A model generated the notes under the pieces. That model made no database searches. It was not told where the DNA came from and saw only the letters and a program-made list of their open reading frames with translations. This document shows, in pieces, positions 1 to 64,000 of a stretch of 64,000 nucleotides of DNA (positions are counted from its first letter, which is position 1; each line of letters starts with the position of its first letter). This stretch comes from Halomarina pelagica (GTDB taxonomy: Archaea > Halobacteriota > Halobacteria > Halobacteriales > Haloarculaceae). The DNA is taken from positions 1 through 64,000 of the forward strand of contig NZ_CP100458.1 in NCBI RefSeq assembly GCF_024228315.1, read 5' to 3'. Position numbers and translations under genes: made by a program.

Positions 1-9
1 TATGTTTTT

Positions 10-92
10 CTATAGATATTCCTATATTTGAGATACTGCGTGTGTCTGACGTAGATTTAAGACTACAGCATCCACTATAGGAAACGCTATAG
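10..92. repeat. CTATAG 12-bp-periodic repeats upstream of parA (centromere/operator candidate)
   Basis: Hexamers CTATAG at 10 and CTATAT at 22 are 12 bp apart. CTACAG at 63, CTATAG at 75 and CTATAG at 87 form a second run with the same step. The last copy ends 10 bp before the GTG of the ParA gene, so the sites could act both as centromere and as operator for the par operon. CTATAG is its own reverse complement, so each unit is a symmetric half-turn site. Confidence 0.7.
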
Positions 93-102
93 GTGACTTT
101 CA

Positions 103-969
103 GTGAGCGATACACTTCGCGCCGCCGCGTTTCTCGACAAAGGTGGCACAGGAAAAACCACGACTGTTGCGCATCTTGGCGTCGCGCTCAGTGAGCTAGA
201 GCACCAGGTGCTCCTTCTCGATCTCGCGGGAAAGCAAGGTGATCTGGCAAAGCACTTCGGGGTCTGGTGTGAGTATCGAGAACGCATCGACACCGATGAG
301 GCGTGGCCGAACATCAGCACGGTTTTTGACGACGCATGGGGGACCATCGCCGAGAAGCTTGGCGATGATGCTGTCGCAGATCTCGTCGTCGCGACCGACG
401 AAGGCCCAGACCTCATTCCTGCCCATCCAGGTCTTGACACGCTAGACTCCGAACTCGGCAACATCGACGATGCACGCGAACGGTACAGTCGCTTGGAGCA
501 CTTCCTCGACGAGTACGTCGATCCACTCGGGTACGACGTCGTCCTCGTCGATCTCCCGGGAATGACGAATAATGTGTCGTATAACGGTCTCTGGGCCGCA
601 CGACACGTTATAACGCCTGTAGAAATGGGTCCGTTTGAAGCCGAGCAGGCCGATGCACTGCGCCGTGATTTAGGGAAGATTGCTGACAACTTCGCCGTCG
701 ACATCGACTTGGCACTGGTACTCCCGAACAAGGTTGACACCCGAACGAATCTCGCTGAAGAGTACCTTGCTGCATTCCAGTCTGAATACCCCGATGCGAT
801 TGCTCCAGACTACGTTCCATACTCGCAAGATATTCGCAACGCCGCTCAGCGCGGCATGACGGCATTCGCTCTCGAGGAGCCGTCGACGACTGCCCAGAGT
901 GCGCGGGAGGCATATCTGGGCGCTGCGGAAACCCTTCTTGCTCGCTTAGGAGGCGGTGGCCATGTCTGA
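103..969 (+). CDS. parA: ParA/Soj-family partition ATPase
   Basis: A 288-residue deviant-Walker ATPase of the ParA/MinD superfamily, which moves plasmid copies apart by ATP-dependent DNA binding together with a centromere-binding partner. The deviant Walker A motif KGGTGKTT lies at residues 13-20 (usual form KGGVGKTT), the A' segment LLLDLAGKQGDLA at about 37-49, and Walker B VVLVDLPG at about 146-153. The start is GTG at 103, giving an N-terminus only 12 residues before the P-loop, normal for small ParA proteins without an HTH. It overlaps the next gene by 8 bp, and CTATAG arrays flank the pair, as in plasmid par loci. Chromosomal ParA homologues look alike, but the context favours plasmid partition. 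Confidence 0.9.
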   Translation: MSDTLRAAAFLDKGGTGKTTTVAHLGVALSELEHQVLLLDLAGKQGDLAKHFGVWCEYRERIDTDEAWPNISTVFDDAWGTIAEKLGDDAVADLVVATDEGPDLIPAHPGLDTLDSELGNIDDARERYSRLEHFLDEYVDPLGYDVVLVDLPGMTNNVSYNGLWAARHVITPVEMGPFEAEQADALRRDLGKIADNFAVDIDLALVLPNKVDTRTNLAEEYLAAFQSEYPDAIAPDYVPYSQDIRNAAQRGMTAFALEEPSTTAQSAREAYLGAAETLLARLGGGGHV

Positions 970-1348
970 AGATGATGAACTTGCTGCCCTACGCGAACAG
1001 ACGTCACATGGCGATCGCATCGATTCAGCGGCTGCCAAAGAAGAACAACGTGGACTCGTTGAGGATATCCTTGACGAACTGGAAGCCATTGAAGCCGGTG
1101 AACAGCAGAAAACAATTAGCGTCTGGGACGGTCACTTGGCCGCGTTTATCCGAGCGCTAGAAGCGAATCCAGACCGGATGGAGGACGTTGGCCACGCGCT
1201 TCAGCGCCAGCTTGATCTTGATGAGGGGGAAGTTGATCGGAGCGATATTTTGCGACTCGCGTTACGCCTTGGATTTCAGGAAGCAGCCCCGGATGAGTTC
1301 GAAGCGGTCAGAGAAGCCGCTCGGAAACAGGCGACAAAAGGACTCTAG
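962..1348 (+). CDS. Small acidic centromere-binding partner of ParA (ParB-like candidate)
   Basis: A 128-residue acidic protein read from ATG 962, overlapping the ParA stop by 8 bp, so the two are translationally coupled. It has no Spo0J-type ParB domain. The N-terminal half is highly charged and probably helical. The C-terminal 40 residues (from about EVDRSDILRLALRLGF) look like a short helical DNA-binding or dimerisation segment, as in ribbon-helix-helix or other small partition adaptors. A role in binding the CTATAG repeats is inferred from position only. An in-frame ATG two codons upstream (956) is possible but less economical. I cannot name the family. Confidence 0.65.
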   Translation: MSEDDELAALREQTSHGDRIDSAAAKEEQRGLVEDILDELEAIEAGEQQKTISVWDGHLAAFIRALEANPDRMEDVGHALQRQLDLDEGEVDRSDILRLALRLGFQEAAPDEFEAVREAARKQATKGL

Positions 1349-1815
1349 ATTAGCCTATAGGGTTCCCTATATGTAGTTTGTCCTCTCTTCACCCCGAAAA
1401 TTAACGCTCTATTGGATATACTATAGCTCTTCCTATAGGACTTCACCTCCATCATGTAATGAGTGGTACTACTTTTTCGGAAAACTCTGGTCGCTGCATT
1501 CTTGCCAGCAACACGCTACTGTGTTTCACTCTCGTCTATAGCAATTTCTATAGAATTTCCTATTCAAATATCTATAGTCCAAATAGGCCGATGATTATCC
1601 TGCATATCGCTATGAGAATGAATCCCCGATGAACTCCGAATCGCTCTGACTGTCGGGCTCTCTTGTAGAGACAGATCTCGGATGAGCTGGATAGGAAGAA
1701 CGAACCACGGGCTCTACGCTGTTTCGTGCTCTCAAGATAAATGCAAATAGAGGGACTCCGACTATCGACATTCCTATAGCATCACCTATTGTGATTTCTT
1801 TAGGTAATCCTATAG
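1349..1815. repeat. Three CTATAG iteron arrays with 12-bp period downstream of the par genes
   Basis: Hexamers related to CTATAG recur every 12 bp in runs: 1355 and 1367; 1409, 1421 and 1433; 1536, 1548, 1560 and 1572; 1774, 1786, 1798 and 1810. Most copies are exact CTATAG; the others differ at one or two bases (CTATTG, CTATTC, CTTTAG, CTATAT). The six intervening bases vary. A 74-codon minus-strand reading frame at 1610-1834 overlaps the arrays and is probably not a gene. The stretch 1816-1995 holds nothing recognisable except the weak promoter region of the next gene. The array is the natural candidate for a partition centromere. Confidence 0.75.
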
Positions 1816-1995
1816 CTAGCCACTCTCTTAGCAACTACGCTACTAAGTCCCGTGAAAATGATGATGCGTACCTTTCATAACACGTTGGCTATGTGACGGC
1901 TGATCATCCCTTCTCACTGCTCCACCAAACATCGGTTAGCAATGACCCTGTTGTAGACAGATTAATACAGATGAATTGAATCTCTCAAACCGCGT

Positions 1996-3693
1996 ATGCC
2001 CTGTTCCCAGTGCGGCCAGCTTCTCATCTTCGATTCCGATAACGGGAGACTCTATTGCGCTCGATGTGCTGGAGAGTTCGTCGAATGGGACAGCATTGTC
2101 GACGCGCAGGTATCGTATCTCTTGGAGGACCACTTCACCGATGAGGAACTCTACGATCTCGTTAGTGACTACAGTAAGCCGAATTTCTTGCTTACTCTAA
2201 TGACTCGGCTGAACAGCATCGCCAACGTGTTCCAGAAAGAATCGTCGGACGGCTTCCCTGTGTCCGATATACAATACACAAGCTACCTGCTAAAGTCGTA
2301 CTATACTCAGGAATTCGGCGGGGAGAAGCGCGTTAGCGACCCTGCTGATATTGATGGGGATTTGGGAGTACTTCTATCGGGATACGACACGGTGATTCAT
2401 GAGTTAAAATGGCTTCGAGAGCAGCTCAAACTCGCTATACGAGAGGTTGACGCTCCAACCCTAGCGGAACAGTTCTTCAATACCCATCGCCTGGTAACCT
2501 CGGAATACGGGCTCTGCTTCAACCGCTGTTTTGAGAGCACGGTTGGAATGGTACCAGAGAGCTACGAGGATTTCTCTTTCGTCCAGGATAACCTGCGTGC
2601 GGGCCGAGACGCAGATATCGGCGACCCTGAGATATCCAAAGAGTTCGCTAAGAAGTGGTACCAGTTTATCATCCAGTTCCGACTCCTCGGATCACTAGAC
2701 GAGTTCACTGATCGTACGTACAAGACGTTCCTTGACGACTCTGTAACGGTATTCCAGCTTGAGGAGTTCCTTGCTCGGCTGGATAGTCTGATACCACCGG
2801 AAGCACACGAGGGAATCAAAGAGACGGGGTATGTAGCGATGTTGGACCCTGCGCGGGTGAACCGAGCGGGGAAAGCCGCGTTCGGCTCTGTCTGGCCTGA
2901 TGTTCGCGCGGACCTTGTTGTTCGGGAGGACGACGCAGAGGCCCACCCAATGTTGTTTGAACTCCGTGTGCTTCAGGAGGTGACACGGGACGGGTTCCGA
3001 CGGTCTAGGGAACATCTCCTCCCGGCTATCTTCTACCCTCGCCTATACGCGCGACTTTTGAAATTTCAAATATTTCCCTTGCTGAAGAATGGAGAGGAGA
3101 AGGCGAGCCATCAACTCCTCGCTGAGGAGACGGCACGGCGGGGACCGATATACGAACGTAATTTCCATGAATACCTCTCAAAGTCTGATCTTCAGTGCTA
3201 TCGGGGAGCGGAAATCACCCGCCGAGACAAGAACGAGATCGACCTAATCGTCGAGCGAGAGGGCGAACTCCTGTTCATCGAGATGAAATACATGATGCCC
3301 CCACCTGGAATGGGCCGTGCGAAGGGTATCCTAGAACTGGACGAGGAGTTCAATCGGCGCATCTTCAAAGAGGTCCCGGAGGGCTCCGCCCGAAAAGCGA
3401 GTGGCAAACCGTTCACCGAAAAGATAGCGGCATGGGAGGCTCTCGCATCCGGTTCGCGATTCACCTCTCTTGAACTAGAACATAATAAACGTGAAGAGCG
3501 CTATGTGCCGGAATCGTGGAACAGAATGGAGGTACGTCCCCTCGTTGTATCGAACGTCACCCCTACGTTCGTCGTGAAGGATGGCGTCCGTTTCCTGACT
3601 GATCTTGAGTTCTACCGATGGATCGAGCACGATAACGAGACGGGATTCTATCAGATCGAAGAGCCGGAGACGGAACGTTTCCTATCTGAGTAA
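1996..3693 (+). CDS. Zinc-ribbon protein with C-terminal PD-(D/E)XK nuclease-like domain
   Basis: A 565-residue protein with no close family that I recognise. The N-terminus carries a four-cysteine zinc ribbon (C3, C6, C21, C24). The long middle is mostly helical and unassigned. Near the C-terminus the pattern NEIDLIV then LLFIEMKY places D416 and the pair E429/K431 in the arrangement of the PD-(D/E)XK nuclease core (D, then E-x-K on the next strand). This suggests metal-dependent DNA cleavage guided by the rest of the protein, consistent with a single-gene defence or restriction factor. It stands alone, with no methylase next to it. The ATG at 1996 begins directly before the zinc ribbon; a weak TATA-like attaatac lies at about 1961. 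The nuclease call is moderately secure; the biological role is inference. Confidence 0.6.
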   Translation: MPCSQCGQLLIFDSDNGRLYCARCAGEFVEWDSIVDAQVSYLLEDHFTDEELYDLVSDYSKPNFLLTLMTRLNSIANVFQKESSDGFPVSDIQYTSYLLKSYYTQEFGGEKRVSDPADIDGDLGVLLSGYDTVIHELKWLREQLKLAIREVDAPTLAEQFFNTHRLVTSEYGLCFNRCFESTVGMVPESYEDFSFVQDNLRAGRDADIGDPEISKEFAKKWYQFIIQFRLLGSLDEFTDRTYKTFLDDSVTVFQLEEFLARLDSLIPPEAHEGIKETGYVAMLDPARVNRAGKAAFGSVWPDVRADLVVREDDAEAHPMLFELRVLQEVTRDGFRRSREHLLPAIFYPRLYARLLKFQIFPLLKNGEEKASHQLLAEETARRGPIYERNFHEYLSKSDLQCYRGAEITRRDKNEIDLIVEREGELLFIEMKYMMPPPGMGRAKGILELDEEFNRRIFKEVPEGSARKASGKPFTEKIAAWEALASGSRFTSLELEHNKREERYVPESWNRMEVRPLVVSNVTPTFVVKDGVRFLTDLEFYRWIEHDNETGFYQIEEPETERFLSE

Positions 3694-3839
3694 TCAGAGG
3701 GTGGCCACCCAAACAATTTCTATATCATTATGCAGTTTATAGTAGTCAATGTCAGGAGTACACGGCTCAAAACTAGTGAATTCAGCTGATACGCCCAGAA
3801 TCAGTATTGCTCATGATTACACCAATAATCACGACCAAT

Positions 3840-4345
3840 TTGAAGCACCCCGCCGCTGTCGGTCAAGCACAAACTCTGGCATCCCCTGATGACTTGCTTC
3901 TCGGTCGCTCCATTGAAGCCACCGCAGGGGTAACGTCTACACAGCCTGTCGATGCAACGGGCTCCCGCAGACGATCGGGGAGGTCATGACCGTTGCGTCA
4001 GTCGATGTCGACAGCGTCGAGAATGGTTACCCGGTACTCAATCGGGAGCTAGGGCTTCCAGCGAAGCCAATGCAGCCCAGCGCATTCGTGTCGGTTCGCG
4101 TCGACGCTAAACCTGCCAAAGGGGACTCGTCGCCGGACCCTTGAACTTGCCGAAGCCGGTGAGAACGTGGGCCTCTTGACGGGGATTCAACCTACCGGAT
4201 TCGTAGCGGCTTGCATCTACCTGGCTGGCCAGGAGTGAGGGTATCCAGTCACGCAAGACCGAATCGCTGACGTCGTCGGGAATTCCACGGCGACCGTTCG
4301 GACCCATCGGGACGCTGTGGTCGAGGCGAATCTCGGACTGCATCG
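3840..4345 (+). pseudogene. Decayed transcription factor B (TFB) gene, C-terminal cyclin repeats
   Basis: Translation in shifting frames matches the intact TFB at 44267-45202. DLLLGRSIEA (about 3889) aligns with its DLLRGRSIEA; after a frameshift, CRCNGLPQT and LNRELGLP (about 3940-4060) align with TRCNGLPRT and LNTDLGLP. After another shift, GIQPTGFVAACIYLAGQE is followed by an in-frame stop, then DRIADVVGNSTATVRTH aligns with the second cyclin repeat. At least two frameshifts and one stop make it non-functional. The zinc ribbon and B-finger region are not visible. Marks loss of a second plasmid-borne TFB. The bases 3694-3840 hold nothing recognisable. Confidence 0.8.
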
Positions 4346-4422
4346 AATTTCCGATGTACCTTGGTCAGGCCGATGAAACGGTATTCCTAATTGACAGGCC
4401 TTTCAAACATGGTTCGAGCGAT

Positions 4423-5841
4423 ATGGCGCAGGTAATTCCCCCAGTTCTACAGGTCGTTATCGGGCTTTTTGGCCTGATCACGGCACTCATCGCGATCTAT
4501 AAGTTCGTTATTCAGCGTCCGCGGGTCCTGCTCGAGGTCGAGGGTCGGGATAGCTTCCTCCGCGACGATGGGATACATAGCGGGCTGACGTTCAAGCTTG
4601 CCAACCGTGGCCTTCGCTACGCAGAGGACGTCTACATCGAGCTCAGGGCCGACGACTGGGGCTTCGGGGAGCAGCGTCGTCGACGGGAATGGACGGTTAC
4701 CTCATCCGCCACTGATCCAGTAGATGAGGATGACACGGAATCCGCCGAAGGAGAGGGGTCAGATAACGAAGACAAGCCCGATGAAACGGATGAAGCCACG
4801 GATTCAGAACGGGCGGTCGACACAGTCCTGAACGTGCGCCACGACATCCAGACGTATTTCCTGGCGCCTGGGGAGATCGACCACATCTTCGTCGATGATC
4901 TGCTTTACAACGGCTCCGAATTTTCCATTTTTTACGGAGATGTTCACCTTGAGCAGTTCCGAACATACGAACTGGAATACGCCATCGGGTGTCGGACGTA
5001 CGGGCCTCGACGGGGGAAGGTCGAGATCGAGGTCGGATATGACGATATCGAAATTCGCAACCGACGACCGCGCTTCTGGCGTTCGTGGGGGGCGACCGTT
5101 GCCAAGATCGGCGCCGGTTTGAAAACCGCCGGGATCGCCGTGCTCGACTCGACACTCGAGACCGACGTTCGCCGGTCCGAGGTCTCATTCCTCAGAACCG
5201 AGATCGAGACAACGTCTGACTCCCCAACGGAGATCCGGATGGCTCCCGTCGCGAATTTGTGCCTTCCCCCCCGACTCGACGGTCGGCGCTCGGTCGAGGC
5301 GAAGGCCACACTCTACGTCCAGTCGGAGTCGGCCGAGGAAATCATTGGGACCGTGACGTTCTCCGCGTTTTCCTTGCTACCCGGCGCACGCTGGGAGACG
5401 CGTCCGCCACGGCGCCAACACCGGACGAACCTGTTCGACTACAACATCGAGTACGGGGAAGGTTACTCCGCCCCGGCGCTCCCGGTGGTGCTGACGTGTT
5501 CCGAGGAGGTCGATGAACGACCCGAGCTTCGGGCCGAGTGGGAGGTCGATTCAAGGCCGCCACGAACGGGCGATCTACGGGGCTTGGAGGTCGCCGAATG
5601 CGAATACCGAGAGCGGGACCATGCTGCAGTCGGAGAGATTCGGAACGAGAACAGCGTCGACGTGACACTGTTTGCTATCGCGCACTTCTATACAGAGGAC
5701 GACACGGTGCTGACGACACCGTACCAAGAGGTAACGATCGAGGCGGACGGCGAGGAAGGATTCCGTATCGGGACTGGACTGGTAGCTGAACAACGCGACC
5801 GGATCACGGATTGCACGGTCGTGCTGAGCAATGCACTGTGA
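4423..5841 (+). CDS. Membrane-anchored haloarchaeal protein of unknown function
   Basis: Read from ATG 4423 it has 472 residues. One hydrophobic segment at about residues 6-25 is followed by basic residues, predicting an N-terminal anchor with a long soluble domain. A very acidic linker (D/E-rich, about residues 95-130) separates two beta-rich stretches. An upstream in-frame ATG at 4354 would add 23 residues before the membrane segment and is less likely. I recognise no family, catalytic motif or cysteine cluster. It stands alone between a TFB pseudogene and a truncated membrane gene. Compared with its neighbours, the DNA from about 4500 to 5800 looks more GC-rich, in line with ordinary haloarchaeal core-like sequence. 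Confidence 0.55.
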   Translation: MAQVIPPVLQVVIGLFGLITALIAIYKFVIQRPRVLLEVEGRDSFLRDDGIHSGLTFKLANRGLRYAEDVYIELRADDWGFGEQRRRREWTVTSSATDPVDEDDTESAEGEGSDNEDKPDETDEATDSERAVDTVLNVRHDIQTYFLAPGEIDHIFVDDLLYNGSEFSIFYGDVHLEQFRTYELEYAIGCRTYGPRRGKVEIEVGYDDIEIRNRRPRFWRSWGATVAKIGAGLKTAGIAVLDSTLETDVRRSEVSFLRTEIETTSDSPTEIRMAPVANLCLPPRLDGRRSVEAKATLYVQSESAEEIIGTVTFSAFSLLPGARWETRPPRRQHRTNLFDYNIEYGEGYSAPALPVVLTCSEEVDERPELRAEWEVDSRPPRTGDLRGLEVAECEYRERDHAAVGEIRNENSVDVTLFAIAHFYTEDDTVLTTPYQEVTIEADGEEGFRIGTGLVAEQRDRITDCTVVLSNAL

Positions 5842-5899
5842 AGTTTCTCACGAACGATATGACTTGCTGGAGTTCCCATGATGTGAGTGGCATCATCGA

Positions 5900-6280
5900 T
5901 CAGTACAGGTGTGTCCCGCGAGCTAAGCCGAATATGAATGTAAGGACGCTCCAACTGAACACGACGAAGCTTGCCCTCTGAACGATAGCGTAGGGTGCAT
6001 TGACGGCACCAATTCTGCTGATGTAGTCGGAGACGACGCTGTACCGCGGTGTGATCACTCTCAGTACGACCACCACAACCCAGAACAGTACCAATCCGCT
6101 GAGGTCTGCAAGCAATAGCAGTCGGAGTGTTGAATTATTCCTTATTGGAATGGGGACGCGCTGCCCAGCCTCCCCAGTTATTCTTTGACAGTACCAGTCT
6201 TGGTGTGAATGTCTGTCTGGATGTAATCGACGGGTAGGGTATCCAACGATGGTGTGTAACGGGTCAAGTTTTATCCACAT
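5900..6280 (-). pseudogene. Truncated DUF998-like membrane protein remnant
   Basis: The reading frame carries a strongly hydrophobic segment (LLLLADLSGLVLFWVVVVVL), then PRYSVVSDYISRIGA, which resembles the conserved first loop of DUF998 membrane proteins (a PxYS..SDYIS.LG signature), and a second hydrophobic segment. It stops after about two of the six or so membrane helices expected for the family. The first 45 codons are not membrane-like and probably precede the true start. I read it as a 3'-truncated gene, though a short real protein cannot be excluded. No partner genes are near. Confidence 0.45.
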
Positions 6281-6301
6281 GATACTATGTCCACGATTTC
6301 G

Positions 6302-6331
6302 CTAAAGGATTTACTATAGAATATTCTATAG
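6302..6331. repeat. Isolated three-unit CTATAG array
   Basis: CTAAAG at 6302, CTATAG at 6314 and CTATAG at 6326 keep the same 12-bp step as the par-locus arrays. The last two form a perfect 18-bp palindrome, CTATAGAATATTCTATAG (6314-6331). It lies about 120 bp upstream of the HTH/PIN gene pair and 4.5 kb from the par arrays, so it may be an outlying binding site of the partition protein. Confidence 0.65.
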
Positions 6332-6453
6332 ACAGAGCGTAACTGGCAAATACCCCCTTTAGACTGGTTCTATGGCGCTTTCTTCCTGTTCGGGTGTTGG
6401 AAATGGCGGTCGGCGGAATTCTTATTACGAATTGTCCATAACTCATAATTGAG

Positions 6454-6990
6454 ATGGCGCATTCACCACCACAACCGGGTCGGCCACCCATTCGGCAGCT
6501 CCAGACAGTCGTCGACCTCCTCGAGACGCCTGCACTTGCTCGGATTTATCTCTACACGTTCCAGAACGGCCCCGTGACTGTCGCCAATATCGTCGACGAG
6601 CTCGATATCCCTCAGGGTACTGCCTACGATTACGTCCAGAAGCTCGAAGCAGCTGGATTCGTCGAGAAAACCCGTGATCAACGTCCATTTGAGTATGATG
6701 CGGAGTCTATCTCGCTCACGCTCTCGACAAATGGAGAGACCCAGACGATTACGCCAGCACTTATCGCAGCCACTGCACGCCGTGGCGAAAACGAGGATAT
6801 CGACGTTTACATCGAGCGCCACGGCCTTGATGGCCTTGCTGTAGCCCTCACGTATGCGTACGAGTACCTCGACGGCACGGTCAATAGCCGAATTGCGGCG
6901 CGTGAACTCGATCTCTCTCCGCTTGAAGCCGAAATCATCCTCCAAGCACTCGAACCAGTCGCCGAAGAATTCGCTGATACTGCTGCATGA
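6454..6990 (+). CDS. TrmB/ArsR-type winged-helix regulator, antitoxin candidate
   Basis: A 178-residue protein with an N-terminal winged helix at about residues 18-75 (QLQTVVDLLETPALARIYLY, then a recognition helix around GTAYDYVQKLEAAGF), of the TrmB/ArsR-like DNA-binding fold common in haloarchaea. The C-terminal half is a second small helical domain. The stop overlaps the start of the PIN-domain gene by 4 bp (ATGA). HTH genes coupled in this way to a PIN ribonuclease usually encode the antitoxin and autorepressor. The CTATAG array about 120 bp upstream could also affect expression. A role as a plain regulator without neutralising activity is the alternative. Confidence 0.75.
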   Translation: MAHSPPQPGRPPIRQLQTVVDLLETPALARIYLYTFQNGPVTVANIVDELDIPQGTAYDYVQKLEAAGFVEKTRDQRPFEYDAESISLTLSTNGETQTITPALIAATARRGENEDIDVYIERHGLDGLAVALTYAYEYLDGTVNSRIAARELDLSPLEAEIILQALEPVAEEFADTAA

Positions 6991-7514
6991 CGACCGTCTA
7001 TGTCGCCGATACTGGCGTCTTCGTTCGGTGTGGTGGCCCGGACAAAGAGAAGTTTCAACGACTTCGTCGCGCACTCAAGCAAGCGGACGTCGCATTGCAC
7101 ATCCCACAGCGTGTCTACGAAGAACTCGGAGGCGATCCAGCTGCTGACGAGTACCCCTCCGGCAACATTCCCTATCCCGATGGGTTCGAGGAGGGGTGGA
7201 TCGTCGTGGCCGAGGAACTCGACTACACCAATCCGCTCATTTCGACGGTGATGGACGAGGCCCGCCGATTTATCGCCAATGAAACCGACCGTAACGAGGA
7301 TCTCATCGAGAAGGCGGACACGGCACTCGTTGGACTAGCTGCCCAGTTGATCGACACCGATCAAGCAGACTCGGTTGTTCTCCTAACGACTGACAAGCCA
7401 GCCGGGCGAGCTGCTGAAACACTCCTCCCAGAACATGGGTTCCGCGGCCGAATTGAATATCGATACGTTAGTGTGGACTATCTCAACGCGATTACTGCAG
7501 CAGAATTTCGATGA
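6987..7514 (+). CDS. PIN-domain ribonuclease, toxin candidate
   Basis: A 175-residue PIN-like protein. The acidic residues expected for the metal site are present: D8 in YVADTGVF, E45/E46 in RVYEELGG, D111 in EKADTAL and D136 in LLTTDKPAG. PIN proteins cleave RNA, often tRNA or mRNA in VapC-type toxins. The gene starts in a 4-bp overlap with the HTH gene upstream, so the two are co-translated. The pair fits a type II toxin-antitoxin module that stabilises the element. It is somewhat longer than a typical VapC (about 130 residues), with an insertion around residues 55-100. Toxicity is inferred, not shown. Confidence 0.75.
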   Translation: MTTVYVADTGVFVRCGGPDKEKFQRLRRALKQADVALHIPQRVYEELGGDPAADEYPSGNIPYPDGFEEGWIVVAEELDYTNPLISTVMDEARRFIANETDRNEDLIEKADTALVGLAAQLIDTDQADSVVLLTTDKPAGRAAETLLPEHGFRGRIEYRYVSVDYLNAITAAEFR

Positions 7515-7598
7515 CAGTATGTCTGGAGACGAAAAGAGGAATTCGAAATAGGACGAACTCCCTCAATCTATATTAAGACTCGATCTGGAGGACCATAC

Positions 7599-8141
7599 AT
7601 GAACAATCACGACGAAAAACCAGATACAAGACTCAAGGAGCGTCAGACAAGGGGTGAAGACCGCGTCCGGATGGTCGCCCGACAATTGTCCGAACCCCGT
7701 ACCGCGAACTGGATCGCCTCGGAGGCGGGATGGTCACACGAACCAACCAAACGCGTCCTTGATCGCCTCGTCGACGATGCCATCCTCCGCCGAGTCGATA
7801 GCGGGCCCCACACTACGTACTATCCGGATTACCGCCAGCAAGCGATGCGAGAAGCGATACGTCTTCGTGACAGCAGTCGAACCGTCGAGGAGCTGACCGA
7901 TCGACTTGTCGAGATGAACGCGCAGATTCGAGGTTGGAAAGACGAATTTGGAGTCGAGTCACCGAACCAGCTCCGTGCGACCCTTGCAGAGGAGGGTCTC
8001 GGTCCGGAGGAAGAGAATCGTCGACGTGAGGTTGCATGCGACTGGGAACATCTCCAGCGGCGCAGCCAGACCATCGGGTTTGCTATCCGCGAATGGGACT
8101 TCCTAGCACCTGAAACAGACCGCGCCGAGGCCAGTAACTGA
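7599..8141 (+). CDS. Winged-helix DNA-binding protein next to integrase (DUF7342-like)
   Basis: A 180-residue acidic protein. An N-terminal helix-turn-helix lies at about residues 22-65 (ARQLSEPRTANWIASEAGW, then a recognition helix and a short wing), followed by a helical, coiled-coil-like region. It resembles the haloarchaeal DUF7342 group, from memory. A TATA-like element (ctatatta, about 7568) and a Shine-Dalgarno GGAGG at 7587 precede ATG 7599. It ends 3 bp before the recombinase gene, so the two form an operon, and it may control or assist the recombinase. No catalytic motif is seen. Confidence 0.65.
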   Translation: MNNHDEKPDTRLKERQTRGEDRVRMVARQLSEPRTANWIASEAGWSHEPTKRVLDRLVDDAILRRVDSGPHTTYYPDYRQQAMREAIRLRDSSRTVEELTDRLVEMNAQIRGWKDEFGVESPNQLRATLAEEGLGPEEENRRREVACDWEHLQRRSQTIGFAIREWDFLAPETDRAEASN

Positions 8142-8144
8142 CCG

Positions 8145-9419
8145 ATGTTCGATCCACATCCAGGTGGTAACCCGAACACCACACCTCGCGACCGTTCACT
8201 CGCCAGCTCATTCGATCGATACCTCCAAGATAAAGGGAAAGGCCGTGGCGGTGTGGGTGGTAACTACCGCCGGAACGCAGCTCGCGAACTCGAACGGTTC
8301 GCTGAGTGGGCCACCGGCGACCGCGGTCGAGACGACTGGACCGGCATCATCCCCAACGATGTCGACCGAGAGCCTGCCTTCGAGGACCTCGACGAGCAAG
8401 TGTTCCGTGAGTACGCTCGTTATCTCGCTGGCGATCGAGGACTCAAGCAGAACACCGTGCAAACTTACTACCGCTATATCTCTGCGTGGTGCGGGTGGTG
8501 CGTGAACGAGGGCTACTTGGACGCTCATTACGCCCAGCGGGCGAGCGCGACAGCGCCACTCCCCGAAGACGACGGTCGCAAGCCCGGCGATCAGCAGGCC
8601 TGGACGCCCGAGCAGCGTCACGCGCTGACGCGCTATGTCGACGAAGAAGCTCGTAACGCCATTGAGGCATTCACAACACTTCCCAATGATGCCGATCCAC
8701 TTGATAGACAACGAGCGCGGTATACGGCCTTAAAAGCGGCACGAGACCGAGCGCTTGTATTCGTCCTTGCGTACACTGCTGTTCGAGTCGGGGAGCTTCT
8801 TCGGGATCCGAGCGACCCGCGTCGTCGTGGCGTCCGGTGGGAAGAGATTGACCTCGAGGACGGGAGTATGGATGTCTACCGGAAGAAACAGCAGTGGGAC
8901 GCCGCGAGTCTTCCTGACCCGGTGATCTCACCATTACGCAGCTATTGGAAGCTCATGGACCCACCATTGGACCGATGGCCTGTGTTCCCAACGTTCGACC
9001 AGCGGACGCTCGCGACGCTTCTACGAGAGGAGCTAGCTGACAGGGGCCTTCGGCCGGATGCTATCGACGACCGCCGTGAGGAGTACGCTCGTGATCTTCT
9101 GCTGTTTCTTGAGGAGGACATTCGTCCGCCATCGCTAACGACTGATGGTGCGCGGTCCCTCCTACAGCGCCTCACAGCGGCTGCTGACATCGATATTGAG
9201 CATCCAAAGCACGACTACCTCGCACCGCACGGTGGGAGGCGTGGAATGGGTGAGGTCCTTGTTCGTGCATTCGGGTATACTGTCGCAGCTCGCTATCTCG
9301 ACAATTCAGAAGAGATGGTCCGTGAACGATACTCGCATATCGAAGCCGGTGAACTGGGAGATGTCGCGACGGAGGCACTCGCAGAGGTTGATGGCGATTT
9401 CGATAATACTGGGCTTTGA
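8145..9419 (+). CDS. Tyrosine recombinase / phage-type integrase
   Basis: A 424-residue site-specific recombinase. The N-terminal SAM-like core-binding domain spans about residues 20-135, and the catalytic domain about 150-410. Active-site residues are recognisable: R214 in TAVRVGELL, H362-x-x-R365 in PHGGRRG, and nucleophile Y396 in RERYSHIE. Such enzymes integrate and excise mobile elements or resolve multimers. It follows the winged-helix gene by 3 bp and is separated by only about 60 bp from the converging CBASS-like operon. I found no tRNA or obvious att repeat in the window, so integration versus dimer resolution stays open. Confidence 0.9.
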   Translation: MFDPHPGGNPNTTPRDRSLASSFDRYLQDKGKGRGGVGGNYRRNAARELERFAEWATGDRGRDDWTGIIPNDVDREPAFEDLDEQVFREYARYLAGDRGLKQNTVQTYYRYISAWCGWCVNEGYLDAHYAQRASATAPLPEDDGRKPGDQQAWTPEQRHALTRYVDEEARNAIEAFTTLPNDADPLDRQRARYTALKAARDRALVFVLAYTAVRVGELLRDPSDPRRRGVRWEEIDLEDGSMDVYRKKQQWDAASLPDPVISPLRSYWKLMDPPLDRWPVFPTFDQRTLATLLREELADRGLRPDAIDDRREEYARDLLLFLEEDIRPPSLTTDGARSLLQRLTAAADIDIEHPKHDYLAPHGGRRGMGEVLVRAFGYTVAARYLDNSEEMVRERYSHIEAGELGDVATEALAEVDGDFDNTGL

Positions 9420-9480
9420 GTATGCGTTATCGAAAAGTCGAGTACAGCTGAACCAACGAACAAGGTGTCATATTGTTTGT

Positions 9481-10137
9481 TCATTCAACTCGCTTAAACC
9501 ACATCAGACCGTGATTATCGCGACCTGGACCAGTATAGTATATCCCCTCGAGGATATCCTTGTCTGGTGTCTCTTTTAGTTCGAGATCCGCTGTTCCGTG
9601 ATGCATTTGCATTGTTTCGGGTGTATCTGGAGGAGGATTGTTTTCGTATTGATAATTCAAACTTGGCCACTTCCCCTCTGTTGTTAGAATCGTAGCTCCC
9701 TCACTATCCGACGACGATTGTTTAGTTTTGAGATGTATCCCGATTTTCCGCCATGTCTGTTCAACGGTGAGCGTCGCAGTCAATCGCGTGTACTCTTCCT
9801 CTGGATCATTTTCGGCGTGAACCGCATATTCTGGAATCTCTATGTCTCCGTCATAGAAGGTACCAATCCAACCTTCCCATTCACCGCTAAGATTCGGGGC
9901 TTTCACAAGACGGAGTCTACGTACAGGTGCTGTATCCCAAAGCCACGAATCGAAGAGTTTCAGCCCAATAGCGAACACGACACCCCATGAAGGCACACCG
10001 ATCGCAACACCAATCGCGAGGTTTTGCGTCGCGAAAGAAACTGCAGCGCTCAGAAGACCGACGATGATGTAACAAATGACACCAATTCCACCAAGAATCT
10101 TCGGGCGAAGTTCGTTGTCAGTTGAGTACGTATGCAT
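9481..10137 (-). CDS. Two-TM beta-barrel effector of CBASS (Cap15-like)
   Basis: A 218-residue protein with two transmembrane helices (about residues 13-37 and 42-63), a basic stretch (VRRLRLVK), then a beta-rich domain opening with LSGEWEG at about 83-89. This matches the SMODS-associated 2TM/beta-barrel (Cap15) architecture, in which the barrel binds a cyclic nucleotide and the helices oligomerise and disrupt the membrane. It is the last gene of a minus-strand operon, 44 bp downstream of a CD-NTase. The effector call rests on topology, the Gly-Glu-Trp barrel entry and context. The ligand cannot be read from the sequence. Confidence 0.7.
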   Translation of the reverse strand: MHTYSTDNELRPKILGGIGVICYIIVGLLSAAVSFATQNLAIGVAIGVPSWGVVFAIGLKLFDSWLWDTAPVRRLRLVKAPNLSGEWEGWIGTFYDGDIEIPEYAVHAENDPEEEYTRLTATLTVEQTWRKIGIHLKTKQSSSDSEGATILTTEGKWPSLNYQYENNPPPDTPETMQMHHGTADLELKETPDKDILEGIYYTGPGRDNHGLMWFKRVE

Positions 10138-10181
10138 GTTTTCTTGTATAATATCTGATTATTTATCGGTATCCCTTTAGA

Positions 10182-11090
10182 TTACCAATTTTCCCACAAA
10201 TCGACAAGAGCGGCATAGAATTCAATGAATGCTTCTGGGGTCCATTGTGTCGTCTCAGTACCGAAGAGTGATTGAATTTCGTTTTGACACTGGTAATCGC
10301 TTAGCTCTAAATCGCTCTCAACAGGATAGAGTAGAATCGAAGTGAATCGATCTTGGAGATTGGCCGTGTATTCGCTGGCGGGAATATTGTAAAGCAAGCA
10401 TTCGATGAAGTACGATGGAGCTGTACTCTTGTCTATTTCACCATCGTCAGCGAGTTTATTCCTCGCGTTCTTGAACATCCGAACAGTCGGCTTGAAACGG
10501 CCATCAGTTGAATCGTTCTTCGTCGCCCCATTGTCAATGTGCTGCTGAGGGAAATTGACGATCTCTGTACCATCTTGTGTCCAGAATACGATCCCCTCCT
10601 CATAGTCATCATCGCCGATATACTGATACCCTCTGTACTGCCGGTACTGCTGACAGACAACAACATCTGCTGGCAAGGGGAGTGACGAGGCTTCCACCTC
10701 CAAGCACTTCTCACCCTCTGTGATCGCGTTAGCTCCGTATTTTCCTTCAAGTACAGAAATCACGTCGCGACGGAACTCGCTCCAGCCGTACGAGGCAGAA
10801 GTCCGGTGCTCCAGATACCGCTCCCGCTCGGTCGTTTTGAGTCCTGAGAGGTCTCGTCGGTAGCTTTCGGTTAGCTTGACGAGGATGTCGACATCTCCGC
10901 TTCCATGTACGAGCGTTGTATTAGCATACGAACCTTGTAATTTCGTTATAAATTCACGATCATCCTGTTGGAGGATACAATCTGGGTCAGCGAGTGTTTC
11001 ACGGATTTTCTCGTGAGTCTCTTTTGCAGATGTGATTGCGGCGCTTTCGTAGTTTGTCCACGTCTCAAGCTGGGATTCCGGAATCGGCAT
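10182..11090 (-). CDS. CD-NTase (cGAS/DncV-like nucleotidyltransferase), second copy
   Basis: A 302-residue SMODS-type nucleotidyltransferase. The catalytic signature LQGSYANTT followed by GDVDILV gives G53-S54 and metal ligands D66 and D68; the third acid is probably D142 in LPADVVVCQQYR. Such enzymes make cyclic di- or trinucleotides on phage infection. It has no N-terminal extension, unlike the neighbouring paralogue. The two share the tail pattern of FECLLYN-type and QNE/QNGQ..LFG..TQW segments, so they are duplicated or homologous cyclases. The stop codon of the upstream cyclase gene lies 19 bp from this start, consistent with one transcript. Confidence 0.85.
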   Translation of the reverse strand: MPIPESQLETWTNYESAAITSAKETHEKIRETLADPDCILQQDDREFITKLQGSYANTTLVHGSGDVDILVKLTESYRRDLSGLKTTERERYLEHRTSASYGWSEFRRDVISVLEGKYGANAITEGEKCLEVEASSLPLPADVVVCQQYRQYRGYQYIGDDDYEEGIVFWTQDGTEIVNFPQQHIDNGATKNDSTDGRFKPTVRMFKNARNKLADDGEIDKSTAPSYFIECLLYNIPASEYTANLQDRFTSILLYPVESDLELSDYQCQNEIQSLFGTETTQWTPEAFIEFYAALVDLWENW

Positions 11091-11109
11091 TATCGCGCTA
11101 AAAGCCTCC

Positions 11110-12423
11110 TTAGTAGTCGTACCAGTTCTGATACAGCCGGATCAGCTCGCGGATGAATCGCTTTGCCTTGCGCTCATCCCATTGCGTCGACTGTGAACCG
11201 AACAAGTCCTGCTGCCCGTTTTGGCAGGTAAACTGCTGCAGATTGATTTTGTTGTTATTGAGGTGATTCACAATGCTAACGTACCGCTCCTGGTGGTTCT
11301 CGGTGTAGGCTTTGTTCGGTACGTTGTAGAGCAAGCACTCAAGGAAGTATGACGGTACGTTATCCTTCGAGATCCGACCTTTCTTAATCAGGTACGTACG
11401 AGCGCGCTTGAACATCCGCACCGTCTCACGGTATCGACCATCCGTCTCGCGGTTTTTCTCGGCGCCGTTTCGATAATGGCGTTCAGGATAGTTTACGACT
11501 GCTCGGTTCGACGATGAGCGGAACCACATTGCCTCGGGGCCATTATCAGGCCGATAACGCTGGCTAACGACGATATCTGCATCAATACGCAGTGTCGAAT
11601 CTCTGGCGTGTAGTTTGATTGCCTTGTCGTCAACTGTGACGGCATCGTGACCGTAGCGTTTTCGGAGGGCAGCAACCACGTCGGCCTTGAAGTCCTCAAA
11701 TCCGTACTCGACCCGTGATCCATTCTTCGCAATGTTGTCGCCGTTTGCGAGCCAGCGGTCGCTATCAGCACGGTATGGCGACGTCAGCTGGATTACGATG
11801 TCGACGTCGCTGTCACCGTGGATGTTTGTGTGGTTCTTGTACGACCCTTGGAGGTATACGCGATATTCGACACCAGCGCGTTCAGTGAGCTCCTCGCTTG
11901 TGTTCAGAGTCCGACGAAGGCGGTCGCACGTTTCTTTCGGTGTACGCCTTGGTCCTGACTTTGACCACGACTTGAGTTTCGATCCTGGAATCCCTCGACC
12001 GGATGTATCGAGTGTGGTCTGGCCGCGAGCGAGTTCAAGTACACCCTCGATGACTGGACTGAGCAGCCCCGATTCGTTTTTGCCAGCATCGGGTAATTCC
12101 TCTTCCTCTGTGTTCTCATTAGCGTTCTCTTCATCCACCTCTTCTAAATGATCCTCTTCCACCTCGGTACCGCTTTCCTCAGTGTCAACATCTATGGAAG
12201 CGCCGTGGCCGACAGCGCCGGTCGGACTACCTCCACCACCGTGTTGATGATTTTGTCGTTCTGCCGGTGAGAATTCCTGATCGACGCCTCCTTCTTCCTC
12301 CTCTGGTGCTTCGACGTCGGTGATTTCCTGTTGATCATCATCGAGCAGCTCGTCCGGGAGACGGTGATCCGTCTCGTCTGTTTCGCTACCCGAGTCAAAC
12401 GAGCTTCGATACGTGTTACCCAT
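11110..12423 (-). CDS. CD-NTase with acidic N-terminal extension, first copy
   Basis: A 437-residue protein. Residues 1-120 are low-complexity and extremely acidic (Glu/Asp/Gly-rich). The nucleotidyltransferase domain follows: G193-S194 in YLQGSYKNHTN, D206 and D208 in SDVDIVIQL, and D283 in IDADIVVSQRYR. All three metal-binding acids are therefore present, so it should be active. The extension is unusual for CD-NTases and may be a halophilic linker or a regulatory or docking region. Its start overlaps the preceding gene by 8 bp. With the second cyclase and the Cap15-like effector it forms a CBASS-like locus; no Cap2/Cap3 (E1/E2, JAB) or HORMA/TRIP13 genes are seen. Confidence 0.85.
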   Translation of the reverse strand: MGNTYRSSFDSGSETDETDHRLPDELLDDDQQEITDVEAPEEEEGGVDQEFSPAERQNHQHGGGGSPTGAVGHGASIDVDTEESGTEVEEDHLEEVDEENANENTEEEELPDAGKNESGLLSPVIEGVLELARGQTTLDTSGRGIPGSKLKSWSKSGPRRTPKETCDRLRRTLNTSEELTERAGVEYRVYLQGSYKNHTNIHGDSDVDIVIQLTSPYRADSDRWLANGDNIAKNGSRVEYGFEDFKADVVAALRKRYGHDAVTVDDKAIKLHARDSTLRIDADIVVSQRYRPDNGPEAMWFRSSSNRAVVNYPERHYRNGAEKNRETDGRYRETVRMFKRARTYLIKKGRISKDNVPSYFLECLLYNVPNKAYTENHQERYVSIVNHLNNNKINLQQFTCQNGQQDLFGSQSTQWDERKAKRFIRELIRLYQNWYDY

Positions 12424-13282
12424 CTGCGTGCACCTCCGATGCTGTGAATTGTGACATAGTTTGCTGAGTATAGCCCGTCGAAAGCCGCTTCTGGACTCTA
12501 TTTTGCAGTACTCGACAGCGACGACGTGTAGTAGTCAGCGAGGCGGTTCGAAACTCCGTTTTGCGCATCCAATACCGCTTTCCGATAGCTGCAATCACCG
12601 ACCCCGGGAGAGCTGCGAGGTAGCGCGGTGAGAGAAGACCGATGAGGATGATACCCGATGGGTTGCAAATTGCATCAATTTGCCAAATCCATCGTTCCAT
12701 TTCTTTGTGACGATTGCCGACATGGGGGCCAAAGAATTGCCCGACATATACCGCAATTACGCCATCACAGATGTGCTTTATTCCCTCGAAGGAATCTCGT
12801 ATCTCTTCGGGATATACGGCCTTGAGTAACGGTACGATCGTCGTTCGTGTCCCTTTGAGTCGCTCGTAGAGGCATGAAACCCCCTTCCGATAGTTGTCGA
12901 TGTTTTGTTCACGCTGTGCTGAGGCCATGTCCTCATCTCGGTACGTCGGTACGTCGAACGCGAAGTGCCAGTCGGGCTCGACAGTACGCACCGCATTCTC
13001 TTCCTGTGTCAGGTGAAGATCGTGCAGGAAGCTATCGTGAACGGTTGTCGTGGAAGCGAGAGGAATCTCCGGTGATAGGTACTCTTTGGCAGCAATCCCT
13101 GCGTCTGCCAATTTGAGTATGTCTGGAAAATCGAGCACAACTCCATTGGAAACAGATGGATCGCTGAAAATCTGTTCGTGTAAAGGGTCACGCTCAATGC
13201 GAGCGAGCATACCGGTTGGAACGGTTCTCTCACTCGCATGATGTCTGTACGTAGATCGGGAAGACTCGTCGGCCTCAGTCAT
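12416..13282 (-). CDS. Unknown first gene of the CBASS-like operon
   Basis: A 288-residue protein that I do not recognise. It is soluble apart from one moderately hydrophobic patch near residues 205-230 (GIILIGLLSPRYLAALPG). The N-terminal third contains VVLDFPDILKLADAGI, and a central stretch contains DGVIAVYVGQFFGPHVG. The C-terminal 50 residues are basic, which is odd among acidic haloarchaeal proteins. It is the promoter-proximal gene of the four-gene minus-strand operon and overlaps the first CD-NTase by 8 bp, so it is expressed with the cyclases. It could be a second effector, a sensor or a regulatory subunit; none of these can be shown. Confidence 0.6.
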   Translation of the reverse strand: MTEADESSRSTYRHHASERTVPTGMLARIERDPLHEQIFSDPSVSNGVVLDFPDILKLADAGIAAKEYLSPEIPLASTTTVHDSFLHDLHLTQEENAVRTVEPDWHFAFDVPTYRDEDMASAQREQNIDNYRKGVSCLYERLKGTRTTIVPLLKAVYPEEIRDSFEGIKHICDGVIAVYVGQFFGPHVGNRHKEMERWIWQIDAICNPSGIILIGLLSPRYLAALPGSVIAAIGKRYWMRKTEFRTASLTTTRRRCRVLQNRVQKRLSTGYTQQTMSQFTASEVHADG

Positions 13283-13441
13283 GGTACACGTCGTCGGTGC
13301 TTGCGTTTTTCCGATGGCACCGGTTATGACTCTCTTTTGAGACTACATAAGCATTTCGCGCAAAACCACTCGTGATGCCCTCTACTAGCAATTTTCTTCA
13401 CAAAGACGCTCTATTACTGAAATCAAATCAGCTATACTCTT

Positions 13442-13449
13442 CTATAACT
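13442..13449 (+). promoter_or_regulatory. TATA box of the CARF regulator gene
   Basis: The element CTATAACT is centred about 27 bp upstream of ATG 13474, the archaeal TATA-to-start distance. This implies a leaderless transcript beginning at the ATG and favours 13474 over the in-frame ATG at 13372. The 190-bp divergent region also has to hold the minus-strand promoter of the cyclase operon, which I could not place. Confidence 0.6.
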
Positions 13450-13473
13450 AGTTCGATTCACAAGAGCAAATCC

Positions 13474-14367
13474 ATGACAGACCACGTCCATTATATCCCG
13501 GTCGGGTTTGATTTCGAGCGGCTCATTCAACCCATCTCACAAGGAGCTGATCTCCCCGCTGATCGTGTTATTTTATTGCATTCTTCACCGAAGGATGACA
13601 ACTCAGAGGCTGGTGAACTTGCGGAACGAATGGCAGCGCGTCTTGCTGAAGCATTCGATAAAATATTGGGTATTCCAACAACTCAAGAACAGGTTGATAT
13701 TCAAGATATCTACGAATATGAGACGATGTTCGAATACGCCTATCTCTCGTTTTTAGAGGAGCTCGATGCGGGGAACCATGTTTATGTGAACATCTCATCG
13801 ATGCCACGAACCGTTGCTTTTGCTTTCGCAACGGCTGCCAGTACGCTCGTTGCTGAGTCCTCTGAACTCCGGGAGCAACTCCATACGTACTACGTGGCGC
13901 CGCGACAGTACTTGGTGCTGGATCTTATTGAGGAACTTGAACGCGAGCATGATTTCTTGGAAGAGCGGCTGTCAGAACGTGGTGATTTAGAAATGGAAAA
14001 ACGAGCTGAACGCCTTTCGGAACTTATGGACGAAGTTCGGAATTATGGCGTAACGCGAGGTGCGGAGCCGATGAATGGCAATCTTCACGTGGAATTTCCC
14101 GCACCACCTGTCGCTGATCTCCGTGAGTTCGAAGAACTAATTCTCGAGTTTCTGCATGCTCATGGTGCGACTGCGTCGACATCGAAGCTAGCGACGGAGT
14201 TAGCTTCGACTCTGGAGATCGAATATGACTCTTCGTTTCAAAGCCGAGTGCAGTACAATGTCCGGGAACTCGAATCAAAGGGCTACATCATTCGGACACC
14301 AGAAGGAAATCGGTATCGTACAGATCTTACGAAGATTGGAAAACTATGGGCTAACACTCATCTCTAA
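13474..14367 (+). CDS. CARF-domain winged-helix regulator (HFX_2341/DUF6293-like)
   Basis: A 297-residue protein. Residues 1-150 form a Rossmann-like CARF-type sensor: the entry strand HVHYIPVGFDFERLI, then RVILLHSS, and the phosphate-loop-like NISSMPRT at 106-113. A helical linker follows, and a C-terminal winged helix spans about 210-297 (FLHAHGATASTSKLATELAS, then a recognition helix and ESKGYI wing). This matches the haloarchaeal HFX_2341 regulator family. CARF domains bind cyclic oligoadenylates or related nucleotides. It is transcribed divergently from the cyclase operon, so a nucleotide-responsive control of that operon is plausible but inferred. Confidence 0.75.
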   Translation: MTDHVHYIPVGFDFERLIQPISQGADLPADRVILLHSSPKDDNSEAGELAERMAARLAEAFDKILGIPTTQEQVDIQDIYEYETMFEYAYLSFLEELDAGNHVYVNISSMPRTVAFAFATAASTLVAESSELREQLHTYYVAPRQYLVLDLIEELEREHDFLEERLSERGDLEMEKRAERLSELMDEVRNYGVTRGAEPMNGNLHVEFPAPPVADLREFEELILEFLHAHGATASTSKLATELASTLEIEYDSSFQSRVQYNVRELESKGYIIRTPEGNRYRTDLTKIGKLWANTHL

Positions 14368-14621
14368 CTCTCAGGCAAAACGAGATGGTTCATGAGCTCA
14401 GTCTTGTCCTTCTTTTCATAACTACTCTATTTGATCGTCGAGCATCTCTCTAGGATATGAGGGGGAACACGGCAGTCGACGATACTTTCTCTCTGGTCTT
14501 CGGGGCGTAGATTTATACATCAAGACGGGTGTATGTCACACAAACACACGGATGCAATGATTGTTCCGGAATTGACCACTTCGTAACACAATCTCGGCGC
14601 ATTCAACCACTCCCTCAACAC
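14368..14621. promoter_or_regulatory. Intergenic region with TATA box for the Bat-type regulator
   Basis: No gene is seen here. A TATA-like tttatac at 14511-14517 predicts transcription from about 14540, downstream of the in-frame ATG at 14529 and upstream of ATG 14622. This argues for translation from 14622 with a leader of about 80 bases. Confidence 0.5.
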
Positions 14622-16985
14622 ATGTCCCCGCCTGACGATCCCTCGTCGGAGCCTCACTACACGACGTCTGACCACCTCGAGACCCAAAATACCCTTCAGA
14701 CGGCTTGGCAGACCCACCCCAACGGAAATACTAATACTGGCGGAGGTTCCAGCTTTTCGTTCCCCGAACAGGCAACTCCAATCCAAATCGCATACCTCGA
14801 CGGCTCGGGATTCGCCGAGCAAATCGCGGCTACCCTCGACAACCAGGACGACCTCTCGGTGATGCTTCCCGCTCCCGACGAGCTCATCGACTCAACCACC
14901 GTCGCACACCTTGACTGTATCGTGAGTGAGTACGACCTCCCGAATACGGAGCTCACTGGTCTCGATATCCTCGAAGCGGTTCGACACGACTATCCCCATC
15001 TCCCGTTCTTGCTCTTCACTGGGTCGTCAGCGGCTCTCGCGGAACGCGCAATCGATGCAGACGTCACTGCATATCTCCGTAAGGATGGGCCCGACCAAAC
15101 GAGACGTCTTGCACACCGTATCAAAACTGCTGTCAAAACTCGATATCAGGTACTCCAGCAGCAGCACAGTACATCGTTGACGTCTGTGTCCACGGACGGG
15201 GGGTCAGGGGCACCACAGCGTGAACAAGTGCTCGCCACGCTCCGCGAGACGACACACCAGCTCTTTGAGGTGACGACGAAATCCGAGATGAGTCACATCG
15301 CTGTCGACGCAGCTCGGGAGGTACTCGCCTTCCCTATCATGGGGATTCATCTCTACGAAGAGTCCTCCGGATCACTGCAGCCAGCGGCAGGCACAACCGA
15401 AGCGACCGAGCTGTTCGATGGGCTCCCATCGTTCTCCGAGACAGGCACACCCAGTATTGCGTGGCGTGTCTTCGCCGAGGGTGAGCCGGTCTACATGGGA
15501 GACGTCACGACACAAGACGATGTCTACAATACTGAAACACCGATTCGGAGTGAGATTCTCCTCCCGCTCGGCGACCACGGGGTAATGATCATCGGACTTC
15601 CAGAACAGGATGCCTTCACGGACGAGGATATCGAGTTCGCCGAACTGCTCGCCACGTACGTCGAATCAGCCTTCGATCGAATCGACCAAACACAGCAGCT
15701 CCAAGAACACCGACGTGAGGTCCAGCATCTGACGCGTCTCCAGACGGTTATGCGGGAGATCGAGCAGGCAATCCTCGAGGAACCCACGCGTAGTGGCGTC
15801 GAACAGGCTGTCTGTGATCGACTGACAGCAGTTGATCCCTACGCCTTTGCTTGGATTAGCGAACCCGCAATCGTCACCGAGACCGTCACACCCCGAACGT
15901 GGGCACACACGGGCGAGGAGGAGACCGCAAGCTATCTGACGAATCTCGACATTCGCGTTGCTGAAACCGTCTCAACTCATCCTGCGAGTACCGCTTTTCA
16001 CACGGGAGAGGTTTATGCGCATCAGTGCCTTGCTGACCGCCCTGACAGTGACGACGAGTATCCAAACTGGTGTCAGGAACTACTCACCCGCGGCTATCAG
16101 GCAACGTGTGCGGTCCCGCTCACCTACAGTGGCACGACTCACGGTGTGTTGACGATCGATGCTGTTCAGCCGCATGCGTTCGACGACCAGGAGCAAGAAA
16201 TCCTCGCCCAGCTCGGCGAGACGATTGGCTACGCGATGACGGCGATCAAGCGACGGGAGGCGCTCATCTCTGAAGGGATGACGGAGCTTGAATTCAATCT
16301 TACACCGACAACCACAGCCGAATCATCGTCCGATGCATCCACTTTTCCTCTGTTTTACCGGCTGGCTGCAAACACCGATAGTGACGTCACGCTCGACCGT
16401 GCGACGACCTGTGAGGACGGTGCGTACAGCGCTCTCTATTCGATTGGGGGGACGTCCCCCGAAGAGATCGAAACGTTTGTCTCCGATGTCTCTGCGGTTC
16501 TCGAGAGTCGGGTCCTGGCAGCCGATGAAACTCAACCTAGTTGCTTCATCGAACTCACGCTCTCGGAGGACTGGTTCGGGTCGCTCTTCTATGATCGCGG
16601 TGCTGTCGTTCGAGCCTCGACTGCAGATTGTCGTCCGGAAACGGAGCAGACGGGGAGGCTTATCGTCGAATTGCCGCCGGAGGGTGATGTTCGTCTTCTT
16701 GCGGAGGCCTTTGAGCAAGTGTGTCCAACAGCCGATCTGGTCGCTCGACGCGATGAGCGACAGTCAACACAGACTCTCGCGGAGTTAGAGGCTGCGCTCA
16801 AAATGACCGATCGCCAGCGCGAGGTGCTGGAAACAGCCTACTATTCAGGGTACTTCGAGACGCCGCGTGAGACGACGGGCGAAGAACTCGCTGATGGGCT
16901 CGATATCGCCCAGTCAACACTGAACAAACATCTTCGCGTCGCCGAGCGCAAGGCGCTGAGCCAGTTCTTTGAACGTGACAGCTAA
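14622..16985 (+). CDS. Bat-type transcription regulator: receiver-like, two GAF domains, HTH_10
   Basis: 787 residues from ATG 14622. A receiver-like domain at about residues 45-150 carries SEYDLP where a canonical haloarchaeal receiver has SDYDMP, so the phosphoacceptor Asp is replaced by Glu and phosphorylation is unlikely. Two GAF-type sensor domains follow (about 195-370 and 380-545). The C-terminus has the bacterio-opsin-activator HTH (LKMTDRQREVLETAYYSGYFETPRE region, then IAQSTLNKHLRVAE). There is no kinase domain. It is probably a one-component regulator responding to redox, light or a small ligand. It lies just upstream of the conjugation cluster on the same strand and could regulate it. 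Confidence 0.8.
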   Translation: MSPPDDPSSEPHYTTSDHLETQNTLQTAWQTHPNGNTNTGGGSSFSFPEQATPIQIAYLDGSGFAEQIAATLDNQDDLSVMLPAPDELIDSTTVAHLDCIVSEYDLPNTELTGLDILEAVRHDYPHLPFLLFTGSSAALAERAIDADVTAYLRKDGPDQTRRLAHRIKTAVKTRYQVLQQQHSTSLTSVSTDGGSGAPQREQVLATLRETTHQLFEVTTKSEMSHIAVDAAREVLAFPIMGIHLYEESSGSLQPAAGTTEATELFDGLPSFSETGTPSIAWRVFAEGEPVYMGDVTTQDDVYNTETPIRSEILLPLGDHGVMIIGLPEQDAFTDEDIEFAELLATYVESAFDRIDQTQQLQEHRREVQHLTRLQTVMREIEQAILEEPTRSGVEQAVCDRLTAVDPYAFAWISEPAIVTETVTPRTWAHTGEEETASYLTNLDIRVAETVSTHPASTAFHTGEVYAHQCLADRPDSDDEYPNWCQELLTRGYQATCAVPLTYSGTTHGVLTIDAVQPHAFDDQEQEILAQLGETIGYAMTAIKRREALISEGMTELEFNLTPTTTAESSSDASTFPLFYRLAANTDSDVTLDRATTCEDGAYSALYSIGGTSPEEIETFVSDVSAVLESRVLAADETQPSCFIELTLSEDWFGSLFYDRGAVVRASTADCRPETEQTGRLIVELPPEGDVRLLAEAFEQVCPTADLVARRDERQSTQTLAELEAALKMTDRQREVLETAYYSGYFETPRETTGEELADGLDIAQSTLNKHLRVAERKALSQFFERDS

Positions 16986-17075
16986 TCCGATACACGATAT
17001 AATTCGTGTCAGAAAGCTGGGGGACGAACAATACCGCCACTACGCCTGTTACCGTCTCGCACGTTGTGTGGTGCG

Positions 17076-17564
17076 ATGCCCTCGAACCCCACTGAGGCGT
17101 CGTCAACCAGTTGTATCGACACCTGCTGTGAGCAGATCACACTAACGCTCGGGGCCGTCGCTGTCGCCACCGATTCGCAGACGAGTCGAGTAGTGGGCTA
17201 TGCACAGACGTCTCTCCTGACGGCCTTCGTAGTGTTTCTCGGGATGGTCGCCCCCGTCGCTGCGCAGTCGAGTGAACCAGTTGGGAGTGGTATCTGTGGA
17301 ACACCGCTCGCAAATACGATCAACCAAGCTGCCCCGCTCGTCGTCGGGATTCTGATGATCGGCGGCGCAATTCTCTCGTACGTCCTGCACAACGCAGCGG
17401 GGTTCCCGAAAGACCCCCAGGCAGTACAAGCGATCAAAAACTGGCGTAATCGGGCGGCGTTTGCATCAGTCACGACGCCGCTATTCGCCCTGATCATGCA
17501 GATGTTCATTGGATTCACGGGTGTGGGGCTGGCCAACTGCGTGGACATTGTCCCGTTCTTCTAA
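17076..17564 (+). CDS. Small membrane protein, VirB2/pilin-like candidate of a T4SS
   Basis: About 162 residues from ATG 17076 (a TTG at 17064 would add four). One hydrophobic helix with a following AAQSSEP, which resembles a signal-peptide cleavage site, lies near residues 42-66. Two more helices follow (about 85-110 and 135-160), with two cysteines in the mature part. A processed small two-helix protein at the head of a VirB6-VirB4-coupling-protein cluster is the expected layout of a VirB2/TrbC-type pilin. Sequence similarity to known pilins is not evident to me, so the name is from topology and position. A membrane subunit of another kind is possible. Confidence 0.5.
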   Translation: MPSNPTEASSTSCIDTCCEQITLTLGAVAVATDSQTSRVVGYAQTSLLTAFVVFLGMVAPVAAQSSEPVGSGICGTPLANTINQAAPLVVGILMIGGAILSYVLHNAAGFPKDPQAVQAIKNWRNRAAFASVTTPLFALIMQMFIGFTGVGLANCVDIVPFF

Positions 17565-17615
17565 CCCTCGAAAACGGGCCACGTAACGATTGACCACCTC
17601 CCCACTCACCATACG

Positions 17616-19535
17616 ATGAACAAGGCGCCACTCGTCGTCGGACTCGTGCTCGCACTTCTTCTCGGAGCCAGTGCTCTGCCCCTCGTTCAGGCAGCACCTG
17701 GCAACGAGACAACGACGGCGGGCGGGAACACCACAGGCAACACTACGACCACGAGTAGCGCCTCCGCGACGCTCGCCAACGCGAGTGAAGACGATGAGAA
17801 TAGTACGACCAGCTCCAACGCGTCCGCCCCACCGAATGGCACGCGGAACGCGAGCGGTCCCTGCGCTGGGATGGGATCCGTTGAGGGCGCGGTCTGTACT
17901 GGCATCCACAAGGGATTCGGTACGGTCATCGGCGGGTTCATCAACGGGCTTGCCGATTCGGTGCTCACCAAGCTTCAGAACGGCGCTGAGACGTTCGTCG
18001 AGATACTGGTGAGTCGGCCCGTCCCGCTTCAGAATGGCGAGATGGAGCTCGTTCAGCGACCGACCAACCCGCCGATGGGCGCAGTGTACGACCTCTGGTT
18101 GACTGTCGGCTTGCCCGCGGGAATCGCAATCTGGGCGTTCATGATGCTCATCATGCGGCTCACTGCGTTCCTGCCGTCGCGAATGGCCCCGGTAATGCAG
18201 TCGCGGAAGAAGATGCTGGAGGGCTGGTTCACACTGTTCCGCATCCTGGCCTCCTGGATCTGGTGTGCGCTCATCCTTCATCTCACGTTGGGCATCGCCG
18301 TCACGTTCGCGCCGAGTGGCGAGCAGATCATCACGGGCTTCGAGTCACTCGCAGAGGCCGCCGTCGGCGCAGGTATCACCGCACTCGTGCTGTACCTCTC
18401 GTCGGGCGTTCTGTTCGTGCTCGTGTTGCTCGTGTTCGGCCTGTCGTTCCTCGCCCCGTTCGTGTTGATGCCAGCGTACCCGCTATTCATCGCGATCTCG
18501 ATGCCCGACTTCTGGATCTTCAAGTGGTTTGCCCAGAAGGGCGAATTCCTGCGGTCGCTGTTCGCACCGGCAGCGTTCATGCCCGTTCCGACGGCGATCA
18601 TCCTCGGAGCGGGTTACCCAGTGTTGAATGCGATTCGTGGCTCGCTGAGCGGACCGATCGCCTCGATCGCGGGCGTCCCGACGTACATCATCCTCTTGTT
18701 GGTGATGTGGTTCACGGCGCTCATCTCGCCCTTATTCTTATTCCTTGGGGCGCGGAAGATGCGACCATTAACCATGTTCGCGGCGGGCGCCCTCGGTGCG
18801 GCCACGGCGATGAACGTGTCCCGAGGAGCCAAGGGACTCCGTGGTCGCCTCCAGCGCCCGAGTCTTGGTGGGTCGTCATCGAGCGGTCCTACGCGGAATG
18901 CTGGCGTTGGCCGGACGGTCGACCCACTCGAGGGATCACCGTTCTCTCGTGACAACGGAGGTGGTTTCGGTGGGTCTCTCAACGGATCTGACGGGGCATC
19001 CATCGCCGGGTCGATTGGTACTGGAGGCTCGTCGAGTCCCGGTGGACGTAGTCCGCCAGCTCCGGCGTTCAACGGGGCCGGTGGTACCTATTCCGCTGGT
19101 GGGCAGTCTACCTCGACGAATTCGGCGTCAGCCAGCTCCACGAGTGGTTCTGGGAATTCGGCCGACTGGGAACGAGTCACTGACCGCTCAGCGCAAGCGT
19201 ACGCTGAGAGTGTTCCGGCCGATGTCGAGTTCAAGCAGGCGACTGCTCGAACAGAGCTGGATCAAGACCGATACGATGCCGGATACTTCGATGGTCGAGG
19301 CGAATTCAGGACACTTAGCCAAGGTCCATCTAATTCTGGATGGTTGCTCGATGAAGGCGGATTCAACACGATTGCAGCGAAGAAGGCTGAAGAGCCGGTT
19401 CTCGCCTATGATGAGGCGAATGACGAGGCCTACGATGTACGGGATGTAGTACAGGATGGTGAGTACCGCCGAGCACGGTATGAACGGCAGCATCAGGACA
19501 GCATCAACACCGTCGAGAGTACCCGCAACCGATGA
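17616..19535 (+). CDS. VirB6/TrbL-like polytopic membrane protein
   Basis: A 639-residue protein with an N-terminal signal peptide (KAPLVVGLVLALLLGASALPLVQA), then a Thr/Asn-rich linker full of N-x-T/S sequons, suggesting surface exposure and N-glycosylation. Six or so membrane helices lie between about residues 160 and 400. The C-terminal 230 residues are a Ser/Gly-rich, soluble tail. The large polytopic core with a low-complexity C-terminus matches the VirB6/TrbL inner-membrane channel of type IV secretion. It sits between the pilin-like gene and a membrane zinc protein, and overlaps the latter by 4 bp (ATGA). Confidence 0.65.
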   Translation: MNKAPLVVGLVLALLLGASALPLVQAAPGNETTTAGGNTTGNTTTTSSASATLANASEDDENSTTSSNASAPPNGTRNASGPCAGMGSVEGAVCTGIHKGFGTVIGGFINGLADSVLTKLQNGAETFVEILVSRPVPLQNGEMELVQRPTNPPMGAVYDLWLTVGLPAGIAIWAFMMLIMRLTAFLPSRMAPVMQSRKKMLEGWFTLFRILASWIWCALILHLTLGIAVTFAPSGEQIITGFESLAEAAVGAGITALVLYLSSGVLFVLVLLVFGLSFLAPFVLMPAYPLFIAISMPDFWIFKWFAQKGEFLRSLFAPAAFMPVPTAIILGAGYPVLNAIRGSLSGPIASIAGVPTYIILLLVMWFTALISPLFLFLGARKMRPLTMFAAGALGAATAMNVSRGAKGLRGRLQRPSLGGSSSSGPTRNAGVGRTVDPLEGSPFSRDNGGGFGGSLNGSDGASIAGSIGTGGSSSPGGRSPPAPAFNGAGGTYSAGGQSTSTNSASASSTSGSGNSADWERVTDRSAQAYAESVPADVEFKQATARTELDQDRYDAGYFDGRGEFRTLSQGPSNSGWLLDEGGFNTIAAKKAEEPVLAYDEANDEAYDVRDVVQDGEYRRARYERQHQDSINTVESTRNR

Positions 19536-21094
19536 CAGACGAACAGGACTATCAGGCGGCTCGCGATTCGGCGCTTCAGCGAGATCATCACATTTGTCAG
19601 CTCTGTGGAACCGTTGGATATCCAAAAACAGAGCACGGTCTTGCAGCCGTCCCTGTTCACTCGGACAACTATCGCGTCGAGAATCTTGTCACAGTTTGCC
19701 ACGATTGTCTGCAAAAAGACGAAGAACAGCTTCAGAAAGAAGTCAATCAGGTATGGCACCGTCGCTGTTCCGAGGGAACGAGCGGAAATCGTAACTTAGC
19801 ACAACAAGGTGCTCCCAACTCCATGTCCCTATCAGCCTCTTCGTCATCTGGACGTATTCGGACAGTATTTAAAAGATTAACAACCCGAATCAGGACTGAT
19901 CTCCCTCTTCTTGACGAATCGAATTTAGGGAATGATGACCGGCTGGTCGACCGAGTAGGTCAGCGCGACAATTTCAATTGCCAAGTCTGTGGTGCAGTCA
20001 CCCATCCCAGAGGGCGTGTTAATTACATGATGCACCCTCTGAAACCTGACCAGCGGGAAGAAGACCGCGTCGAGAACCACTTTACAGTCTGTTTCGACTG
20101 TTTAGAATGGGAAGACGAGCGGGTTGTTGAACGGAACGTCCGGCAGGCGAATCGCCTCAAGAATGAATCCAATGGATTGTTTCTCCTTTCTGGAAAAGCG
20201 ACACTCCGAGATACCAAAGAAAGAATTCGGTTGTTCGCCCACACTGGGCGACTAATTGTTCTTCGACGAGCTGTTGTCGCTGCAATCCTGGTTGGAATAT
20301 TAATCGCACTGGGTAGCACGTTCGCCGGACTCATTGGCACGTTATTCGTCTCACCCCAGGCCGGTCTATCGTGGACTCAGGCTACATTTGAATTGTACGA
20401 GTCTGCCACTGTGGTACTGTTTACTTTCCCAGGAATAGGTTTGGCCGCTCTCGGCATTGGCTATCTCGTTCACGTCTTCGAACAAGAGCGTGCGTACGAG
20501 CGGGAACTCTTTCGCGATCAGCGTCGACGAGGCGACACACCTGAAATCAGCTACGCCCGCCCACGCTGGCAGTTCGTCGCCGGTTTCGCCATTGGGGGCC
20601 TCTTCGGGGCCCTTGACTGGGTCCTAGTGAGGCACGACGTCTTCCCGTCGGGGATGCTGTTCGGTGCGCTCGTTCTCTGGCTGGTGGGCGCTGCCGGTGT
20701 CGCCTATTATCTTCGATACGCGCTTCGCGAGGACCGCGACGTCGATGGGCAGCCAGTGAATCCCGCTCCGTGGGTATTCGCTGCTCGCTACGCACTCTTC
20801 GTCGCTCTCGTCGGCGGAGCAGCCACGCTGCTCGATACGAGTGCAATTCTTTCGCCGATCATGCTTGATCTCGCTACCATCACGGCCCCCCTTGTTGGTC
20901 TCTTCTACGTTCTCCGTCGCTACGCAGAACGACGGACTTCGTGGGGTGCCCGCCTCATGCAGCACGTCAGAACCGGCATCGACCGCGTGTGGCCCTGGGA
21001 CGACCAGTGGCCGCCAGAACCACAGCACCGCCAGCAAACCACCGCGACCGATTCCACATCACAACAACGCAACCAAGACGACAGCTATGAGTAA
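19532..21094 (+). CDS. Membrane protein with two N-terminal HNH-like zinc domains
   Basis: A 520-residue protein. Residues 15-62 contain CQLC (22-25), an H, a VENL strand and CHDC (56-59), in the order of an HNH nuclease zinc-finger core. A second, more degenerate copy occurs at about 150-210 (CQVC and CFDC). Five or six membrane helices then fill about 245-455, and the tail is polar. Tandem HNH-like modules on a polytopic membrane protein inside a conjugation cluster are unusual: they could bind or nick DNA at the transfer channel, or be structural zinc sites. Both overlaps with neighbours (4 bp and 8 bp) mark one operon. Confidence 0.6.
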   Translation: MTDEQDYQAARDSALQRDHHICQLCGTVGYPKTEHGLAAVPVHSDNYRVENLVTVCHDCLQKDEEQLQKEVNQVWHRRCSEGTSGNRNLAQQGAPNSMSLSASSSSGRIRTVFKRLTTRIRTDLPLLDESNLGNDDRLVDRVGQRDNFNCQVCGAVTHPRGRVNYMMHPLKPDQREEDRVENHFTVCFDCLEWEDERVVERNVRQANRLKNESNGLFLLSGKATLRDTKERIRLFAHTGRLIVLRRAVVAAILVGILIALGSTFAGLIGTLFVSPQAGLSWTQATFELYESATVVLFTFPGIGLAALGIGYLVHVFEQERAYERELFRDQRRRGDTPEISYARPRWQFVAGFAIGGLFGALDWVLVRHDVFPSGMLFGALVLWLVGAAGVAYYLRYALREDRDVDGQPVNPAPWVFAARYALFVALVGGAATLLDTSAILSPIMLDLATITAPLVGLFYVLRRYAERRTSWGARLMQHVRTGIDRVWPWDDQWPPEPQHRQQTTATDSTSQQRNQDDSYE

Positions 21095-22145
21095 CCGCAA
21101 TCGCGACCCCAAACGACGCATCCTCGATGAGTTTGGCGCCGCCGACGAAATCGTCGGTGTCGATATCAACTACAGCCTGGAGGACCTCAAACTGTTCCTC
21201 CCAGCGATGATCATCGCACTGCTCATCGTCACCATGGCTTCCCGCCTCGGCGGGACGTTGGCGATGCTCGGCGGGGTGATCGGGGCAATCGGGGTCTTCC
21301 TCGTGACCGCCGCGATCATCTACATCACGCCGAACCACCTGACGCCACAGCGTTGGCTGCAGCGAATCGCTGCGTTCACCCGCCGTGAGAAAACGAAGAC
21401 GGCAGTTGGCCCAACACCCCCGGCACAGACTGAGACCCTTACGCATGTCGCCCGATTCGTCCCGGAGTCAAATTCGCTGGAGCGGTTCGATGGACACCTC
21501 GTTGCCGGTGTACGCATTGAACCAGCGAACATGGCGCTCGCCACGCATGACGAGTGGAACGCAGCCGCCGACGCACTCGGGAGCGCCCTCAACACCCTGG
21601 AATTCCCGATCCAGATTCACAGTAGTGCTCGGTCAGTCGATCCCGAACAGATTACTGCAAGCTACCGCGACCGTCTCGATGATCCCGACGTCACTGCCAA
21701 CGAGTCCCTGGAAGACATCATTGACGTCTACCAGACGAGACTTCCTGCCGAGTTCCAAGCGCGTGGAACCAGTGTCCGCGAGTACCATATCCTCGTTCCC
21801 GTCAGCGTTCGCGATGTCCAGCTCGCTGAGCGCGGGGCTGTTGCGAAGTTGGAATCACTTCCCTATGTGGGTGGTTTGCTCGCAATACTCGGTGCGGAGA
21901 GTGCTGGCCTGTCTGAGGTTGAGATTGAACAGCAGCAACGTGAGACGCTTGAGACGCGACTCAACGACGTCCGGAGTTCGATTCGAGGGTTGGATGAGTG
22001 CGACTGCGAAGTAGTCACAGCGGACCGTCTCGCGACGCTCATCGAAGAGTTTTGGACCGGTCGCCGAACCCAGTACCGTCGAACGAGCGACCGGGTACGC
22101 TCCGTGCCGATCGTAACTGCTGGCGACGCCAGCGGGAGGGCGTAA
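21087..22145 (+). CDS. VirB4-associated membrane protein (PrgI/VirB3-like N-terminus)
   Basis: A 352-residue protein read from ATG 21087, overlapping the previous stop by 8 bp. Two close membrane helices lie at about residues 32-75 (LFLPAMIIALLIVTMASRLG, then a second helix ending in IIYITPNHL). This short-loop hairpin is followed by a soluble alpha/beta domain. This is the layout of PrgI/VirB3-type proteins that recruit the VirB4 ATPase, here with a domain like the N-terminal half of VirB4. The next gene starts 2 bp after it and encodes VirB4, so the pair may be a split version. A longer upstream reading frame exists but overlaps the preceding gene and is not used. Confidence 0.6.
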   Translation: MSNRNRDPKRRILDEFGAADEIVGVDINYSLEDLKLFLPAMIIALLIVTMASRLGGTLAMLGGVIGAIGVFLVTAAIIYITPNHLTPQRWLQRIAAFTRREKTKTAVGPTPPAQTETLTHVARFVPESNSLERFDGHLVAGVRIEPANMALATHDEWNAAADALGSALNTLEFPIQIHSSARSVDPEQITASYRDRLDDPDVTANESLEDIIDVYQTRLPAEFQARGTSVREYHILVPVSVRDVQLAERGAVAKLESLPYVGGLLAILGAESAGLSEVEIEQQQRETLETRLNDVRSSIRGLDECDCEVVTADRLATLIEEFWTGRRTQYRRTSDRVRSVPIVTAGDASGRA

Positions 22146-22147
22146 CC

Positions 22148-24109
22148 ATGCCGCTCGTAAAAACGCTCCTTGAGCGCTTCACCGATATCGAGGTCGACGA
22201 CGAGACCGAGACGTTCGAAGACGGCACCGAGCACCACGCGCGAATGGTTGCCCCTTCGAGCGTGAAACTCGAATCGGATGCCGTCCAATCAAACGACCAC
22301 TGGGTGAAGACGCTACTGATTACCGAATGGCCGGACACCGCCAATCCGGGGCATCTTGATGCAATCACCACGCATCCGAGCGCTGACGTCGGCCTCTCGA
22401 TTCACGCGACGCCACGAAGCACCGATCAGGCAATCACCGAGGTCGAGAACGCGATTCGTGACCTCGAAACCGTTCGTCGCGGCAAACAGGATAACGGTGA
22501 CCCCTCGATTGGTCTGACCGAACGTCGGATCCGGGAGCACGAGGAGGTACTCGATCAGCTCACGAATGGCTCGCAGACGATTTTCGATACTTCAGTTTAC
22601 CTCCCGGTTCGGGGCGAGACGAAAGACCAGGTCGAGAAACGCTGCCAGCGTATTCGCACGGAACTCGAAAAGCAGCAGCTCACAGTCCGGTCTATTGACT
22701 ACGACCAGTCCGATGGACTCGTGAGTGCGAGCCCGATCGCGAAGGATGCTGTCAGCGAGTGGTTGCCGAGTGCGACGACTCCGATGCTTGGCGATGCACT
22801 CGGGTCGCTTTTCCCCTTCTCGGCGTCCACCGTCATCGAAAAATCAGGCGTCCTCTACGGCTATCACGCGACGACGGATGCGCCAGTCATCGTCGACCGC
22901 TATCAGCGCCCGAACGGCTACAACATCCTTGCCGCTGCGAAAATCGGTTCCGGGAAGTCCGTCACGGCGAAGCTGTTGAATCTCCGTGAAGTGGCGAAGG
23001 ACCCCGAGACGATCCTCATCATGGTCGATCCGCTGGAGGGCTTTCGAAGCCTCGCAGACGAACTCAACGCCGAGCACATCGTGATTGGGGGGCGACGGCA
23101 GCTCAACCCGCTCGAAATCGAACAGACGCCACAGCGCGTCCTCAACGCCACTCGCGACCTGGACCCGTACGGGCAGCGGACCTCCAGCGTGATGGGTTTC
23201 TTCGCGACGTATTTCGCCCACATCGACAGCACTGGTGAGGGTCTCAACAAGCAGGAACATGCCATTCTCAGTGACGCCGTTCACGAAGCCTATCGCCGCC
23301 AGGGCATCGACAAGGACCCCGCTACGCACAGCAACGAGAGTCCGACGATTCTCGACGTGTTCGCTATCCTCGGGGAGATGGCGGAGGACATGCCCACGTT
23401 CATCGACGACGCTGCCTCGGACCTCACGGACGTCACGTCGAAGGAGGCCGACCGCTGGGAGGGTCGAGCGGCAGACCTCCGAATCGCGATGCGGCCGTTT
23501 ACGGGTGATGGTGAGTTCGCGAACCTCGCTGGCCAATCCGAGATTAGCCTAGAGGGCGAGAAGGTCACCTATCTCGATCTCCAGCAAGGCGAAGCTGACC
23601 GTGAGATTGCGTTGATGTTGCAACTGTTGTTCGATACAGTCTACGAGCGGGCCAAGCAGACGGACAAGCGGGTGATTCTGGCAATCGACGAGGCGCACTA
23701 CCTCATGCAGAGTGAGGGCTCACTCGACTGGCTGGAACGAGCCTACCGTCACTCCCGGCATCACGATCTGAGCGTCCACCTCGTCACACAGGAGATGAGC
23801 GATTTCTTCGTCCACGAGAAGGCCGAAGTCCTCGCCAATGAGTCCTCGATCAAGATTCTCCAGCGGCTCCCAGGACTCTCAGAGGCCCATCGGAAGAAGC
23901 TGGGGTTGACCGCTCGTGAGGCGGAGTTCCTCCGGAGTGCGAAACCAGGGACGCGAGAGCGAGGCTACAGTCACGCACTGGTCTGTGTCGAGGACAAGGG
24001 GCGATACCCGGTAAAGGTGACCGCACTCCCCGAAGAGATGGAGATTGTCGATCCTCCCGAGGACGATTCGGAGCCTGACGGAGCACCTGATTCGGAGGTG
24101 TATGCATGA
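22148..24109 (+). CDS. virB4: VirB4/TraC-type conjugation ATPase
   Basis: A 653-residue ATPase starting at ATG 22148. The N-terminal 230 residues resemble the VirB4 regulatory domain. The motor domain has Walker A KIGSGKS (K265-S271) and Walker B LAIDEAHYL (D514-E515), followed by a sensor region ending in VHLVTQEMSDF, as in VirB4, HerA and TraG relatives. VirB4 powers pilus assembly and substrate passage in type IV secretion. It overlaps the coupling-protein-like gene by 4 bp (ATGA) and follows the PrgI-like gene by 2 bp. The gene symbol is used in the family sense. A HerA-type DNA pump is the main alternative, disfavoured by the membrane-protein neighbours. Confidence 0.85.
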   Translation: MPLVKTLLERFTDIEVDDETETFEDGTEHHARMVAPSSVKLESDAVQSNDHWVKTLLITEWPDTANPGHLDAITTHPSADVGLSIHATPRSTDQAITEVENAIRDLETVRRGKQDNGDPSIGLTERRIREHEEVLDQLTNGSQTIFDTSVYLPVRGETKDQVEKRCQRIRTELEKQQLTVRSIDYDQSDGLVSASPIAKDAVSEWLPSATTPMLGDALGSLFPFSASTVIEKSGVLYGYHATTDAPVIVDRYQRPNGYNILAAAKIGSGKSVTAKLLNLREVAKDPETILIMVDPLEGFRSLADELNAEHIVIGGRRQLNPLEIEQTPQRVLNATRDLDPYGQRTSSVMGFFATYFAHIDSTGEGLNKQEHAILSDAVHEAYRRQGIDKDPATHSNESPTILDVFAILGEMAEDMPTFIDDAASDLTDVTSKEADRWEGRAADLRIAMRPFTGDGEFANLAGQSEISLEGEKVTYLDLQQGEADREIALMLQLLFDTVYERAKQTDKRVILAIDEAHYLMQSEGSLDWLERAYRHSRHHDLSVHLVTQEMSDFFVHEKAEVLANESSIKILQRLPGLSEAHRKKLGLTAREAEFLRSAKPGTRERGYSHALVCVEDKGRYPVKVTALPEEMEIVDPPEDDSEPDGAPDSEVYA

Positions 24110-27100
24110 GTGAACCCCGCGACTATCTCCGCGTCCGACCGTCCTCACAGCCACTGCACGTGGGTGATATCGCACACGCACTCGCGAGTCTCCACAAACT
24201 CACGGTGGAATCGCAGCCGAGCGGGCTCGCACGATTCCTCCCGGGAACGAGTTCGTACCCGCCCCGATTCGAGTTCTTGGCTGTAAGCGAGGGCACGGAT
24301 GCACCAGTCGAGTTCTACTACGGGACGGACGGCGATCTTGATGCGCTCGAAGATCGGCTCCGGTCGATTTACCCCACGACGTTCGACATCGACCGCACTG
24401 AACTGGACCTCGCGACGAAGCTCATTCCCCCAGTTGCGTATTCATGTGAGGAGTTCATCGACCGTCTCGCCGACGGACAGCTCCACTTTGAGCCAACCGA
24501 GGATGATTTACGCCCAGTCGAGAGCGAGCGTGCAGTTCTGGAGGATGGTGGTACGCAGACCACTTCTGACGCCACAGGTTCCAGTCACGCAACGATGGAG
24601 TACGGCGACGGAGTGCTGAGAGTCGACCGAGTTCGATCTGTCGACGACCCGATGGTGTTGACACAACCGACGCTGACCGATGACGGTCAAATCCTCGCTC
24701 GCCCTTCTGTAGAGGAGGTCGTCCCGATGGGTGTGCGCTGGCATGGTGTCGCTGAGCGCAAGCTCGATTGGATGACGACAATCACGCCCTTCACAGACCA
24801 TGTTGACACCGCCGTCATCAGTGACGACACGGAGACACGGGTTCCGCTAGCTGCTGTGATCGACACGCTCGTCGAGGCTGACTCTCCGATGGCGTTTCAG
24901 GTCGTCTTCCAGCGCAAGCCCGACTGGTCAGCCGAGGCCTGGCAGCGCGAGCACGACATCAAACACGGATTGGATACACTGTACGGGAAAGCCCGTGATT
25001 TCTTTGACCCCGTTACGCCCGACGAACCCAACCTAAGTGGGCAGGACGAGGCTCGACTGGAGTGTGTGCAGGCGAAGAAACCAAAGCGAACGTTCACCGT
25101 CAACGTACGGGCAGTCGCATGTCCACGGGACGAGACCGCCGAAACGCAGCTTGACTCGCGACTTGATGCTCTCGCAACCGCTCTCGATACCCTCGATGGC
25201 CGGTTCTACGGCTTCGAGGGACACCGCCTCCAAGCCAGTGGCTTTCGCCAGACAGCGAGTGAACAGTACGCTCGCGCCGCTCTTGAGCGACTCTTGGATC
25301 GCGAACTCGTGACTGGGAGAGGAAAGACACGGTTTGACCTCGTACTGAACGCCGAAGAGTTGGCGAATCTCATTACCGTTCCATCGGGAGAGACGCTCTC
25401 GAGGGTGGGGGCACGTGGTACTCGAGCGAAGCAGCAGAGTCGGACGCCACCACCGGAACCGCCGGCTGAGCGACTGCAACAGTTCGATAGTGGGATAACT
25501 CTCGGTCCTGCGCTAGGGTCGAATGGGCAACCCCATTCTAAACCAGTCCAGCTTCCACCGAGTCTACAGAAACGGCATATCCTCCGGTGTGCCCCACCGG
25601 GTCATGGGAAAACGATCGGCCTCACTAACGATGCACTTTCTGCGTACGATGACACGAGTGGTCCGGTTATCATACTCGACTCGAAGGGTGGGGGGTTCGC
25701 TACGAACTACATGCGGGCTCATGCTGCCCGCTTTGGGTTCGACGACTTCCAGGAGAACGTCCTGTACTTCCCGGTCCACGAGGTGTTACCGGGCCTCGCG
25801 TTCTTCGATATTGCGCCAACGCTCGAGTACGATGATTTCGACCGCGTGACCGCGTCCCAGCACAAAGCCGACCACTACGAGGAAGTGCTCAAACTCGCGA
25901 TGGGCACGGAGAAATACGAGCGAGCGAGCGTCGCACCGACCCTGATCAAGCACCTCGTGAAGACGATGTACGATGCCGAGCACGGCCTCGAGAATGGCCG
26001 GTATCGCGAGAGCGTCGATGCATTCAGCCATGCCCAACTGCGTCATGTCGTCCATCAGGTCTGGCAGGCCGGCCCGCCGAACCGAAATCCCGATCGCGTC
26101 CCGCAATCGAGTGACCCGGAAGCCCGCCAGACCTTCGACCACTTGCTCAATCGCGACGCTCAGACGTTCTCGACGATCATGGGTGGCCTCGATACCCGAA
26201 TGGAGTACATCACCGAAGACGTCCGCCTCCGTCGGCTGTTCGACAACACGACCTCGAATTTCGACTTCCGAGACCGCATCCACGAGCAGCAGGTGATCAT
26301 CTTCGACCTTGGGCGCCTTAGAGACGATCCGGCGACCGTCCTCACAGGGGCCCTTCTCACGAGCCTCTACGATGCTGTTCGAGAGTCGCATCGCGATGAT
26401 TCGGCTGGCAAGCCCGACAACTACGTGATCAACGTCTTGATCGACGAGGCCGCCTCAGTCGTCGCAACGGACACGATCAGCGAATTGCTCTCCCGTGGCC
26501 GCGAGTTCGATGTCTCGCTCGAACTGGCGACACAGTTCCCGGAACAGATTCTCGAATCCGGCGACCGAGAGACGTACCTGAACACGCTTCGGAATACGGG
26601 GACGAAACTCATCGGAAACATCCACGTGGACGACGAACTCGCCGGGGCATTAGCCCACGAGGACATGGACCGTGTGGATTTCCGAAACCGGGTGAACTCG
26701 CTCGCGAACGACGAGTGGTTGGTCGACGTCCCCAGCCCCCAGTTCAGTGCACCTGACCCGAATCCGTTCTATGTCCAAGCCCCACCCGTTCCCGCCGGGC
26801 ACCCCGCGAGTGACGCTCCGTTAAGCGATGCTGAAGATGCGCGATTTCAAGAGTCGCTTGAGGTGGTGCGGTCTCGAACTCGTGACGTGTACGGTGTCGA
26901 GGATGGGAACGCATCGCCAGCGGATGCTGTCCCGGAAGAACTTCGGAATCGACTTGGTGCCGCTGATGGCGATCTCGACGAAGCGCTTGCACATGTGATT
27001 CGGGCCCTCCAACTCCGCGAGGGCGTCCGCGAAGAGAACGACTGGGTACCTGTCGAGGCTGTAGATACTGAACTCCAACGAGTGTTTGCCGACGTTGCTG

Positions 27101-28503
27101 GTGAGGCAGGCATCGATGGAGGGGTACCGGACTACGAGACACTCGCCGACGTCCGCGAGCACTCGCAGTTGCTGACGGTGGATATCGACGCTGAGTCGAA
27201 CACGTTGGTCGTTCGGTTGACTGAGGCGGGTGAGGAGGCCGTGACACCGGAGCTAGGTGATGTCCAAGCCGCCGGTGGGCAAGCCCATGACGATGGGATT
27301 CTCGAGATTGAGGAGGCACTCACGACGGCTGGGTTCACCGTCGAACTCATCACACAGGATGGGAGTGAGCAGCCCGATGCACGAGCGACTCACCCCGAGC
27401 TCGATAACGAGTTCGCCATCGAGGTCGAGACGACCACACCAGAGAACCCGATCAAGGTACTCACCAACCTGAAAAAAGCACAGGACGAGGACTCGATTCC
27501 GTTGTTTGTTGTTCGCCCTGGTGAGACGGAGACGTATTGGGCTGAACGCATTGAGGGAATCCTCCATCCCCCAGTCAAACAGCTCTCGAACGGGGAAACA
27601 CAGCTCTACACATACGACGAACCGCTCCACGTTCGGCGGGTCTCGACAGGTGAACGATTCCCTGCCGTTCGCCCCGTTACTGGTGAAGGCGACTCTCGAC
27701 GGACGATCTGGCGACGAGGAGAGGAGGATATCATCCTCGTCGATAGTGCAGGCATCGAGCAGGGACGAATCCTCGGAGAGGCATCGGCCACCGAACACAA
27801 CGTGCCGGGAGTCTACACGTACGATGCAGAGGCCAACAAGTACGTCGTCACTGCCGATGGCACCCGACATACATACGACTCGAAAGCTGCCTTCGACGCC
27901 GAGTGGGTCACGATTAAGAAGCCGTTCATCCCCGAGAACGAACTCCCAGTGCCGGACTATGGGCGTGATACCTACCGCATCGTGATTCTTGCTTCCGACG
28001 GGGAAGCCGTGGTCTATGATTCGGCAGAGTCCACATCTCCCTTATCGACTCTCCTCATGGACTCTCCACTCCTCGCGACGTCTCGTGATGATCAGACTGA
28101 AGGCACGCCAGACCAGGCTGATTCAATTGAACGAGACGGCGCTGAGAGTATCGCAAGTGGCGATTCCAGTGAGAATACCTCCCCGAAGGTTGCCGACAGA
28201 CCTACTGAAGGGGATTCTCCTCTTCAATTCGATCCTGAAGACCCCGAGGAGCTGCTGTCGGCCTTCGTCACTAGATACCTCCGTGAAGATCCTGATGCTG
28301 TCACACCGAAAGACCGGATCTACAAAGCGTTCACCATCTGGTCGATCCAGCATGGCGGGGACGTCCCTGAGAAGAGTTCGTTCTCGAAGCGCCTACGCGA
28401 ACATGTCGATTGTGGTGACAAACGTGTCAGCAATAATGGGGAACGGACGTACTGTTACACCGACATTGAACTCTCTGAGTCTGGGTGTGAACTCCTCGAA
28501 TGA
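24106..28503 (+). CDS. Giant TraD/VirD4-like coupling ATPase with C-terminal extra domains
   Basis: A 1465-residue protein. Residues 1-450 are unassigned. The ATPase core has Walker A APPGHGKT (496-503), a VIILDSKGGG strand at about 520, and Walker B NVLIDEAASV (D780-E781), with a TQFPEQI sensor. This is the FtsK/TraD/VirD4 family that brings DNA to the secretion channel. No N-terminal membrane anchor is visible, so it may be soluble. After the motor, a segment at about 1065-1110 (FAIEVETTT) looks like a restriction-endonuclease-type fold. The last 90 residues (DRIYKAFTIWSIQHGG, then FSKRLREHV) resemble the winged helix of P4/D5-type primase-helicases. The fusion to replication-type domains is atypical. 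Confidence 0.75.
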   Translation: MSEPRDYLRVRPSSQPLHVGDIAHALASLHKLTVESQPSGLARFLPGTSSYPPRFEFLAVSEGTDAPVEFYYGTDGDLDALEDRLRSIYPTTFDIDRTELDLATKLIPPVAYSCEEFIDRLADGQLHFEPTEDDLRPVESERAVLEDGGTQTTSDATGSSHATMEYGDGVLRVDRVRSVDDPMVLTQPTLTDDGQILARPSVEEVVPMGVRWHGVAERKLDWMTTITPFTDHVDTAVISDDTETRVPLAAVIDTLVEADSPMAFQVVFQRKPDWSAEAWQREHDIKHGLDTLYGKARDFFDPVTPDEPNLSGQDEARLECVQAKKPKRTFTVNVRAVACPRDETAETQLDSRLDALATALDTLDGRFYGFEGHRLQASGFRQTASEQYARAALERLLDRELVTGRGKTRFDLVLNAEELANLITVPSGETLSRVGARGTRAKQQSRTPPPEPPAERLQQFDSGITLGPALGSNGQPHSKPVQLPPSLQKRHILRCAPPGHGKTIGLTNDALSAYDDTSGPVIILDSKGGGFATNYMRAHAARFGFDDFQENVLYFPVHEVLPGLAFFDIAPTLEYDDFDRVTASQHKADHYEEVLKLAMGTEKYERASVAPTLIKHLVKTMYDAEHGLENGRYRESVDAFSHAQLRHVVHQVWQAGPPNRNPDRVPQSSDPEARQTFDHLLNRDAQTFSTIMGGLDTRMEYITEDVRLRRLFDNTTSNFDFRDRIHEQQVIIFDLGRLRDDPATVLTGALLTSLYDAVRESHRDDSAGKPDNYVINVLIDEAASVVATDTISELLSRGREFDVSLELATQFPEQILESGDRETYLNTLRNTGTKLIGNIHVDDELAGALAHEDMDRVDFRNRVNSLANDEWLVDVPSPQFSAPDPNPFYVQAPPVPAGHPASDAPLSDAEDARFQESLEVVRSRTRDVYGVEDGNASPADAVPEELRNRLGAADGDLDEALAHVIRALQLREGVREENDWVPVEAVDTELQRVFADVAGEAGIDGGVPDYETLADVREHSQLLTVDIDAESNTLVVRLTEAGEEAVTPELGDVQAAGGQAHDDGILEIEEALTTAGFTVELITQDGSEQPDARATHPELDNEFAIEVETTTPENPIKVLTNLKKAQDEDSIPLFVVRPGETETYWAERIEGILHPPVKQLSNGETQLYTYDEPLHVRRVSTGERFPAVRPVTGEGDSRRTIWRRGEEDIILVDSAGIEQGRILGEASATEHNVPGVYTYDAEANKYVVTADGTRHTYDSKAAFDAEWVTIKKPFIPENELPVPDYGRDTYRIVILASDGEAVVYDSAESTSPLSTLLMDSPLLATSRDDQTEGTPDQADSIERDGAESIASGDSSENTSPKVADRPTEGDSPLQFDPEDPEELLSAFVTRYLREDPDAVTPKDRIYKAFTIWSIQHGGDVPEKSSFSKRLREHVDCGDKRVSNNGERTYCYTDIELSESGCELLE

Positions 28504-28543
28504 ACATGCATCAATATTTTGTTCAGTATCGGGTTGTAGACGA

Positions 28544-28837
28544 AATCGCCGGACGGAAGTGTCCGTCTAGGGGGACAGGCAGACTCTGGACACAGGCGTC
28601 TAAGGGAGGGTACTCTGAAGCGCGAATATCCCAGAAAAGTCGCAGACGGCGTAGCCCGTCTAGGGTGGACAGAACCTGTCTAGGGTTACTCACCCGACAT
28701 CCTCACCAACGCAAGTCAGAAACACGTCCTTGGACGGGACGCCTCACTCCTACGCAGTCATGCGATTTTATCTTGAACCTGGATCAGGAGGTATGGGGAT
28801 TCAGGCCGGAATCGCCGGACGGCAATACCCGTCTAGG
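28544..28837. repeat. Hairpin repeats GACGG-N-CCGTCTAGGG upstream of the primase gene
   Basis: Five related copies: 28544-28572, 28588-28606 (degenerate), 28641-28665, 28667-28685 and 28810-28837. Four have inverted arms, for example GACGGA/TCCGTC, AGACGG/CCGTCT, GACAG/CTGTC and GACGG/CCGTC, and each is followed by TAGGG. Copies 1 and 5 also share the flank AATCGCCG. They fill the only sizeable gap (28504-29008) between the coupling-protein-like gene and the primase-like gene. This is compatible with replication-origin iterons, an oriT or operator sites. No open reading frame of note is present. Confidence 0.7.
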
Positions 28838-29008
28838 GTATAACCGCATGACTGCGCCGCCGTCTATGAGGTCCGGTCGAGGAAAACCAACTAGTATAGA
28901 GTGGGGGGTGGCCGTTGGAGAAGAAGTTGCGACACAGCGCATCCCGCAGAGCGGGTTTATCAAAAGGCTGAAAGAGAGTGGACCAGGGGTCCGGGTAGGA
29001 GACAAGCC

Positions 29009-30220
29009 ATGAATGAGAACATTGTCATCGACCAGACTGAGATACCAAAAACGCTCGTCGAGTACGACCAGTGGATCTGTTGGCGGGAGGTCGAGCGAGA
29101 TGGGAAGCCGACGAAAGTTCCGATCACACCGAGGAGTGGCGAGTTCGCCTCGGCAACGGACGAAGGGACGTGGACGGAATTCGAGACAGCAACTGCATAC
29201 ACCGCGACTGCCGATGTTGATGGCCTCGGATTCGTGTTCACCAATGACGATCCAATCGTCGGGATTGACCTGGATGACTGTCGCGACCCAGGGACGAACA
29301 CCGTCGACGACGACGCTCGAGACATCGTCACCCGACTTGATTCCTATACGGAGGTATCGCCGTCGGGGACTGGCTTCCATGTACTCATCAAGGGTGATCT
29401 CCCAGAGGGGCGAAATCGAAAGGGTAGCGTCGAGATGTACGACTCGGCGCGGTTCTTCACGGTCACGGGCGACCATGTCGACGTGACGCCGCGACGCGTC
29501 GCGACTCGGCAAGACGCCCTGACAGCGATCCATCGGGAGTACGTCCAGGAGTCGTCGCCAAAAGCACAGCAGACGGCAACACAGCCAACCAGGACAGGTG
29601 AGACACCGTCGACGGACGTCGACCTTGACGACACAGAGCTCCTTGCAAAGGCACGGAACGCCTCGAACGGGGAGAAGTTCGAACGGCTGTGGCGCGGCAA
29701 CACGCACTCGTACGATAGTCACTCGGAGGCAGATATGGCGCTGTGCTTCCTGCTGGCGTTCTGGACTGGTGGCGACGTCGTCCGGATGGACCAGCTCTTC
29801 CGACAGTCAGGGTTGATGCGCGAGAAGTGGGATGAGGTTCACTACGCTGATGGGTCGACCTATGGCGAGAAGACAATCGAACGGGCGAGAGCGAACGCGA
29901 CGGAGTTCTACGATCCAGAGTCCGGGGAGGAGTCAGCGCAGTCCTCGACAACTGCCGGTGGATCGTCTGCCGACGCTGGGAATGGCGGGTCTGAGCGTAC
30001 TCAAGCATATGTGACTGAGAAGAACCGGTTGCTGACTGACCGTGTTGAAGAACTCGAAGCAACACTTGACAAGAAAGACGAGCAAATTGCCGCTCTTGAA
30101 GCAGAAGTCGAACGGCTTGAAGCCAAAGTTGCGGATCAGATCAGTTTGGATGATGAGGAAAACGAGTCAGTCTCTGTGTGGGAGCGGACGAAGCAGTTGT
30201 TTCAGCCTGAGTCTGAATAG
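29009..30220 (+). CDS. PrimPol-like replication protein (NrS-1 polymerase type)
   Basis: 403 residues from ATG 29009. The catalytic domain shows VGIDLDDC (D87, D89) and SPSGTGFHVLIKG (H124), the D-x-D and S-x-H pattern of archaeo-eukaryotic PrimPols as in phage NrS-1 polymerase. A second helical domain at about 205-300 (GEKFERLWRGN, then a YDSHSEADMALC segment) resembles the helicase-binding domain of that family. The C-terminus is a predicted coiled coil (about 330-390). There is no helicase domain, unlike full NrS-1 or P4 proteins. It follows the hairpin repeats, so it is a good candidate for the element's replication initiator or primer maker. Confidence 0.75.
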   Translation: MNENIVIDQTEIPKTLVEYDQWICWREVERDGKPTKVPITPRSGEFASATDEGTWTEFETATAYTATADVDGLGFVFTNDDPIVGIDLDDCRDPGTNTVDDDARDIVTRLDSYTEVSPSGTGFHVLIKGDLPEGRNRKGSVEMYDSARFFTVTGDHVDVTPRRVATRQDALTAIHREYVQESSPKAQQTATQPTRTGETPSTDVDLDDTELLAKARNASNGEKFERLWRGNTHSYDSHSEADMALCFLLAFWTGGDVVRMDQLFRQSGLMREKWDEVHYADGSTYGEKTIERARANATEFYDPESGEESAQSSTTAGGSSADAGNGGSERTQAYVTEKNRLLTDRVEELEATLDKKDEQIAALEAEVERLEAKVADQISLDDEENESVSVWERTKQLFQPESE

Positions 30221-30329
30221 CGTCGACGCCAGGTCGTTTGTAGGTAGTCATTCGATAGCTGTAGTCCCACCCCTACGACAGTTCAGCCATAATCTTCCTC
30301 AATCCGTTCTCGCTCACGACTACCCTGAT

Positions 30330-31523
30330 CTATCCGGTCCATACGTGGTCTCGGTGAAATGTAAGGTAGTGCCGAGCTGGCCATTGGGAACGATCTGCTG
30401 GGAGATGTAGTTGTTCTCCTTCATAGGGAGCGATCGCCTCATACCCATCTAACGAGGGATCGTCTCTGACACAAATCGTGTAATCGTCGTCAATAGTGAA
30501 CCAACCATGATCGAAGGCCCAGTGGTGCGTACGACAAAGCGCCAACCCGTTTTGAACTGCATCTGGTCCGCCTTCAAGAGAATCGTCATCGTCGACACCG
30601 GATACGGGATATATATGAGCAGCTTCAACCTCGAAATAGCCGCTCTCATCTTGCCATCGCTGGCCGCACACGGCACAAGCATGGTTATACGCTTCTCTCA
30701 CTCGTTTGCTGAATGTCGAACTCCGACGTTGTACCGGTCGGAGGATTCTGGAGGAAGACCTCGACATCGGTTCTCCTCCCGTCCCAAGGTGATCCTGGAG
30801 CTTTGCTGACCGAGCGAGTGCTTCGTCAGTAACTCTTGACTCCATTGCTTCTTGGTAGTTGTCGCTAACGAGATCCGTAGAGAGACAGTAGGCGAATTGA
30901 TCGTCAAGTAACACCGCCTCAATCTGTTCTCCGAGAGCACTATCTCGAACGGGACCAATATTGAGGGAATGCCCAATGAACGACTCGATGAGCCCGTTCC
31001 CACTCTGGGTTCGTCGAGAAACCGGGGCACTGAACGTTTCGCCAATTTCTGGCAGCCGATTGCGAAGCGAGAGTGAAACAAGTCCAGTCGCAACTAGTCT
31101 CGATGGCTCTACCCGTACTATTTTGACCGGAATGGTTTCTCCTGGACGAGTATCTTCTGGTATATTTTGGACTCGAACAGGGAAGCCTCGATACGTTGCA
31201 GGACCGTGGCCAGCTGAATTTCTCCCTTCAATTGTAGCCTCTACAGTGTCCCCAATACCAGGACACCCTTCTGGAGGGTTATCGACAAGCTGGCCAGTTT
31301 GGGCGCGCATTGTGTTATCGTAATATTCGGTTCGAGCCCCCGCTGTTAGACACAACGCATGATTTTCGTCGTAGACGACCGCGTCGACCGCCATACCAAC
31401 AGCATCTGGATTGACTGGCCCGATCGTGATTTCACCAGAACCATAGTCAAGAATTCCGTTGCCACTGTTTGAGATCCGGGTGATTGTACCGTGGATTATA
31501 TCTGAGGGCGTCAGTTCGTCCAT
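30330..31523 (-). CDS. HNH endonuclease with N-terminal TRAM-like domains
   Basis: A 397-residue protein. Residues 1-240 contain repeated small beta-barrels (GNGILDYGSGEITIGPV and a similar GNGLIES segment; TIPVKIVRVEPSRLVATGL looks like a TRAM/OB strand set). The C-terminal HNH core has C283/C286, H303 in AAHIYPV, N325 in VQNGLALC, C330 and H333/H334, then DHGWFTID. This arrangement resembles McrA/YDG-type HNH restriction enzymes with histidine-rich active sites. It is a lone minus-strand gene between the primase gene and the DUF6361 operon. A modified-DNA restriction role is likely but inferred. The initiator ATG at 31523 precedes the first barrel directly. Confidence 0.7.
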   Translation of the reverse strand: MDELTPSDIIHGTITRISNSGNGILDYGSGEITIGPVNPDAVGMAVDAVVYDENHALCLTAGARTEYYDNTMRAQTGQLVDNPPEGCPGIGDTVEATIEGRNSAGHGPATYRGFPVRVQNIPEDTRPGETIPVKIVRVEPSRLVATGLVSLSLRNRLPEIGETFSAPVSRRTQSGNGLIESFIGHSLNIGPVRDSALGEQIEAVLLDDQFAYCLSTDLVSDNYQEAMESRVTDEALARSAKLQDHLGTGGEPMSRSSSRILRPVQRRSSTFSKRVREAYNHACAVCGQRWQDESGYFEVEAAHIYPVSGVDDDDSLEGGPDAVQNGLALCRTHHWAFDHGWFTIDDDYTICVRDDPSLDGYEAIAPYEGEQLHLPADRSQWPARHYLTFHRDHVWTG

Positions 31524-31700
31524 GCCCTTGTGTTCCTAGGAAAGACAAATAAATCTCAGTCGTGGCCGACACTATTTTCTTCGAGTTACTTTCCTTGCGT
31601 GAAATCTATCCAGACATCACTGCAGAACAAATAGACGTGATCGGATGAATAACCCGATAGATTTAGTCAGTCCGACCACAATAGCTGGCCCACAGCACGA

Positions 31701-32900
31701 ATGTCGTCTTTCTCCTGGCTTGCATACTCTGAATCCGAGCGTGAACGAACTCTCGACATCATCTCGCAATTCTCTGAGCGTGATACGCGTGATGAACTCG
31801 GTATCGGGCGTATCCGTGATGCATTTGCAGACCTTCTGTTCCCAGGAACGAGTACCATCCAAACCCGCGCTAAGTATTTCCTTTTCGTCCCCTGGATGTA
31901 TCGTGAGCTTGAGCAACGACGGACACCTTCCGATACCATCGCGAAGAAAGCCCGGCGATATGAAATCCAACTCATTGACTCACTCCTTCAGAATGAGGAC
32001 ACGGACGGAATAATCGGTCAATACGCCAAGGGTGACCTTCAGCGGATTCCGAGTAACATTTACTGGAGTGGTCTCGGGGAATGGGATATCAGACACTACA
32101 ACGGCTCCCAAAATCAGTATCATAACTCTCTCGATGTCTATTATGAAATTCTCCACCGCGACCAGCGGACAGAAACAGGAGACGTCGTCGACGAGGCACG
32201 CTCGAATTGGGACCCGAACCTCCCCTCTCAACCCTCTGATTTTCCGAAGACAGCTACCCTCGAACTCCGTCCCGTGGATGCTGAGTATCTTCAAGATAAG
32301 ATCTTGCAATCGGTCTCCGATTCCATGCTTGCTGAGGTTCTCTATATCGGGCATCTCGATGCAGACCCTGAATTCCCATGGGAATACCCATACTTAGGTC
32401 AACTATCAGAGGACGTTCGAGAAATACTGGCGCATGCGCGAAACTTCTCTGAGGTAATGCACGGCGCGGCTCTGCTCTATAACCTGATGCTTGCGCAAAA
32501 ATCCGACGATGAAGAGCTCGTCGACAAATACACCTCGCGACTCGAAGAATGGGCCCGGATAGTTGATAGTCGGCGCACAGCGTTCAATACCTGGGATATC
32601 GACCGGTTCTGGAACATCGTCTCTAGAGCCAGTGCCACTACACCACCGGGTATGAGACAATTCGTCGAGCGGTGGATCGATCTCGCCACCGAATCGCCGC
32701 ATACCGTTTCCGCTGACGCGGACGCACGCCAACTCATTAGCGACCGTGAGCGTCGGCTGAAACGTGGGCGAGCACGGTTGCATGATGCCCGTGCGCTTGA
32801 GCAGTGGGGCGGTGAAGCGGGTGCACAGCAGCTGAATTATCGCTGGAGTTCCGCGAAAACCCACCTAACAGATATCTTTGCTGGGTTGGAGGCTGCGTAA
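31701..32900 (+). CDS. DUF6361-family protein, first gene of a PLD-helicase operon
   Basis: A 399-residue protein with no catalytic signature that I know. It opens with SSFSWLAYSESERERTLDII and continues with RDELGIGRIRDAFADLLFPG and TRAKYFLFVPWMY, the segments I associate with DUF6361. The rest is helical. The stop and the start of the PLD-nuclease gene overlap by one base (TAATG), indicating coupled translation. Together with the PLD and helicase genes it forms a three-gene unit likely to act in defence. Its part, as a structural or sensing subunit, is unknown. Upstream, in-frame codons exist from about 31645, but ATG 31701 matches the family N-terminus best. Confidence 0.7.
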   Translation: MSSFSWLAYSESERERTLDIISQFSERDTRDELGIGRIRDAFADLLFPGTSTIQTRAKYFLFVPWMYRELEQRRTPSDTIAKKARRYEIQLIDSLLQNEDTDGIIGQYAKGDLQRIPSNIYWSGLGEWDIRHYNGSQNQYHNSLDVYYEILHRDQRTETGDVVDEARSNWDPNLPSQPSDFPKTATLELRPVDAEYLQDKILQSVSDSMLAEVLYIGHLDADPEFPWEYPYLGQLSEDVREILAHARNFSEVMHGAALLYNLMLAQKSDDEELVDKYTSRLEEWARIVDSRRTAFNTWDIDRFWNIVSRASATTPPGMRQFVERWIDLATESPHTVSADADARQLISDRERRLKRGRARLHDARALEQWGGEAGAQQLNYRWSSAKTHLTDIFAGLEAA

Positions 32901-34768
32901 TGCTCGAGCCCCAGGATCGGTCACTGCTTCACGAGACGCTTCGGCCGCCTGCTGGTTACGATCTCGATTACGCGGTCGGGGCTACATACTCATTGGACCT
33001 CACCGCGTTACTCGCCGTCCCGCTGGCTTTCACGAGACACCAACAGGTAGGAACAGAGCCAGAGGATTTCGATCCAGTCGCGATTCTCGACGCACTTCGA
33101 AAGAACTCCGAGAACATGACGCTGTTTTGCCAGGCCGGAGGAATACACGTTCCCTCACAGCAGCATCCGCTCTATCAGCTTCTCGAGGATCTCGTTGTCG
33201 AGACGACGACGCCGAGTGGGAGTGGATCGTTTCACCCGAAGACGTGGGTCCTCCGGTATACAGCGCCGGACTCACCCGTTCACTATCGGTTTCTGTGTCT
33301 GAGTCGCAACCTCACCTACGCCCGTTCGTGGGATACTGTTCTCACGCTCGATGGCAAACTTACAGACCGCGAGTATGCCTACACACGGAACCATCCACTC
33401 GGCGATTTCATCGAGGCGCTTCCGAACATGGCAGTTCGAGAACTTGGAGACGAACGACAGGAACGGATCGCAACGATTCAAGACGAAATTCGCCGCGTCG
33501 ATTTCGATCCTCCCGACCCGTTTGAAGAGATCGCCTTTCATCCATTTGGAATCGACAGCAGAGACCAGTGGCCGTTCCCAGATCGCTCGACTGATCTCGT
33601 CGTTGTATCGCCGTTTCTGTCGAGATCGCTGCTCAGCCAACTCAACCCCGAGTCACGACACGCAACACTAATCTCGCGGTGGGAAGAACTCGAAAGTCTC
33701 ACAGAGACTGCATTAGAGCCGTGGGACGAGGTCTTCACCCTCAGTAGGGCTGCTGAATTAGACGAGCAGAGCGACGATCTCGAAATGCCATCCGAGGACG
33801 CCGATGAGTCCACCCTTGAAGATGACGAGGATGCTCTTCGAAGCCTCCATGCGAAACTCTTCCTCGTAGATGACGGTTGGGATGCCCGCGTGTATACGGG
33901 GTCAGCGAATGCAACTCGAGCCGCCTTTACTGACAATGTGGAGTTCCTTGTCGAGCTTCGTGGAAAGAAGAGCAAATGCGGTACCGGTGTTTTGCTTGGA
34001 CAGAAGGACAGCGAGATGTCACTACGTGATCTGCTCGAACCATTCCAGTACGATGGGACGACGAGTCCCGATCCGATCGCAGAGAAGCTGGAGAAGGAAC
34101 TTCGTGATATCAAGCAAGCCGTGGCATCAAGCCAGATCTCTGCATTCGTTGAGCAGAGTACAGAAGGAGAGGAATACGTTTTCACTCTCCGTACTGATGG
34201 GACATCTCTTTCGTTGCCACACAAAGCGTCGCTTACAGCACGTCCGATATCACTCCAAGACCGTGCCGCAACAGACGTCACACTTGATTCGCCCGAGTTG
34301 GCGACCTTCACACTCTCGTACGAGGCCATTACGAGCTTTATCGCGTTCGAGGCGACGGCTGAAGCAGCAAGCAAAACACAATCAGAGACCTTCGTCCTGA
34401 ATATCCCACTCGAGAATGCACCTACGGACCGAAGGCAACGGCTGCTGCGAACGATTGTAAATGACCGCCGTCGATTCCTTCAATTCTTGGCCTTGCTCCT
34501 CGGCGATACCGATACGACGTTCGGATATCTCCTCTCTCAAACGAACTGGAAAGACTGGGATGGAACCTCTCGGAACGGTGAATTAGAGCAATTCCCATTA
34601 CTGGAACAGCTTCTCCGCGTCCTGTACCAGAATCCAGAGCAGCTTGACCGAGTTCATGAGCTTATGACTGATCTGGAAGCTGTTTCAGATGAGGAAAGTG
34701 TCCTGCCTGATGGCTTTACTAGTGTGTTCGATCCGATCTGGGCAGTCAAATCAGGTGGTGAGCAATGA
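32900..34768 (+). CDS. Phospholipase D-like nuclease
   Basis: A 622-residue protein. The catalytic HxK motif lies at H317-A-K319 (LHAKLFLVDDG), followed by GSANATRAAF (S335-N337), the standard HKD pattern of the PLD superfamily. An earlier, weaker half-site is visible around residue 110 (FHPKTWVLRY then CLSRNL), so the protein may carry both catalytic halves. PLD nucleases cut DNA or RNA without metal. It sits between the DUF6361 gene (1-bp overlap) and the helicase gene (4-bp ATGA overlap). PLD-helicase pairing is known from DISARM and other defence loci, but the DUF6361 partner sets this one apart. Confidence 0.8.
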   Translation: MLEPQDRSLLHETLRPPAGYDLDYAVGATYSLDLTALLAVPLAFTRHQQVGTEPEDFDPVAILDALRKNSENMTLFCQAGGIHVPSQQHPLYQLLEDLVVETTTPSGSGSFHPKTWVLRYTAPDSPVHYRFLCLSRNLTYARSWDTVLTLDGKLTDREYAYTRNHPLGDFIEALPNMAVRELGDERQERIATIQDEIRRVDFDPPDPFEEIAFHPFGIDSRDQWPFPDRSTDLVVVSPFLSRSLLSQLNPESRHATLISRWEELESLTETALEPWDEVFTLSRAAELDEQSDDLEMPSEDADESTLEDDEDALRSLHAKLFLVDDGWDARVYTGSANATRAAFTDNVEFLVELRGKKSKCGTGVLLGQKDSEMSLRDLLEPFQYDGTTSPDPIAEKLEKELRDIKQAVASSQISAFVEQSTEGEEYVFTLRTDGTSLSLPHKASLTARPISLQDRAATDVTLDSPELATFTLSYEAITSFIAFEATAEAASKTQSETFVLNIPLENAPTDRRQRLLRTIVNDRRRFLQFLALLLGDTDTTFGYLLSQTNWKDWDGTSRNGELEQFPLLEQLLRVLYQNPEQLDRVHELMTDLEAVSDEESVLPDGFTSVFDPIWAVKSGGEQ

Positions 34769-37700
34769 CTGATGAAACACCGCCCGATATACCAGAGGTA
34801 CTAGCACCGCTCAAGGAGTTTCAACAACAGACTGCAAAGTATGTGTTTAATCGATTATACACCGATGAGGACTACACACGCCGATTTCTCATTGCCGATG
34901 AGGTCGGATTGGGGAAAACGCTCGTCGCCCGAGCAGTGATTGCCCAGACGATTCAGCACTTGTGGGATGACCTCGACCGGGTCGATATCGTCTACGTCTG
35001 CTCAAACAGTAGTATCGCTCGGCAGAATCTTGATCGCCTCGTTCTCTCAGATGATCAAGAACACGCCTACTCTTCTCGGATTACCCTTCTTCCGAAGGAG
35101 ACACACTCCTTCGAGGAGAACAAGGTGAACTACATTTCATTTACTCCCGGAACCTCGTTTGATCTGAAATCGAGCCTTGGTCGGATGGAAGAACGCGTCG
35201 TCCTCTACCATCTCCTTCGTGAACCGTGGGACTTGGAGGGTATGGCGCCACTGAACGTCCTCCAAGGCCGTGCAAGCCATCAGCGCTTCCGCTCACGAGT
35301 CGCTAATTTCGATGTGGATCTCGACGAGCAGCTCTCGCACTCGTTTATCGAAGCGCTTGAAGATCGCCCGGCGTTGAAAACGGAGTTCAAGGATCTCTGT
35401 GATCACTATGTGCAGTTCAACAGTCAAGTGTCCGAGTCCGTTCGTAAACGGCGTCGAGACCTAATCGGAGACATCCGGAACGTCCTCGCGTCCGTTTGTG
35501 TTGACGCACTCGAGCCAGACCTGATAATCCTCGACGAGTTTCAGCGCTTCAAACATCTTCTTGAAGGAGATACTGAAGAAGGAGACCTCGCCCAACGACT
35601 TTTCACATACTCTAATGCAGCTGCGGAGGCGCGTGTTCTGCTTCTCTCAGCAACCCCGTACAAGATGTACACGATGGCTCACGAGCGCGACGAGAACCAT
35701 CTTGCAGATTTCGTTCGGACACTCGAATTCCTCGTTGGACCAGATGCAGCCAAGGAAATACAGGAGCTGCTCGATTCCTATCGCCGATCACTCTACCAGC
35801 AACACGATTCGATCGACGAGCAACTCCTAGAACTCAAAACAGCGATCGAGTCTCGGTTGAGTCAGGTGATGGTGCGAACTGAACGGCTTGCAGCCTCTCC
35901 AGACCGGAATGGGATGCTGACAGAGATACCCTCAAACGGGATGGGGCTCCAACCACCGGAGGTTCAAGCATATCTCGAACTTCGCAGTGTTAACGAACTG
36001 CTGGAGGGGCCGTCCATTATGAATTACTGGAAGTCCTCTCCCTATCTGCTGAACTTTATGAATGACTATTCGCTGAAGCGGAAGTTCAGACGAGCGCTTG
36101 ATGATGGAGGCGTGTACCCGCAACTGGTCTCACAGCTCAGTGAGAGCCAGTATCTAAATCTCTCAGCGAGTGCTATCGAGTCGTACGAGCGTGTGGAACT
36201 ACGGAACGCGACGCTCCGGTCACTTGTTGACGACATTATCGAAACCGGAGCCTGGCGTCTCCTGTGGCTTCCGCCCTCACTCCCGTATTATGAGCCGGGC
36301 GGTCCGTTTGGTGAGCCGGATATTTCGGGCCTGACGAAGCGCCTCGTCTTCTCCTCCTGGCAAGTCGTTCCAAAATCGATCGCAGCGATGGTGAGCTATG
36401 AAGCCGAGCGGCGAATCGTCTCCGAGTTCGACCCTGAAGCGTCCTATTCGACTGGCCGAAACACGCGGGGATACCTGCTTCGTATCGCAGAGAACGACGG
36501 ACGGCTGACTGGGATGCCCCTCTTCTCACTGCTCTACCCGAGCGTCACGCTCGCAACCATCGGGGATCCTTCGATGATTACTCCCACTGAGGAGGGACGC
36601 GATCGTCCGAGCCAAGAGACGGTTCGTGCCACGATTGCTGATCGTATTGAATCACGACTGCAGCCGCTACTCGACCGAGTTCCTCACGATTCACTTGACA
36701 CCGGAGGACCTCACTCTCACGATGAGGCGTGGTACTGGGCCGCACCACTTCTGCTTGATCTGGAGAATTATGAAACGGCGATCACTGCCTGGTTAGGCCG
36801 TTCTGATCTCGCCTCTCTCTGGCAAGGGGAGTTAGCAGACCGCGCTTCGTCGAGCGAGCACAAACACTGGGATGCACACATCGCACGCTTCCGGCAAATG
36901 GCAGCTGGCGAGATACCACTAGGTGCACCACCCGATGATCTGGTCGAGACGCTAACCGACATTGCGCTTGGCGGTCCTGCAACTTGCGCTCTCCGAGCTC
37001 TGACGCGAATCGTTGACACAGAGGATGAATCAAACCTCGAAGCGGCGATTACTGGTGCGGCGCAGGTTGGCTGGGGATTTCGATCTGTGTTCAATCTCCC
37101 CGAAACAACATCTCTCATTCGGAGTCTCCACCCCGCAGAGCCCTACTGGCGTCGAATCCCGGAGTACTGCCGCGACGGGAATTTCCAGGCCGTCCTCGAC
37201 GAGTGGGTACATATGCTCAATGATTTCGGCTTAGCGGATGAACCGCCCGAGGTTGTTGCTACCACTGTCTCCGAGCGCATGGTCCAAGCACTCAGTCTTC
37301 GGACCGCGTCGGCAAAGCTCGACGACGTTCAAGTACACGACGGGGACATCGACCTACAGGAAAAGGGTATCCGGTGCCATTTCGGGCTGCAGTTTGGCGA
37401 CGTCGAAGATTTCGATTCGTCGACGACCATTCGAACCGATCAGGTTCGACGTGCCTTCAACTCCCCATTTTGGCCCTTTGTTCTGGCAACGACGTCGGTC
37501 GGGCAGGAAGGACTTGATTTTCATCCATACTGCCACGCAGTTGTGCATTGGAATCTTCCGTCGAATCCGGTCGATCTTGAACAGCGTGAGGGGCGGGTTC
37601 ACCGATACAAGGGACATGCGGTTCGAAAGAACGTGGCACGGGCCTATCAGTCGCAGGTCCTCCCAACACGCAACGGCGTCGATGTTTGGTCGGAACTGTT

Positions 37701-37995
37701 TGAGCACGCCTCACGGTCCGCTGAAGCAACTGATACAGACCTCGTTCCCTATTGGGTGTTCACGAACAGCAACGGAGAGAGCGCCCGTATCGAGCGCCAT
37801 GCGCCGGTGCTTCCAGTGAGCCGTGAGGAACAGCGACTAACTGAACTTAAGCAATCGCTTGCAGTCTATCGGATGGCGTTTGGGCAGCCACGTCAGGACG
37901 ACCTCGTTGAGTATCTCCTGCAACATCTCTCTGAAGACGAGCTCGGTGAGCAGTTCGACGACCTTAGAATCGATTTGTCACCGCCGCAATTGTAG
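34765..37995 (+). CDS. SNF2/DEAD-like superfamily 2 helicase
   Basis: A 1076-residue SF2 helicase or translocase. Motif I DEVGLGKT is at 45-52, motif II LILDEFQRF at about 254-261 (DEF-Q rather than DEAH), motif III LLLSATPYKMY at about 292-302, motif V TSVGQEGLDF at about 910-919, and the arginine-finger motif VI EQREGRVHRYKG at 939-950. A roughly 600-residue insertion separates the two RecA lobes. It is the third gene of a tightly overlapping operon with DUF6361 and PLD proteins. Probable role: ATP-driven DNA tracking or unwinding that presents substrate to the PLD nuclease. The stop lies 370 bp before the next operon. Confidence 0.85.
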   Translation: MTDETPPDIPEVLAPLKEFQQQTAKYVFNRLYTDEDYTRRFLIADEVGLGKTLVARAVIAQTIQHLWDDLDRVDIVYVCSNSSIARQNLDRLVLSDDQEHAYSSRITLLPKETHSFEENKVNYISFTPGTSFDLKSSLGRMEERVVLYHLLREPWDLEGMAPLNVLQGRASHQRFRSRVANFDVDLDEQLSHSFIEALEDRPALKTEFKDLCDHYVQFNSQVSESVRKRRRDLIGDIRNVLASVCVDALEPDLIILDEFQRFKHLLEGDTEEGDLAQRLFTYSNAAAEARVLLLSATPYKMYTMAHERDENHLADFVRTLEFLVGPDAAKEIQELLDSYRRSLYQQHDSIDEQLLELKTAIESRLSQVMVRTERLAASPDRNGMLTEIPSNGMGLQPPEVQAYLELRSVNELLEGPSIMNYWKSSPYLLNFMNDYSLKRKFRRALDDGGVYPQLVSQLSESQYLNLSASAIESYERVELRNATLRSLVDDIIETGAWRLLWLPPSLPYYEPGGPFGEPDISGLTKRLVFSSWQVVPKSIAAMVSYEAERRIVSEFDPEASYSTGRNTRGYLLRIAENDGRLTGMPLFSLLYPSVTLATIGDPSMITPTEEGRDRPSQETVRATIADRIESRLQPLLDRVPHDSLDTGGPHSHDEAWYWAAPLLLDLENYETAITAWLGRSDLASLWQGELADRASSSEHKHWDAHIARFRQMAAGEIPLGAPPDDLVETLTDIALGGPATCALRALTRIVDTEDESNLEAAITGAAQVGWGFRSVFNLPETTSLIRSLHPAEPYWRRIPEYCRDGNFQAVLDEWVHMLNDFGLADEPPEVVATTVSERMVQALSLRTASAKLDDVQVHDGDIDLQEKGIRCHFGLQFGDVEDFDSSTTIRTDQVRRAFNSPFWPFVLATTSVGQEGLDFHPYCHAVVHWNLPSNPVDLEQREGRVHRYKGHAVRKNVARAYQSQVLPTRNGVDVWSELFEHASRSAEATDTDLVPYWVFTNSNGESARIERHAPVLPVSREEQRLTELKQSLAVYRMAFGQPRQDDLVEYLLQHLSEDELGEQFDDLRIDLSPPQL

Positions 37996-38366
37996 GTCTG
38001 CGATCGAATGGTGCGCTGTGATCGCGTTCTTCTGTCTCTATAGAAAGCCCTCGGCCGCTCGGCATCCCGCGCCCCCGGGAAGACGGTCCTGCTCACTCCA
38101 TTGCGCGGGCTGCGACTTCCCTGCCTTCGTTCGCTGCACTCACGAGGACGCCGCTGCGCTCCTCGTGCCTGCGGTGCTTGCGGGGTCGGGGGACGACCGA
38201 GACGGCCTCGCCCTTTCTGAGTCCGCCAAGATGCCGGCTGAGTGTGCAGCCGACAAAATCGTTCAGTACTGGCCCCACCCTAAGGGGAGTGTATCCTGTG
38301 TCGATTTACTCACACCGTTCTGGAAGATATACTTATAAAATCCGATAGCGTTGTTATGACTCACTT
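37996..38366. other. Intergenic GC-rich patch ending in a TATA box
   Basis: The bases from about 38045 to 38290 are markedly GC-rich and carry no convincing gene on either strand. At the right end, TTATAAAA (38333-38340) is centred about 27-30 bp before GTG 38367. This predicts a nearly leaderless transcript of the next gene and supports its GTG start. A single CTATAG occurs at 38038 without periodic neighbours. Confidence 0.5.
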
Positions 38367-39635
38367 GTGACAGTAGAACCGCTGGATCCGGATCCTGAGT
38401 TGGTCTCCGAGCTTGAGTCCCGCCCAAAGTGGTTTCTGGAGCGGCTCTATGAAGTGTTCGCTGATGACGTGCTGGATACCAAGGCGCCGACACTGCGAGA
38501 AGTACTAGCTGATAGGCATACAGATCAGGTGAGACAGTTCCTCGAGGACTACGAGATACTGAGCGAGAGAAACGTCAATCGCCGCTATGCCGAGGAATAC
38601 CTCAACAAATCACTCGGGATTAGTCGTGAAGACTTGGATGTGAGGGATCGGTATGAGCTTCTACTGGTCGTGTATGAGAACGGTTGTCGGGACAAGCTCC
38701 GGTCAATGATCATCAGGTCTGAGCTTTTCGCCGTCAAGAACGAGCGAGAGTTCCAGCTAGATCAAGAGCTCAACCTCGATGGTGTAGAGAATCGGGTTAC
38801 TGCCTTCCTCCGAAAAGCGAACGTGGAGGAACAACATCTTGATCCGATCCAAACCACCGTCGATGAAAACGAGTCGTCGGTGGCACTGGATATCCGACAG
38901 GAGTATGGAAGGAAATATCGTAACGTCTTCGCGTTCAGGCAGTCACCAGGGCAAGAAAATGTGCCCGTGAACCCGTCGGTCGAAGGAACGTCATTCTATC
39001 CCCTTCGAAATATGAGTATTGGCGTTGAACCCAAAGATGGTGAAACCGTAATCACGTTCTCGAAATCAACAGATAACTGGGAAGGGACCCTCACTGAGCT
39101 GTTCTCCGATGTTTTTGGTGTCGGTAATCTATTCCAGAAGCTGGAAGAGAAGAGTTCGCCTGGCGTTCAAGAGATCCAGCAGGACACGATTGCGGCCGTA
39201 GAGGACGAGTCGACCGATACAGCCGATACCGTACGTGAGGCGGTCCAGCAGCGCACCGAGACAGCAGCGGAGCAGATTGACCAGTCTGACGAGCCTGAGG
39301 AGACGAAGGAGGACCTCAAGCAACGCGTTGAGACTTTCCGGCTCGTCGGGTACTCGATATCTAATGACCAGGCCACCAGCACCGACGAATTCACTATAAT
39401 TGCGGACGACCTGAACCATGTTTTCGGTACTATTGAGGGGATTGAGCTTAGTTTCGAGGATTACCTAGAGAAGGCAGAGAAGGATAATATCCAGTTGATT
39501 TTCAAGATCCAGAACGAGCATGTGAAGCTGAGTGCCGGCGACTGGGAGCCGCTTCGAGGTCCTCGTATCACTGCCGGGAACAAGGAAGCGCTTGAAATCC
39601 TTCTGAGTGAGATGGATGAACCGGACTGTGATTGA
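38367..39635 (+). CDS. Unknown helical protein, first gene of a two-gene operon
   Basis: A 422-residue acidic protein that I do not recognise. It starts at GTG 38367 (MTVEPLDPD), supported by a TATA box at the leaderless distance. The N-terminal 160 residues are mostly charged helices. A low-complexity acidic segment (VEDESTDTADTV, then a Glu/Gln-rich helix) lies near 275-320, and the C-terminal 100 residues form an alpha/beta unit. No cysteine clusters, P-loop or nuclease motif are seen. It overlaps the nuclease-like gene by 20-29 bp. A DNA- or protein-binding specificity subunit would fit this arrangement, but that is inference. Confidence 0.55.
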   Translation: MTVEPLDPDPELVSELESRPKWFLERLYEVFADDVLDTKAPTLREVLADRHTDQVRQFLEDYEILSERNVNRRYAEEYLNKSLGISREDLDVRDRYELLLVVYENGCRDKLRSMIIRSELFAVKNEREFQLDQELNLDGVENRVTAFLRKANVEEQHLDPIQTTVDENESSVALDIRQEYGRKYRNVFAFRQSPGQENVPVNPSVEGTSFYPLRNMSIGVEPKDGETVITFSKSTDNWEGTLTELFSDVFGVGNLFQKLEEKSSPGVQEIQQDTIAAVEDESTDTADTVREAVQQRTETAAEQIDQSDEPEETKEDLKQRVETFRLVGYSISNDQATSTDEFTIIADDLNHVFGTIEGIELSFEDYLEKAEKDNIQLIFKIQNEHVKLSAGDWEPLRGPRITAGNKEALEILLSEMDEPDCD

Positions 39636-41055
39636 CCCAATTCGCTCGTTTATCGGACATGGAAAGCCAGTCCCATTAGATGATGTACCGGAGGCACTAA
39701 GGGACACTCAGTACGTCGAAGAACGGTTGATCGAGCCGTCTGAATGCCCTACCTGTGGTGACGGGGTTATCATCGTCGATGAGACCGATGACGCGTATGA
39801 GGTTCGATGCCATTCAAACCACTTTCGCACCGTCGCTAAATCCGAACGGATACGGTACGTACCATCATTCGACCGGTTACTTCGGGACATCGCGGCAGAA
39901 CTTGATATCGAGGTCACATCGATCAACGACGATAATCTCCCGCGATACGTGATCGGGAAGACCTCCCGTGCTTTCACCCTGTATCTGGTGTATGCGCCGC
40001 GGCACTACGAGGATACGATCAAAGAGATCTATGAAGACGCTATTGAGCTGGGACAACCATCAATTCTCATCACACCGAGAAATACGATTTCTGAGATTGT
40101 TGAACTCCAGTTCTTGTTTTCTGTTGGCCATCTCGTCCAGGCAGTCCCGTTTCAGAAGATTGGCGAAAGCGAACTACTCACTGACTACCTAGATACTGCC
40201 GAACAGATTGAGCGGCTTGACGAGGACGTGATGGCCAAGCGCTTCGGGGACGACATCGACGAACTCAGGAAACGAGTGAAAGCTAACCCGAAGTACATCC
40301 TCTCGATTCTCTCTAATATCCGTATGCTCCGGGAAAATGGTGAGATCGGTCCGGGTAGTGGGGAACTCCTCGAAAACACTGCCGAGGCGGTGTTCATGCA
40401 CCTCTTCCCGACACAGCCAGCGCGGGGTGGGGAAGCCGATTCAGGCGAGAATCTTCCGGATAACGTGTTCTACATCTGGGAGGAGGGCAACTATGACTTC
40501 ATAGATTTCGAGCCGATTCTAGGGCTTGTCGACACCAAATCGGGGAAGGATGCGAATTTCGCGAAGGAGCCGGTCAGCGGGAAACACGATGACTACGTAA
40601 AGTCCGCAAGAAAACTATCGTTCAAGCACGGCTCTGTCGCTCATATCTTCGTTGTCCTAGATATCGATGGACAACAGGAGATCAAGTTTCACGACCGGAT
40701 GAAACCCTCGTATGAAGAGAATATGTATCTGATTGTGCTGACTTTAGATGCACTGGTCACAATATTCGCTGCGTATCTTTCCAGCGTGGTCTCTAATGAG
40801 TTGAAACTCAATATGGCGAACTTCTCCAGAGCGGTTTATCCGCTGTTCCATCGGGACACATTCAATTCTGAAGAGTTTCAGCACCTCCGCCGAATATTTA
40901 GAGAGGTAGGACAGGAGCCTGAGGTATACCAAATGAAACTGCTGGAGCGACCGGACCTCATGGTCATCAATGACAAGGTGGTCATGGAACACCTCCGCAC
41001 CCTCATTGAAGGGCCTGCGGAGGTAGAAGAAATTCTCAGCCAATATTTCCAGTAA
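39616..41055 (+). CDS. Nuclease-like protein with FokI-type DTK motif and zinc-binding N-terminus
   Basis: 479 residues from ATG 39616 (an ATG at 39607 adds three). CPTCG (C44, C47) and C65 near a histidine suggest a zinc site. Residues 290-330 read FIDFEPILGLVDTKSG, then a KHDDYVKSARK helix. Together D297, D306 and K308 resemble the D...D-x-K core of the FokI-type PD-(D/E)XK nucleases, where the DTK triad is followed by a glycine-rich loop and a Q/D-rich helix. It overlaps the upstream gene and forms a two-gene candidate restriction or defence unit. The nuclease call is by motif only; the Asp-to-Asp spacing is shorter than in FokI. Confidence 0.55.
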   Translation: MNRTVIDPIRSFIGHGKPVPLDDVPEALRDTQYVEERLIEPSECPTCGDGVIIVDETDDAYEVRCHSNHFRTVAKSERIRYVPSFDRLLRDIAAELDIEVTSINDDNLPRYVIGKTSRAFTLYLVYAPRHYEDTIKEIYEDAIELGQPSILITPRNTISEIVELQFLFSVGHLVQAVPFQKIGESELLTDYLDTAEQIERLDEDVMAKRFGDDIDELRKRVKANPKYILSILSNIRMLRENGEIGPGSGELLENTAEAVFMHLFPTQPARGGEADSGENLPDNVFYIWEEGNYDFIDFEPILGLVDTKSGKDANFAKEPVSGKHDDYVKSARKLSFKHGSVAHIFVVLDIDGQQEIKFHDRMKPSYEENMYLIVLTLDALVTIFAAYLSSVVSNELKLNMANFSRAVYPLFHRDTFNSEEFQHLRRIFREVGQEPEVYQMKLLERPDLMVINDKVVMEHLRTLIEGPAEVEEILSQYFQ

Positions 41056-41124
41056 GTACTGCTTGGCCTGTTATCAAGCCATTATCACGCACAACGTGGC
41101 GTCTCAGAGAATTGCACATCCCGC

Positions 41125-41275
41125 AAATCACCTTCGAACTCGATTGTCCCGACAAAATCCGACGATCAGCTTGAACACTTGCTAAAGAGGCTGAGGTCGT
41201 CGGCGTGACGAGGGGCGTCCATCCCGCAGGCTTCGCCGTGATCTGCCTGTACAAAGCCGGGTGAGAAACGGGTCG
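41125..41275 (+). pseudogene. TFB gene fragment (second cyclin repeat)
   Basis: The frame reads ELDCPDKIRR, stop, TLAKEAEVVGVTRGVHPAGFA, ICLYKAG, stop. It matches ELDVPDSIRQRARRLAEQAE...TTGVRPAGFAAACLYTAG of the intact TFB at 44267. Only about 45 codons survive, with two stops. It is a second remnant of a TFB paralogue. Confidence 0.7.
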
Positions 41276-41823
41276 CTAGTTGATTCAGTCCGACGCTACC
41301 GGATGAACGGGTGGTTCGTCACGGCTCGCCCCGTTCGCCGCATGCCGCCCTCCGCGTCGCTCGCGACCGACCATTCCGGGCTGTCGCGGTCTCGTTCCTA
41401 CGTCACTCGACCGCGTTCCGGGCTAAAATGAATGTGCCCTCGACGCCAGCATTAAGCGCGTTTTCGGTTGCGCCCCTCGCGGGCTTTCGCGTTCCAGCGC
41501 TTTGGGCCGTTCCGCGCGGCGAGTCACACCACGACTCGCCGTGCTTACGACCGTCGCCCTGGACACGAACCCGCAGTCCGGGCCGGACACGAGAAACGGC
41601 TTAACGCTGGCCGCTCGCTCCGGGCGGGTCGGCGCGCGGTGCTGGTTGGGTAGCCTCCCTGAGGCGCGCTCTCGCTCGCGCCCCAGGGGGCGCTCGCGAA
41701 GGCGCGAGCGAGAGCGCGCAGATGATTCTGTCGGTCGTTGTCGTCGGAAAACCGCGATGTCAGAGCATCGCGGTGTCGGGCGCGTGAGCGCCTTCGTCGG
41801 AAATCACCCTGTAAGTGATTCCA
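41276..41823. other. GC-rich noncoding region with successive hairpins
   Basis: No gene is convincing here. Perfect inverted repeats occur at 41517-41541 (CGGCGAGTC/GACTCGCCG), 41664-41719 (19-bp arms GCGCGCTCTCGCTCGCGCC and its complement, 18-base loop), 41752-41773 (CCGCGATG/CATCGCGG) and 41802-41820 (AATCAC/GTGATT). The last hairpin ends 4 bp before the ATG of the RPA-like gene. Confidence 0.6.
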
Positions 41824-42720
41824 ATGTCAAGTAAGAACGTTCCCAGTGAAGTAGTTTCGGTCGATGAACAGGCGTTCGAAAACGCGGACGAAGCGGAAGT
41901 CGACGAGGACGGCTTTGAGGTCGTCGATGAGACGCCTGAGTTCCAGGCGACGGTGCAGATGGAGGTGCAGGCAAAGGTCGATGCGAACCACCCGGACGGG
42001 ATGGTCGACACCAGTGACGAGCGGATCTACGGTGCGACCCTCGAACAGGAAGAGCGCATTCGTGCGCGGGAAGCTGAACTGGAGCGCATCAGTGCCCAGG
42101 CAGAGCTGGGGACGCAAGACGGTCGCGAAAAGCGGACGCGAGATATCGCGGCGAAACGGAGCGCTGAGCGGCGTGCAGAGTTCCAGAAGCGGGCGGCGAG
42201 CGTGAACCCGATGGCTGACCCGGAACGAGGTGATCCTCGTGCAGAACTTACGCAGGAGCAGTTGGCGGCGGTGAACAAGCAGTCGGTGCGGCTGGCGAAG
42301 AAACTGGATGGCTGGTCGCGAGCAGCGATTGGTCGGCGGCTGGGTGAAGCCGTGGTCGGTGGGAAAGACCTGATGAGCGCGGTCGTCGGGGTGTTCGAAG
42401 AGTTGCAGACGGCTCCGGGGACGGTGATTCCCATCGGGACGCTCGAGGACGTCAATCGCAAAGAGGTGAGCATCGAAGGTCGCGTGACGGTGCTTTGGGA
42501 GCCGTCGAGTCCAGCCATTTCCCAAGTTGGTCTCATCGAAGACGACAGTGGGAAAACGAAGTTCACCAGCTGGAAAGCATCAGATGCCCCCTGGATCGAA
42601 GAGGGCGAGCGCGTTCGGATGCACGGGGCGGCGAAGAACTGGTACAATGGGCGCGTCTCCGTAGCCCTCACTGGCTGGTCGACCCTGCATTTCCCTGAGC
42701 GCGGTCGCTGGTGGGAATAG
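41824..42720 (+). CDS. RPA-like single-stranded DNA-binding protein
   Basis: A 298-residue protein from ATG 41824 (GTG at 41815 is possible). The N-terminal half is acidic and helical with long coiled stretches (about 75-140). The C-terminal 105 residues form an OB-fold: VSIEGRVTVLWEPSSPAISQ, then GLIEDDSGKTKFTSW and GERVRMHGAAKNWYNGRVSV. This is the order of strands in haloarchaeal RPA41/RPA-like subunits. It should coat ssDNA during replication or transfer. It heads the plasmid housekeeping block and follows a region of strong hairpins. No zinc finger is present, unlike some archaeal RPAs. Confidence 0.75.
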   Translation: MSSKNVPSEVVSVDEQAFENADEAEVDEDGFEVVDETPEFQATVQMEVQAKVDANHPDGMVDTSDERIYGATLEQEERIRAREAELERISAQAELGTQDGREKRTRDIAAKRSAERRAEFQKRAASVNPMADPERGDPRAELTQEQLAAVNKQSVRLAKKLDGWSRAAIGRRLGEAVVGGKDLMSAVVGVFEELQTAPGTVIPIGTLEDVNRKEVSIEGRVTVLWEPSSPAISQVGLIEDDSGKTKFTSWKASDAPWIEEGERVRMHGAAKNWYNGRVSVALTGWSTLHFPERGRWWE

Positions 42721-42998
42721 CCGGTCGTCGCATCCTCCTTTTTTGCTACGTGCCGGACCGACCCAGGCCCCACCGCCCCACCCTCCGCTCCGTGCTCGCT
42801 TCGCTGCGCGCGCAGCCACAACCTTGAGTCTTCAAGTAGGCGGTGGGAACAAGTAGACACACACTATTGTGCATCGAGTGATGAGAACATACTTGGTCGT
42901 ACGGTGGTCCAATAGTCTATTACGGATGATTTGCTGAGGGTTGGCGTTTTGAATAACACATCAACATATTTCACCCCTTGTAGTCGAATCAATTCATA
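42721..42998. other. Intergenic region, no gene seen
   Basis: Short GC-rich start followed by AT-rich sequence from about 42850. A weak TATA-like aacatatttc occurs near 42961-42975, about 30 bp before ATG 42999. No conserved structure is evident. Confidence 0.4.
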
Positions 42999-44060
42999 AT
43001 GCCCATCTCGAATGATGAGTTGCGAGAGCACTACGATGCTTTTGTGGAGCAAGCAGGTAGCGAGTTCTCCGATGAGCGTATCGAAAAGAAGCAGGAATTC
43101 CCTGAGCTTGTCTCAGAGGAGACTCTCGCGAATCTCGAAGAGGGAGATATTCGTGAATTAGTTCGGAATCTCTGGGCATTCCGAGGCTGGACGAATAAAG
43201 ACTATCTTGTTGACCAGATACTCGAAGACGGAATAGAAAGCGTCCGAGAACAGTTCCAGGAAGCACTCTATGAAACGGATGACGTTGCAGTCAAGTTCGA
43301 CATCTTGAACGAGAATGTCAATATGCTTGGACCTGCGAGCATCACAGAGATCTTCACCTTTGTATACCCGAACGAGTGTGCGATTTACAACCGGCGGGCA
43401 CGAGAGGCACTCCAGTATCTAGGATACGATGTTCCTGCTCGTCTTACTAGTGGGGAACAATACGTAGCGTTTCTGGAGACGGTGAACGAACTCAAGCAGC
43501 GGCTCGATAACATAGAAGACGAAATTCATTCAGCTATAATTGAGGATCTTGTTGACGTCGACTATTTCCTGTTCCACATCTCCGAATTAGATACCACCCA
43601 AGAATTAGAAGGCGAAATTACAGGTGAAAACGAACCGATCGAGGATTTCGACCACGAGGAATTCAAGCAAAAACTCGTTGAGATCGGAGATGGCTTGGGA
43701 TTCGACGTAAGCGATGAATATGATGCTGGCCCCGGCGCACGATTAGACGTTCGGTGGAGTACTCGAGTAGCCAACCTTGGGATGATAGCGTACGCATTTG
43801 AGGTCCACCGCAACGGGAGCCGTGATTCGGCCCTTCTTAACCTGATGAAGGCACAGAATGCGGATCCAACACTTCAAAAGCTCGTAATTGTATCAACGCA
43901 AGAACAAATAGAACGATTCCAAGACGAGGCAGAGGCAATTTCCGCAGACCTCGCGAAGTCACTCGCCTACTTTGAGGTAGGGCAAGTGCAAAAAGCTGAG
44001 AACCATCTCGAGGAGCTCAAAGATATTCTCCAGACTGCCGAGCTGATGGTCGAGTCCTAA
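42999..44060 (+). CDS. Restriction-endonuclease-like protein of unknown family
   Basis: A 353-residue acidic protein. The N-terminal 180 residues are helical and include AIYNRRAREALQYLGYD, reminiscent of helix-hairpin-helix-like folds. The C-terminal third reads RLDVRW (D250), then AYAFEVH (E268, H270) and a helix rich in Asn/Lys. This D...E-x-(K/H) order with a following alpha helix is typical of PD-(D/E)XK-fold proteins, though the usual Lys is His here, so activity is uncertain. It is a single gene, more AT-rich than its RPA-like and TFB neighbours, which suggests separate acquisition. Defence function is a guess. Confidence 0.45.
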   Translation: MPISNDELREHYDAFVEQAGSEFSDERIEKKQEFPELVSEETLANLEEGDIRELVRNLWAFRGWTNKDYLVDQILEDGIESVREQFQEALYETDDVAVKFDILNENVNMLGPASITEIFTFVYPNECAIYNRRAREALQYLGYDVPARLTSGEQYVAFLETVNELKQRLDNIEDEIHSAIIEDLVDVDYFLFHISELDTTQELEGEITGENEPIEDFDHEEFKQKLVEIGDGLGFDVSDEYDAGPGARLDVRWSTRVANLGMIAYAFEVHRNGSRDSALLNLMKAQNADPTLQKLVIVSTQEQIERFQDEAEAISADLAKSLAYFEVGQVQKAENHLEELKDILQTAELMVES

Positions 44061-44211
44061 TTGTCGGTGCCCGATCCAACCGCTCAAACATAAGCCAGTG
44101 AGACTGTGATGAATTGGCTGACCACTTCTCGTGCCGGAAGAATGCTCAGGTGAGTCGTCGAACCTTCCTCAGATGCCTAGCAAACATCCTCACGACATCG
44201 CACCTACAATT

Positions 44212-44231
44212 GTTTATTGCCCCTGAAGGGG
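44212..44231 (+). promoter_or_regulatory. T-box plus hairpin leader of the TFB gene
   Basis: GTTTATTG at 44212 is followed immediately by CCCCTGAAGGGG (44220-44231), a 4-bp-arm hairpin. Same layout as upstream of the small genes at 45-55 kb. Confidence 0.5.
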
Positions 44232-44266
44232 TGCGGGGTGCAGACAAGACATCTCGCAAACTACCG

Positions 44267-45202
44267 ATGGCGACGAGACATATCTACGAAACTGGCTTCG
44301 ACGAAGACGCATCGACCGGCAACACACCGTGTCCTGAATGCGGCGGCCAAGTAAGAACGAACAGGGTCGAGACGGTTTGTGAGGATTGTGGCCTCGTTAT
44401 TGACGAACAGACCATCGACTATGGGCCGGAATGGCGGTCGTTCGAAGACGACGAAGAAACTCCGAATCGATCAGGTGCACCACTCACCGTCGCACGTCAT
44501 GACCGAGGGCTGTCAACCGAGATCGGTCGCAGGAAAGATGCGAACGGGAACAAGCTCTCTGGGCAAAAACGCCAGCGGCTATCCCGAATGCGGCGTGAGC
44601 AGATTCTTGGTCGGTTCCAGTCGAAAGCTGAGCGAAACCTCGCACACGGCCTAGGTGAAGTTCGAAGAATCGCGAGCGTCCTCGAGCTCACAGATTCGGT
44701 TCGTGATCAAGCGTGTCAACTGTTCCGGAGCGCTCAAACCGAAGACCTGCTCCGAGGTCGATCAATCGAGGCGATAGCTGCAGCAAGCATCTACGGAGCC
44801 ACTCGTTGTAACGGCCTCCCACGAACACTCGACGACATCGTCGACGCGGCACAGGTCAAGCAGTCAAGAGTCAAGAGTGCCTACAAAACGCTAAATACCG
44901 ATCTTGGCCTCCCGACCCAGCCTGTTCGTCCGAGCGAATTCATTCCCCGCCTTGCGTCTGAACTCGATGTTCCGGACTCCATTCGACAGCGAGCTCGAAG
45001 GTTGGCCGAACAAGCTGAATCAACGAGTGCGACAACGGGTGTCCGGCCAGCAGGCTTTGCAGCGGCCTGTCTCTACACAGCTGGACGTGAAGATGGTCGG
45101 TGGCTGACGCAGTCGGAAGTTGCAGAAGCTGCGAACGTCACTCCACCAACCATCCGGTCGCATCAAGATGCACTGGCTGAACTGGTCCTCTGTGGCCTCT
45201 GA
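44267..45202 (+). CDS. tfb: Transcription initiation factor IIB (TFB)
   Basis: 311 residues from ATG 44267. The zinc ribbon has CPECG and CEDCG (C22, C25, C38, C41), followed by the B-reader region (DYGPEWRSFEDDE), and two cyclin folds (about 110-200 and 205-300), ending in a helix-turn-helix (TQSEVAEAANVTPPTIRSHQ). TFB recruits RNA polymerase to TATA/BRE promoters. Haloarchaea carry several TFBs, and a plasmid copy may direct polymerase to element-specific promoters. Two decayed relatives are in this window (about 3.9-4.3 kb and 41.1-41.3 kb). Its leader has the T-box and hairpin layout shared with genes downstream, so self-regulation is possible. Confidence 0.9.
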   Translation: MATRHIYETGFDEDASTGNTPCPECGGQVRTNRVETVCEDCGLVIDEQTIDYGPEWRSFEDDEETPNRSGAPLTVARHDRGLSTEIGRRKDANGNKLSGQKRQRLSRMRREQILGRFQSKAERNLAHGLGEVRRIASVLELTDSVRDQACQLFRSAQTEDLLRGRSIEAIAAASIYGATRCNGLPRTLDDIVDAAQVKQSRVKSAYKTLNTDLGLPTQPVRPSEFIPRLASELDVPDSIRQRARRLAEQAESTSATTGVRPAGFAAACLYTAGREDGRWLTQSEVAEAANVTPPTIRSHQDALAELVLCGL

Positions 45203-45240
45203 CTCGGAACGTTCAGTCTGTACTGGGCGTGGGGCTGATG

Positions 45241-45280
45241 TTTAAAAGCGAAGACGAGGGAACGTGCTGGTAGACGTCCC
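45241..45280 (+). promoter_or_regulatory. TATA-like element and imperfect hairpin upstream of zinc-finger gene
   Basis: TTTAAAAG at 45241 is followed by GGGAACGT...ACGTCCC (45258-45280), a hairpin with one bulge that ends just before ATG 45282. Confidence 0.4.
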
Positions 45281-45281
45281 C

Positions 45282-46166
45282 ATGACTGATCGTTACGCTG
45301 ATTTCGAGGAACTCCGACCGCGTGGCGAGGCGACACAGATTCCCGACGGTGAACTCACCAGAGACGGTCGTCGCGAGTCATCCAGAGGCCGACCCGGGGA
45401 GCTACTCGTGGGCTATCCAGATGACGCAGGCCCAACAGCGAGCGAGTGTGCTTCCTGTAGCGCGTCAATTCCTACCAGCCAGACCAAGTGCCGGTTCTGC
45501 CTCACGAATCATCTCGGAGCGTACACCGATGAACAGCAGCCCGCAGACACCGAGTGGACACTGCTTCACGTCGTCCAGCTGCTCGTCGAGGCCTCGACCG
45601 TCTATCACGCCGTCGCGAAGGGCGCTGCGGCAGCCACCCTCCTCGCGAAGCCCGACAGGGATCCAGCTGTCGACGACTGCCAGCTGATCTACGATTTCGA
45701 CGACGAGCCTACTGTGCTGCTGACCGACGAGTGGCCCTTCCTTCCAGATGCCGTACGGGCTACCTCTGAGCGTGGTGACCGATTGCTTGCGGCAGCTCGT
45801 GAACGGACGAACTGGACCGAGCTGACCGAGGTGCCACGTGGAGAAGCGCACACGACGTTTCTGTACGACGAGGGGGGACAAGGCATTCGCGATAAGGATC
45901 GGCTTACAGGCCTCCTTGAGTGCGCCGAGAACGGCGTCTGGTTGGTGCCAGCGATTGCACTCCAGCGTTCCGTCGACGACGTGCAGTCCGAGAATCGTCA
46001 ACCTAGCGTTCCCTCGAAAACGCGGCTTGACTGTCGCAGCTGCGACCGAACGACTGTGCATCAGTTCCAGGAGTTCGAGTCTGTCCCCGCTGCAAACTGG
46101 ACTGGACAGCCGATGTGGGAGTGTCAGGTGTGTCAGTTACCTCGTCACGGGCCAGACCCCTGCTAA
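45282..46166 (+). CDS. Zinc-finger protein of haloarchaeal plasmids, unknown function
   Basis: 294 residues from ATG 45282 (GTG at 45264 also possible). An early four-cysteine cluster, CASC and CRFC (C56, C59, C70, C73), is followed by a 150-residue alpha/beta domain, and a second zinc site near the C-terminus (LDCRSCDRTTVHQF then WECQVC). Two zinc ribbons at either end of one protein suggest nucleic-acid or protein binding. I do not recognise a characterised family. It is the second gene of the plasmid housekeeping block, directly after TFB, and shares the promoter-hairpin layout. Confidence 0.6.
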   Translation: MTDRYADFEELRPRGEATQIPDGELTRDGRRESSRGRPGELLVGYPDDAGPTASECASCSASIPTSQTKCRFCLTNHLGAYTDEQQPADTEWTLLHVVQLLVEASTVYHAVAKGAAAATLLAKPDRDPAVDDCQLIYDFDDEPTVLLTDEWPFLPDAVRATSERGDRLLAAARERTNWTELTEVPRGEAHTTFLYDEGGQGIRDKDRLTGLLECAENGVWLVPAIALQRSVDDVQSENRQPSVPSKTRLDCRSCDRTTVHQFQEFESVPAANWTGQPMWECQVCQLPRHGPDPC

Positions 46167-46731
46167 GATACTCGGCAGAACAACACCTTAACCAATAGAG
46201 AATGTAAACGCCCGAAGTTGTTGGTTAAGACCGTAGCAGGACCTGGCGAGTGACATTAACGGATTCACTCATTTTTCTGGGATAGGAGTGGGCAGGGCTA
46301 TACATTGTGGGGCCACGAGACACATGGAGACCGACTACATCGCGCTCGCAGCAACCTCGATATTGATAGAGTACTAGGCGGCGGTACCTCGGCGTCCAGT
46401 CCTTCCACACCACGTCGACAGAGGAACCGGAAGCCACGGACACGGGGAACTCACCAGAGACTTCGGCTAAACGTTTCTGCTGACGATCACCAGCCTGGTG
46501 ATGATCCTCGCATTCGACCCCCTGGTGGCTCACACTGAGCGGCGGCGAGAGTCTGCTGGCGTTCTGGGGAATGGTGTGACCGCAACCAACCGGTTTCGAC
46601 TCGAACGGGTCACAATTCGTCGTCCACGTTACTTGCGGTGTCATTTCATCGATTCATATTTGGTCAACACTGGAATTATCACTGGTCGAATAGGTTATAT
46701 ATCAACAAGCACGTAGTGTTTCTGATTATAT
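46167..46731. promoter_or_regulatory. Intergenic region with promoter of the membrane-protein gene
   Basis: No intact gene. Around 46440-46520 one frame reads TFLLTITSLVMILAF, which could be a broken membrane-protein gene, but evidence is weak. The right end is AT-rich and carries TTATATATC (46692-46700), a TATA box placed for a start at about 46722, ten bases before ATG 46732. Confidence 0.4.
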
Positions 46732-47679
46732 ATGTTACCACTGGTACCGGTAGCCGCCATCGCAGCCACAGCCCTCGGCGCAGGGGCTGTCGGCCACCAC
46801 GTTTCAAAACGTCGCAATGCCTCCGATTCCCAGACCGGTCAGGAGGGCGAGTCCGAGGTCGAGTTCAAGATTGACTCCAACATCGCCTACTTCTTCGACG
46901 ACGATCTATACGTCCCGAATGACGTGCTCGAAGACGCCGCCGAGGAACTCGGTGTCGATCCCAAGCTCGTCAAGAACGGAAAGCGAGCTGCTGTCAGTGT
47001 GCCCGTCGCGAAACAACTCGCATCGATGGTCGCTGACGTCGGCACAGATAATCACGTGCAGGCGGGCGTCGCCGAACGAATTCACGCGAAAGAACTCGCT
47101 CGGATGCTCGGAGGCGAAGCGGTCTTCGATAGTTCCAGCGTTTACGCTCCAGACGAAGGGGTCGACGCCGTGATCAAGACCGCGGACGCCGAGTTCAAAC
47201 TTCAGGTCAAACATCTCGCCGAGCAGGTGGGTGACGCGACGGCCAAGGAGTACGCTGACATCGTCGATTACCTCGCATCGACCAACGGATTCAAGGAGAG
47301 TGTTGATCCCGCGGCTCACGGGCTTCAGGGTTTCTCGAAGGCAGACTGGTCGTGGCGAGGACGAACCGAACTTCGTGGCCACCAGTTCATCAACGGGCTT
47401 CGAGAACTCTACGCCACAGCCCTCAGCGGGTTGGGCTGGCTAAATCGGCACGCAAGAACCTTCGCAAGGGCGGCTCGCCGCTTCCTGAGCTCCATGATGA
47501 AATCTGTCGTAGGTAAGGCCACCGCGGCTACCTCGTGGTTCCTCGCTCTCTCTCTCGGCCAGCAACTCGCCATCATTGCCGCTCTCATCGCCCTCGTCGC
47601 CGCTGGTTACTTCGTCTATAAGTGGTATCAGAATCGGAACCCTCACACATCGGCTGGGTCTGGGACCCCAAGCGTCTAA
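46732..47679 (+). CDS. Bitopic membrane protein, unknown function
   Basis: A 315-residue protein. A short hydrophobic N-terminus (LPLVPVAAIAATALGAGAVG) is followed by a soluble acidic domain of about 180 residues, a basic amphipathic stretch (HARTFARAARRFLSSMM) and a strong membrane helix at about 275-298 (LAIIAALIALVAAGYFVY), with a short polar tail. It could anchor a soluble domain to the membrane. No catalytic motif or known family is recognised. It stands alone between two intergenic gaps; its strong TATA box suggests independent transcription. Confidence 0.6.
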   Translation: MLPLVPVAAIAATALGAGAVGHHVSKRRNASDSQTGQEGESEVEFKIDSNIAYFFDDDLYVPNDVLEDAAEELGVDPKLVKNGKRAAVSVPVAKQLASMVADVGTDNHVQAGVAERIHAKELARMLGGEAVFDSSSVYAPDEGVDAVIKTADAEFKLQVKHLAEQVGDATAKEYADIVDYLASTNGFKESVDPAAHGLQGFSKADWSWRGRTELRGHQFINGLRELYATALSGLGWLNRHARTFARAARRFLSSMMKSVVGKATAATSWFLALSLGQQLAIIAALIALVAAGYFVYKWYQNRNPHTSAGSGTPSV

Positions 47680-48026
47680 CTCTCCAGCCCGCCAGAATTC
47701 GCGACCCAGCTTTTTCGATCGTCACGTGAGAACTTATCCTGAAACCGCAGCTCCCAATCGAAGTGAAACTAGGACGAAACTGCCACCCCCACCATCCCCA
47801 CCCACTTCGGAGGTGAAAGGTGCTACCCACCGGAAAACCACCGACCACGTCCGCCTTCAGCAAGCACTTCACGACTCTCATATAGCCCGATGACTCCGTG
47901 GAAATCGCCGCAATCACGCCAAGGACGAGGCCGTGCTGGAAGCTCCCTCAGTGGCCAAACTATATCACAGTCAAAACGTCCAGACAATTTCAACAGATCC
48001 AAACAGCTCTGCTTCGAGGCGCTGCT
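47680..48026. other. Intergenic region, nothing recognised
   Basis: Apart from short unconvincing reading frames I see no gene or repeat between the membrane-protein stop and the T-box before the gene at 48074. Confidence 0.4.
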
Positions 48027-48058
48027 GTTTTTCGAGGGCTGGAAGAACTGAGCCCTCG
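48027..48058 (+). promoter_or_regulatory. GTTTTTC box and CGAGGGCT/AGCCCTCG hairpin
   Basis: GTTTTTC at 48027, then perfect 8-bp inverted arms at 48033-48040 and 48051-48058. ATG 48074 follows 15 bases later. Confidence 0.6.
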
Positions 48059-48073
48059 TGGGCTCATGATTCC

Positions 48074-48496
48074 ATGACTGAGGAACTAGCCGACGATCCG
48101 TTCCACGACTGCGAGTTAGACCCCGACGCGGTTCTTGGGACACAGACCTTCGAAGACGTCCTGTTCACCGACGACACAGAGACGCCAGTGAACGTGCTGA
48201 CTGGCGAGACACCAGCGCATTCGCAAGCGACCGTCGAGGAGGCGAAGGCGTTCGCAGCAGACATCGACACCGACACGCCACAGATCGCGCTCCCTACCTC
48301 GGTCGAGACACAGATCGAAACCCAAAGCAAGCCCTACACCACAGCCGCGTTCTTCCACTTCAAGGCCACTGGCTCGCTCACGCTCCATCGAGCCTACCAC
48401 GCCGCCTCCGAATCGGACGCGTTTACCGTCGACTTCGAGGCCGACTACGATTCGGGGGATTTGACGATCACCGTCGAGCAAGTGGAGAACTCCTGA
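48074..48496 (+). CDS. Small acidic haloarchaeal protein, unknown function
   Basis: 140 residues from ATG 48074. The first 75 residues are acidic and low in structure. The C-terminal 60 residues are beta-rich (KPYTTAAFFHFKATGSLTLH, then FTVDFEADYDSGDLTITVEQ), like a small barrel or sandwich. There are no cysteines, charges suited to catalysis or membrane segments. It belongs to a row of short plus-strand genes, each with its own T-box and hairpin leader. Function unknown. Confidence 0.55.
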   Translation: MTEELADDPFHDCELDPDAVLGTQTFEDVLFTDDTETPVNVLTGETPAHSQATVEEAKAFAADIDTDTPQIALPTSVETQIETQSKPYTTAAFFHFKATGSLTLHRAYHAASESDAFTVDFEADYDSGDLTITVEQVENS

Positions 48497-48515
48497 AATA
48501 GGGAGTATCGAGTTC

Positions 48516-48546
48516 GTTTTTGTGCGCCGGCGATGGGTGACGGCGC
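48516..48546 (+). promoter_or_regulatory. GTTTTTG box and GCGCCG/CGGCGC hairpin
   Basis: GTTTTTG at 48516 and 6-bp arms at 48524-48529 and 48541-48546. The preferred ATG (48599) is farther away than in sister genes; an upstream in-frame ATG at 48533 lies inside the hairpin. Confidence 0.5.
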
Positions 48547-48598
48547 AGGCCGGAGCGCGAGAGAACGCCCGGAACGCCGGTGCAGCGAGGTATTTGAG

Positions 48599-49090
48599 AT
48601 GCACATGCTTATTTACGCACTGGTAGAAGCATCGACACATGACAACGCGTTGGCCATCGGAAAGACGGTGTTTGACCGTCTGGTCGGCGCGGACCCGCAT
48701 TCCTCCACCGTGTTCGATTACTACGTCTGCTTCGACGAGGAGAACACGAAGGTCGCGGGTAAGGCGCGGTGGGGTGACCTCCCGACCGCAGCCCCCATCG
48801 GCACCGACAACGGACAGGACTTACTCGACCAAGGATGGGAAGCGACGAAAGAAGAATTCGAGCGCAATCTCGAACGGGTGAAGGAATCCATCGGCGAACT
48901 CTCCGACGAGGAGATCATGCGCGATGAGAATCTCGCTCGGCACGCGTTCCACCAGGTCGGCGCGTACGACGGTCCATCGGTGTTCCTGTATACCCAGCAT
49001 GCGAGCGGCATCCGGCATCGCGAGCAACTGGATCGACTCCTCGAAGAGAGTGAGGACCTCTGGATCGTCCCCGCCGACGTCCATTTCTAA
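48599..49090 (+). CDS. Conserved-looking haloarchaeal plasmid protein, unknown function
   Basis: 163 residues from ATG 48599 (MHMLIYALVEAS). ATG 48533 would add 22 Arg-rich residues that look like translated leader. The fold seems alpha/beta: a ferredoxin-like start (HMLIYALVEASTHDNALAIG), a central charged helix (GWEATKEEFERNLERVKESI) and a terminal strand (DLWIVPADVHF). No catalytic motif is evident. It lies 3 bp upstream of the zinc-finger gene at 49094, so the two are probably co-transcribed. Confidence 0.6.
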   Translation: MHMLIYALVEASTHDNALAIGKTVFDRLVGADPHSSTVFDYYVCFDEENTKVAGKARWGDLPTAAPIGTDNGQDLLDQGWEATKEEFERNLERVKESIGELSDEEIMRDENLARHAFHQVGAYDGPSVFLYTQHASGIRHREQLDRLLEESEDLWIVPADVHF

Positions 49091-49093
49091 CCG

Positions 49094-49459
49094 ATGCCCC
49101 GACTCACCAACTGGACGCGAGAACGTCGTACACCGTCGCTCGCGTATCGAAACACCGAGACTGAAGCCCGAGCCGTTCTCCATCGCGCCCCGGACTCATA
49201 CCGGTACAAGTGGCGTGGCGCAATCCTCGTCGACGGCTACCCGGTCTGGTCGCGAGGGTATGAGACGAAGGACGCGACTGCGTTTCGGAACGCGCTCCGT
49301 GACAGACCAGCGCCCGAATTGAGTTGTCCGGAGTGTCTAAACGGCGATGTGGTCGTCGGAGGGAAAACGGCTGACCGCGCGAAAGTTCAGCGCTGGTTCG
49401 AGTGTCGGAACTGTGGGTACGAAGCACCCTCAGAGATCGTATACGGCGCCGAACGCTAA
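49094..49459 (+). CDS. Small zinc-ribbon protein
   Basis: A 121-residue protein. The N-terminal 75 residues are basic relative to the neighbours (RYKWRGAILVDGYPVWSRG). The C-terminal zinc ribbon has CPEC and CRNC (two CxxC pairs separated by about 25 residues). It resembles small haloarchaeal zinc-ribbon proteins found on plasmids, possibly nucleic-acid binding. It begins 3 bp after the preceding stop. Confidence 0.6.
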   Translation: MPRLTNWTRERRTPSLAYRNTETEARAVLHRAPDSYRYKWRGAILVDGYPVWSRGYETKDATAFRNALRDRPAPELSCPECLNGDVVVGGKTADRAKVQRWFECRNCGYEAPSEIVYGAER

Positions 49460-49483
49460 TCGGTCGAGAACGCGTTGGGAGCT

Positions 49484-49527
49484 GTTTATCGTCCGGGCAG
49501 GAGAGGATGCCCCGGTTTGACCGGGGC
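49484..49527 (+). promoter_or_regulatory. GTTTATC box and GCCCCGG/CCGGGGC hairpin
   Basis: GTTTATC at 49484. Perfect 7-bp arms at 49509-49515 and 49521-49527 with a TTTGA loop; ATG 49537 follows nine bases later. Confidence 0.6.
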
Positions 49528-49536
49528 GGTTCAACG

Positions 49537-49932
49537 ATGAGCCTCGAAGTATTCAACCGTCACAGTGAGGCACTGTTCGAGTTCCTCTGGTGTCCGGTCT
49601 GCGGGCACGAGGTGTTCAGTCATATCCCCTTCGAGGGCGTGTTCTGTAAGAACTGCAACACACAGGTGGAACTCCAAGAATCACATGAGGATCGTGGCTA
49701 CGAGGAAGCCGTCCTCGCCTGCTTCGATACCGCCACGACCTGGAACCTCCACGTCGACGAAAAACTTCGTCGCGACCTGCCTGACGAGTCGGCGAGGATG
49801 AAGATCCTCGGCGCACCGGACGCCTACGAGGTCGACTGGTGGAGTCCCGAACCCGGCAACGACTGGGAGCCGGTCGAGCGCGGTGAATTCGCTGACATCG
49901 AAGAACCTGCCGACGTGTCTCACTTGGCGTAA
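49537..49932 (+). CDS. Small zinc-finger protein (DUF7567-like)
   Basis: 131 residues from ATG 49537. An N-terminal zinc ribbon reads CPVCG then CKNC (about residues 18-42). The rest is acidic and includes AYEVDWWSPEPGNDWEP. It is similar, from memory, to haloarchaeal plasmid proteins catalogued as DUF7567. No enzymatic motif. It may bind nucleic acid or a protein partner. It has its own box-and-hairpin leader, so it is probably monocistronic. Confidence 0.6.
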   Translation: MSLEVFNRHSEALFEFLWCPVCGHEVFSHIPFEGVFCKNCNTQVELQESHEDRGYEEAVLACFDTATTWNLHVDEKLRRDLPDESARMKILGAPDAYEVDWWSPEPGNDWEPVERGEFADIEEPADVSHLA

Positions 49933-49952
49933 GGAGAGGCGTTCGTTGGGGA

Positions 49953-49983
49953 GTTTTTCCACCCCCTGAAGGGTGCGGGGGTG
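49953..49983 (+). promoter_or_regulatory. GTTTTTC box and CACCCCC/GGGGGTG hairpin
   Basis: GTTTTTC at 49953 and perfect 7-bp arms at 49960-49966 and 49977-49983, upstream of ATG 50011. Confidence 0.6.
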
Positions 49984-50010
49984 CTCGAACGAGCCCCCTC
50001 GAACAGAACT

Positions 50011-50415
50011 ATGAGTGGAATCAGTGATCCACACTCGCACGAACAGTCATGGGCTTCGGATGATTCCGACGTCGTCTACGTCGGTTACCGTCGTCGTGGC
50101 CGGGCCATCGTCGAGATACACCCCGATCAAGAACAGCTCACGCCGGATAGGAGTCTTGAACTAGCGAGTCACAGTCATTCGGGCTTCGAGTGGGGATATG
50201 GTGGCAGCGGGCCGGCCCAACTCGCACTCGCCCTTCTGCTCGATTACACCGACGACGAGGAGGTGGCACTCGCGGAGTACATGTCCTTCAAGACCGAGGT
50301 CGTGAGCCAGCTGGAGTGTACAGCACCCGACGGCTGCTGGCGACTCACCGGGCGCGAGATCGACGCAGCTCTTCGCAAGACATCGGATGATCCAGTCGCA
50401 CCGTCCGTCAACTAA
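50011..50415 (+). CDS. DUF6166-family protein
   Basis: 134 residues from ATG 50011. It carries VVYVGYRRRG, then the distinctive SHSHSGFEWGYGGSGPAQLA and a helix leading to FKTEVVSQL, which I recognise as the DUF6166 pattern. The family occurs on bacterial and archaeal mobile elements; its biochemical role is not known to me. The Gly-rich GYGGSGP loop may bind a ligand. It has its own box-and-hairpin leader and ends 17 bp before a small gene likely translated from the same mRNA. Confidence 0.75.
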   Translation: MSGISDPHSHEQSWASDDSDVVYVGYRRRGRAIVEIHPDQEQLTPDRSLELASHSHSGFEWGYGGSGPAQLALALLLDYTDDEEVALAEYMSFKTEVVSQLECTAPDGCWRLTGREIDAALRKTSDDPVAPSVN

Positions 50416-50432
50416 CGACCAGAGAACAATCC

Positions 50433-50711
50433 ATGTCAGAACACACGCAGCAGTCTCGTACGGACGCCGAATCGATGGAGAATAGTGATCGACAACCGCC
50501 AGTAGAGTACGTCGAGCGGAGCGACGTCGGTGTCTCGCTCACCGTGAAGCTCAAGCGGGGAACTGGGACGAGGGATGAGGACCAGATCACGGCCAAGGTG
50601 AAAGCGAAAACGCTCGAAGATGCCCGTGAGGACATGGAGACGCTTCGAGCATACATCCACAATCTCGCCGAGGATACTCGCCAGATTCAACCTGAGGAAG
50701 ACGGCGGGTAG
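50433..50711 (+). CDS. Small acidic protein (DUF7389-like)
   Basis: A 92-residue protein. After an acidic disordered start comes VSLTVKLKRGTGTRDEDQI, then a helix (KAKTLEDAREDMETLRAYIH). The beta-hairpin plus helix is like a small nucleic-acid- or protein-binding unit, and similar proteins are frequent on haloarchaeal plasmids. It has no hairpin leader of its own and starts 17 bp after the DUF6166 stop, so it is probably co-transcribed. Confidence 0.55.
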   Translation: MSEHTQQSRTDAESMENSDRQPPVEYVERSDVGVSLTVKLKRGTGTRDEDQITAKVKAKTLEDAREDMETLRAYIHNLAEDTRQIQPEEDGG

Positions 50712-50723
50712 CGACACGGTGCG

Positions 50724-50754
50724 GTTTATCGACGCCTCATGAGGGACTGAGGCG
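50724..50754 (+). promoter_or_regulatory. GTTTATC box and CGCCTCA/TGAGGCG hairpin
   Basis: GTTTATC at 50724 and perfect 7-bp arms at 50733-50739 and 50748-50754; ATG 50762 follows seven bases later. Confidence 0.6.
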
Positions 50755-50761
50755 ACAACCA

Positions 50762-50983
50762 ATGAGTGATACTTCAGAGCAGTCCACCGACGCAAGCGGT
50801 CTCTCACCGAAACAACGCCTCGAGCCACCGAATACCCGGTTACTCGACGCCGGCATCGCGACGATCCACGATATGAATACGCTGCGAGCGTGCGTTGCTT
50901 ACGAGAACGCCCACCAGCAGCGCATACTGATCCTCCGCCGACTCGAACAACGGGCGGAAGAGATCCGTTCACAGGACGACTGA
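50762..50983 (+). CDS. Very small protein, unknown function
   Basis: 73 residues. It has a polar N-terminus and two helices at the C-terminus (TIHDMNTLRACVAYENAHQQ and ILRRLEQRAEEI). The leader with box and hairpin supports expression, although the size makes the call less sure. No family recognised. Confidence 0.5.
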   Translation: MSDTSEQSTDASGLSPKQRLEPPNTRLLDAGIATIHDMNTLRACVAYENAHQQRILILRRLEQRAEEIRSQDD

Positions 50984-51000
50984 ATCGACGCTTGTGGGCA

Positions 51001-51032
51001 GTTTTTCGAGCCACTAGTGGATGGAGGCTCGA
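51001..51032 (+). promoter_or_regulatory. GTTTTTC box and TCGAGCC/GGCTCGA hairpin
   Basis: GTTTTTC at 51001 overlaps the left arm (51006-51012); right arm at 51026-51032. ATG 51038 follows five bases later. Confidence 0.6.
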
Positions 51033-51037
51033 TCCAG

Positions 51038-51337
51038 ATGAGCGACCGACCAACAATCCAGATTCAGCGACAGACCGCGTTCGGTGACGATGGCCAACTC
51101 GAAGTTACAGAGACGAGCGTCGAAACCTCACTCGAGGACTTCGGCGCAGAGGTGGATCACCGCGACCGAGACTCGCGACTCGACCAGCCAGAAGCGAGTA
51201 AGTTCGGCGTCGACGACCGGCCAGAAGTAGAACGATCGTCTGAGAGCGACCAGTCATCTCTCTTCGCCACGACTGACGAAGACCAGCAGACCTTGACTGG
51301 CGATAAAGCGGTCGCTCGTTGTCTATTTGAGGATTAA
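51038..51337 (+). CDS. Small acidic protein, unknown function
   Basis: 99 residues from ATG 51038, highly acidic and probably disordered. It opens with a short beta segment (TIQIQRQTAFGDDGQLEVTE) and ends with a hydrophobic DKAVARCLFED. No family recognised. Its stop codon lies within the left arm of the long inverted repeat that follows. The T-box and hairpin leader is the main reason to accept it as a gene. Confidence 0.5.
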   Translation: MSDRPTIQIQRQTAFGDDGQLEVTETSVETSLEDFGAEVDHRDRDSRLDQPEASKFGVDDRPEVERSSESDQSSLFATTDEDQQTLTGDKAVARCLFED

Positions 51338-51486
51338 CCAACACGCGTTGGTCTTTTCGCCGGTAATGCGACACCGAGACTGCTACTGAAGCGGCTGTCA
51401 CCTGCCTCCAGTAGCTTTTGAACCGGCCGTCGCGTTGTAGCCTGAAAAGACCAACGATGGATCCACTCGGTTCCGTTGGTTAATTC
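51332..51486. repeat. Nested inverted-repeat element (terminator-like or MITE-like)
   Basis: Outer arms ATTAACCAAC (51333-51342) and GTTGGTTAAT (51475-51484), inner arms GTTGGTCTTTTC (51347-51358) and GAAAAGACCAAC (51444-51455, perfect 12 bp), then GCCGGT/ACCGGC (51359 and 51422) and a central GCTACTG/CAGTAGC hairpin (51382 and 51409). The arms also form local hairpins (ACCAAC/GTTGGT at 51337-51352). It lies between converging genes, so it could be a bidirectional terminator. The nested layout also resembles a small transposable element. The remaining bases to 51592 show nothing else. Confidence 0.65.
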
Positions 51487-51592
51487 ATAGATGACGTTAT
51501 CTCACCGATACCCACTGTAGACTCGCAGGACAACCAATCTCGACGAGCGTTCAAGATCAAAGCCCCGTCTTAGGAACGAGATCAGCGTTCTA

Positions 51593-52189
51593 TCACCCTG
51601 TGAGTTCCCAAGCAATGGCTGCACCTTGTTGATGTACTGGATGGCGCAGCCCCGTGAACTCAGCGATAGTCTGGGTTTTGAGTGTCAAATTGTACCAGTA
51701 CTCAACATCTCTCACAACCTTCTCGGCCAGCTTCGTGGCATCCATCAGCGGAAACGCTCCATCAGCTGGTTCGTAGTAGAGCCCAAGCAGCCCACCCTCT
51801 GTTTCGAATTCGCTATCGGCGAGTTTCTTTGCGTCGGCGACAAGCGAGTTCGAGAATGGACTGTAGACCGTAGTATAGGCCGCCGGTTCAATATCACCGT
51901 TGTCGCGGTAGAATCGAAGCAGCTTCGCTTCAACCGGGATCTGAGACCCCTCGCTCTCGAGGAGGATGTCACATCGCTGCTCGCTATTTGGGTACGGGAC
52001 TTCAGTCTCCGTGACTTCGTAGCAGGTAGACTGTTGTCCAAGTCGTTCCACGAGTCGTCGTACTTGCTCTTCTTCGTCGAACGCACCGATACCAGGCTGC
52101 CACCGCTGGTGTTCGGCTGTAGCGTCGATCTGGGGGACGACATCGGAAACATCGCGTGCAAACTGGTCAAGAACTGCAGTCGTAATCAT
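51593..52189 (-). CDS. PD-(D/E)XK restriction-endonuclease-like protein
   Basis: A 198-residue protein. The core reads ETEVPYPNSEQRCDILLESE then SQIPVEAKLLRF, giving D74 and the pair E87/K89 of a PD-(D/E)XK nuclease. A conserved-looking YTTVYSPFSNSLVADAKKL follows. It is short, about the size of the catalytic domain alone. Its start overlaps the GIY-YIG gene stop by 4 bp (ATGA reading on the minus strand), so it is the second gene of a two-gene operon. It would cut DNA with its partner supplying a second nuclease or specificity. No methyltransferase is nearby. Confidence 0.7.
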   Translation of the reverse strand: MITTAVLDQFARDVSDVVPQIDATAEHQRWQPGIGAFDEEEQVRRLVERLGQQSTCYEVTETEVPYPNSEQRCDILLESEGSQIPVEAKLLRFYRDNGDIEPAAYTTVYSPFSNSLVADAKKLADSEFETEGGLLGLYYEPADGAFPLMDATKLAEKVVRDVEYWYNLTLKTQTIAEFTGLRHPVHQQGAAIAWELTG

Positions 52190-53571
52190 CGAATACCCTC
52201 GAACGAAAAGTCGGTGGTCTTAATCGGTGCGTCATCAGGGACGTCACTCTTGTTCAACAACCGATCAGGGAACGCAGCCTGCGCAACGCCGATCAGCTGT
52301 GGCTCGACCTCGGCAAGATACGCGTCGTAGCCGTACGGCCCCGTGTGCAGTTCCTGGTTCCATGCCTTCACCCAGAGGTACACCTGCTCTTTGAGGCGAT
52401 GCGTTCCCTGTTCAAACAGCTCGCTCGCCCACGGGACCTTCCGTGTATCATCCTCGAACAGGGCCATCGAGAGCTCACCAACGTGCCAGTAGTCCCCATC
52501 ACCCCACCGAGCAAAGCTCCTCGTACTCGACCGCTCAGTAGCAATTTCTGTGAAATTCGCACTCAACTCGTTCTTCTTGCCGTACGCTTCCGCCTTCCCA
52601 ACGTATCGCGGAATGACCGTCAGTCGATCACTTCTGTCGGCGTCGGCGAGCTGGTACATGAGATAGATCAATCCCTCGTATCCGTCGTCCCTCACCCCGC
52701 CCGAGTGGACGCATTTTCGTCCCTCGGTGCGGATTCGCTCATCGATGGCATCCGAGCGCTTGAGGCGACCAGAGTTGGTGAGCTTGACCTGCAGCCGGTC
52801 ATCCGTGTCGAATAGCGGAATTGGGTCAGCTGTCGATTCGTCAGCAACGTCCGGATAGACGTACCTCTCGAGCCAGTGAGCCCACAGATCGGCTTTCGAG
52901 TGGTGTTCCGTGGAGAGGTCGTACCGAGGAGGCGCGTCTGCCGTTTCTGGCCTTGTAGACTCGGTCGAGAGCCAAGTGTGGCCAGCGAGTCCGATTTCGT
53001 GTAGAACTCGGTTTGGGACGAACTCGCGATTGGTCATGGTCCGCCGATACTCTGGGTGTGCGTAGATGAGTCCAATTAGCTTGGCTTCCAGTTCCTGCCG
53101 GTAGGTCGCCACACCGTAGGGACACACATCAAGGGTTTCGACGTCCAGAATCCAGACGTATAGTTGTGAGTCAGCTGCCTCTCGAACCGCCGCGATGTGG
53201 TCGTATTTCGAGAAGCTCCCCCACGAGCCGTCGTCCTCCCAGTCGTCGATCGGGATGGCTTCATCGATTTTCTTGTAGTGCTGGTAAATTCGAGACCCGA
53301 TATTTCGGGATTCGCCGACATACACCGGGGTGATGTCTGCGGCGGTATTGATCGGCTCGTCTGCAAGGTAGATGAGATACAAGTATTCGCCATCGTTCTT
53401 CCCATACCGATAGCGGTCGAGTGCGTCGGTCGTGGTAAGTTCACCATCGACCGTCGTCAAGAACGGCACTGGATCTAACCGATCGGGTGCATGGATATCT
53501 TGGAGGAGAGTTCGTTCAATCCATGTGGCCCACAAATCAGCCTTCGAGGCGGTCATCTGATACATACTCAT
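52186..53571 (-). CDS. Tandem GIY-YIG-like nuclease
   Basis: A 461-residue protein made of two related halves. The first has EYLYLIYLA (about 62-70), TPVYVGESRNIGSRI (81-95, with R94 in the catalytic position) and QELEAKLIGLIYAHP (E161). The second has GLIYLMYQL (about 300-308), PRYVGKAE and AEVEPQLIGVAQAAFP. These are GIY, YIG and Glu motifs, with GIY degraded to LIY. The repeated ADLWA.W.ER N-termini show that the halves arose by duplication. It is coupled to a PD-(D/E)XK nuclease gene by a 4-bp overlap. A role in cutting foreign or modified DNA is inferred. Confidence 0.7.
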   Translation of the reverse strand: MSMYQMTASKADLWATWIERTLLQDIHAPDRLDPVPFLTTVDGELTTTDALDRYRYGKNDGEYLYLIYLADEPINTAADITPVYVGESRNIGSRIYQHYKKIDEAIPIDDWEDDGSWGSFSKYDHIAAVREAADSQLYVWILDVETLDVCPYGVATYRQELEAKLIGLIYAHPEYRRTMTNREFVPNRVLHEIGLAGHTWLSTESTRPETADAPPRYDLSTEHHSKADLWAHWLERYVYPDVADESTADPIPLFDTDDRLQVKLTNSGRLKRSDAIDERIRTEGRKCVHSGGVRDDGYEGLIYLMYQLADADRSDRLTVIPRYVGKAEAYGKKNELSANFTEIATERSSTRSFARWGDGDYWHVGELSMALFEDDTRKVPWASELFEQGTHRLKEQVYLWVKAWNQELHTGPYGYDAYLAEVEPQLIGVAQAAFPDRLLNKSDVPDDAPIKTTDFSFEGIR

Positions 53572-53699
53572 CGATTTCTTGACTTACCAGTTTCGTCACT
53601 CATTGGCAAGAGCAGCCGTGATATGCCACGGTCTTACACGCAGAGGGACGTTCTTGATGAGTAGGGCGTCCGCTGTCCGTCCGCGTTGGACAGTGAGCA

Positions 53700-53722
53700 A
53701 TTTTTCGCGCCCTGAGGGGGCG
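53700..53722 (+). promoter_or_regulatory. ATTTTTC box and CGCCC/GGGCG hairpin
   Basis: ATTTTTC at 53700, 5-bp arms at 53708-53712 and 53718-53722, upstream of ATG 53758. A Shine-Dalgarno-like AGGAGGG occurs at 53747-53753. Confidence 0.55.
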
Positions 53723-53757
53723 AGGGCTCGATATAGGTCTTCACATAGGAGGGTTCC

Positions 53758-54105
53758 ATGAATCAACAACAGAATTCGAGAGATATCTCGATCGATGAGA
53801 TTCCAGTCGATATCGCAAGCACACAATCCGCCGAGGTAGACCCAGCTGACGTCCCCGAGGAGATTCAATCGATCACTTGTGGGCTCGCGAGTGAACAGCC
53901 ACCGACGAACCCATTGATCGTCCTGAAAGCCGCGCGGTGGTGGTACCTCCATGGAGAAGGTGGAACCGATCCCGTCTTTCGATGGGCACTCGACTGGGCG
54001 TTGAACCTCGCGACCGACACGCCGAGTGACGTCGAACGATTCGAGGAGTTCCTCGAATACCTCGTTGCGGTCGGCTTCGCTAACGAAAAAGAAACCCTCC
54101 GATAG
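53758..54105 (+). CDS. Small helical protein, unknown function
   Basis: 115 residues from ATG 53758. An acidic N-terminal 40 residues is followed by helices around PLIVLKAARWWYLHGEGG and VFRWALDWALNLATDTP. Tryptophan-rich amphipathic helices suggest a compact helical fold. No family recognised. Its strong SD and box-and-hairpin leader support it as a gene. It precedes the ArdC-like gene by 85 bp with a separate leader. Confidence 0.55.
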   Translation: MNQQQNSRDISIDEIPVDIASTQSAEVDPADVPEEIQSITCGLASEQPPTNPLIVLKAARWWYLHGEGGTDPVFRWALDWALNLATDTPSDVERFEEFLEYLVAVGFANEKETLR

Positions 54106-54117
54106 CGACCGCGAGTC

Positions 54118-54145
54118 GTTTTTCTGCCCCCGAAGGGTGCGGGGC
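54118..54145 (+). promoter_or_regulatory. GTTTTTC box and GCCCC/GGGGC hairpin
   Basis: GTTTTTC at 54118, 5-bp arms at 54126-54130 and 54141-54145, upstream of ATG 54191. Confidence 0.55.
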
Positions 54146-54190
54146 GTCCTGAACTGACACCAGTGGCGTCAACCGAATTTGGTGACCAAC

Positions 54191-55117
54191 ATGGCTACAA
54201 GCAGTGACTCATCGGTCTCCTTCGACCAGACCGACACGCGATACGACGAGATGCACAGCACGATTGAACGGTGGGTCGACGACCTCGTCGAGCGTGTCGA
54301 CGACGCACAGACGAGCGCGGAGTTCCAGGAATGGCTCGACTTCCAGAGTCGCTTCCACGACTACTCCTACCGGAATACGCTGCTCATCAAACAGCAGTGT
54401 CCCGAGGCGACGCGGGTTGCTGGGTATCGGACGTGGCAGGACGAGTTCGACCGGCACGTCCAGGAAGGCGAGCAGGCCATTTGGATCTGGGCACCGATCA
54501 TCGCGAAACAGTGCCCCGAATGCGAGAATTCGCCGGGCTATCACGAGCGGAGCGACTGTGAGTACGACGAGACGCCACCTGAGGGATGGTCAAAAGGGCT
54601 CGTTGGGTTCAAGCCCGCGCCAGTGTTCGACATCTCCCAGACGGATGGCGAGCCGCTTCCCGATCTCGACACGGCCGCCACCGGCGATGCCGGTGACCTC
54701 GTCTCACGACTTACCAGCGTCGGTGATGACGTTGGTGTGACCGTCCGAATCGTCCCAGACGAAGAGTGGTCACACGGCAGCGCGAATGGTGTCTGTGAGC
54801 GGGTGAGCCTCATGGACGTCCAGCCACTCGTCGAAGTTCGCGATCGGTCGAATCAAGCGGACCTCGCACGGACGTTGGTCCACGAGTACGCTCACGCATT
54901 GCTCCACGCCACTCTCGACGATACTACTGAGCGGTCGAAGCGCGAAGTCGAAGCAGAGGCCGTTGCGTACATCGTCGGCCGATATTGTGGTCTCGACACC
55001 AGTGGCTCAGCGTTCTATCTCGCGGCATGGGAATCCGACGATCCAGAGGTAATTCGCGACCGGCTGGGTCGTATCAGCCGAACAGCAGAGGAACTCATCG
55101 AGGTGCTCGTGGACTGA
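54191..55117 (+). CDS. ArdC-like antirestriction protein (ssDNA-binding domain plus zinc metallopeptidase)
   Basis: 308 residues from ATG 54191. The N-terminal domain (about 25-150) includes FHDYSYRNTLLI and GYRTWQDEF, the pattern of the ArdC/DUF1738 ssDNA-binding domain, with an inserted four-cysteine zinc knuckle (CPEC...C). The C-terminal domain has the metallopeptidase motif HEYAHALLH (H231, E232, H235) and EAEAVAYIVGRY, as in ImmA/IrrE-type proteases. ArdC proteins protect incoming plasmid DNA from restriction during conjugation. This fits an element that carries both a T4SS and several restriction systems. Which substrate is cleaved is unknown. Confidence 0.8.
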   Translation: MATSSDSSVSFDQTDTRYDEMHSTIERWVDDLVERVDDAQTSAEFQEWLDFQSRFHDYSYRNTLLIKQQCPEATRVAGYRTWQDEFDRHVQEGEQAIWIWAPIIAKQCPECENSPGYHERSDCEYDETPPEGWSKGLVGFKPAPVFDISQTDGEPLPDLDTAATGDAGDLVSRLTSVGDDVGVTVRIVPDEEWSHGSANGVCERVSLMDVQPLVEVRDRSNQADLARTLVHEYAHALLHATLDDTTERSKREVEAEAVAYIVGRYCGLDTSGSAFYLAAWESDDPEVIRDRLGRISRTAEELIEVLVD

Positions 55118-55184
55118 CCTGACGCCAACCCCCTCCCCCAGATTCCAATCGTACACCTGAACAGACCTCCCGTGATGGATACGG

Positions 55185-55217
55185 TCGATTTTCTCGCGCC
55201 CATGATGGGCGGAGGCG
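55185..55217 (+). promoter_or_regulatory. GATTTTC box and nested CGCGCC/GGCGCG hairpin
   Basis: GATTTTC at 55185. CGCGCC at 55193-55198 pairs with GGCGCG at 55212-55217, and alternatively CGCCCA/TGGGCG (55195-55209) forms a triloop hairpin. ATG 55242 follows. Confidence 0.55.
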
Positions 55218-55241
55218 CGCACGTCGCTCTTCCATCGAACA

Positions 55242-55772
55242 ATGACCGACCACTATCTTCCCATAGTTCTCGAGGAGGCGCATCAGCTAGCTAACCATCA
55301 ACCAGAGCTGGCCCAATCAACCGAGCAGCCAGCGCACGAGTATCTGCGGTATGCGGTCCTGCAACTGCTAGAAGCCGATGCCGACGACACGTACACGGAC
55401 GTCGACCCCGTTCACGATGTGACAGTTGGCTACGGAATGGATCAAGCGATGTTCGACCACTGGGCGTCTGAGGTCGACTGGTGGGAGAGTATTCCGCCAC
55501 AGGAGAACTGCACGCGATTTCGGATTTTCTACTCCAACGAGCAGGACGCAGTTCCTCGAACAGTCGTTGATGTGATGGCAGCACTAGGTGCATGGCACGT
55601 CTGGACCGGAGAAGCCTCAGAACACGGCTCATACGACCACTGTGATCGACACGAAGTCCACTACCTCTGGCCGAAGCATCATCCAATCGAGGAATTGCTG
55701 ACTTCTCGACTTCAAAGCACGCAGTCAATCGTTGAATCGTCGGGCGTTCACAGCAGGAACAGTACCCGGTAG
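55242..55772 (+). CDS. Haloarchaeal plasmid protein, unknown function
   Basis: A 176-residue acidic protein. It contains VTVGYGMDQAMFDHWASEVDWW and several tryptophans and histidines (GSYDHCDRHEVHYLWPKHHP). The His/Cys-rich segment could bind metal, but the order does not match a known finger. No family is recognised. It is the last gene of the box-and-hairpin block before the BREX operon. A gap of 108 bp follows, holding the BREX promoter. Confidence 0.55.
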   Translation: MTDHYLPIVLEEAHQLANHQPELAQSTEQPAHEYLRYAVLQLLEADADDTYTDVDPVHDVTVGYGMDQAMFDHWASEVDWWESIPPQENCTRFRIFYSNEQDAVPRTVVDVMAALGAWHVWTGEASEHGSYDHCDRHEVHYLWPKHHPIEELLTSRLQSTQSIVESSGVHSRNSTR

Positions 55773-55850
55773 ACGGGTTTTCAGGATGTTGGAACGTGTG
55801 GAGCCTTGTTGACCGATGTTGTGGATAAGTAGGTTGCTGAAGCAGGAGAA

Positions 55851-55880
55851 TTATAGCCAATGTATACATTGGCTCCGCTA
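55851..55880 (+). promoter_or_regulatory. BREX operon promoter with perfect 16-bp palindrome
   Basis: The TATA-like TTATAG (55851-55856) is directly followed by the perfect palindrome CCAATGTATACATTGG (55857-55872). ATG 55881 lies about 27 bp after the TATA centre, predicting leaderless transcription. The palindrome would sit between TATA and start, the classic position for a repressor operator. An in-frame ATG at 55860 lies inside the palindrome and is not used in this reading. Confidence 0.65.
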
Positions 55881-56483
55881 ATGACTACTGATCTCAAGAA
55901 CGCATTGACGGCCACTCAAGAGAATCTCGGAGAGATTGGCGTCGAGGACGCGTTAGTCCGCGAAGTTCTATCTTATCGGCTGTTAATTGAGCGACTCGGC
56001 GAAAGTGACAATAACGACTGGTGGGAGTCAATGATCCTGACTGAATTAGGCCGAGACCGCCTTGATGAGGTGACCCCGAAAACAGCAGCAAAAGCAAGAA
56101 TCGATCTTGCACAGCGCGTCGGTCGAAAAGTCGAGCAAGACCGCACCGAGAAGAACACGATTTCTCTGTTCTACCTCGGGCCGACCGTAGAGGCACAAAT
56201 CAGTGCTGAATTAGAAGACATTTCAGAGAGTACTCAATTCGAGATGCTTGAGTCCCTCACCGAAACTACTGGCACGACTGATTGGACAGCTGATCTGGTA
56301 GACAATGTTGATCTCGAGTTCTCTGAGGAAGGCGAGGTGCTCCGTCTTGGCCCCGATACTCTCGAGGAGGCCCAATTGAAATCCAGGACAACGATGCGAC
56401 GTGTCGCGAGAGAATGCTTCGCGGGGTACGGGCAATCAGCCGAAGGATCACTGCAAGTGCCATATTATAAAGTAGAGCTATGA
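55881..56483 (+). CDS. brxE: BrxE-like protein of a BREX system
   Basis: 200 residues from ATG 55881. The segment LSYRLLIERLGESDNNDWWES followed by a DRLDEVTPKTAAKARIDLA helix recalls the BrxE pattern (LxxRLGE...WWxS, then a TP-rich helix). BrxE precedes brxA in type 6 BREX loci, as this gene does here. The similarity is recalled by eye and should be treated as likely, not proven. It overlaps brxA by 4 bp (ATGA). The promoter is leaderless with a palindromic operator candidate. Function of BrxE is unknown; it may be a regulatory or structural part of the BREX methylation/exclusion complex. Confidence 0.55.
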   Translation: MTTDLKNALTATQENLGEIGVEDALVREVLSYRLLIERLGESDNNDWWESMILTELGRDRLDEVTPKTAAKARIDLAQRVGRKVEQDRTEKNTISLFYLGPTVEAQISAELEDISESTQFEMLESLTETTGTTDWTADLVDNVDLEFSEEGEVLRLGPDTLEEAQLKSRTTMRRVARECFAGYGQSAEGSLQVPYYKVEL

Positions 56484-57277
56484 CCACGGACGCCACTGAG
56501 CCCGAGGAAGAGGAATTTGACTCCTGGATAGCGCACAATACCACGTATATCGAGGAAACTAAGCAGTTACTTGCGGAATACGTCGAACATCAGTCATTTG
56601 AGAAGCTCAAAGAACAAGTTCAGGAAGAGAATATCCTTAATAAGCAGACCAGCAAGTACCGGCGAGACGTCCTTCGTGAGGTGGCTCGGTTATACATACC
56701 CTCCAAGGTAGAGTTCATTGAGACTCCGCTAATGCGTGCAGTGACATCTGACGTTGATGATGCCGTCAAAGACTGGCTCATCTATTACGAATTTTCGCAG
56801 AACCATCTTCTGTACACGCTAACTACCGAACTACTCTATCCGGAGTACACGGCTGGGACGATGTACGTCGAAGCCAGTGATATACAAGGGTTCATTCGAC
56901 AGCTGGAAGACGATCATCCGGAGATAAGTGAGTGGTCTCAGAGTACCGTCGAAGAAGCGAGTACAAAATATCTGAGTGCATTGAAGAATTTCGGACTCTT
57001 GAAAGGTGTACAACGAAAAGAGTTTGCAGTATTCTACGTACCCGACGAAGTCATTGCGTACGTGTTCTATCAAATTGCCGGAGATCAGCAGCCAACTGTC
57101 GAAGAGATTGTAGAACACCCAGATTGGCAGTTGTTCCTCTTTGATACGAACGAAGTGAGACGGCGTCTCGAAGGGATCAGTCCGAGATATATTCGATATG
57201 AACGACGTGGCAGTACCGAGCGTATCGAGCCAGAGTTCGATAACATTTGGGAGGTAATCGATGAGTTCCAGTACTAA
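56480..57277 (+). CDS. brxA: BrxA (DUF1819 family)
   Basis: A 265-residue protein of the DUF1819/BrxA family, the small DNA-binding component of BREX. Recognisable segments are KDWLIYYEFSQNHLLYTLT with a TELLYPEYTAG helix, WSQSTVEEASTKYLSALKNF, and the terminal PDWQLFLFDTNEVRRRLE then RYERRGSTERIE. It forms part of a tight operon: 4-bp overlap with the BrxE-like gene and a 17-bp overlap with brxB. Length is about that of other BrxA proteins, somewhat extended at the N-terminus by an acidic tail. BrxA is required for BREX phage exclusion or methylation in tested systems, with an unclear precise role. Confidence 0.75.
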   Translation: MTTDATEPEEEEFDSWIAHNTTYIEETKQLLAEYVEHQSFEKLKEQVQEENILNKQTSKYRRDVLREVARLYIPSKVEFIETPLMRAVTSDVDDAVKDWLIYYEFSQNHLLYTLTTELLYPEYTAGTMYVEASDIQGFIRQLEDDHPEISEWSQSTVEEASTKYLSALKNFGLLKGVQRKEFAVFYVPDEVIAYVFYQIAGDQQPTVEEIVEHPDWQLFLFDTNEVRRRLEGISPRYIRYERRGSTERIEPEFDNIWEVIDEFQY

Positions 57278-57827
57278 CCTGCAATCACGCATGGAAGAGC
57301 TTGAGGAGCTGACTATTGACGACCGAGATCAGATTGGACGACGGACTGGTGTCCCATTTGTCGTCTTCACATACGATCCCGATGATGAGCTCTCGATGGA
57401 GAGTACGATTGACGGATACATAGAGAAGCTAAGAGCACGGGGGCAGACGGTGGAAATTATTGATATCCGAGATTTAGTATTCAGCATTCTTGAGGATCAA
57501 CGGATTCTCGATCAAGTCATCGAGAAAGAAAAAGCAGCACCAGAGGAGCTTGCTGAAGGGCTCTCTACAGCACTGTTGGGTGGTCGGACTGATTCCCTCG
57601 GGAAAATAGCGTCCACGATCATTGATCGGGTCGAAGATGTCGATACGGCGGTGATGTACCGGACCGGGATTCTATACCCCTTCGCGGGTGTGTCGTCCAT
57701 CCTCATGCAGCTGGAGAACGAAATCGATACACCACTCGTCGTATTTTACCCTGCAATCCGAGAAGGCAAGAGTTTAAGATTTCTCAAAGAAACAGAAGGA
57801 ACATACTACCGAGCGAGGGTGATTTAG
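57261..57827 (+). CDS. brxB: BrxB (DUF1788 family)
   Basis: A 188-residue protein of the DUF1788/BrxB family. It has PFVVFTYDPDDELSMES, a helix with the EKLRARGQTVEIIDIRDLVF strand-helix, AVMYRTGILYPFAGVSSIL and the terminal TPLVVFYPAIREGKSLRFL. This PYR/YP pattern is the usual BrxB signature. It overlaps brxA by 17 bp and stops directly before the ATG of brxC. BrxB function is not resolved; it is a core BREX component. The start at 57261 is chosen as the first ATG of the frame. Confidence 0.75.
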   Translation: MSSSTNLQSRMEELEELTIDDRDQIGRRTGVPFVVFTYDPDDELSMESTIDGYIEKLRARGQTVEIIDIRDLVFSILEDQRILDQVIEKEKAAPEELAEGLSTALLGGRTDSLGKIASTIIDRVEDVDTAVMYRTGILYPFAGVSSILMQLENEIDTPLVVFYPAIREGKSLRFLKETEGTYYRARVI

Positions 57828-60800
57828 ATGTCTACGGAATCCATCTCCAAGATCGAGGACGTCTTCTATCGACCGATCAATCGGCACATCAATCGTGTCG
57901 TCAAGGTCGAACAGGATGATCGGGAAACAATCCAACAGGAACTCGACGAGTACGTGCTCACCGGGTCTCTGGAAAAGCATTACCTCGACATCTTCGAGGG
58001 CGTCTTAGATACCGAGCACGCCGCCACGGACGAGACCGGAATCTGGATCTCGGGGTTCTTCGGCTCAGGGAAGAGCCATTTCATGAAAATTTTGGGATAT
58101 GTCTTGGAAAATCGTACTCTTCCCGACGGTCGATCAGCAGCAGAAGCGTTCAAACCCCGTGCACACGACGAAACGCTGAAAGCGACCGTTGATTCCGTAA
58201 GTCGAAAATTCGATTCTGAGGTGCTGATGTTCCAAATCGGCTCTCGGACGAGCCGAGCCGGTGAAGACTCAATCACGGACGTCGTAAATCGGGAGTTCAA
58301 CCGACAGCAGGGATATGCTGAGATTCCGTGGGTTGCACGACTTGAAGAGGATCTGGAAAAGGAAGGACGCTACGAGCGTTTCAAGGAATCAATCGAGACG
58401 AATGAGGACCGGTCGTGGGAAGACGTTCAACAGAATGCGGCCTTCATCGAACCGATCATTGAAGATGCTCTCATCGAATCTGTCCCTTCGTTCGACGAGC
58501 GTGATGCGAAAAATGCGATTCAGAACGTCAAGGACGAACCCGAAATCACTCCGGCCTCCTTAGCGGAAAAACTGCTCGATTACGTCGAGAACAAAGAGAC
58601 AGACGGAAGCAGCCAGGCCCGTTATTTCGTCTTCCTCGACGAGATCTCACAGTTCATTGGCGATAATGAGCAGATGCTGCTAGAACTCCAAAGCATCGCA
58701 GAAGAATTCGGTCGGCAGGGTATGGGAAAGCTCTGGCTCGGCGTCACCTCACAAGAGAAGTTAGAGGAACTAGTGCCGGGGGTTCTGGCCCAGAACCTCG
58801 AAGAGTCGAAGGTCGGTGACCGATTCCCACATCGATACGACCTCATCTCAGACAATTTGGACACGGTCGTGAGAGATCGGATTCTGAAAAAGAAAGGCGA
58901 GGCAACGCCAGCACTAACCGACCTCTACACCGATAACGAGGGACTCCTGAGTGCACGGTACAAACTGAACTCCTCGCGTCAGATGGAATCGATCGACAGA
59001 GACTCTTTCGTGGACTGCTATCCGTTCCTTCCCTACCAACTGGAGATTTTACCGCGGATGTTCGCCGCTCTCCGGGGCCGTGGGTCAGATGACCGACTAA
59101 CCGGCCGTGAGCGGACACTCATCGACGTCACGCAGAGCGTCTTCAATGAACCGCATAATCTCAGAGACAAACCGTTAGGGACCCTCGCAACGCTTGATCT
59201 CGTCTTCGATGAAATCGTCGAGGACATCGACGATGACGACCAGCGCACAATCGCTGAGGCAGAGCCTCACGATGTCGATGCCGACCTTGCTCGTCGTGCC
59301 CTAAAATCGCTGTACCTGCTCCAGCGACTAGATTGGATTCCCAATACGGCAGCCAACATAGCGACGACTCTCTACGGTGAAATCGGGAACCTGAGCTCTC
59401 TCGAATCCGAAGTCGAAGAAGTACTTGAACAACTCGTCGACGAGGGGTACGTTGGACGTGGGGAAGATGGATACCGCTTCCTCCAAGAATCTGAACGTAA
59501 ACTAGAGCAAGAGATCGACTCGGTCAAAGTCAACATTGGAGAGATTCGCCGACGGTCTAAAGAATTCGTCCGAGAGGCCTTAAGCGGGACTGAAACGGTT
59601 GGCTATGAGGGTCAGACGTTCAGCGTGTCTATTGAGGCGGACGGGGAAACAATCTCTGACAAGGGCTCCATTCACCTGTATGCGTATTCACCGGTCCATC
59701 AACTCAAAGAGGAAGTCGACCCCCGGACGCTGAAAACGCAGAGTTTCGATAAGGGCGACACCATCTATTGGATTGCGAACGACGAGGATGCCCGAGAACT
59801 GGAAAACCAAATCGAGCGCATCAAACAAATCGAGCAAATCGTTCAAGAGAAACGTGGTCAGCAGCTCAGTTCCGAAGAACAGGAAGCCCTCGATCGGAAG
59901 AAGGAAGACCTCTCCCGTCTCCAACGGAACGTCGAAAAAAGCATCAAACGATCCTTCCAGACTGGAATCCAAATCTACAACGGGACCGAGACGCAGTTGG
60001 AAGAATCTGGAACTCGTCTTGAACGCATCGTTCAGGAACCTGCACGAGAAGCTGTCGAGCGTGTCTTCACCAAGCTTGAGGACGGGCTGGCAAACGTCAG
60101 CAACCGCAATATCGAACAAATCTTCGGGGACCTAGAGGGCCGGTCAAACCCAACAGTCTTCGACGACCTGGATGTCGTTTCCGATGGTGAGCTGAACACC
60201 AAAGCTCGTATCGCCGATGAATTTATTGGCGAGGTCAAGTCGCGGGAGGAAGCTGGAAATATCCCCACAGGTGAAGCGCTTATCGAGCACTTCTCAAAGC
60301 CACCCTACGGTTGGAGTCGCGATGTCGTACGGCTCGCTGGAGCAGTTCTGTTCCGGAACGGGTCGATTATGACGACGTACAAAGAGCGTGCGTACGACAG
60401 CTATCTCGATGACGGGGCGCAGGAAGTCTTCACACAAATCTCGAAGTTCCGTGATGCGTCATTTAAAGAACGGGAAACCGTCGATATATCGACTCGCAAT
60501 GATGCAAAGCAGCTACTCGATATCCTCTTCGACAAGAAGGTCAAACAGACCGACCAAGAGGTCGCTCGAGGTATTACTGACGCAGCTGGTGAGTGGATTG
60601 AGAAGTGCAAAGAGAGACAGACAAAGCTTGAACGATCCCAATTCCCGCTCCGAGACGACGTCTCTCGACTTCAAACGATTCTGACCGAGATCCGTGATAA
60701 GGCAACCTCAGCCAGCCGCATCAACGCGTTCCTCGACCATGAAGATGAACTCCGTGACCTCGTCGACACTGTCAAAGACGTCGTCGAATTCGATGAAGCG

Positions 60801-61448
60801 GGGCGTCTCGACGACTACCAGGTGTTCCAGAACTTCCTCGGCAGCGAATGGCAGGAGTTCGAACGACTCGCTGACTCGTCTGATTACGTCGAAATCAGCG
60901 ACAGTGTACGTGACGCCGCAGCACGGCTCGAGAGTGAGCTCAACTCCGAGGGAATCATCGACAATTGGTCTGACGTGGAGACGGATTACACCACCGTCGC
61001 CGACGCCTACGCTCGAACCTACGAAACGCTGTACGAGAACCGGCACGAGGAATATGCAGCGGCCGCAGATGCAGTCCGTGAGTATGGGAGCGAGTTAGAG
61101 GAGAATAACCTCCAGAAGGCGCTCCGACCGCTCACTAGTAAGAGTGGAGACGGTTCGATCTCAGTCACAGTCAGTGGGAGATCCCACCTCAACCTCGACC
61201 CAAGTATGGAGATGCTGATTACCCATATGGAAGCGGTTGAGGTGTACAAAGACCAGGCAATGAGCAGGGTCGACGATCTTCGTCCTGACGACGACGAAGT
61301 CACCCACCACCGCATCGACCTCGACGAGTACTTCGGAACGGTCGTCGTCACCTCCCAGGATGACCTGGAAGCCCCAATTGACCGTCTGCGCACCGAAGTG
61401 CTGGATCTCCTCGACGACGACGGAGACGTCGAAATCCGATTCGATTAA
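57828..61448 (+). CDS. brxC: BrxC/PglY, large BREX P-loop ATPase
   Basis: A 1206-residue protein. The P-loop GFFGSGKSHF (G79-H84 around K82) follows the conserved start (DVFYRPINRHINRVVKVEQDD). The middle has FVFLDEISQFI, a Walker B-like strand, and a LWLGVTSQEKLEELV sensor, then long helical and coiled-coil stretches (about residues 640-720) and an acidic C-terminus. This is the BrxC (DUF6079/PglY) architecture, essential in BREX. It starts one base after brxB ends. Length matches BrxC proteins (about 1200). PglX follows after a 138-bp gap that includes an ATACTC/GAGTAT inverted repeat at 61494-61510. Confidence 0.9.
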   Translation: MSTESISKIEDVFYRPINRHINRVVKVEQDDRETIQQELDEYVLTGSLEKHYLDIFEGVLDTEHAATDETGIWISGFFGSGKSHFMKILGYVLENRTLPDGRSAAEAFKPRAHDETLKATVDSVSRKFDSEVLMFQIGSRTSRAGEDSITDVVNREFNRQQGYAEIPWVARLEEDLEKEGRYERFKESIETNEDRSWEDVQQNAAFIEPIIEDALIESVPSFDERDAKNAIQNVKDEPEITPASLAEKLLDYVENKETDGSSQARYFVFLDEISQFIGDNEQMLLELQSIAEEFGRQGMGKLWLGVTSQEKLEELVPGVLAQNLEESKVGDRFPHRYDLISDNLDTVVRDRILKKKGEATPALTDLYTDNEGLLSARYKLNSSRQMESIDRDSFVDCYPFLPYQLEILPRMFAALRGRGSDDRLTGRERTLIDVTQSVFNEPHNLRDKPLGTLATLDLVFDEIVEDIDDDDQRTIAEAEPHDVDADLARRALKSLYLLQRLDWIPNTAANIATTLYGEIGNLSSLESEVEEVLEQLVDEGYVGRGEDGYRFLQESERKLEQEIDSVKVNIGEIRRRSKEFVREALSGTETVGYEGQTFSVSIEADGETISDKGSIHLYAYSPVHQLKEEVDPRTLKTQSFDKGDTIYWIANDEDARELENQIERIKQIEQIVQEKRGQQLSSEEQEALDRKKEDLSRLQRNVEKSIKRSFQTGIQIYNGTETQLEESGTRLERIVQEPAREAVERVFTKLEDGLANVSNRNIEQIFGDLEGRSNPTVFDDLDVVSDGELNTKARIADEFIGEVKSREEAGNIPTGEALIEHFSKPPYGWSRDVVRLAGAVLFRNGSIMTTYKERAYDSYLDDGAQEVFTQISKFRDASFKERETVDISTRNDAKQLLDILFDKKVKQTDQEVARGITDAAGEWIEKCKERQTKLERSQFPLRDDVSRLQTILTEIRDKATSASRINAFLDHEDELRDLVDTVKDVVEFDEAGRLDDYQVFQNFLGSEWQEFERLADSSDYVEISDSVRDAAARLESELNSEGIIDNWSDVETDYTTVADAYARTYETLYENRHEEYAAAADAVREYGSELEENNLQKALRPLTSKSGDGSISVTVSGRSHLNLDPSMEMLITHMEAVEVYKDQAMSRVDDLRPDDDEVTHHRIDLDEYFGTVVVTSQDDLEAPIDRLRTEVLDLLDDDGDVEIRFD

Positions 61449-61586
61449 TCACAGTCTGGGCCGGCGCCCCCTCAGGGCCTGACCCATAAATTGATACTCG
61501 TCGTGAGTATTTCCCGAAGTATACCGCGTAACCGGGGTCCGGTTGGACCACGCGAGGACGCCCGGCACCACAATTCGATCTAATCC

Positions 61587-64000
61587 ATGTCCACGAAATC
61601 TCGACAAAACGGCCTCAGTTCAGATGACCGATCACAGATTCGGAGTGCAATTCTCAGCTCCCGCGAGATGCTGGAGTTGGAATTCGAGCGTCAGCTCGAA
61701 CGGTACGGCGTCTACGACGACGACCGTGTGCCCCTAAGCAAACTTGGACACCTTTCACTTCAAGACCGTGAGACGCGCCGGGAGATCGACGCAGCGCTCG
61801 AACGTGAACTAGAGGCGACCGAAGACTACCAACGAGCGTACCGCAACTACATTCGTGAGGCGACGAAGGAGTACCTCAACCGCTACGTCGGTCTGAAAAC
61901 CATCGAAGCGCGCGGGCTGGTCACAGAAACACTCACTACCAAAGCTGAGTACGGTAATCGATCCTATCTCCACTACACCGTCGGCGAAATCGCTGGCGAG
62001 TTAACCGACACGTCCGACGACGGTCTCGGTGTCGCGCTCGATCTCGCATTCCGGGAGATCGGTGCTGAGATTCGAATTCTATTCGAGGATACCGATTATA
62101 CGGCGATAGAACCAGAGTTCACAGTGCGTCGTGACGTGTTCGAGGAACTCGGTGAACTCGATGACGAGGCCTGGGCGGCTGATGAAGCGATCGGCTGGGT
62201 CTACCAGTACTTCGGTGAAAAGGAGCGTGAAGAGATCGACAAGCGAATCAAAGACGAGAACTACAAAGTACAAGATACCGACGTAGCGACGAAGACCCAA
62301 CTGTTCACTCCACGGTATATTGTGGAATATCTTGTGGACAACTCTCTCGGGCGAACATGGCTTGAGATGCACGGTGATGAGACCTCTATTGACGCTGAAG
62401 ACAATTGCTTCTATCTAACCCCAGTTGAGGAGTCATTGACCAACCGTAAGCCAAAAGACCCACAGGAAATCACAGTTCTCGATCCTGCCTGTGGTGGTGG
62501 CCACTTCCTATTCTATGCTTTCGATATACTGTATGAGATGTACAAAGAGAGGGCCGAAGTTGTTGAGTCGGAAATTCCCAGAGAAATACTAAGAAATAAT
62601 CTTTATGGGATTGACATTGATCCAGGTGCTGTTCAACTTGCTGCGCTAGCCCTTTATCTCAAGGCAAAGTCTATTGAGCCAGATGTGGAAATAGACCGGA
62701 TTAATATAGTTTCTGCAGACGCAATTCTTGTAAACGGGTCAAAAAAGCAAGAGGCAATAGATCAGCTTGATACTGAATTTGAACGAAAAATTCTCGAAAC
62801 AATTTGGGAGGGTCTTGAGAATATCCGAGAATGGGGTAGTTTAGTTCGGATTGAAAAACAGGTTGAACAGATTTTGGAAGAAAAAAGAGAAGCAATTCAA
62901 AAATCTGGTCAGACACAATTCTCTGAGGAAGGTCTAATAACACAGTCCTCGTTTGTCACAGGTAGCGGGGAAAGGTCATGGGAAGAAATGAAAGAGCAAC
63001 TGCTATCTGATGCCCAGGACCTCGCAAGTGAGGCACTAACACAGAATAATCCAGTTGATGAAATGTTCGCTGGTGAAGTTGTGAAGGGGGTGGAATTACT
63101 AGATGTTTTGATGGGTGAGTATGACGTTGTTGTAGCAAACCCTCCATATCTCGGTAGTAGAAAAATGGGTGATAAACTAAAGAATTTCACAAAAAGCGCA
63201 TATGAAACATATCGAGATCTCTACGCCCCCTTCATCCAGAGGAATATCGAATTGTCAAAGGTAGAAGGATATGTAGCAATGGTTACGCCGGAGAGCTTTA
63301 TGACTCAGTCTTCATATCAGGATATCCGTGAGTATATCATAAATAAAACGCAAGTTATAGACGGAGCACATTTATCCGGACATAGTTTTTCTATGAAAGA
63401 CCGTCCGTTTACGATCCCCTTTGTTCTTCGAAACTCCAATCCAGCTAATTTCGAATCTTCCAGATTTTATCGAATGACGCATGAACAAGATAATTATAAT
63501 TCTTACGAGAAGAAAATAGATGGTTTAAAACGAATCACCAAGACGCTCCGTCAAAATGAAATTGATGATGACGTATTTATTGTTGACCAGTCTGCCTTCA
63601 CAAAGATAGGAAAGAAGCCGATGGTCTATTGGTTTGGTGATGAGATTCTTAAACTATTCACCAATCATCAGAATGTGGGTGACTTTGCTGAAGTTGTTGT
63701 CGGACTACAAACTGGGGATGATGACCGGTTCATGCGATGTTGGTGGGAGGTAGAATCAGTTGAAGAAGATGATAGATATCAATGGATAATAAACGGGGAA
63801 AACGATGATGAATACTACGAATCTCCTAGTAAGGTTGTCCTGTGGGAAAATGAAGGAGAACAGATAAAAGATTACGGTGGAAGTAGACCTCAGAATGAGG
63901 AATATTATGGTAAGTCTGGCATAATATATAGGAAGTTCAGCAAGCTATTCACTACAAAAATACATCCAAAAAACCATATATTTAGCCAAACTACAAGATT
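61587..64000 (+). CDS. pglX: PglX adenine-specific methyltransferase of BREX (partial, runs off window)
   Basis: The first 804 codons from ATG 61587 are present, with no stop before the window end. The SAM-binding motif I is LDPACGGGHF (D299-G305), and the catalytic N6-adenine motif IV is NPPY (N518-Y521). A target-recognition region would follow beyond about residue 650. PglX methylates an asymmetric site to mark self DNA in BREX. A TATA-like ccataaat (61483) lies upstream, so it may have its own promoter besides read-through from brxC. From about 62380 the DNA becomes visibly AT-rich with long A/T runs, whereas the first 260 codons are GC-rich: a mosaic or recently recombined gene. Confidence 0.9.
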   Translation, partial: MSTKSRQNGLSSDDRSQIRSAILSSREMLELEFERQLERYGVYDDDRVPLSKLGHLSLQDRETRREIDAALERELEATEDYQRAYRNYIREATKEYLNRYVGLKTIEARGLVTETLTTKAEYGNRSYLHYTVGEIAGELTDTSDDGLGVALDLAFREIGAEIRILFEDTDYTAIEPEFTVRRDVFEELGELDDEAWAADEAIGWVYQYFGEKEREEIDKRIKDENYKVQDTDVATKTQLFTPRYIVEYLVDNSLGRTWLEMHGDETSIDAEDNCFYLTPVEESLTNRKPKDPQEITVLDPACGGGHFLFYAFDILYEMYKERAEVVESEIPREILRNNLYGIDIDPGAVQLAALALYLKAKSIEPDVEIDRINIVSADAILVNGSKKQEAIDQLDTEFERKILETIWEGLENIREWGSLVRIEKQVEQILEEKREAIQKSGQTQFSEEGLITQSSFVTGSGERSWEEMKEQLLSDAQDLASEALTQNNPVDEMFAGEVVKGVELLDVLMGEYDVVVANPPYLGSRKMGDKLKNFTKSAYETYRDLYAPFIQRNIELSKVEGYVAMVTPESFMTQSSYQDIREYIINKTQVIDGAHLSGHSFSMKDRPFTIPFVLRNSNPANFESSRFYRMTHEQDNYNSYEKKIDGLKRITKTLRQNEIDDDVFIVDQSAFTKIGKKPMVYWFGDEILKLFTNHQNVGDFAEVVVGLQTGDDDRFMRCWWEVESVEEDDRYQWIINGENDDEYYESPSKVVLWENEGEQIKDYGGSRPQNEEYYGKSGIIYRKFSKLFTTKIHPKNHIFSQTTR

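Follow-up and report, generated by a model that had tools for sequence, protein, structure and literature searches.

A T-box and hairpin element at transcription-unit starts of a haloarchaeal conjugative gene block: a candidate single-stranded DNA promoter

Background

In the 64,000-nt stretch of Halomarina pelagica DNA analysed here (contig NZ_CP100458.1, positions 1 to 64,000; hereafter the window), a series of same-strand genes are each preceded by a T-rich box (T-box) and an inverted repeat, which raises the questions of what these leaders do and whether they act as DNA or as RNA. The window lies on C5, one of the contigs of a 4.6 Mb assembly; contig C1 of this assembly holds two more ArdC copies with elements nearby. 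No archaeal description of such an element was found in the literature searched, which covers few subscription papers.

Element sites and anatomy

A T-box followed by a hairpin was located on the + strand at ten of the eleven genes named in an earlier note (Table 1), with the start codon 36-82 nt past the first T of the box. The eleventh, gene 45282, has a TTTAAA box, conserved among its orthologues and free of a hairpin, and was dropped from the set. A mechanical scan of the whole window on both strands for a T-box, a perfect 5-9 bp stem and an 8-14 nt loop returned 12 plus-strand matches, ten of them the gene-linked sites, and six scattered minus-strand matches. Upstream regions carried a T-box and hairpin in 10 of 13 cases, whereas shuffling these regions with dinucleotides preserved gave 0.17 on average (maximum 2 of 500); the earlier note had named this comparison in advance as a possible refutation, and the element withstood it.

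Table 1. Coordinates of the T-box and hairpin elements and associated features of the window. Arms are given as 5' arm / loop / 3' arm; bits are covariance model scores.
Feature	Position	Strand	First T of T-box	T-box	Hairpin	Downstream gene and remarks
Element 1	44212..44239	+	44213	GTTTATT	GCCCC / TGAAGGGGTGC / GGGGT	27 nt 5' of TFB gene 44267; 22.1 bits
Element 2	48027..48058	+	48028	GTTTTT	CGAGGGCT / GGAAGAACTG / AGCCCTCG	5' of gene 48074; alternative partner of 3' arm, GGGCTC, downstream (48060-48065)
Element 3	48516..48547	+	48517	GTTTTTG	TGCGCCG / GCGATGGGTGA / CGGCGCA	5' of gene 48599; 38.9 bits; ssDNA fold z -3.4
Element 4	49484..49515	+	49485	GTTTATCGT	CCGGG / CAGGAGAGGATGC / CCCGG	5' of DUF7567 gene 49537; alternative hairpin downstream, GCCCCGGTTTGACCGGGGC
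Element 5	49953..49983	+	49954	GTTTTTC	CACCCCC / TGAAGGGTGC / GGGGGTG	5' of DUF6166 gene 50011; 34.4 bits
Element 6	50724..50754	+	50725	GTTTATCGA	CGCCTCA / TGAGGGAC / TGAGGCG	7 nt 5' of gene 50762
Element 7	51001..51032	+	51002	GTTTT	TCGAGCC / ACTAGTGGATGGA / GGCTCGA	5 nt 5' of gene 51038; ssDNA fold z -3.5
Element 8	53701..53727	+	53701	TTTTTCGC	GCCCT / GAGGGGGCG / AGGGC	5' of gene 53758; upstream neighbour on - strand
Element 9	54118..54146	+	54119	GTTTTTC	TGCCCC / CGAAGGGTGC / GGGGCG	5' of ArdC-like gene 54191; 27.8 bits
Element 10	55188..55219	+	55189	TTTTCT	CGCGCC / CATGATGGGCGGA / GGCGCG	5' of gene 55242
Non-element, contrast case	45240..45281	+				TTTAAA-type promoter of gene 45282; no hairpin; kept in orthologues
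Element-governed gene set	44267..55772	+				TFB 44267, 48074, 48599 (with DUF7568 49094), DUF7567 49537, DUF6166 50011 (with DUF7389 50433), 50762, 51038, 53758, ArdC-like 54191, 55242
Conjugation module	17616..28503	+				TrbL/VirB6-like, VirB4-like and TraG/VirD4-like proteins; same strand as gene block

A consensus built on 75 non-redundant copies consists, in order, of a G-rich segment, GTTT(T/A)TC, a gap of 0-3 nt, and a 5-9 bp stem whose variable arms (A on the 5' side, B on the 3' side) close a loop of ~8-14 nt with the core GAnGGGTG. The element is about 35 nt long, and almost every copy has its hairpin 1-57 nt ahead of the start codon. The earlier statement that the hairpins all differ holds for the arms, which change from gene to gene; the conserved loop had been overlooked. 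The T-box is mostly TTTTT or TTTAT, tolerates variants such as GTTGTTC, GTTGCTC and GTCTGTC, and stands outside the stem in every copy. Across 151 non-redundant copies from 24 gene families, the distance from the T-box was 18.5 +/- 1.5 nt to the loop centre and about 30 nt to the hairpin end. Where arms are rich in C, pairing with the G-rich loop is possible as well. Rfam covariance models gave no family match at any element.

Known classes of site were compared with this anatomy. A sequence-specific operator was ruled out by the variation of the arms. Integron attC sites, with their paired core (GTTRRRY/RYYYAAC), were rejected likewise: the T-box has no complement past the stem, and the arms track the downstream gene family.

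Gene association and distribution

A covariance model trained on nine copies, with matches counted up to E=5, returned 173 matches in 13 loci, of which 157 were inspected; the first model missed two of the ten window copies at E<=5 (49485 and 50725), so these counts are lower bounds. In the 13 loci, 141 of the 157 inspected matches had an annotated same-strand gene at most 150 nt downstream, one was intragenic, and 21 had a divergent upstream neighbour. Among same-strand neighbours in these loci separated by 40-200 nt, an element was present in 99 of 165, against 0 of 62 separated by less than 40 nt, in line with the earlier observation that the operon-internal genes 49094 and 50433 lack it. 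The elements mark transcription-unit starts and are a shared control signal of one gene set. Their orientation is uniform within each locus, except on one plasmid carrying two copies of the block, and a block holds up to 18 of them. A terminator was ruled out by the 21 copies with a divergent upstream neighbour, and the T-box variants do not make U-tracts.

More than 140 haloarchaeal plasmids (PLSDB) carry the gene block; the sequences that host the element bear conjugation genes and are either plasmids or integrated elements. The Halobacterium salinarum R1 plasmid PHS1 and the Haloarcula marismortui plasmid pNG600, both from culturable hosts, are among the carriers of the element. Among twelve plasmid regions examined, the majority were assigned to MPF_T, and every one is recorded as non-mobilizable. 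In the window, BREX genes come after the ArdC-containing block. By the covariance model, 93 of 194 genomes of the class Halobacteria carry the element, which was present in 84 of 113 genomes with ArdC against 9 of 81 without it (p=3e-19), and in 79 of 114 genomes with VirB4 against 14 of 80 without. A sample drawn across the phylum had 14 positives, every one in the order to which the window belongs; the genomes of other classes had none. The VirB4-, VirD4- and VirB6-like genes of the window, the MPF_T typing, ArdC itself and the co-occurrence with ArdC and VirB4 together place the element in a conjugative setting. A viral origin was ruled out, since no ArdC relatives were found in IMG/VR contigs and positions 48500-51350 had no DNA match in a phage collection. 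Among haloarchaea, type IV secretion (T4SS) genes are common and relaxases rarely recognised (PMC3158045).

Two helices: DNA or RNA

Selection on structure, proposed earlier, was supported: in the set aligned with the covariance model, stem covariation was 0.541, against 0.135 with shuffled partners and at most 0.17 with slid partners. As that alignment is fitted to structure, a second check was made in which copies were detected by sequence alone and then tested for pairing, and 56 of 92 paired against 17.

The 3' arm B may also pair with a downstream segment near the start codon (C). G.T and A.C were counted in both helices on ortholog alignments of the element-bearing gene families (133 loci), with a scoring neutral between the two. 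A:B had 43 G.T and 41 A.C over the families whose stem was supported, whereas B:C had 67 G.T and 14 A.C in its supported families (Fisher p=1.7e-5 for the contrast), the counts coming from related sequences with few informative cells in some families. Taken by family, G.T exceeded A.C in B:C in eleven and fell below it in none, and A:B was split about evenly. Column permutation backed B:C in nine families; for A:B the column-based measure is poor in the ArdC family, where the arm/loop/3' arm alignment is ambiguous. RNA helices tolerate G.U, and because only B:C has the excess, B:C is RNA-like and A:B is not. The earlier suggestion of a common RNA control thus fits the helix between the 3' arm and the downstream leader, but not the T-box hairpin.

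Because the stem covaries yet is neutral between G.T and A.C, while B:C tolerates G.T, these patterns suggest a hairpin that functions as DNA and an mRNA that starts close to the 3' arm. Read most simply, B would be transcribed and A not, transcription would start near the loop or B, and selection would keep A:B as a hairpin of DNA. Initiation at the end of B would be just as compatible with the core-promoter spacing. For a hairpin of this kind to form in DNA, with its loop conserved and its arms variable, the DNA must be single-stranded or extruded.

A structured RNA leader, in which the whole element would be transcribed and the 3' arm would switch between A:B and B:C to control translation or mRNA stability, was judged rather unlikely. 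It would account for the permutation support and G-U covariation of B:C, for several window leaders predicted to fold as A:loop plus B:C, and for the SD-like GGTGA or GAGGTGA found beyond the B:C helix in some leaders. It is harder to reconcile with the lack of a G-U preference in A:B, with the want of a promoter 5' of the T-box, which extends to copies that have a divergent gene upstream, and with the shortest leaders, which have no space for segment C; structured leaders are, moreover, described as untypical of haloarchaea (PMC4983044).

Upstream sequence and the promoter question

The haloarchaeal promoter has been described as a BRE, CGAAA, and a TATA element, TTWT (PMC4983044). Positions -70 to -8 before the T-box held no conserved motif, there was no A-rich/CGAAA (BRE) signal upstream of the T-box, and TATA-like words occurred there in 6% of cases against 19% for control genes, so the published promoter is absent upstream of the T-box, which is itself the sole TATA-like word. 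Where the upstream neighbour is divergent, A/T runs were common (60%) and the TATA-like rate was 15%; the runs are attributed to the divergent gene's own promoter. Moreover, the element often begins 12-22 nt past the preceding stop codon, which leaves no space for another promoter. A conventional promoter 5' of the T-box was ruled out by the missing motif and the low TATA-like rate. The element itself is read as a promoter because its matches mark transcription-unit starts, no promoter lies upstream, and the T-box spacing fits an archaeal core promoter: the T-box resembles TTWT (PMC4983044) and stands ~30 nt before the hairpin end. It departs from a haloarchaeal core promoter in having no BRE, a hairpin between the TATA-like box and the presumed start, and T-box variants that are not TATA-like.

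Such a promoter might work in double-stranded DNA: the T-box would serve a plasmid TFB/TBP regulon as its TATA box, and the inverted repeat, lying between TATA and start site, would either form a cruciform by extrusion or be the target of a structure-specific protein that silences the genes in the resident plasmid. The spacing of about 30 nt and the predominance of TTTTT and TTTAT boxes agree with this, as do the element before the TFB gene itself and the TFB orthologues in 63 of 93 element-positive genomes. On these counts the dedicated TFB regulon raised by the earlier note is at most a possibility. Against it, 30 of the 93 have no close TFB orthologue (at E<=1e-100), BRE is absent, the T-box tolerates GTTGCTC and GTCTGTC, and a sequence-specific operator would keep the arms rather than the loop and the pairing. 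A special double-stranded core promoter was accordingly considered unlikely.

Comparison with bacterial establishment systems

Conjugation delivers single-stranded DNA. In the bacterial plasmids F and ColIb-P9, Frpo/ssi hairpins drive leading genes from such DNA (PMC9849209, PMC11541004), and in pLS20 and p576 shared elements upstream govern ArdC (PMC8708921). The haloarchaeal element resembles Frpo/ssi as a noncoding hairpin repeated on one strand of a conjugative element, with structure at the DNA level, before leading genes that include anti-restriction genes. It differs in that Frpo elements are longer than the roughly 35 nt found here, the RNA polymerase is archaeal, each transcription unit has its own element, and the -35/-10 boxes of Frpo lie inside the duplex, whereas here the duplex has no sigma boxes and the T-box lies outside the stem. 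EGeRS1 of the pLS20 family shares the inverted-repeat regions conserved before ardC and other establishment operons, with no recognisable promoter, but is 420-750 bp long and conserved in sequence (62-95%) rather than short, archaeal and conserved in structure (PMC8708921); in pLS20, the point of which strand is transferred, and whether it can serve as template, counted against ssDNA promoters for EGeRS1 (PMC8708921). EGeRS2 of p576 likewise defines an establishment regulon including ardC by shared upstream sequence, but has a strong sigma-A promoter with Reg operators, and no such operator was seen at the haloarchaeal element. The element was not classed as a member of Frpo/ssi or EGeRS1 because it lacks promoter boxes in the duplex and the length and sequence conservation of EGeRS1; it looks like a device that works as Frpo/ssi or EGeRS do, outside both families.

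Lambda nut sites also place a single-stranded box (boxA) before a hairpin with a purine-rich loop (boxB); here, unlike there, one element serves each transcription unit and the stem has no G-U tolerance. We know of no N-like factor for the haloarchaeal element.

Frpo reportedly also primes replication, going by the title of work by Masai and Arai from 1997. Related plasmids here carry primase genes, many copies have GTG in the loop, and the archaeal pRN1 primase requires GTG in its template (PMC8076596), so the hairpins might be single-strand initiation sites at which primase starts the complementary strand on an exposed GTG-type loop. We regard this as very improbable: GTG fits only some loops, many having GGGCG or no GTG, and neither the tight tie to transcription-unit starts nor up to 18 copies per block is necessary for priming.

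Proposed mechanism

The reading we favour, tentatively and at somewhat less than even confidence, is that the element gives an establishment regulon its promoter cassettes, the likeliest form being a single-stranded DNA promoter that operates as Frpo/ssi do. It is favoured because conjugation brings single-stranded DNA, bacterial plasmids use Frpo/ssi hairpins, and ArdC is a typical establishment gene; the "leading" status of the gene block is assigned by analogy. Each transcription unit in an establishment ("leading-region"-type) block would have the T-box and hairpin as its start signal, the block belonging to a conjugative element widespread in haloarchaea. Most likely the hairpin would form in the single strand entering the recipient during conjugation, and the folded strand would allow RNA polymerase to initiate close to the 3' arm. 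ArdC, the plasmid TFB and the rest of the establishment genes could then be expressed immediately, ahead of second-strand synthesis or in the course of it. Conversion to duplex would remove the hairpin and silence the genes. The mRNA would start near the 3' arm, and the sequence of that arm would also pair with the leader near the start codon. Points against the single-stranded promoter are that its T-box would be unpaired, which excludes binding of TBP to the T-box as duplex in that form, and that the predicted ssDNA hairpins are of only moderate stability in half of the window copies.

Significance

Haloarchaeal conjugation is poorly understood, and a class-wide signal of this kind offers a way to find the strand that enters, the oriT and the anti-defence genes that archaeal conjugative elements carry. 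The element also flags families of unknown function (DUF7567, DUF6166 and the DUF6610 and DUF6735 neighbours) as candidates for a role in establishment or anti-defence. Possibly, though with considerable doubt, this would be the first ssDNA promoter regulon in Archaea, with up to 18 short hairpin promoters, active only on incoming ssDNA, expressing an establishment programme at entry (ArdC, plasmid TFB, DUF7567/DUF6166 and others). The finding makes the use of folded single-stranded DNA as a promoter by archaeal RNA polymerase directly testable.

Genes in and around the element block

BREX, a defence system, is cargo adjoining the establishment block (the gene set governed by the element, a T-box plus hairpin), since brxA, brxB and brxC come directly after the last element gene. 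The DUF6361, PLD-domain and helicase proteins of the three-gene unit bear a weak likeness to parts of DISARM/Dpd. The minus-strand unit is inserted within the block and has no hairpin elements; related plasmids have comparable cases in their restriction genes and in those for merA and a P-type ATPase.

Features of the window
Position	Strand	Feature	Remarks
1996-3693		Protein with TFIIB/Rrn7-type zinc ribbon
4086-4304		Broken TFIIB repeat	In-frame stop present
31701-37995		Three-gene unit	DUF6361, PLD-domain and helicase proteins
45282-46166		Gene 45282, block member	Ordinary TTTAAA promoter
51593-53571	minus	Two-gene unit inside element block	Without hairpin elements
56480-61448		BREX genes brxA, brxB, brxC	Directly downstream of last element gene

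The family of the gene 45282 product is labelled 'biosurfactant protein 1' (MBSP1) in NCBIfam; this product is possibly the regulator that is still on in the resident plasmid. On one plasmid of Halobacterium sp. DL1 (locus L014) two element blocks were found, and their opposite orientation suggests that this plasmid is two conjugative elements fused.
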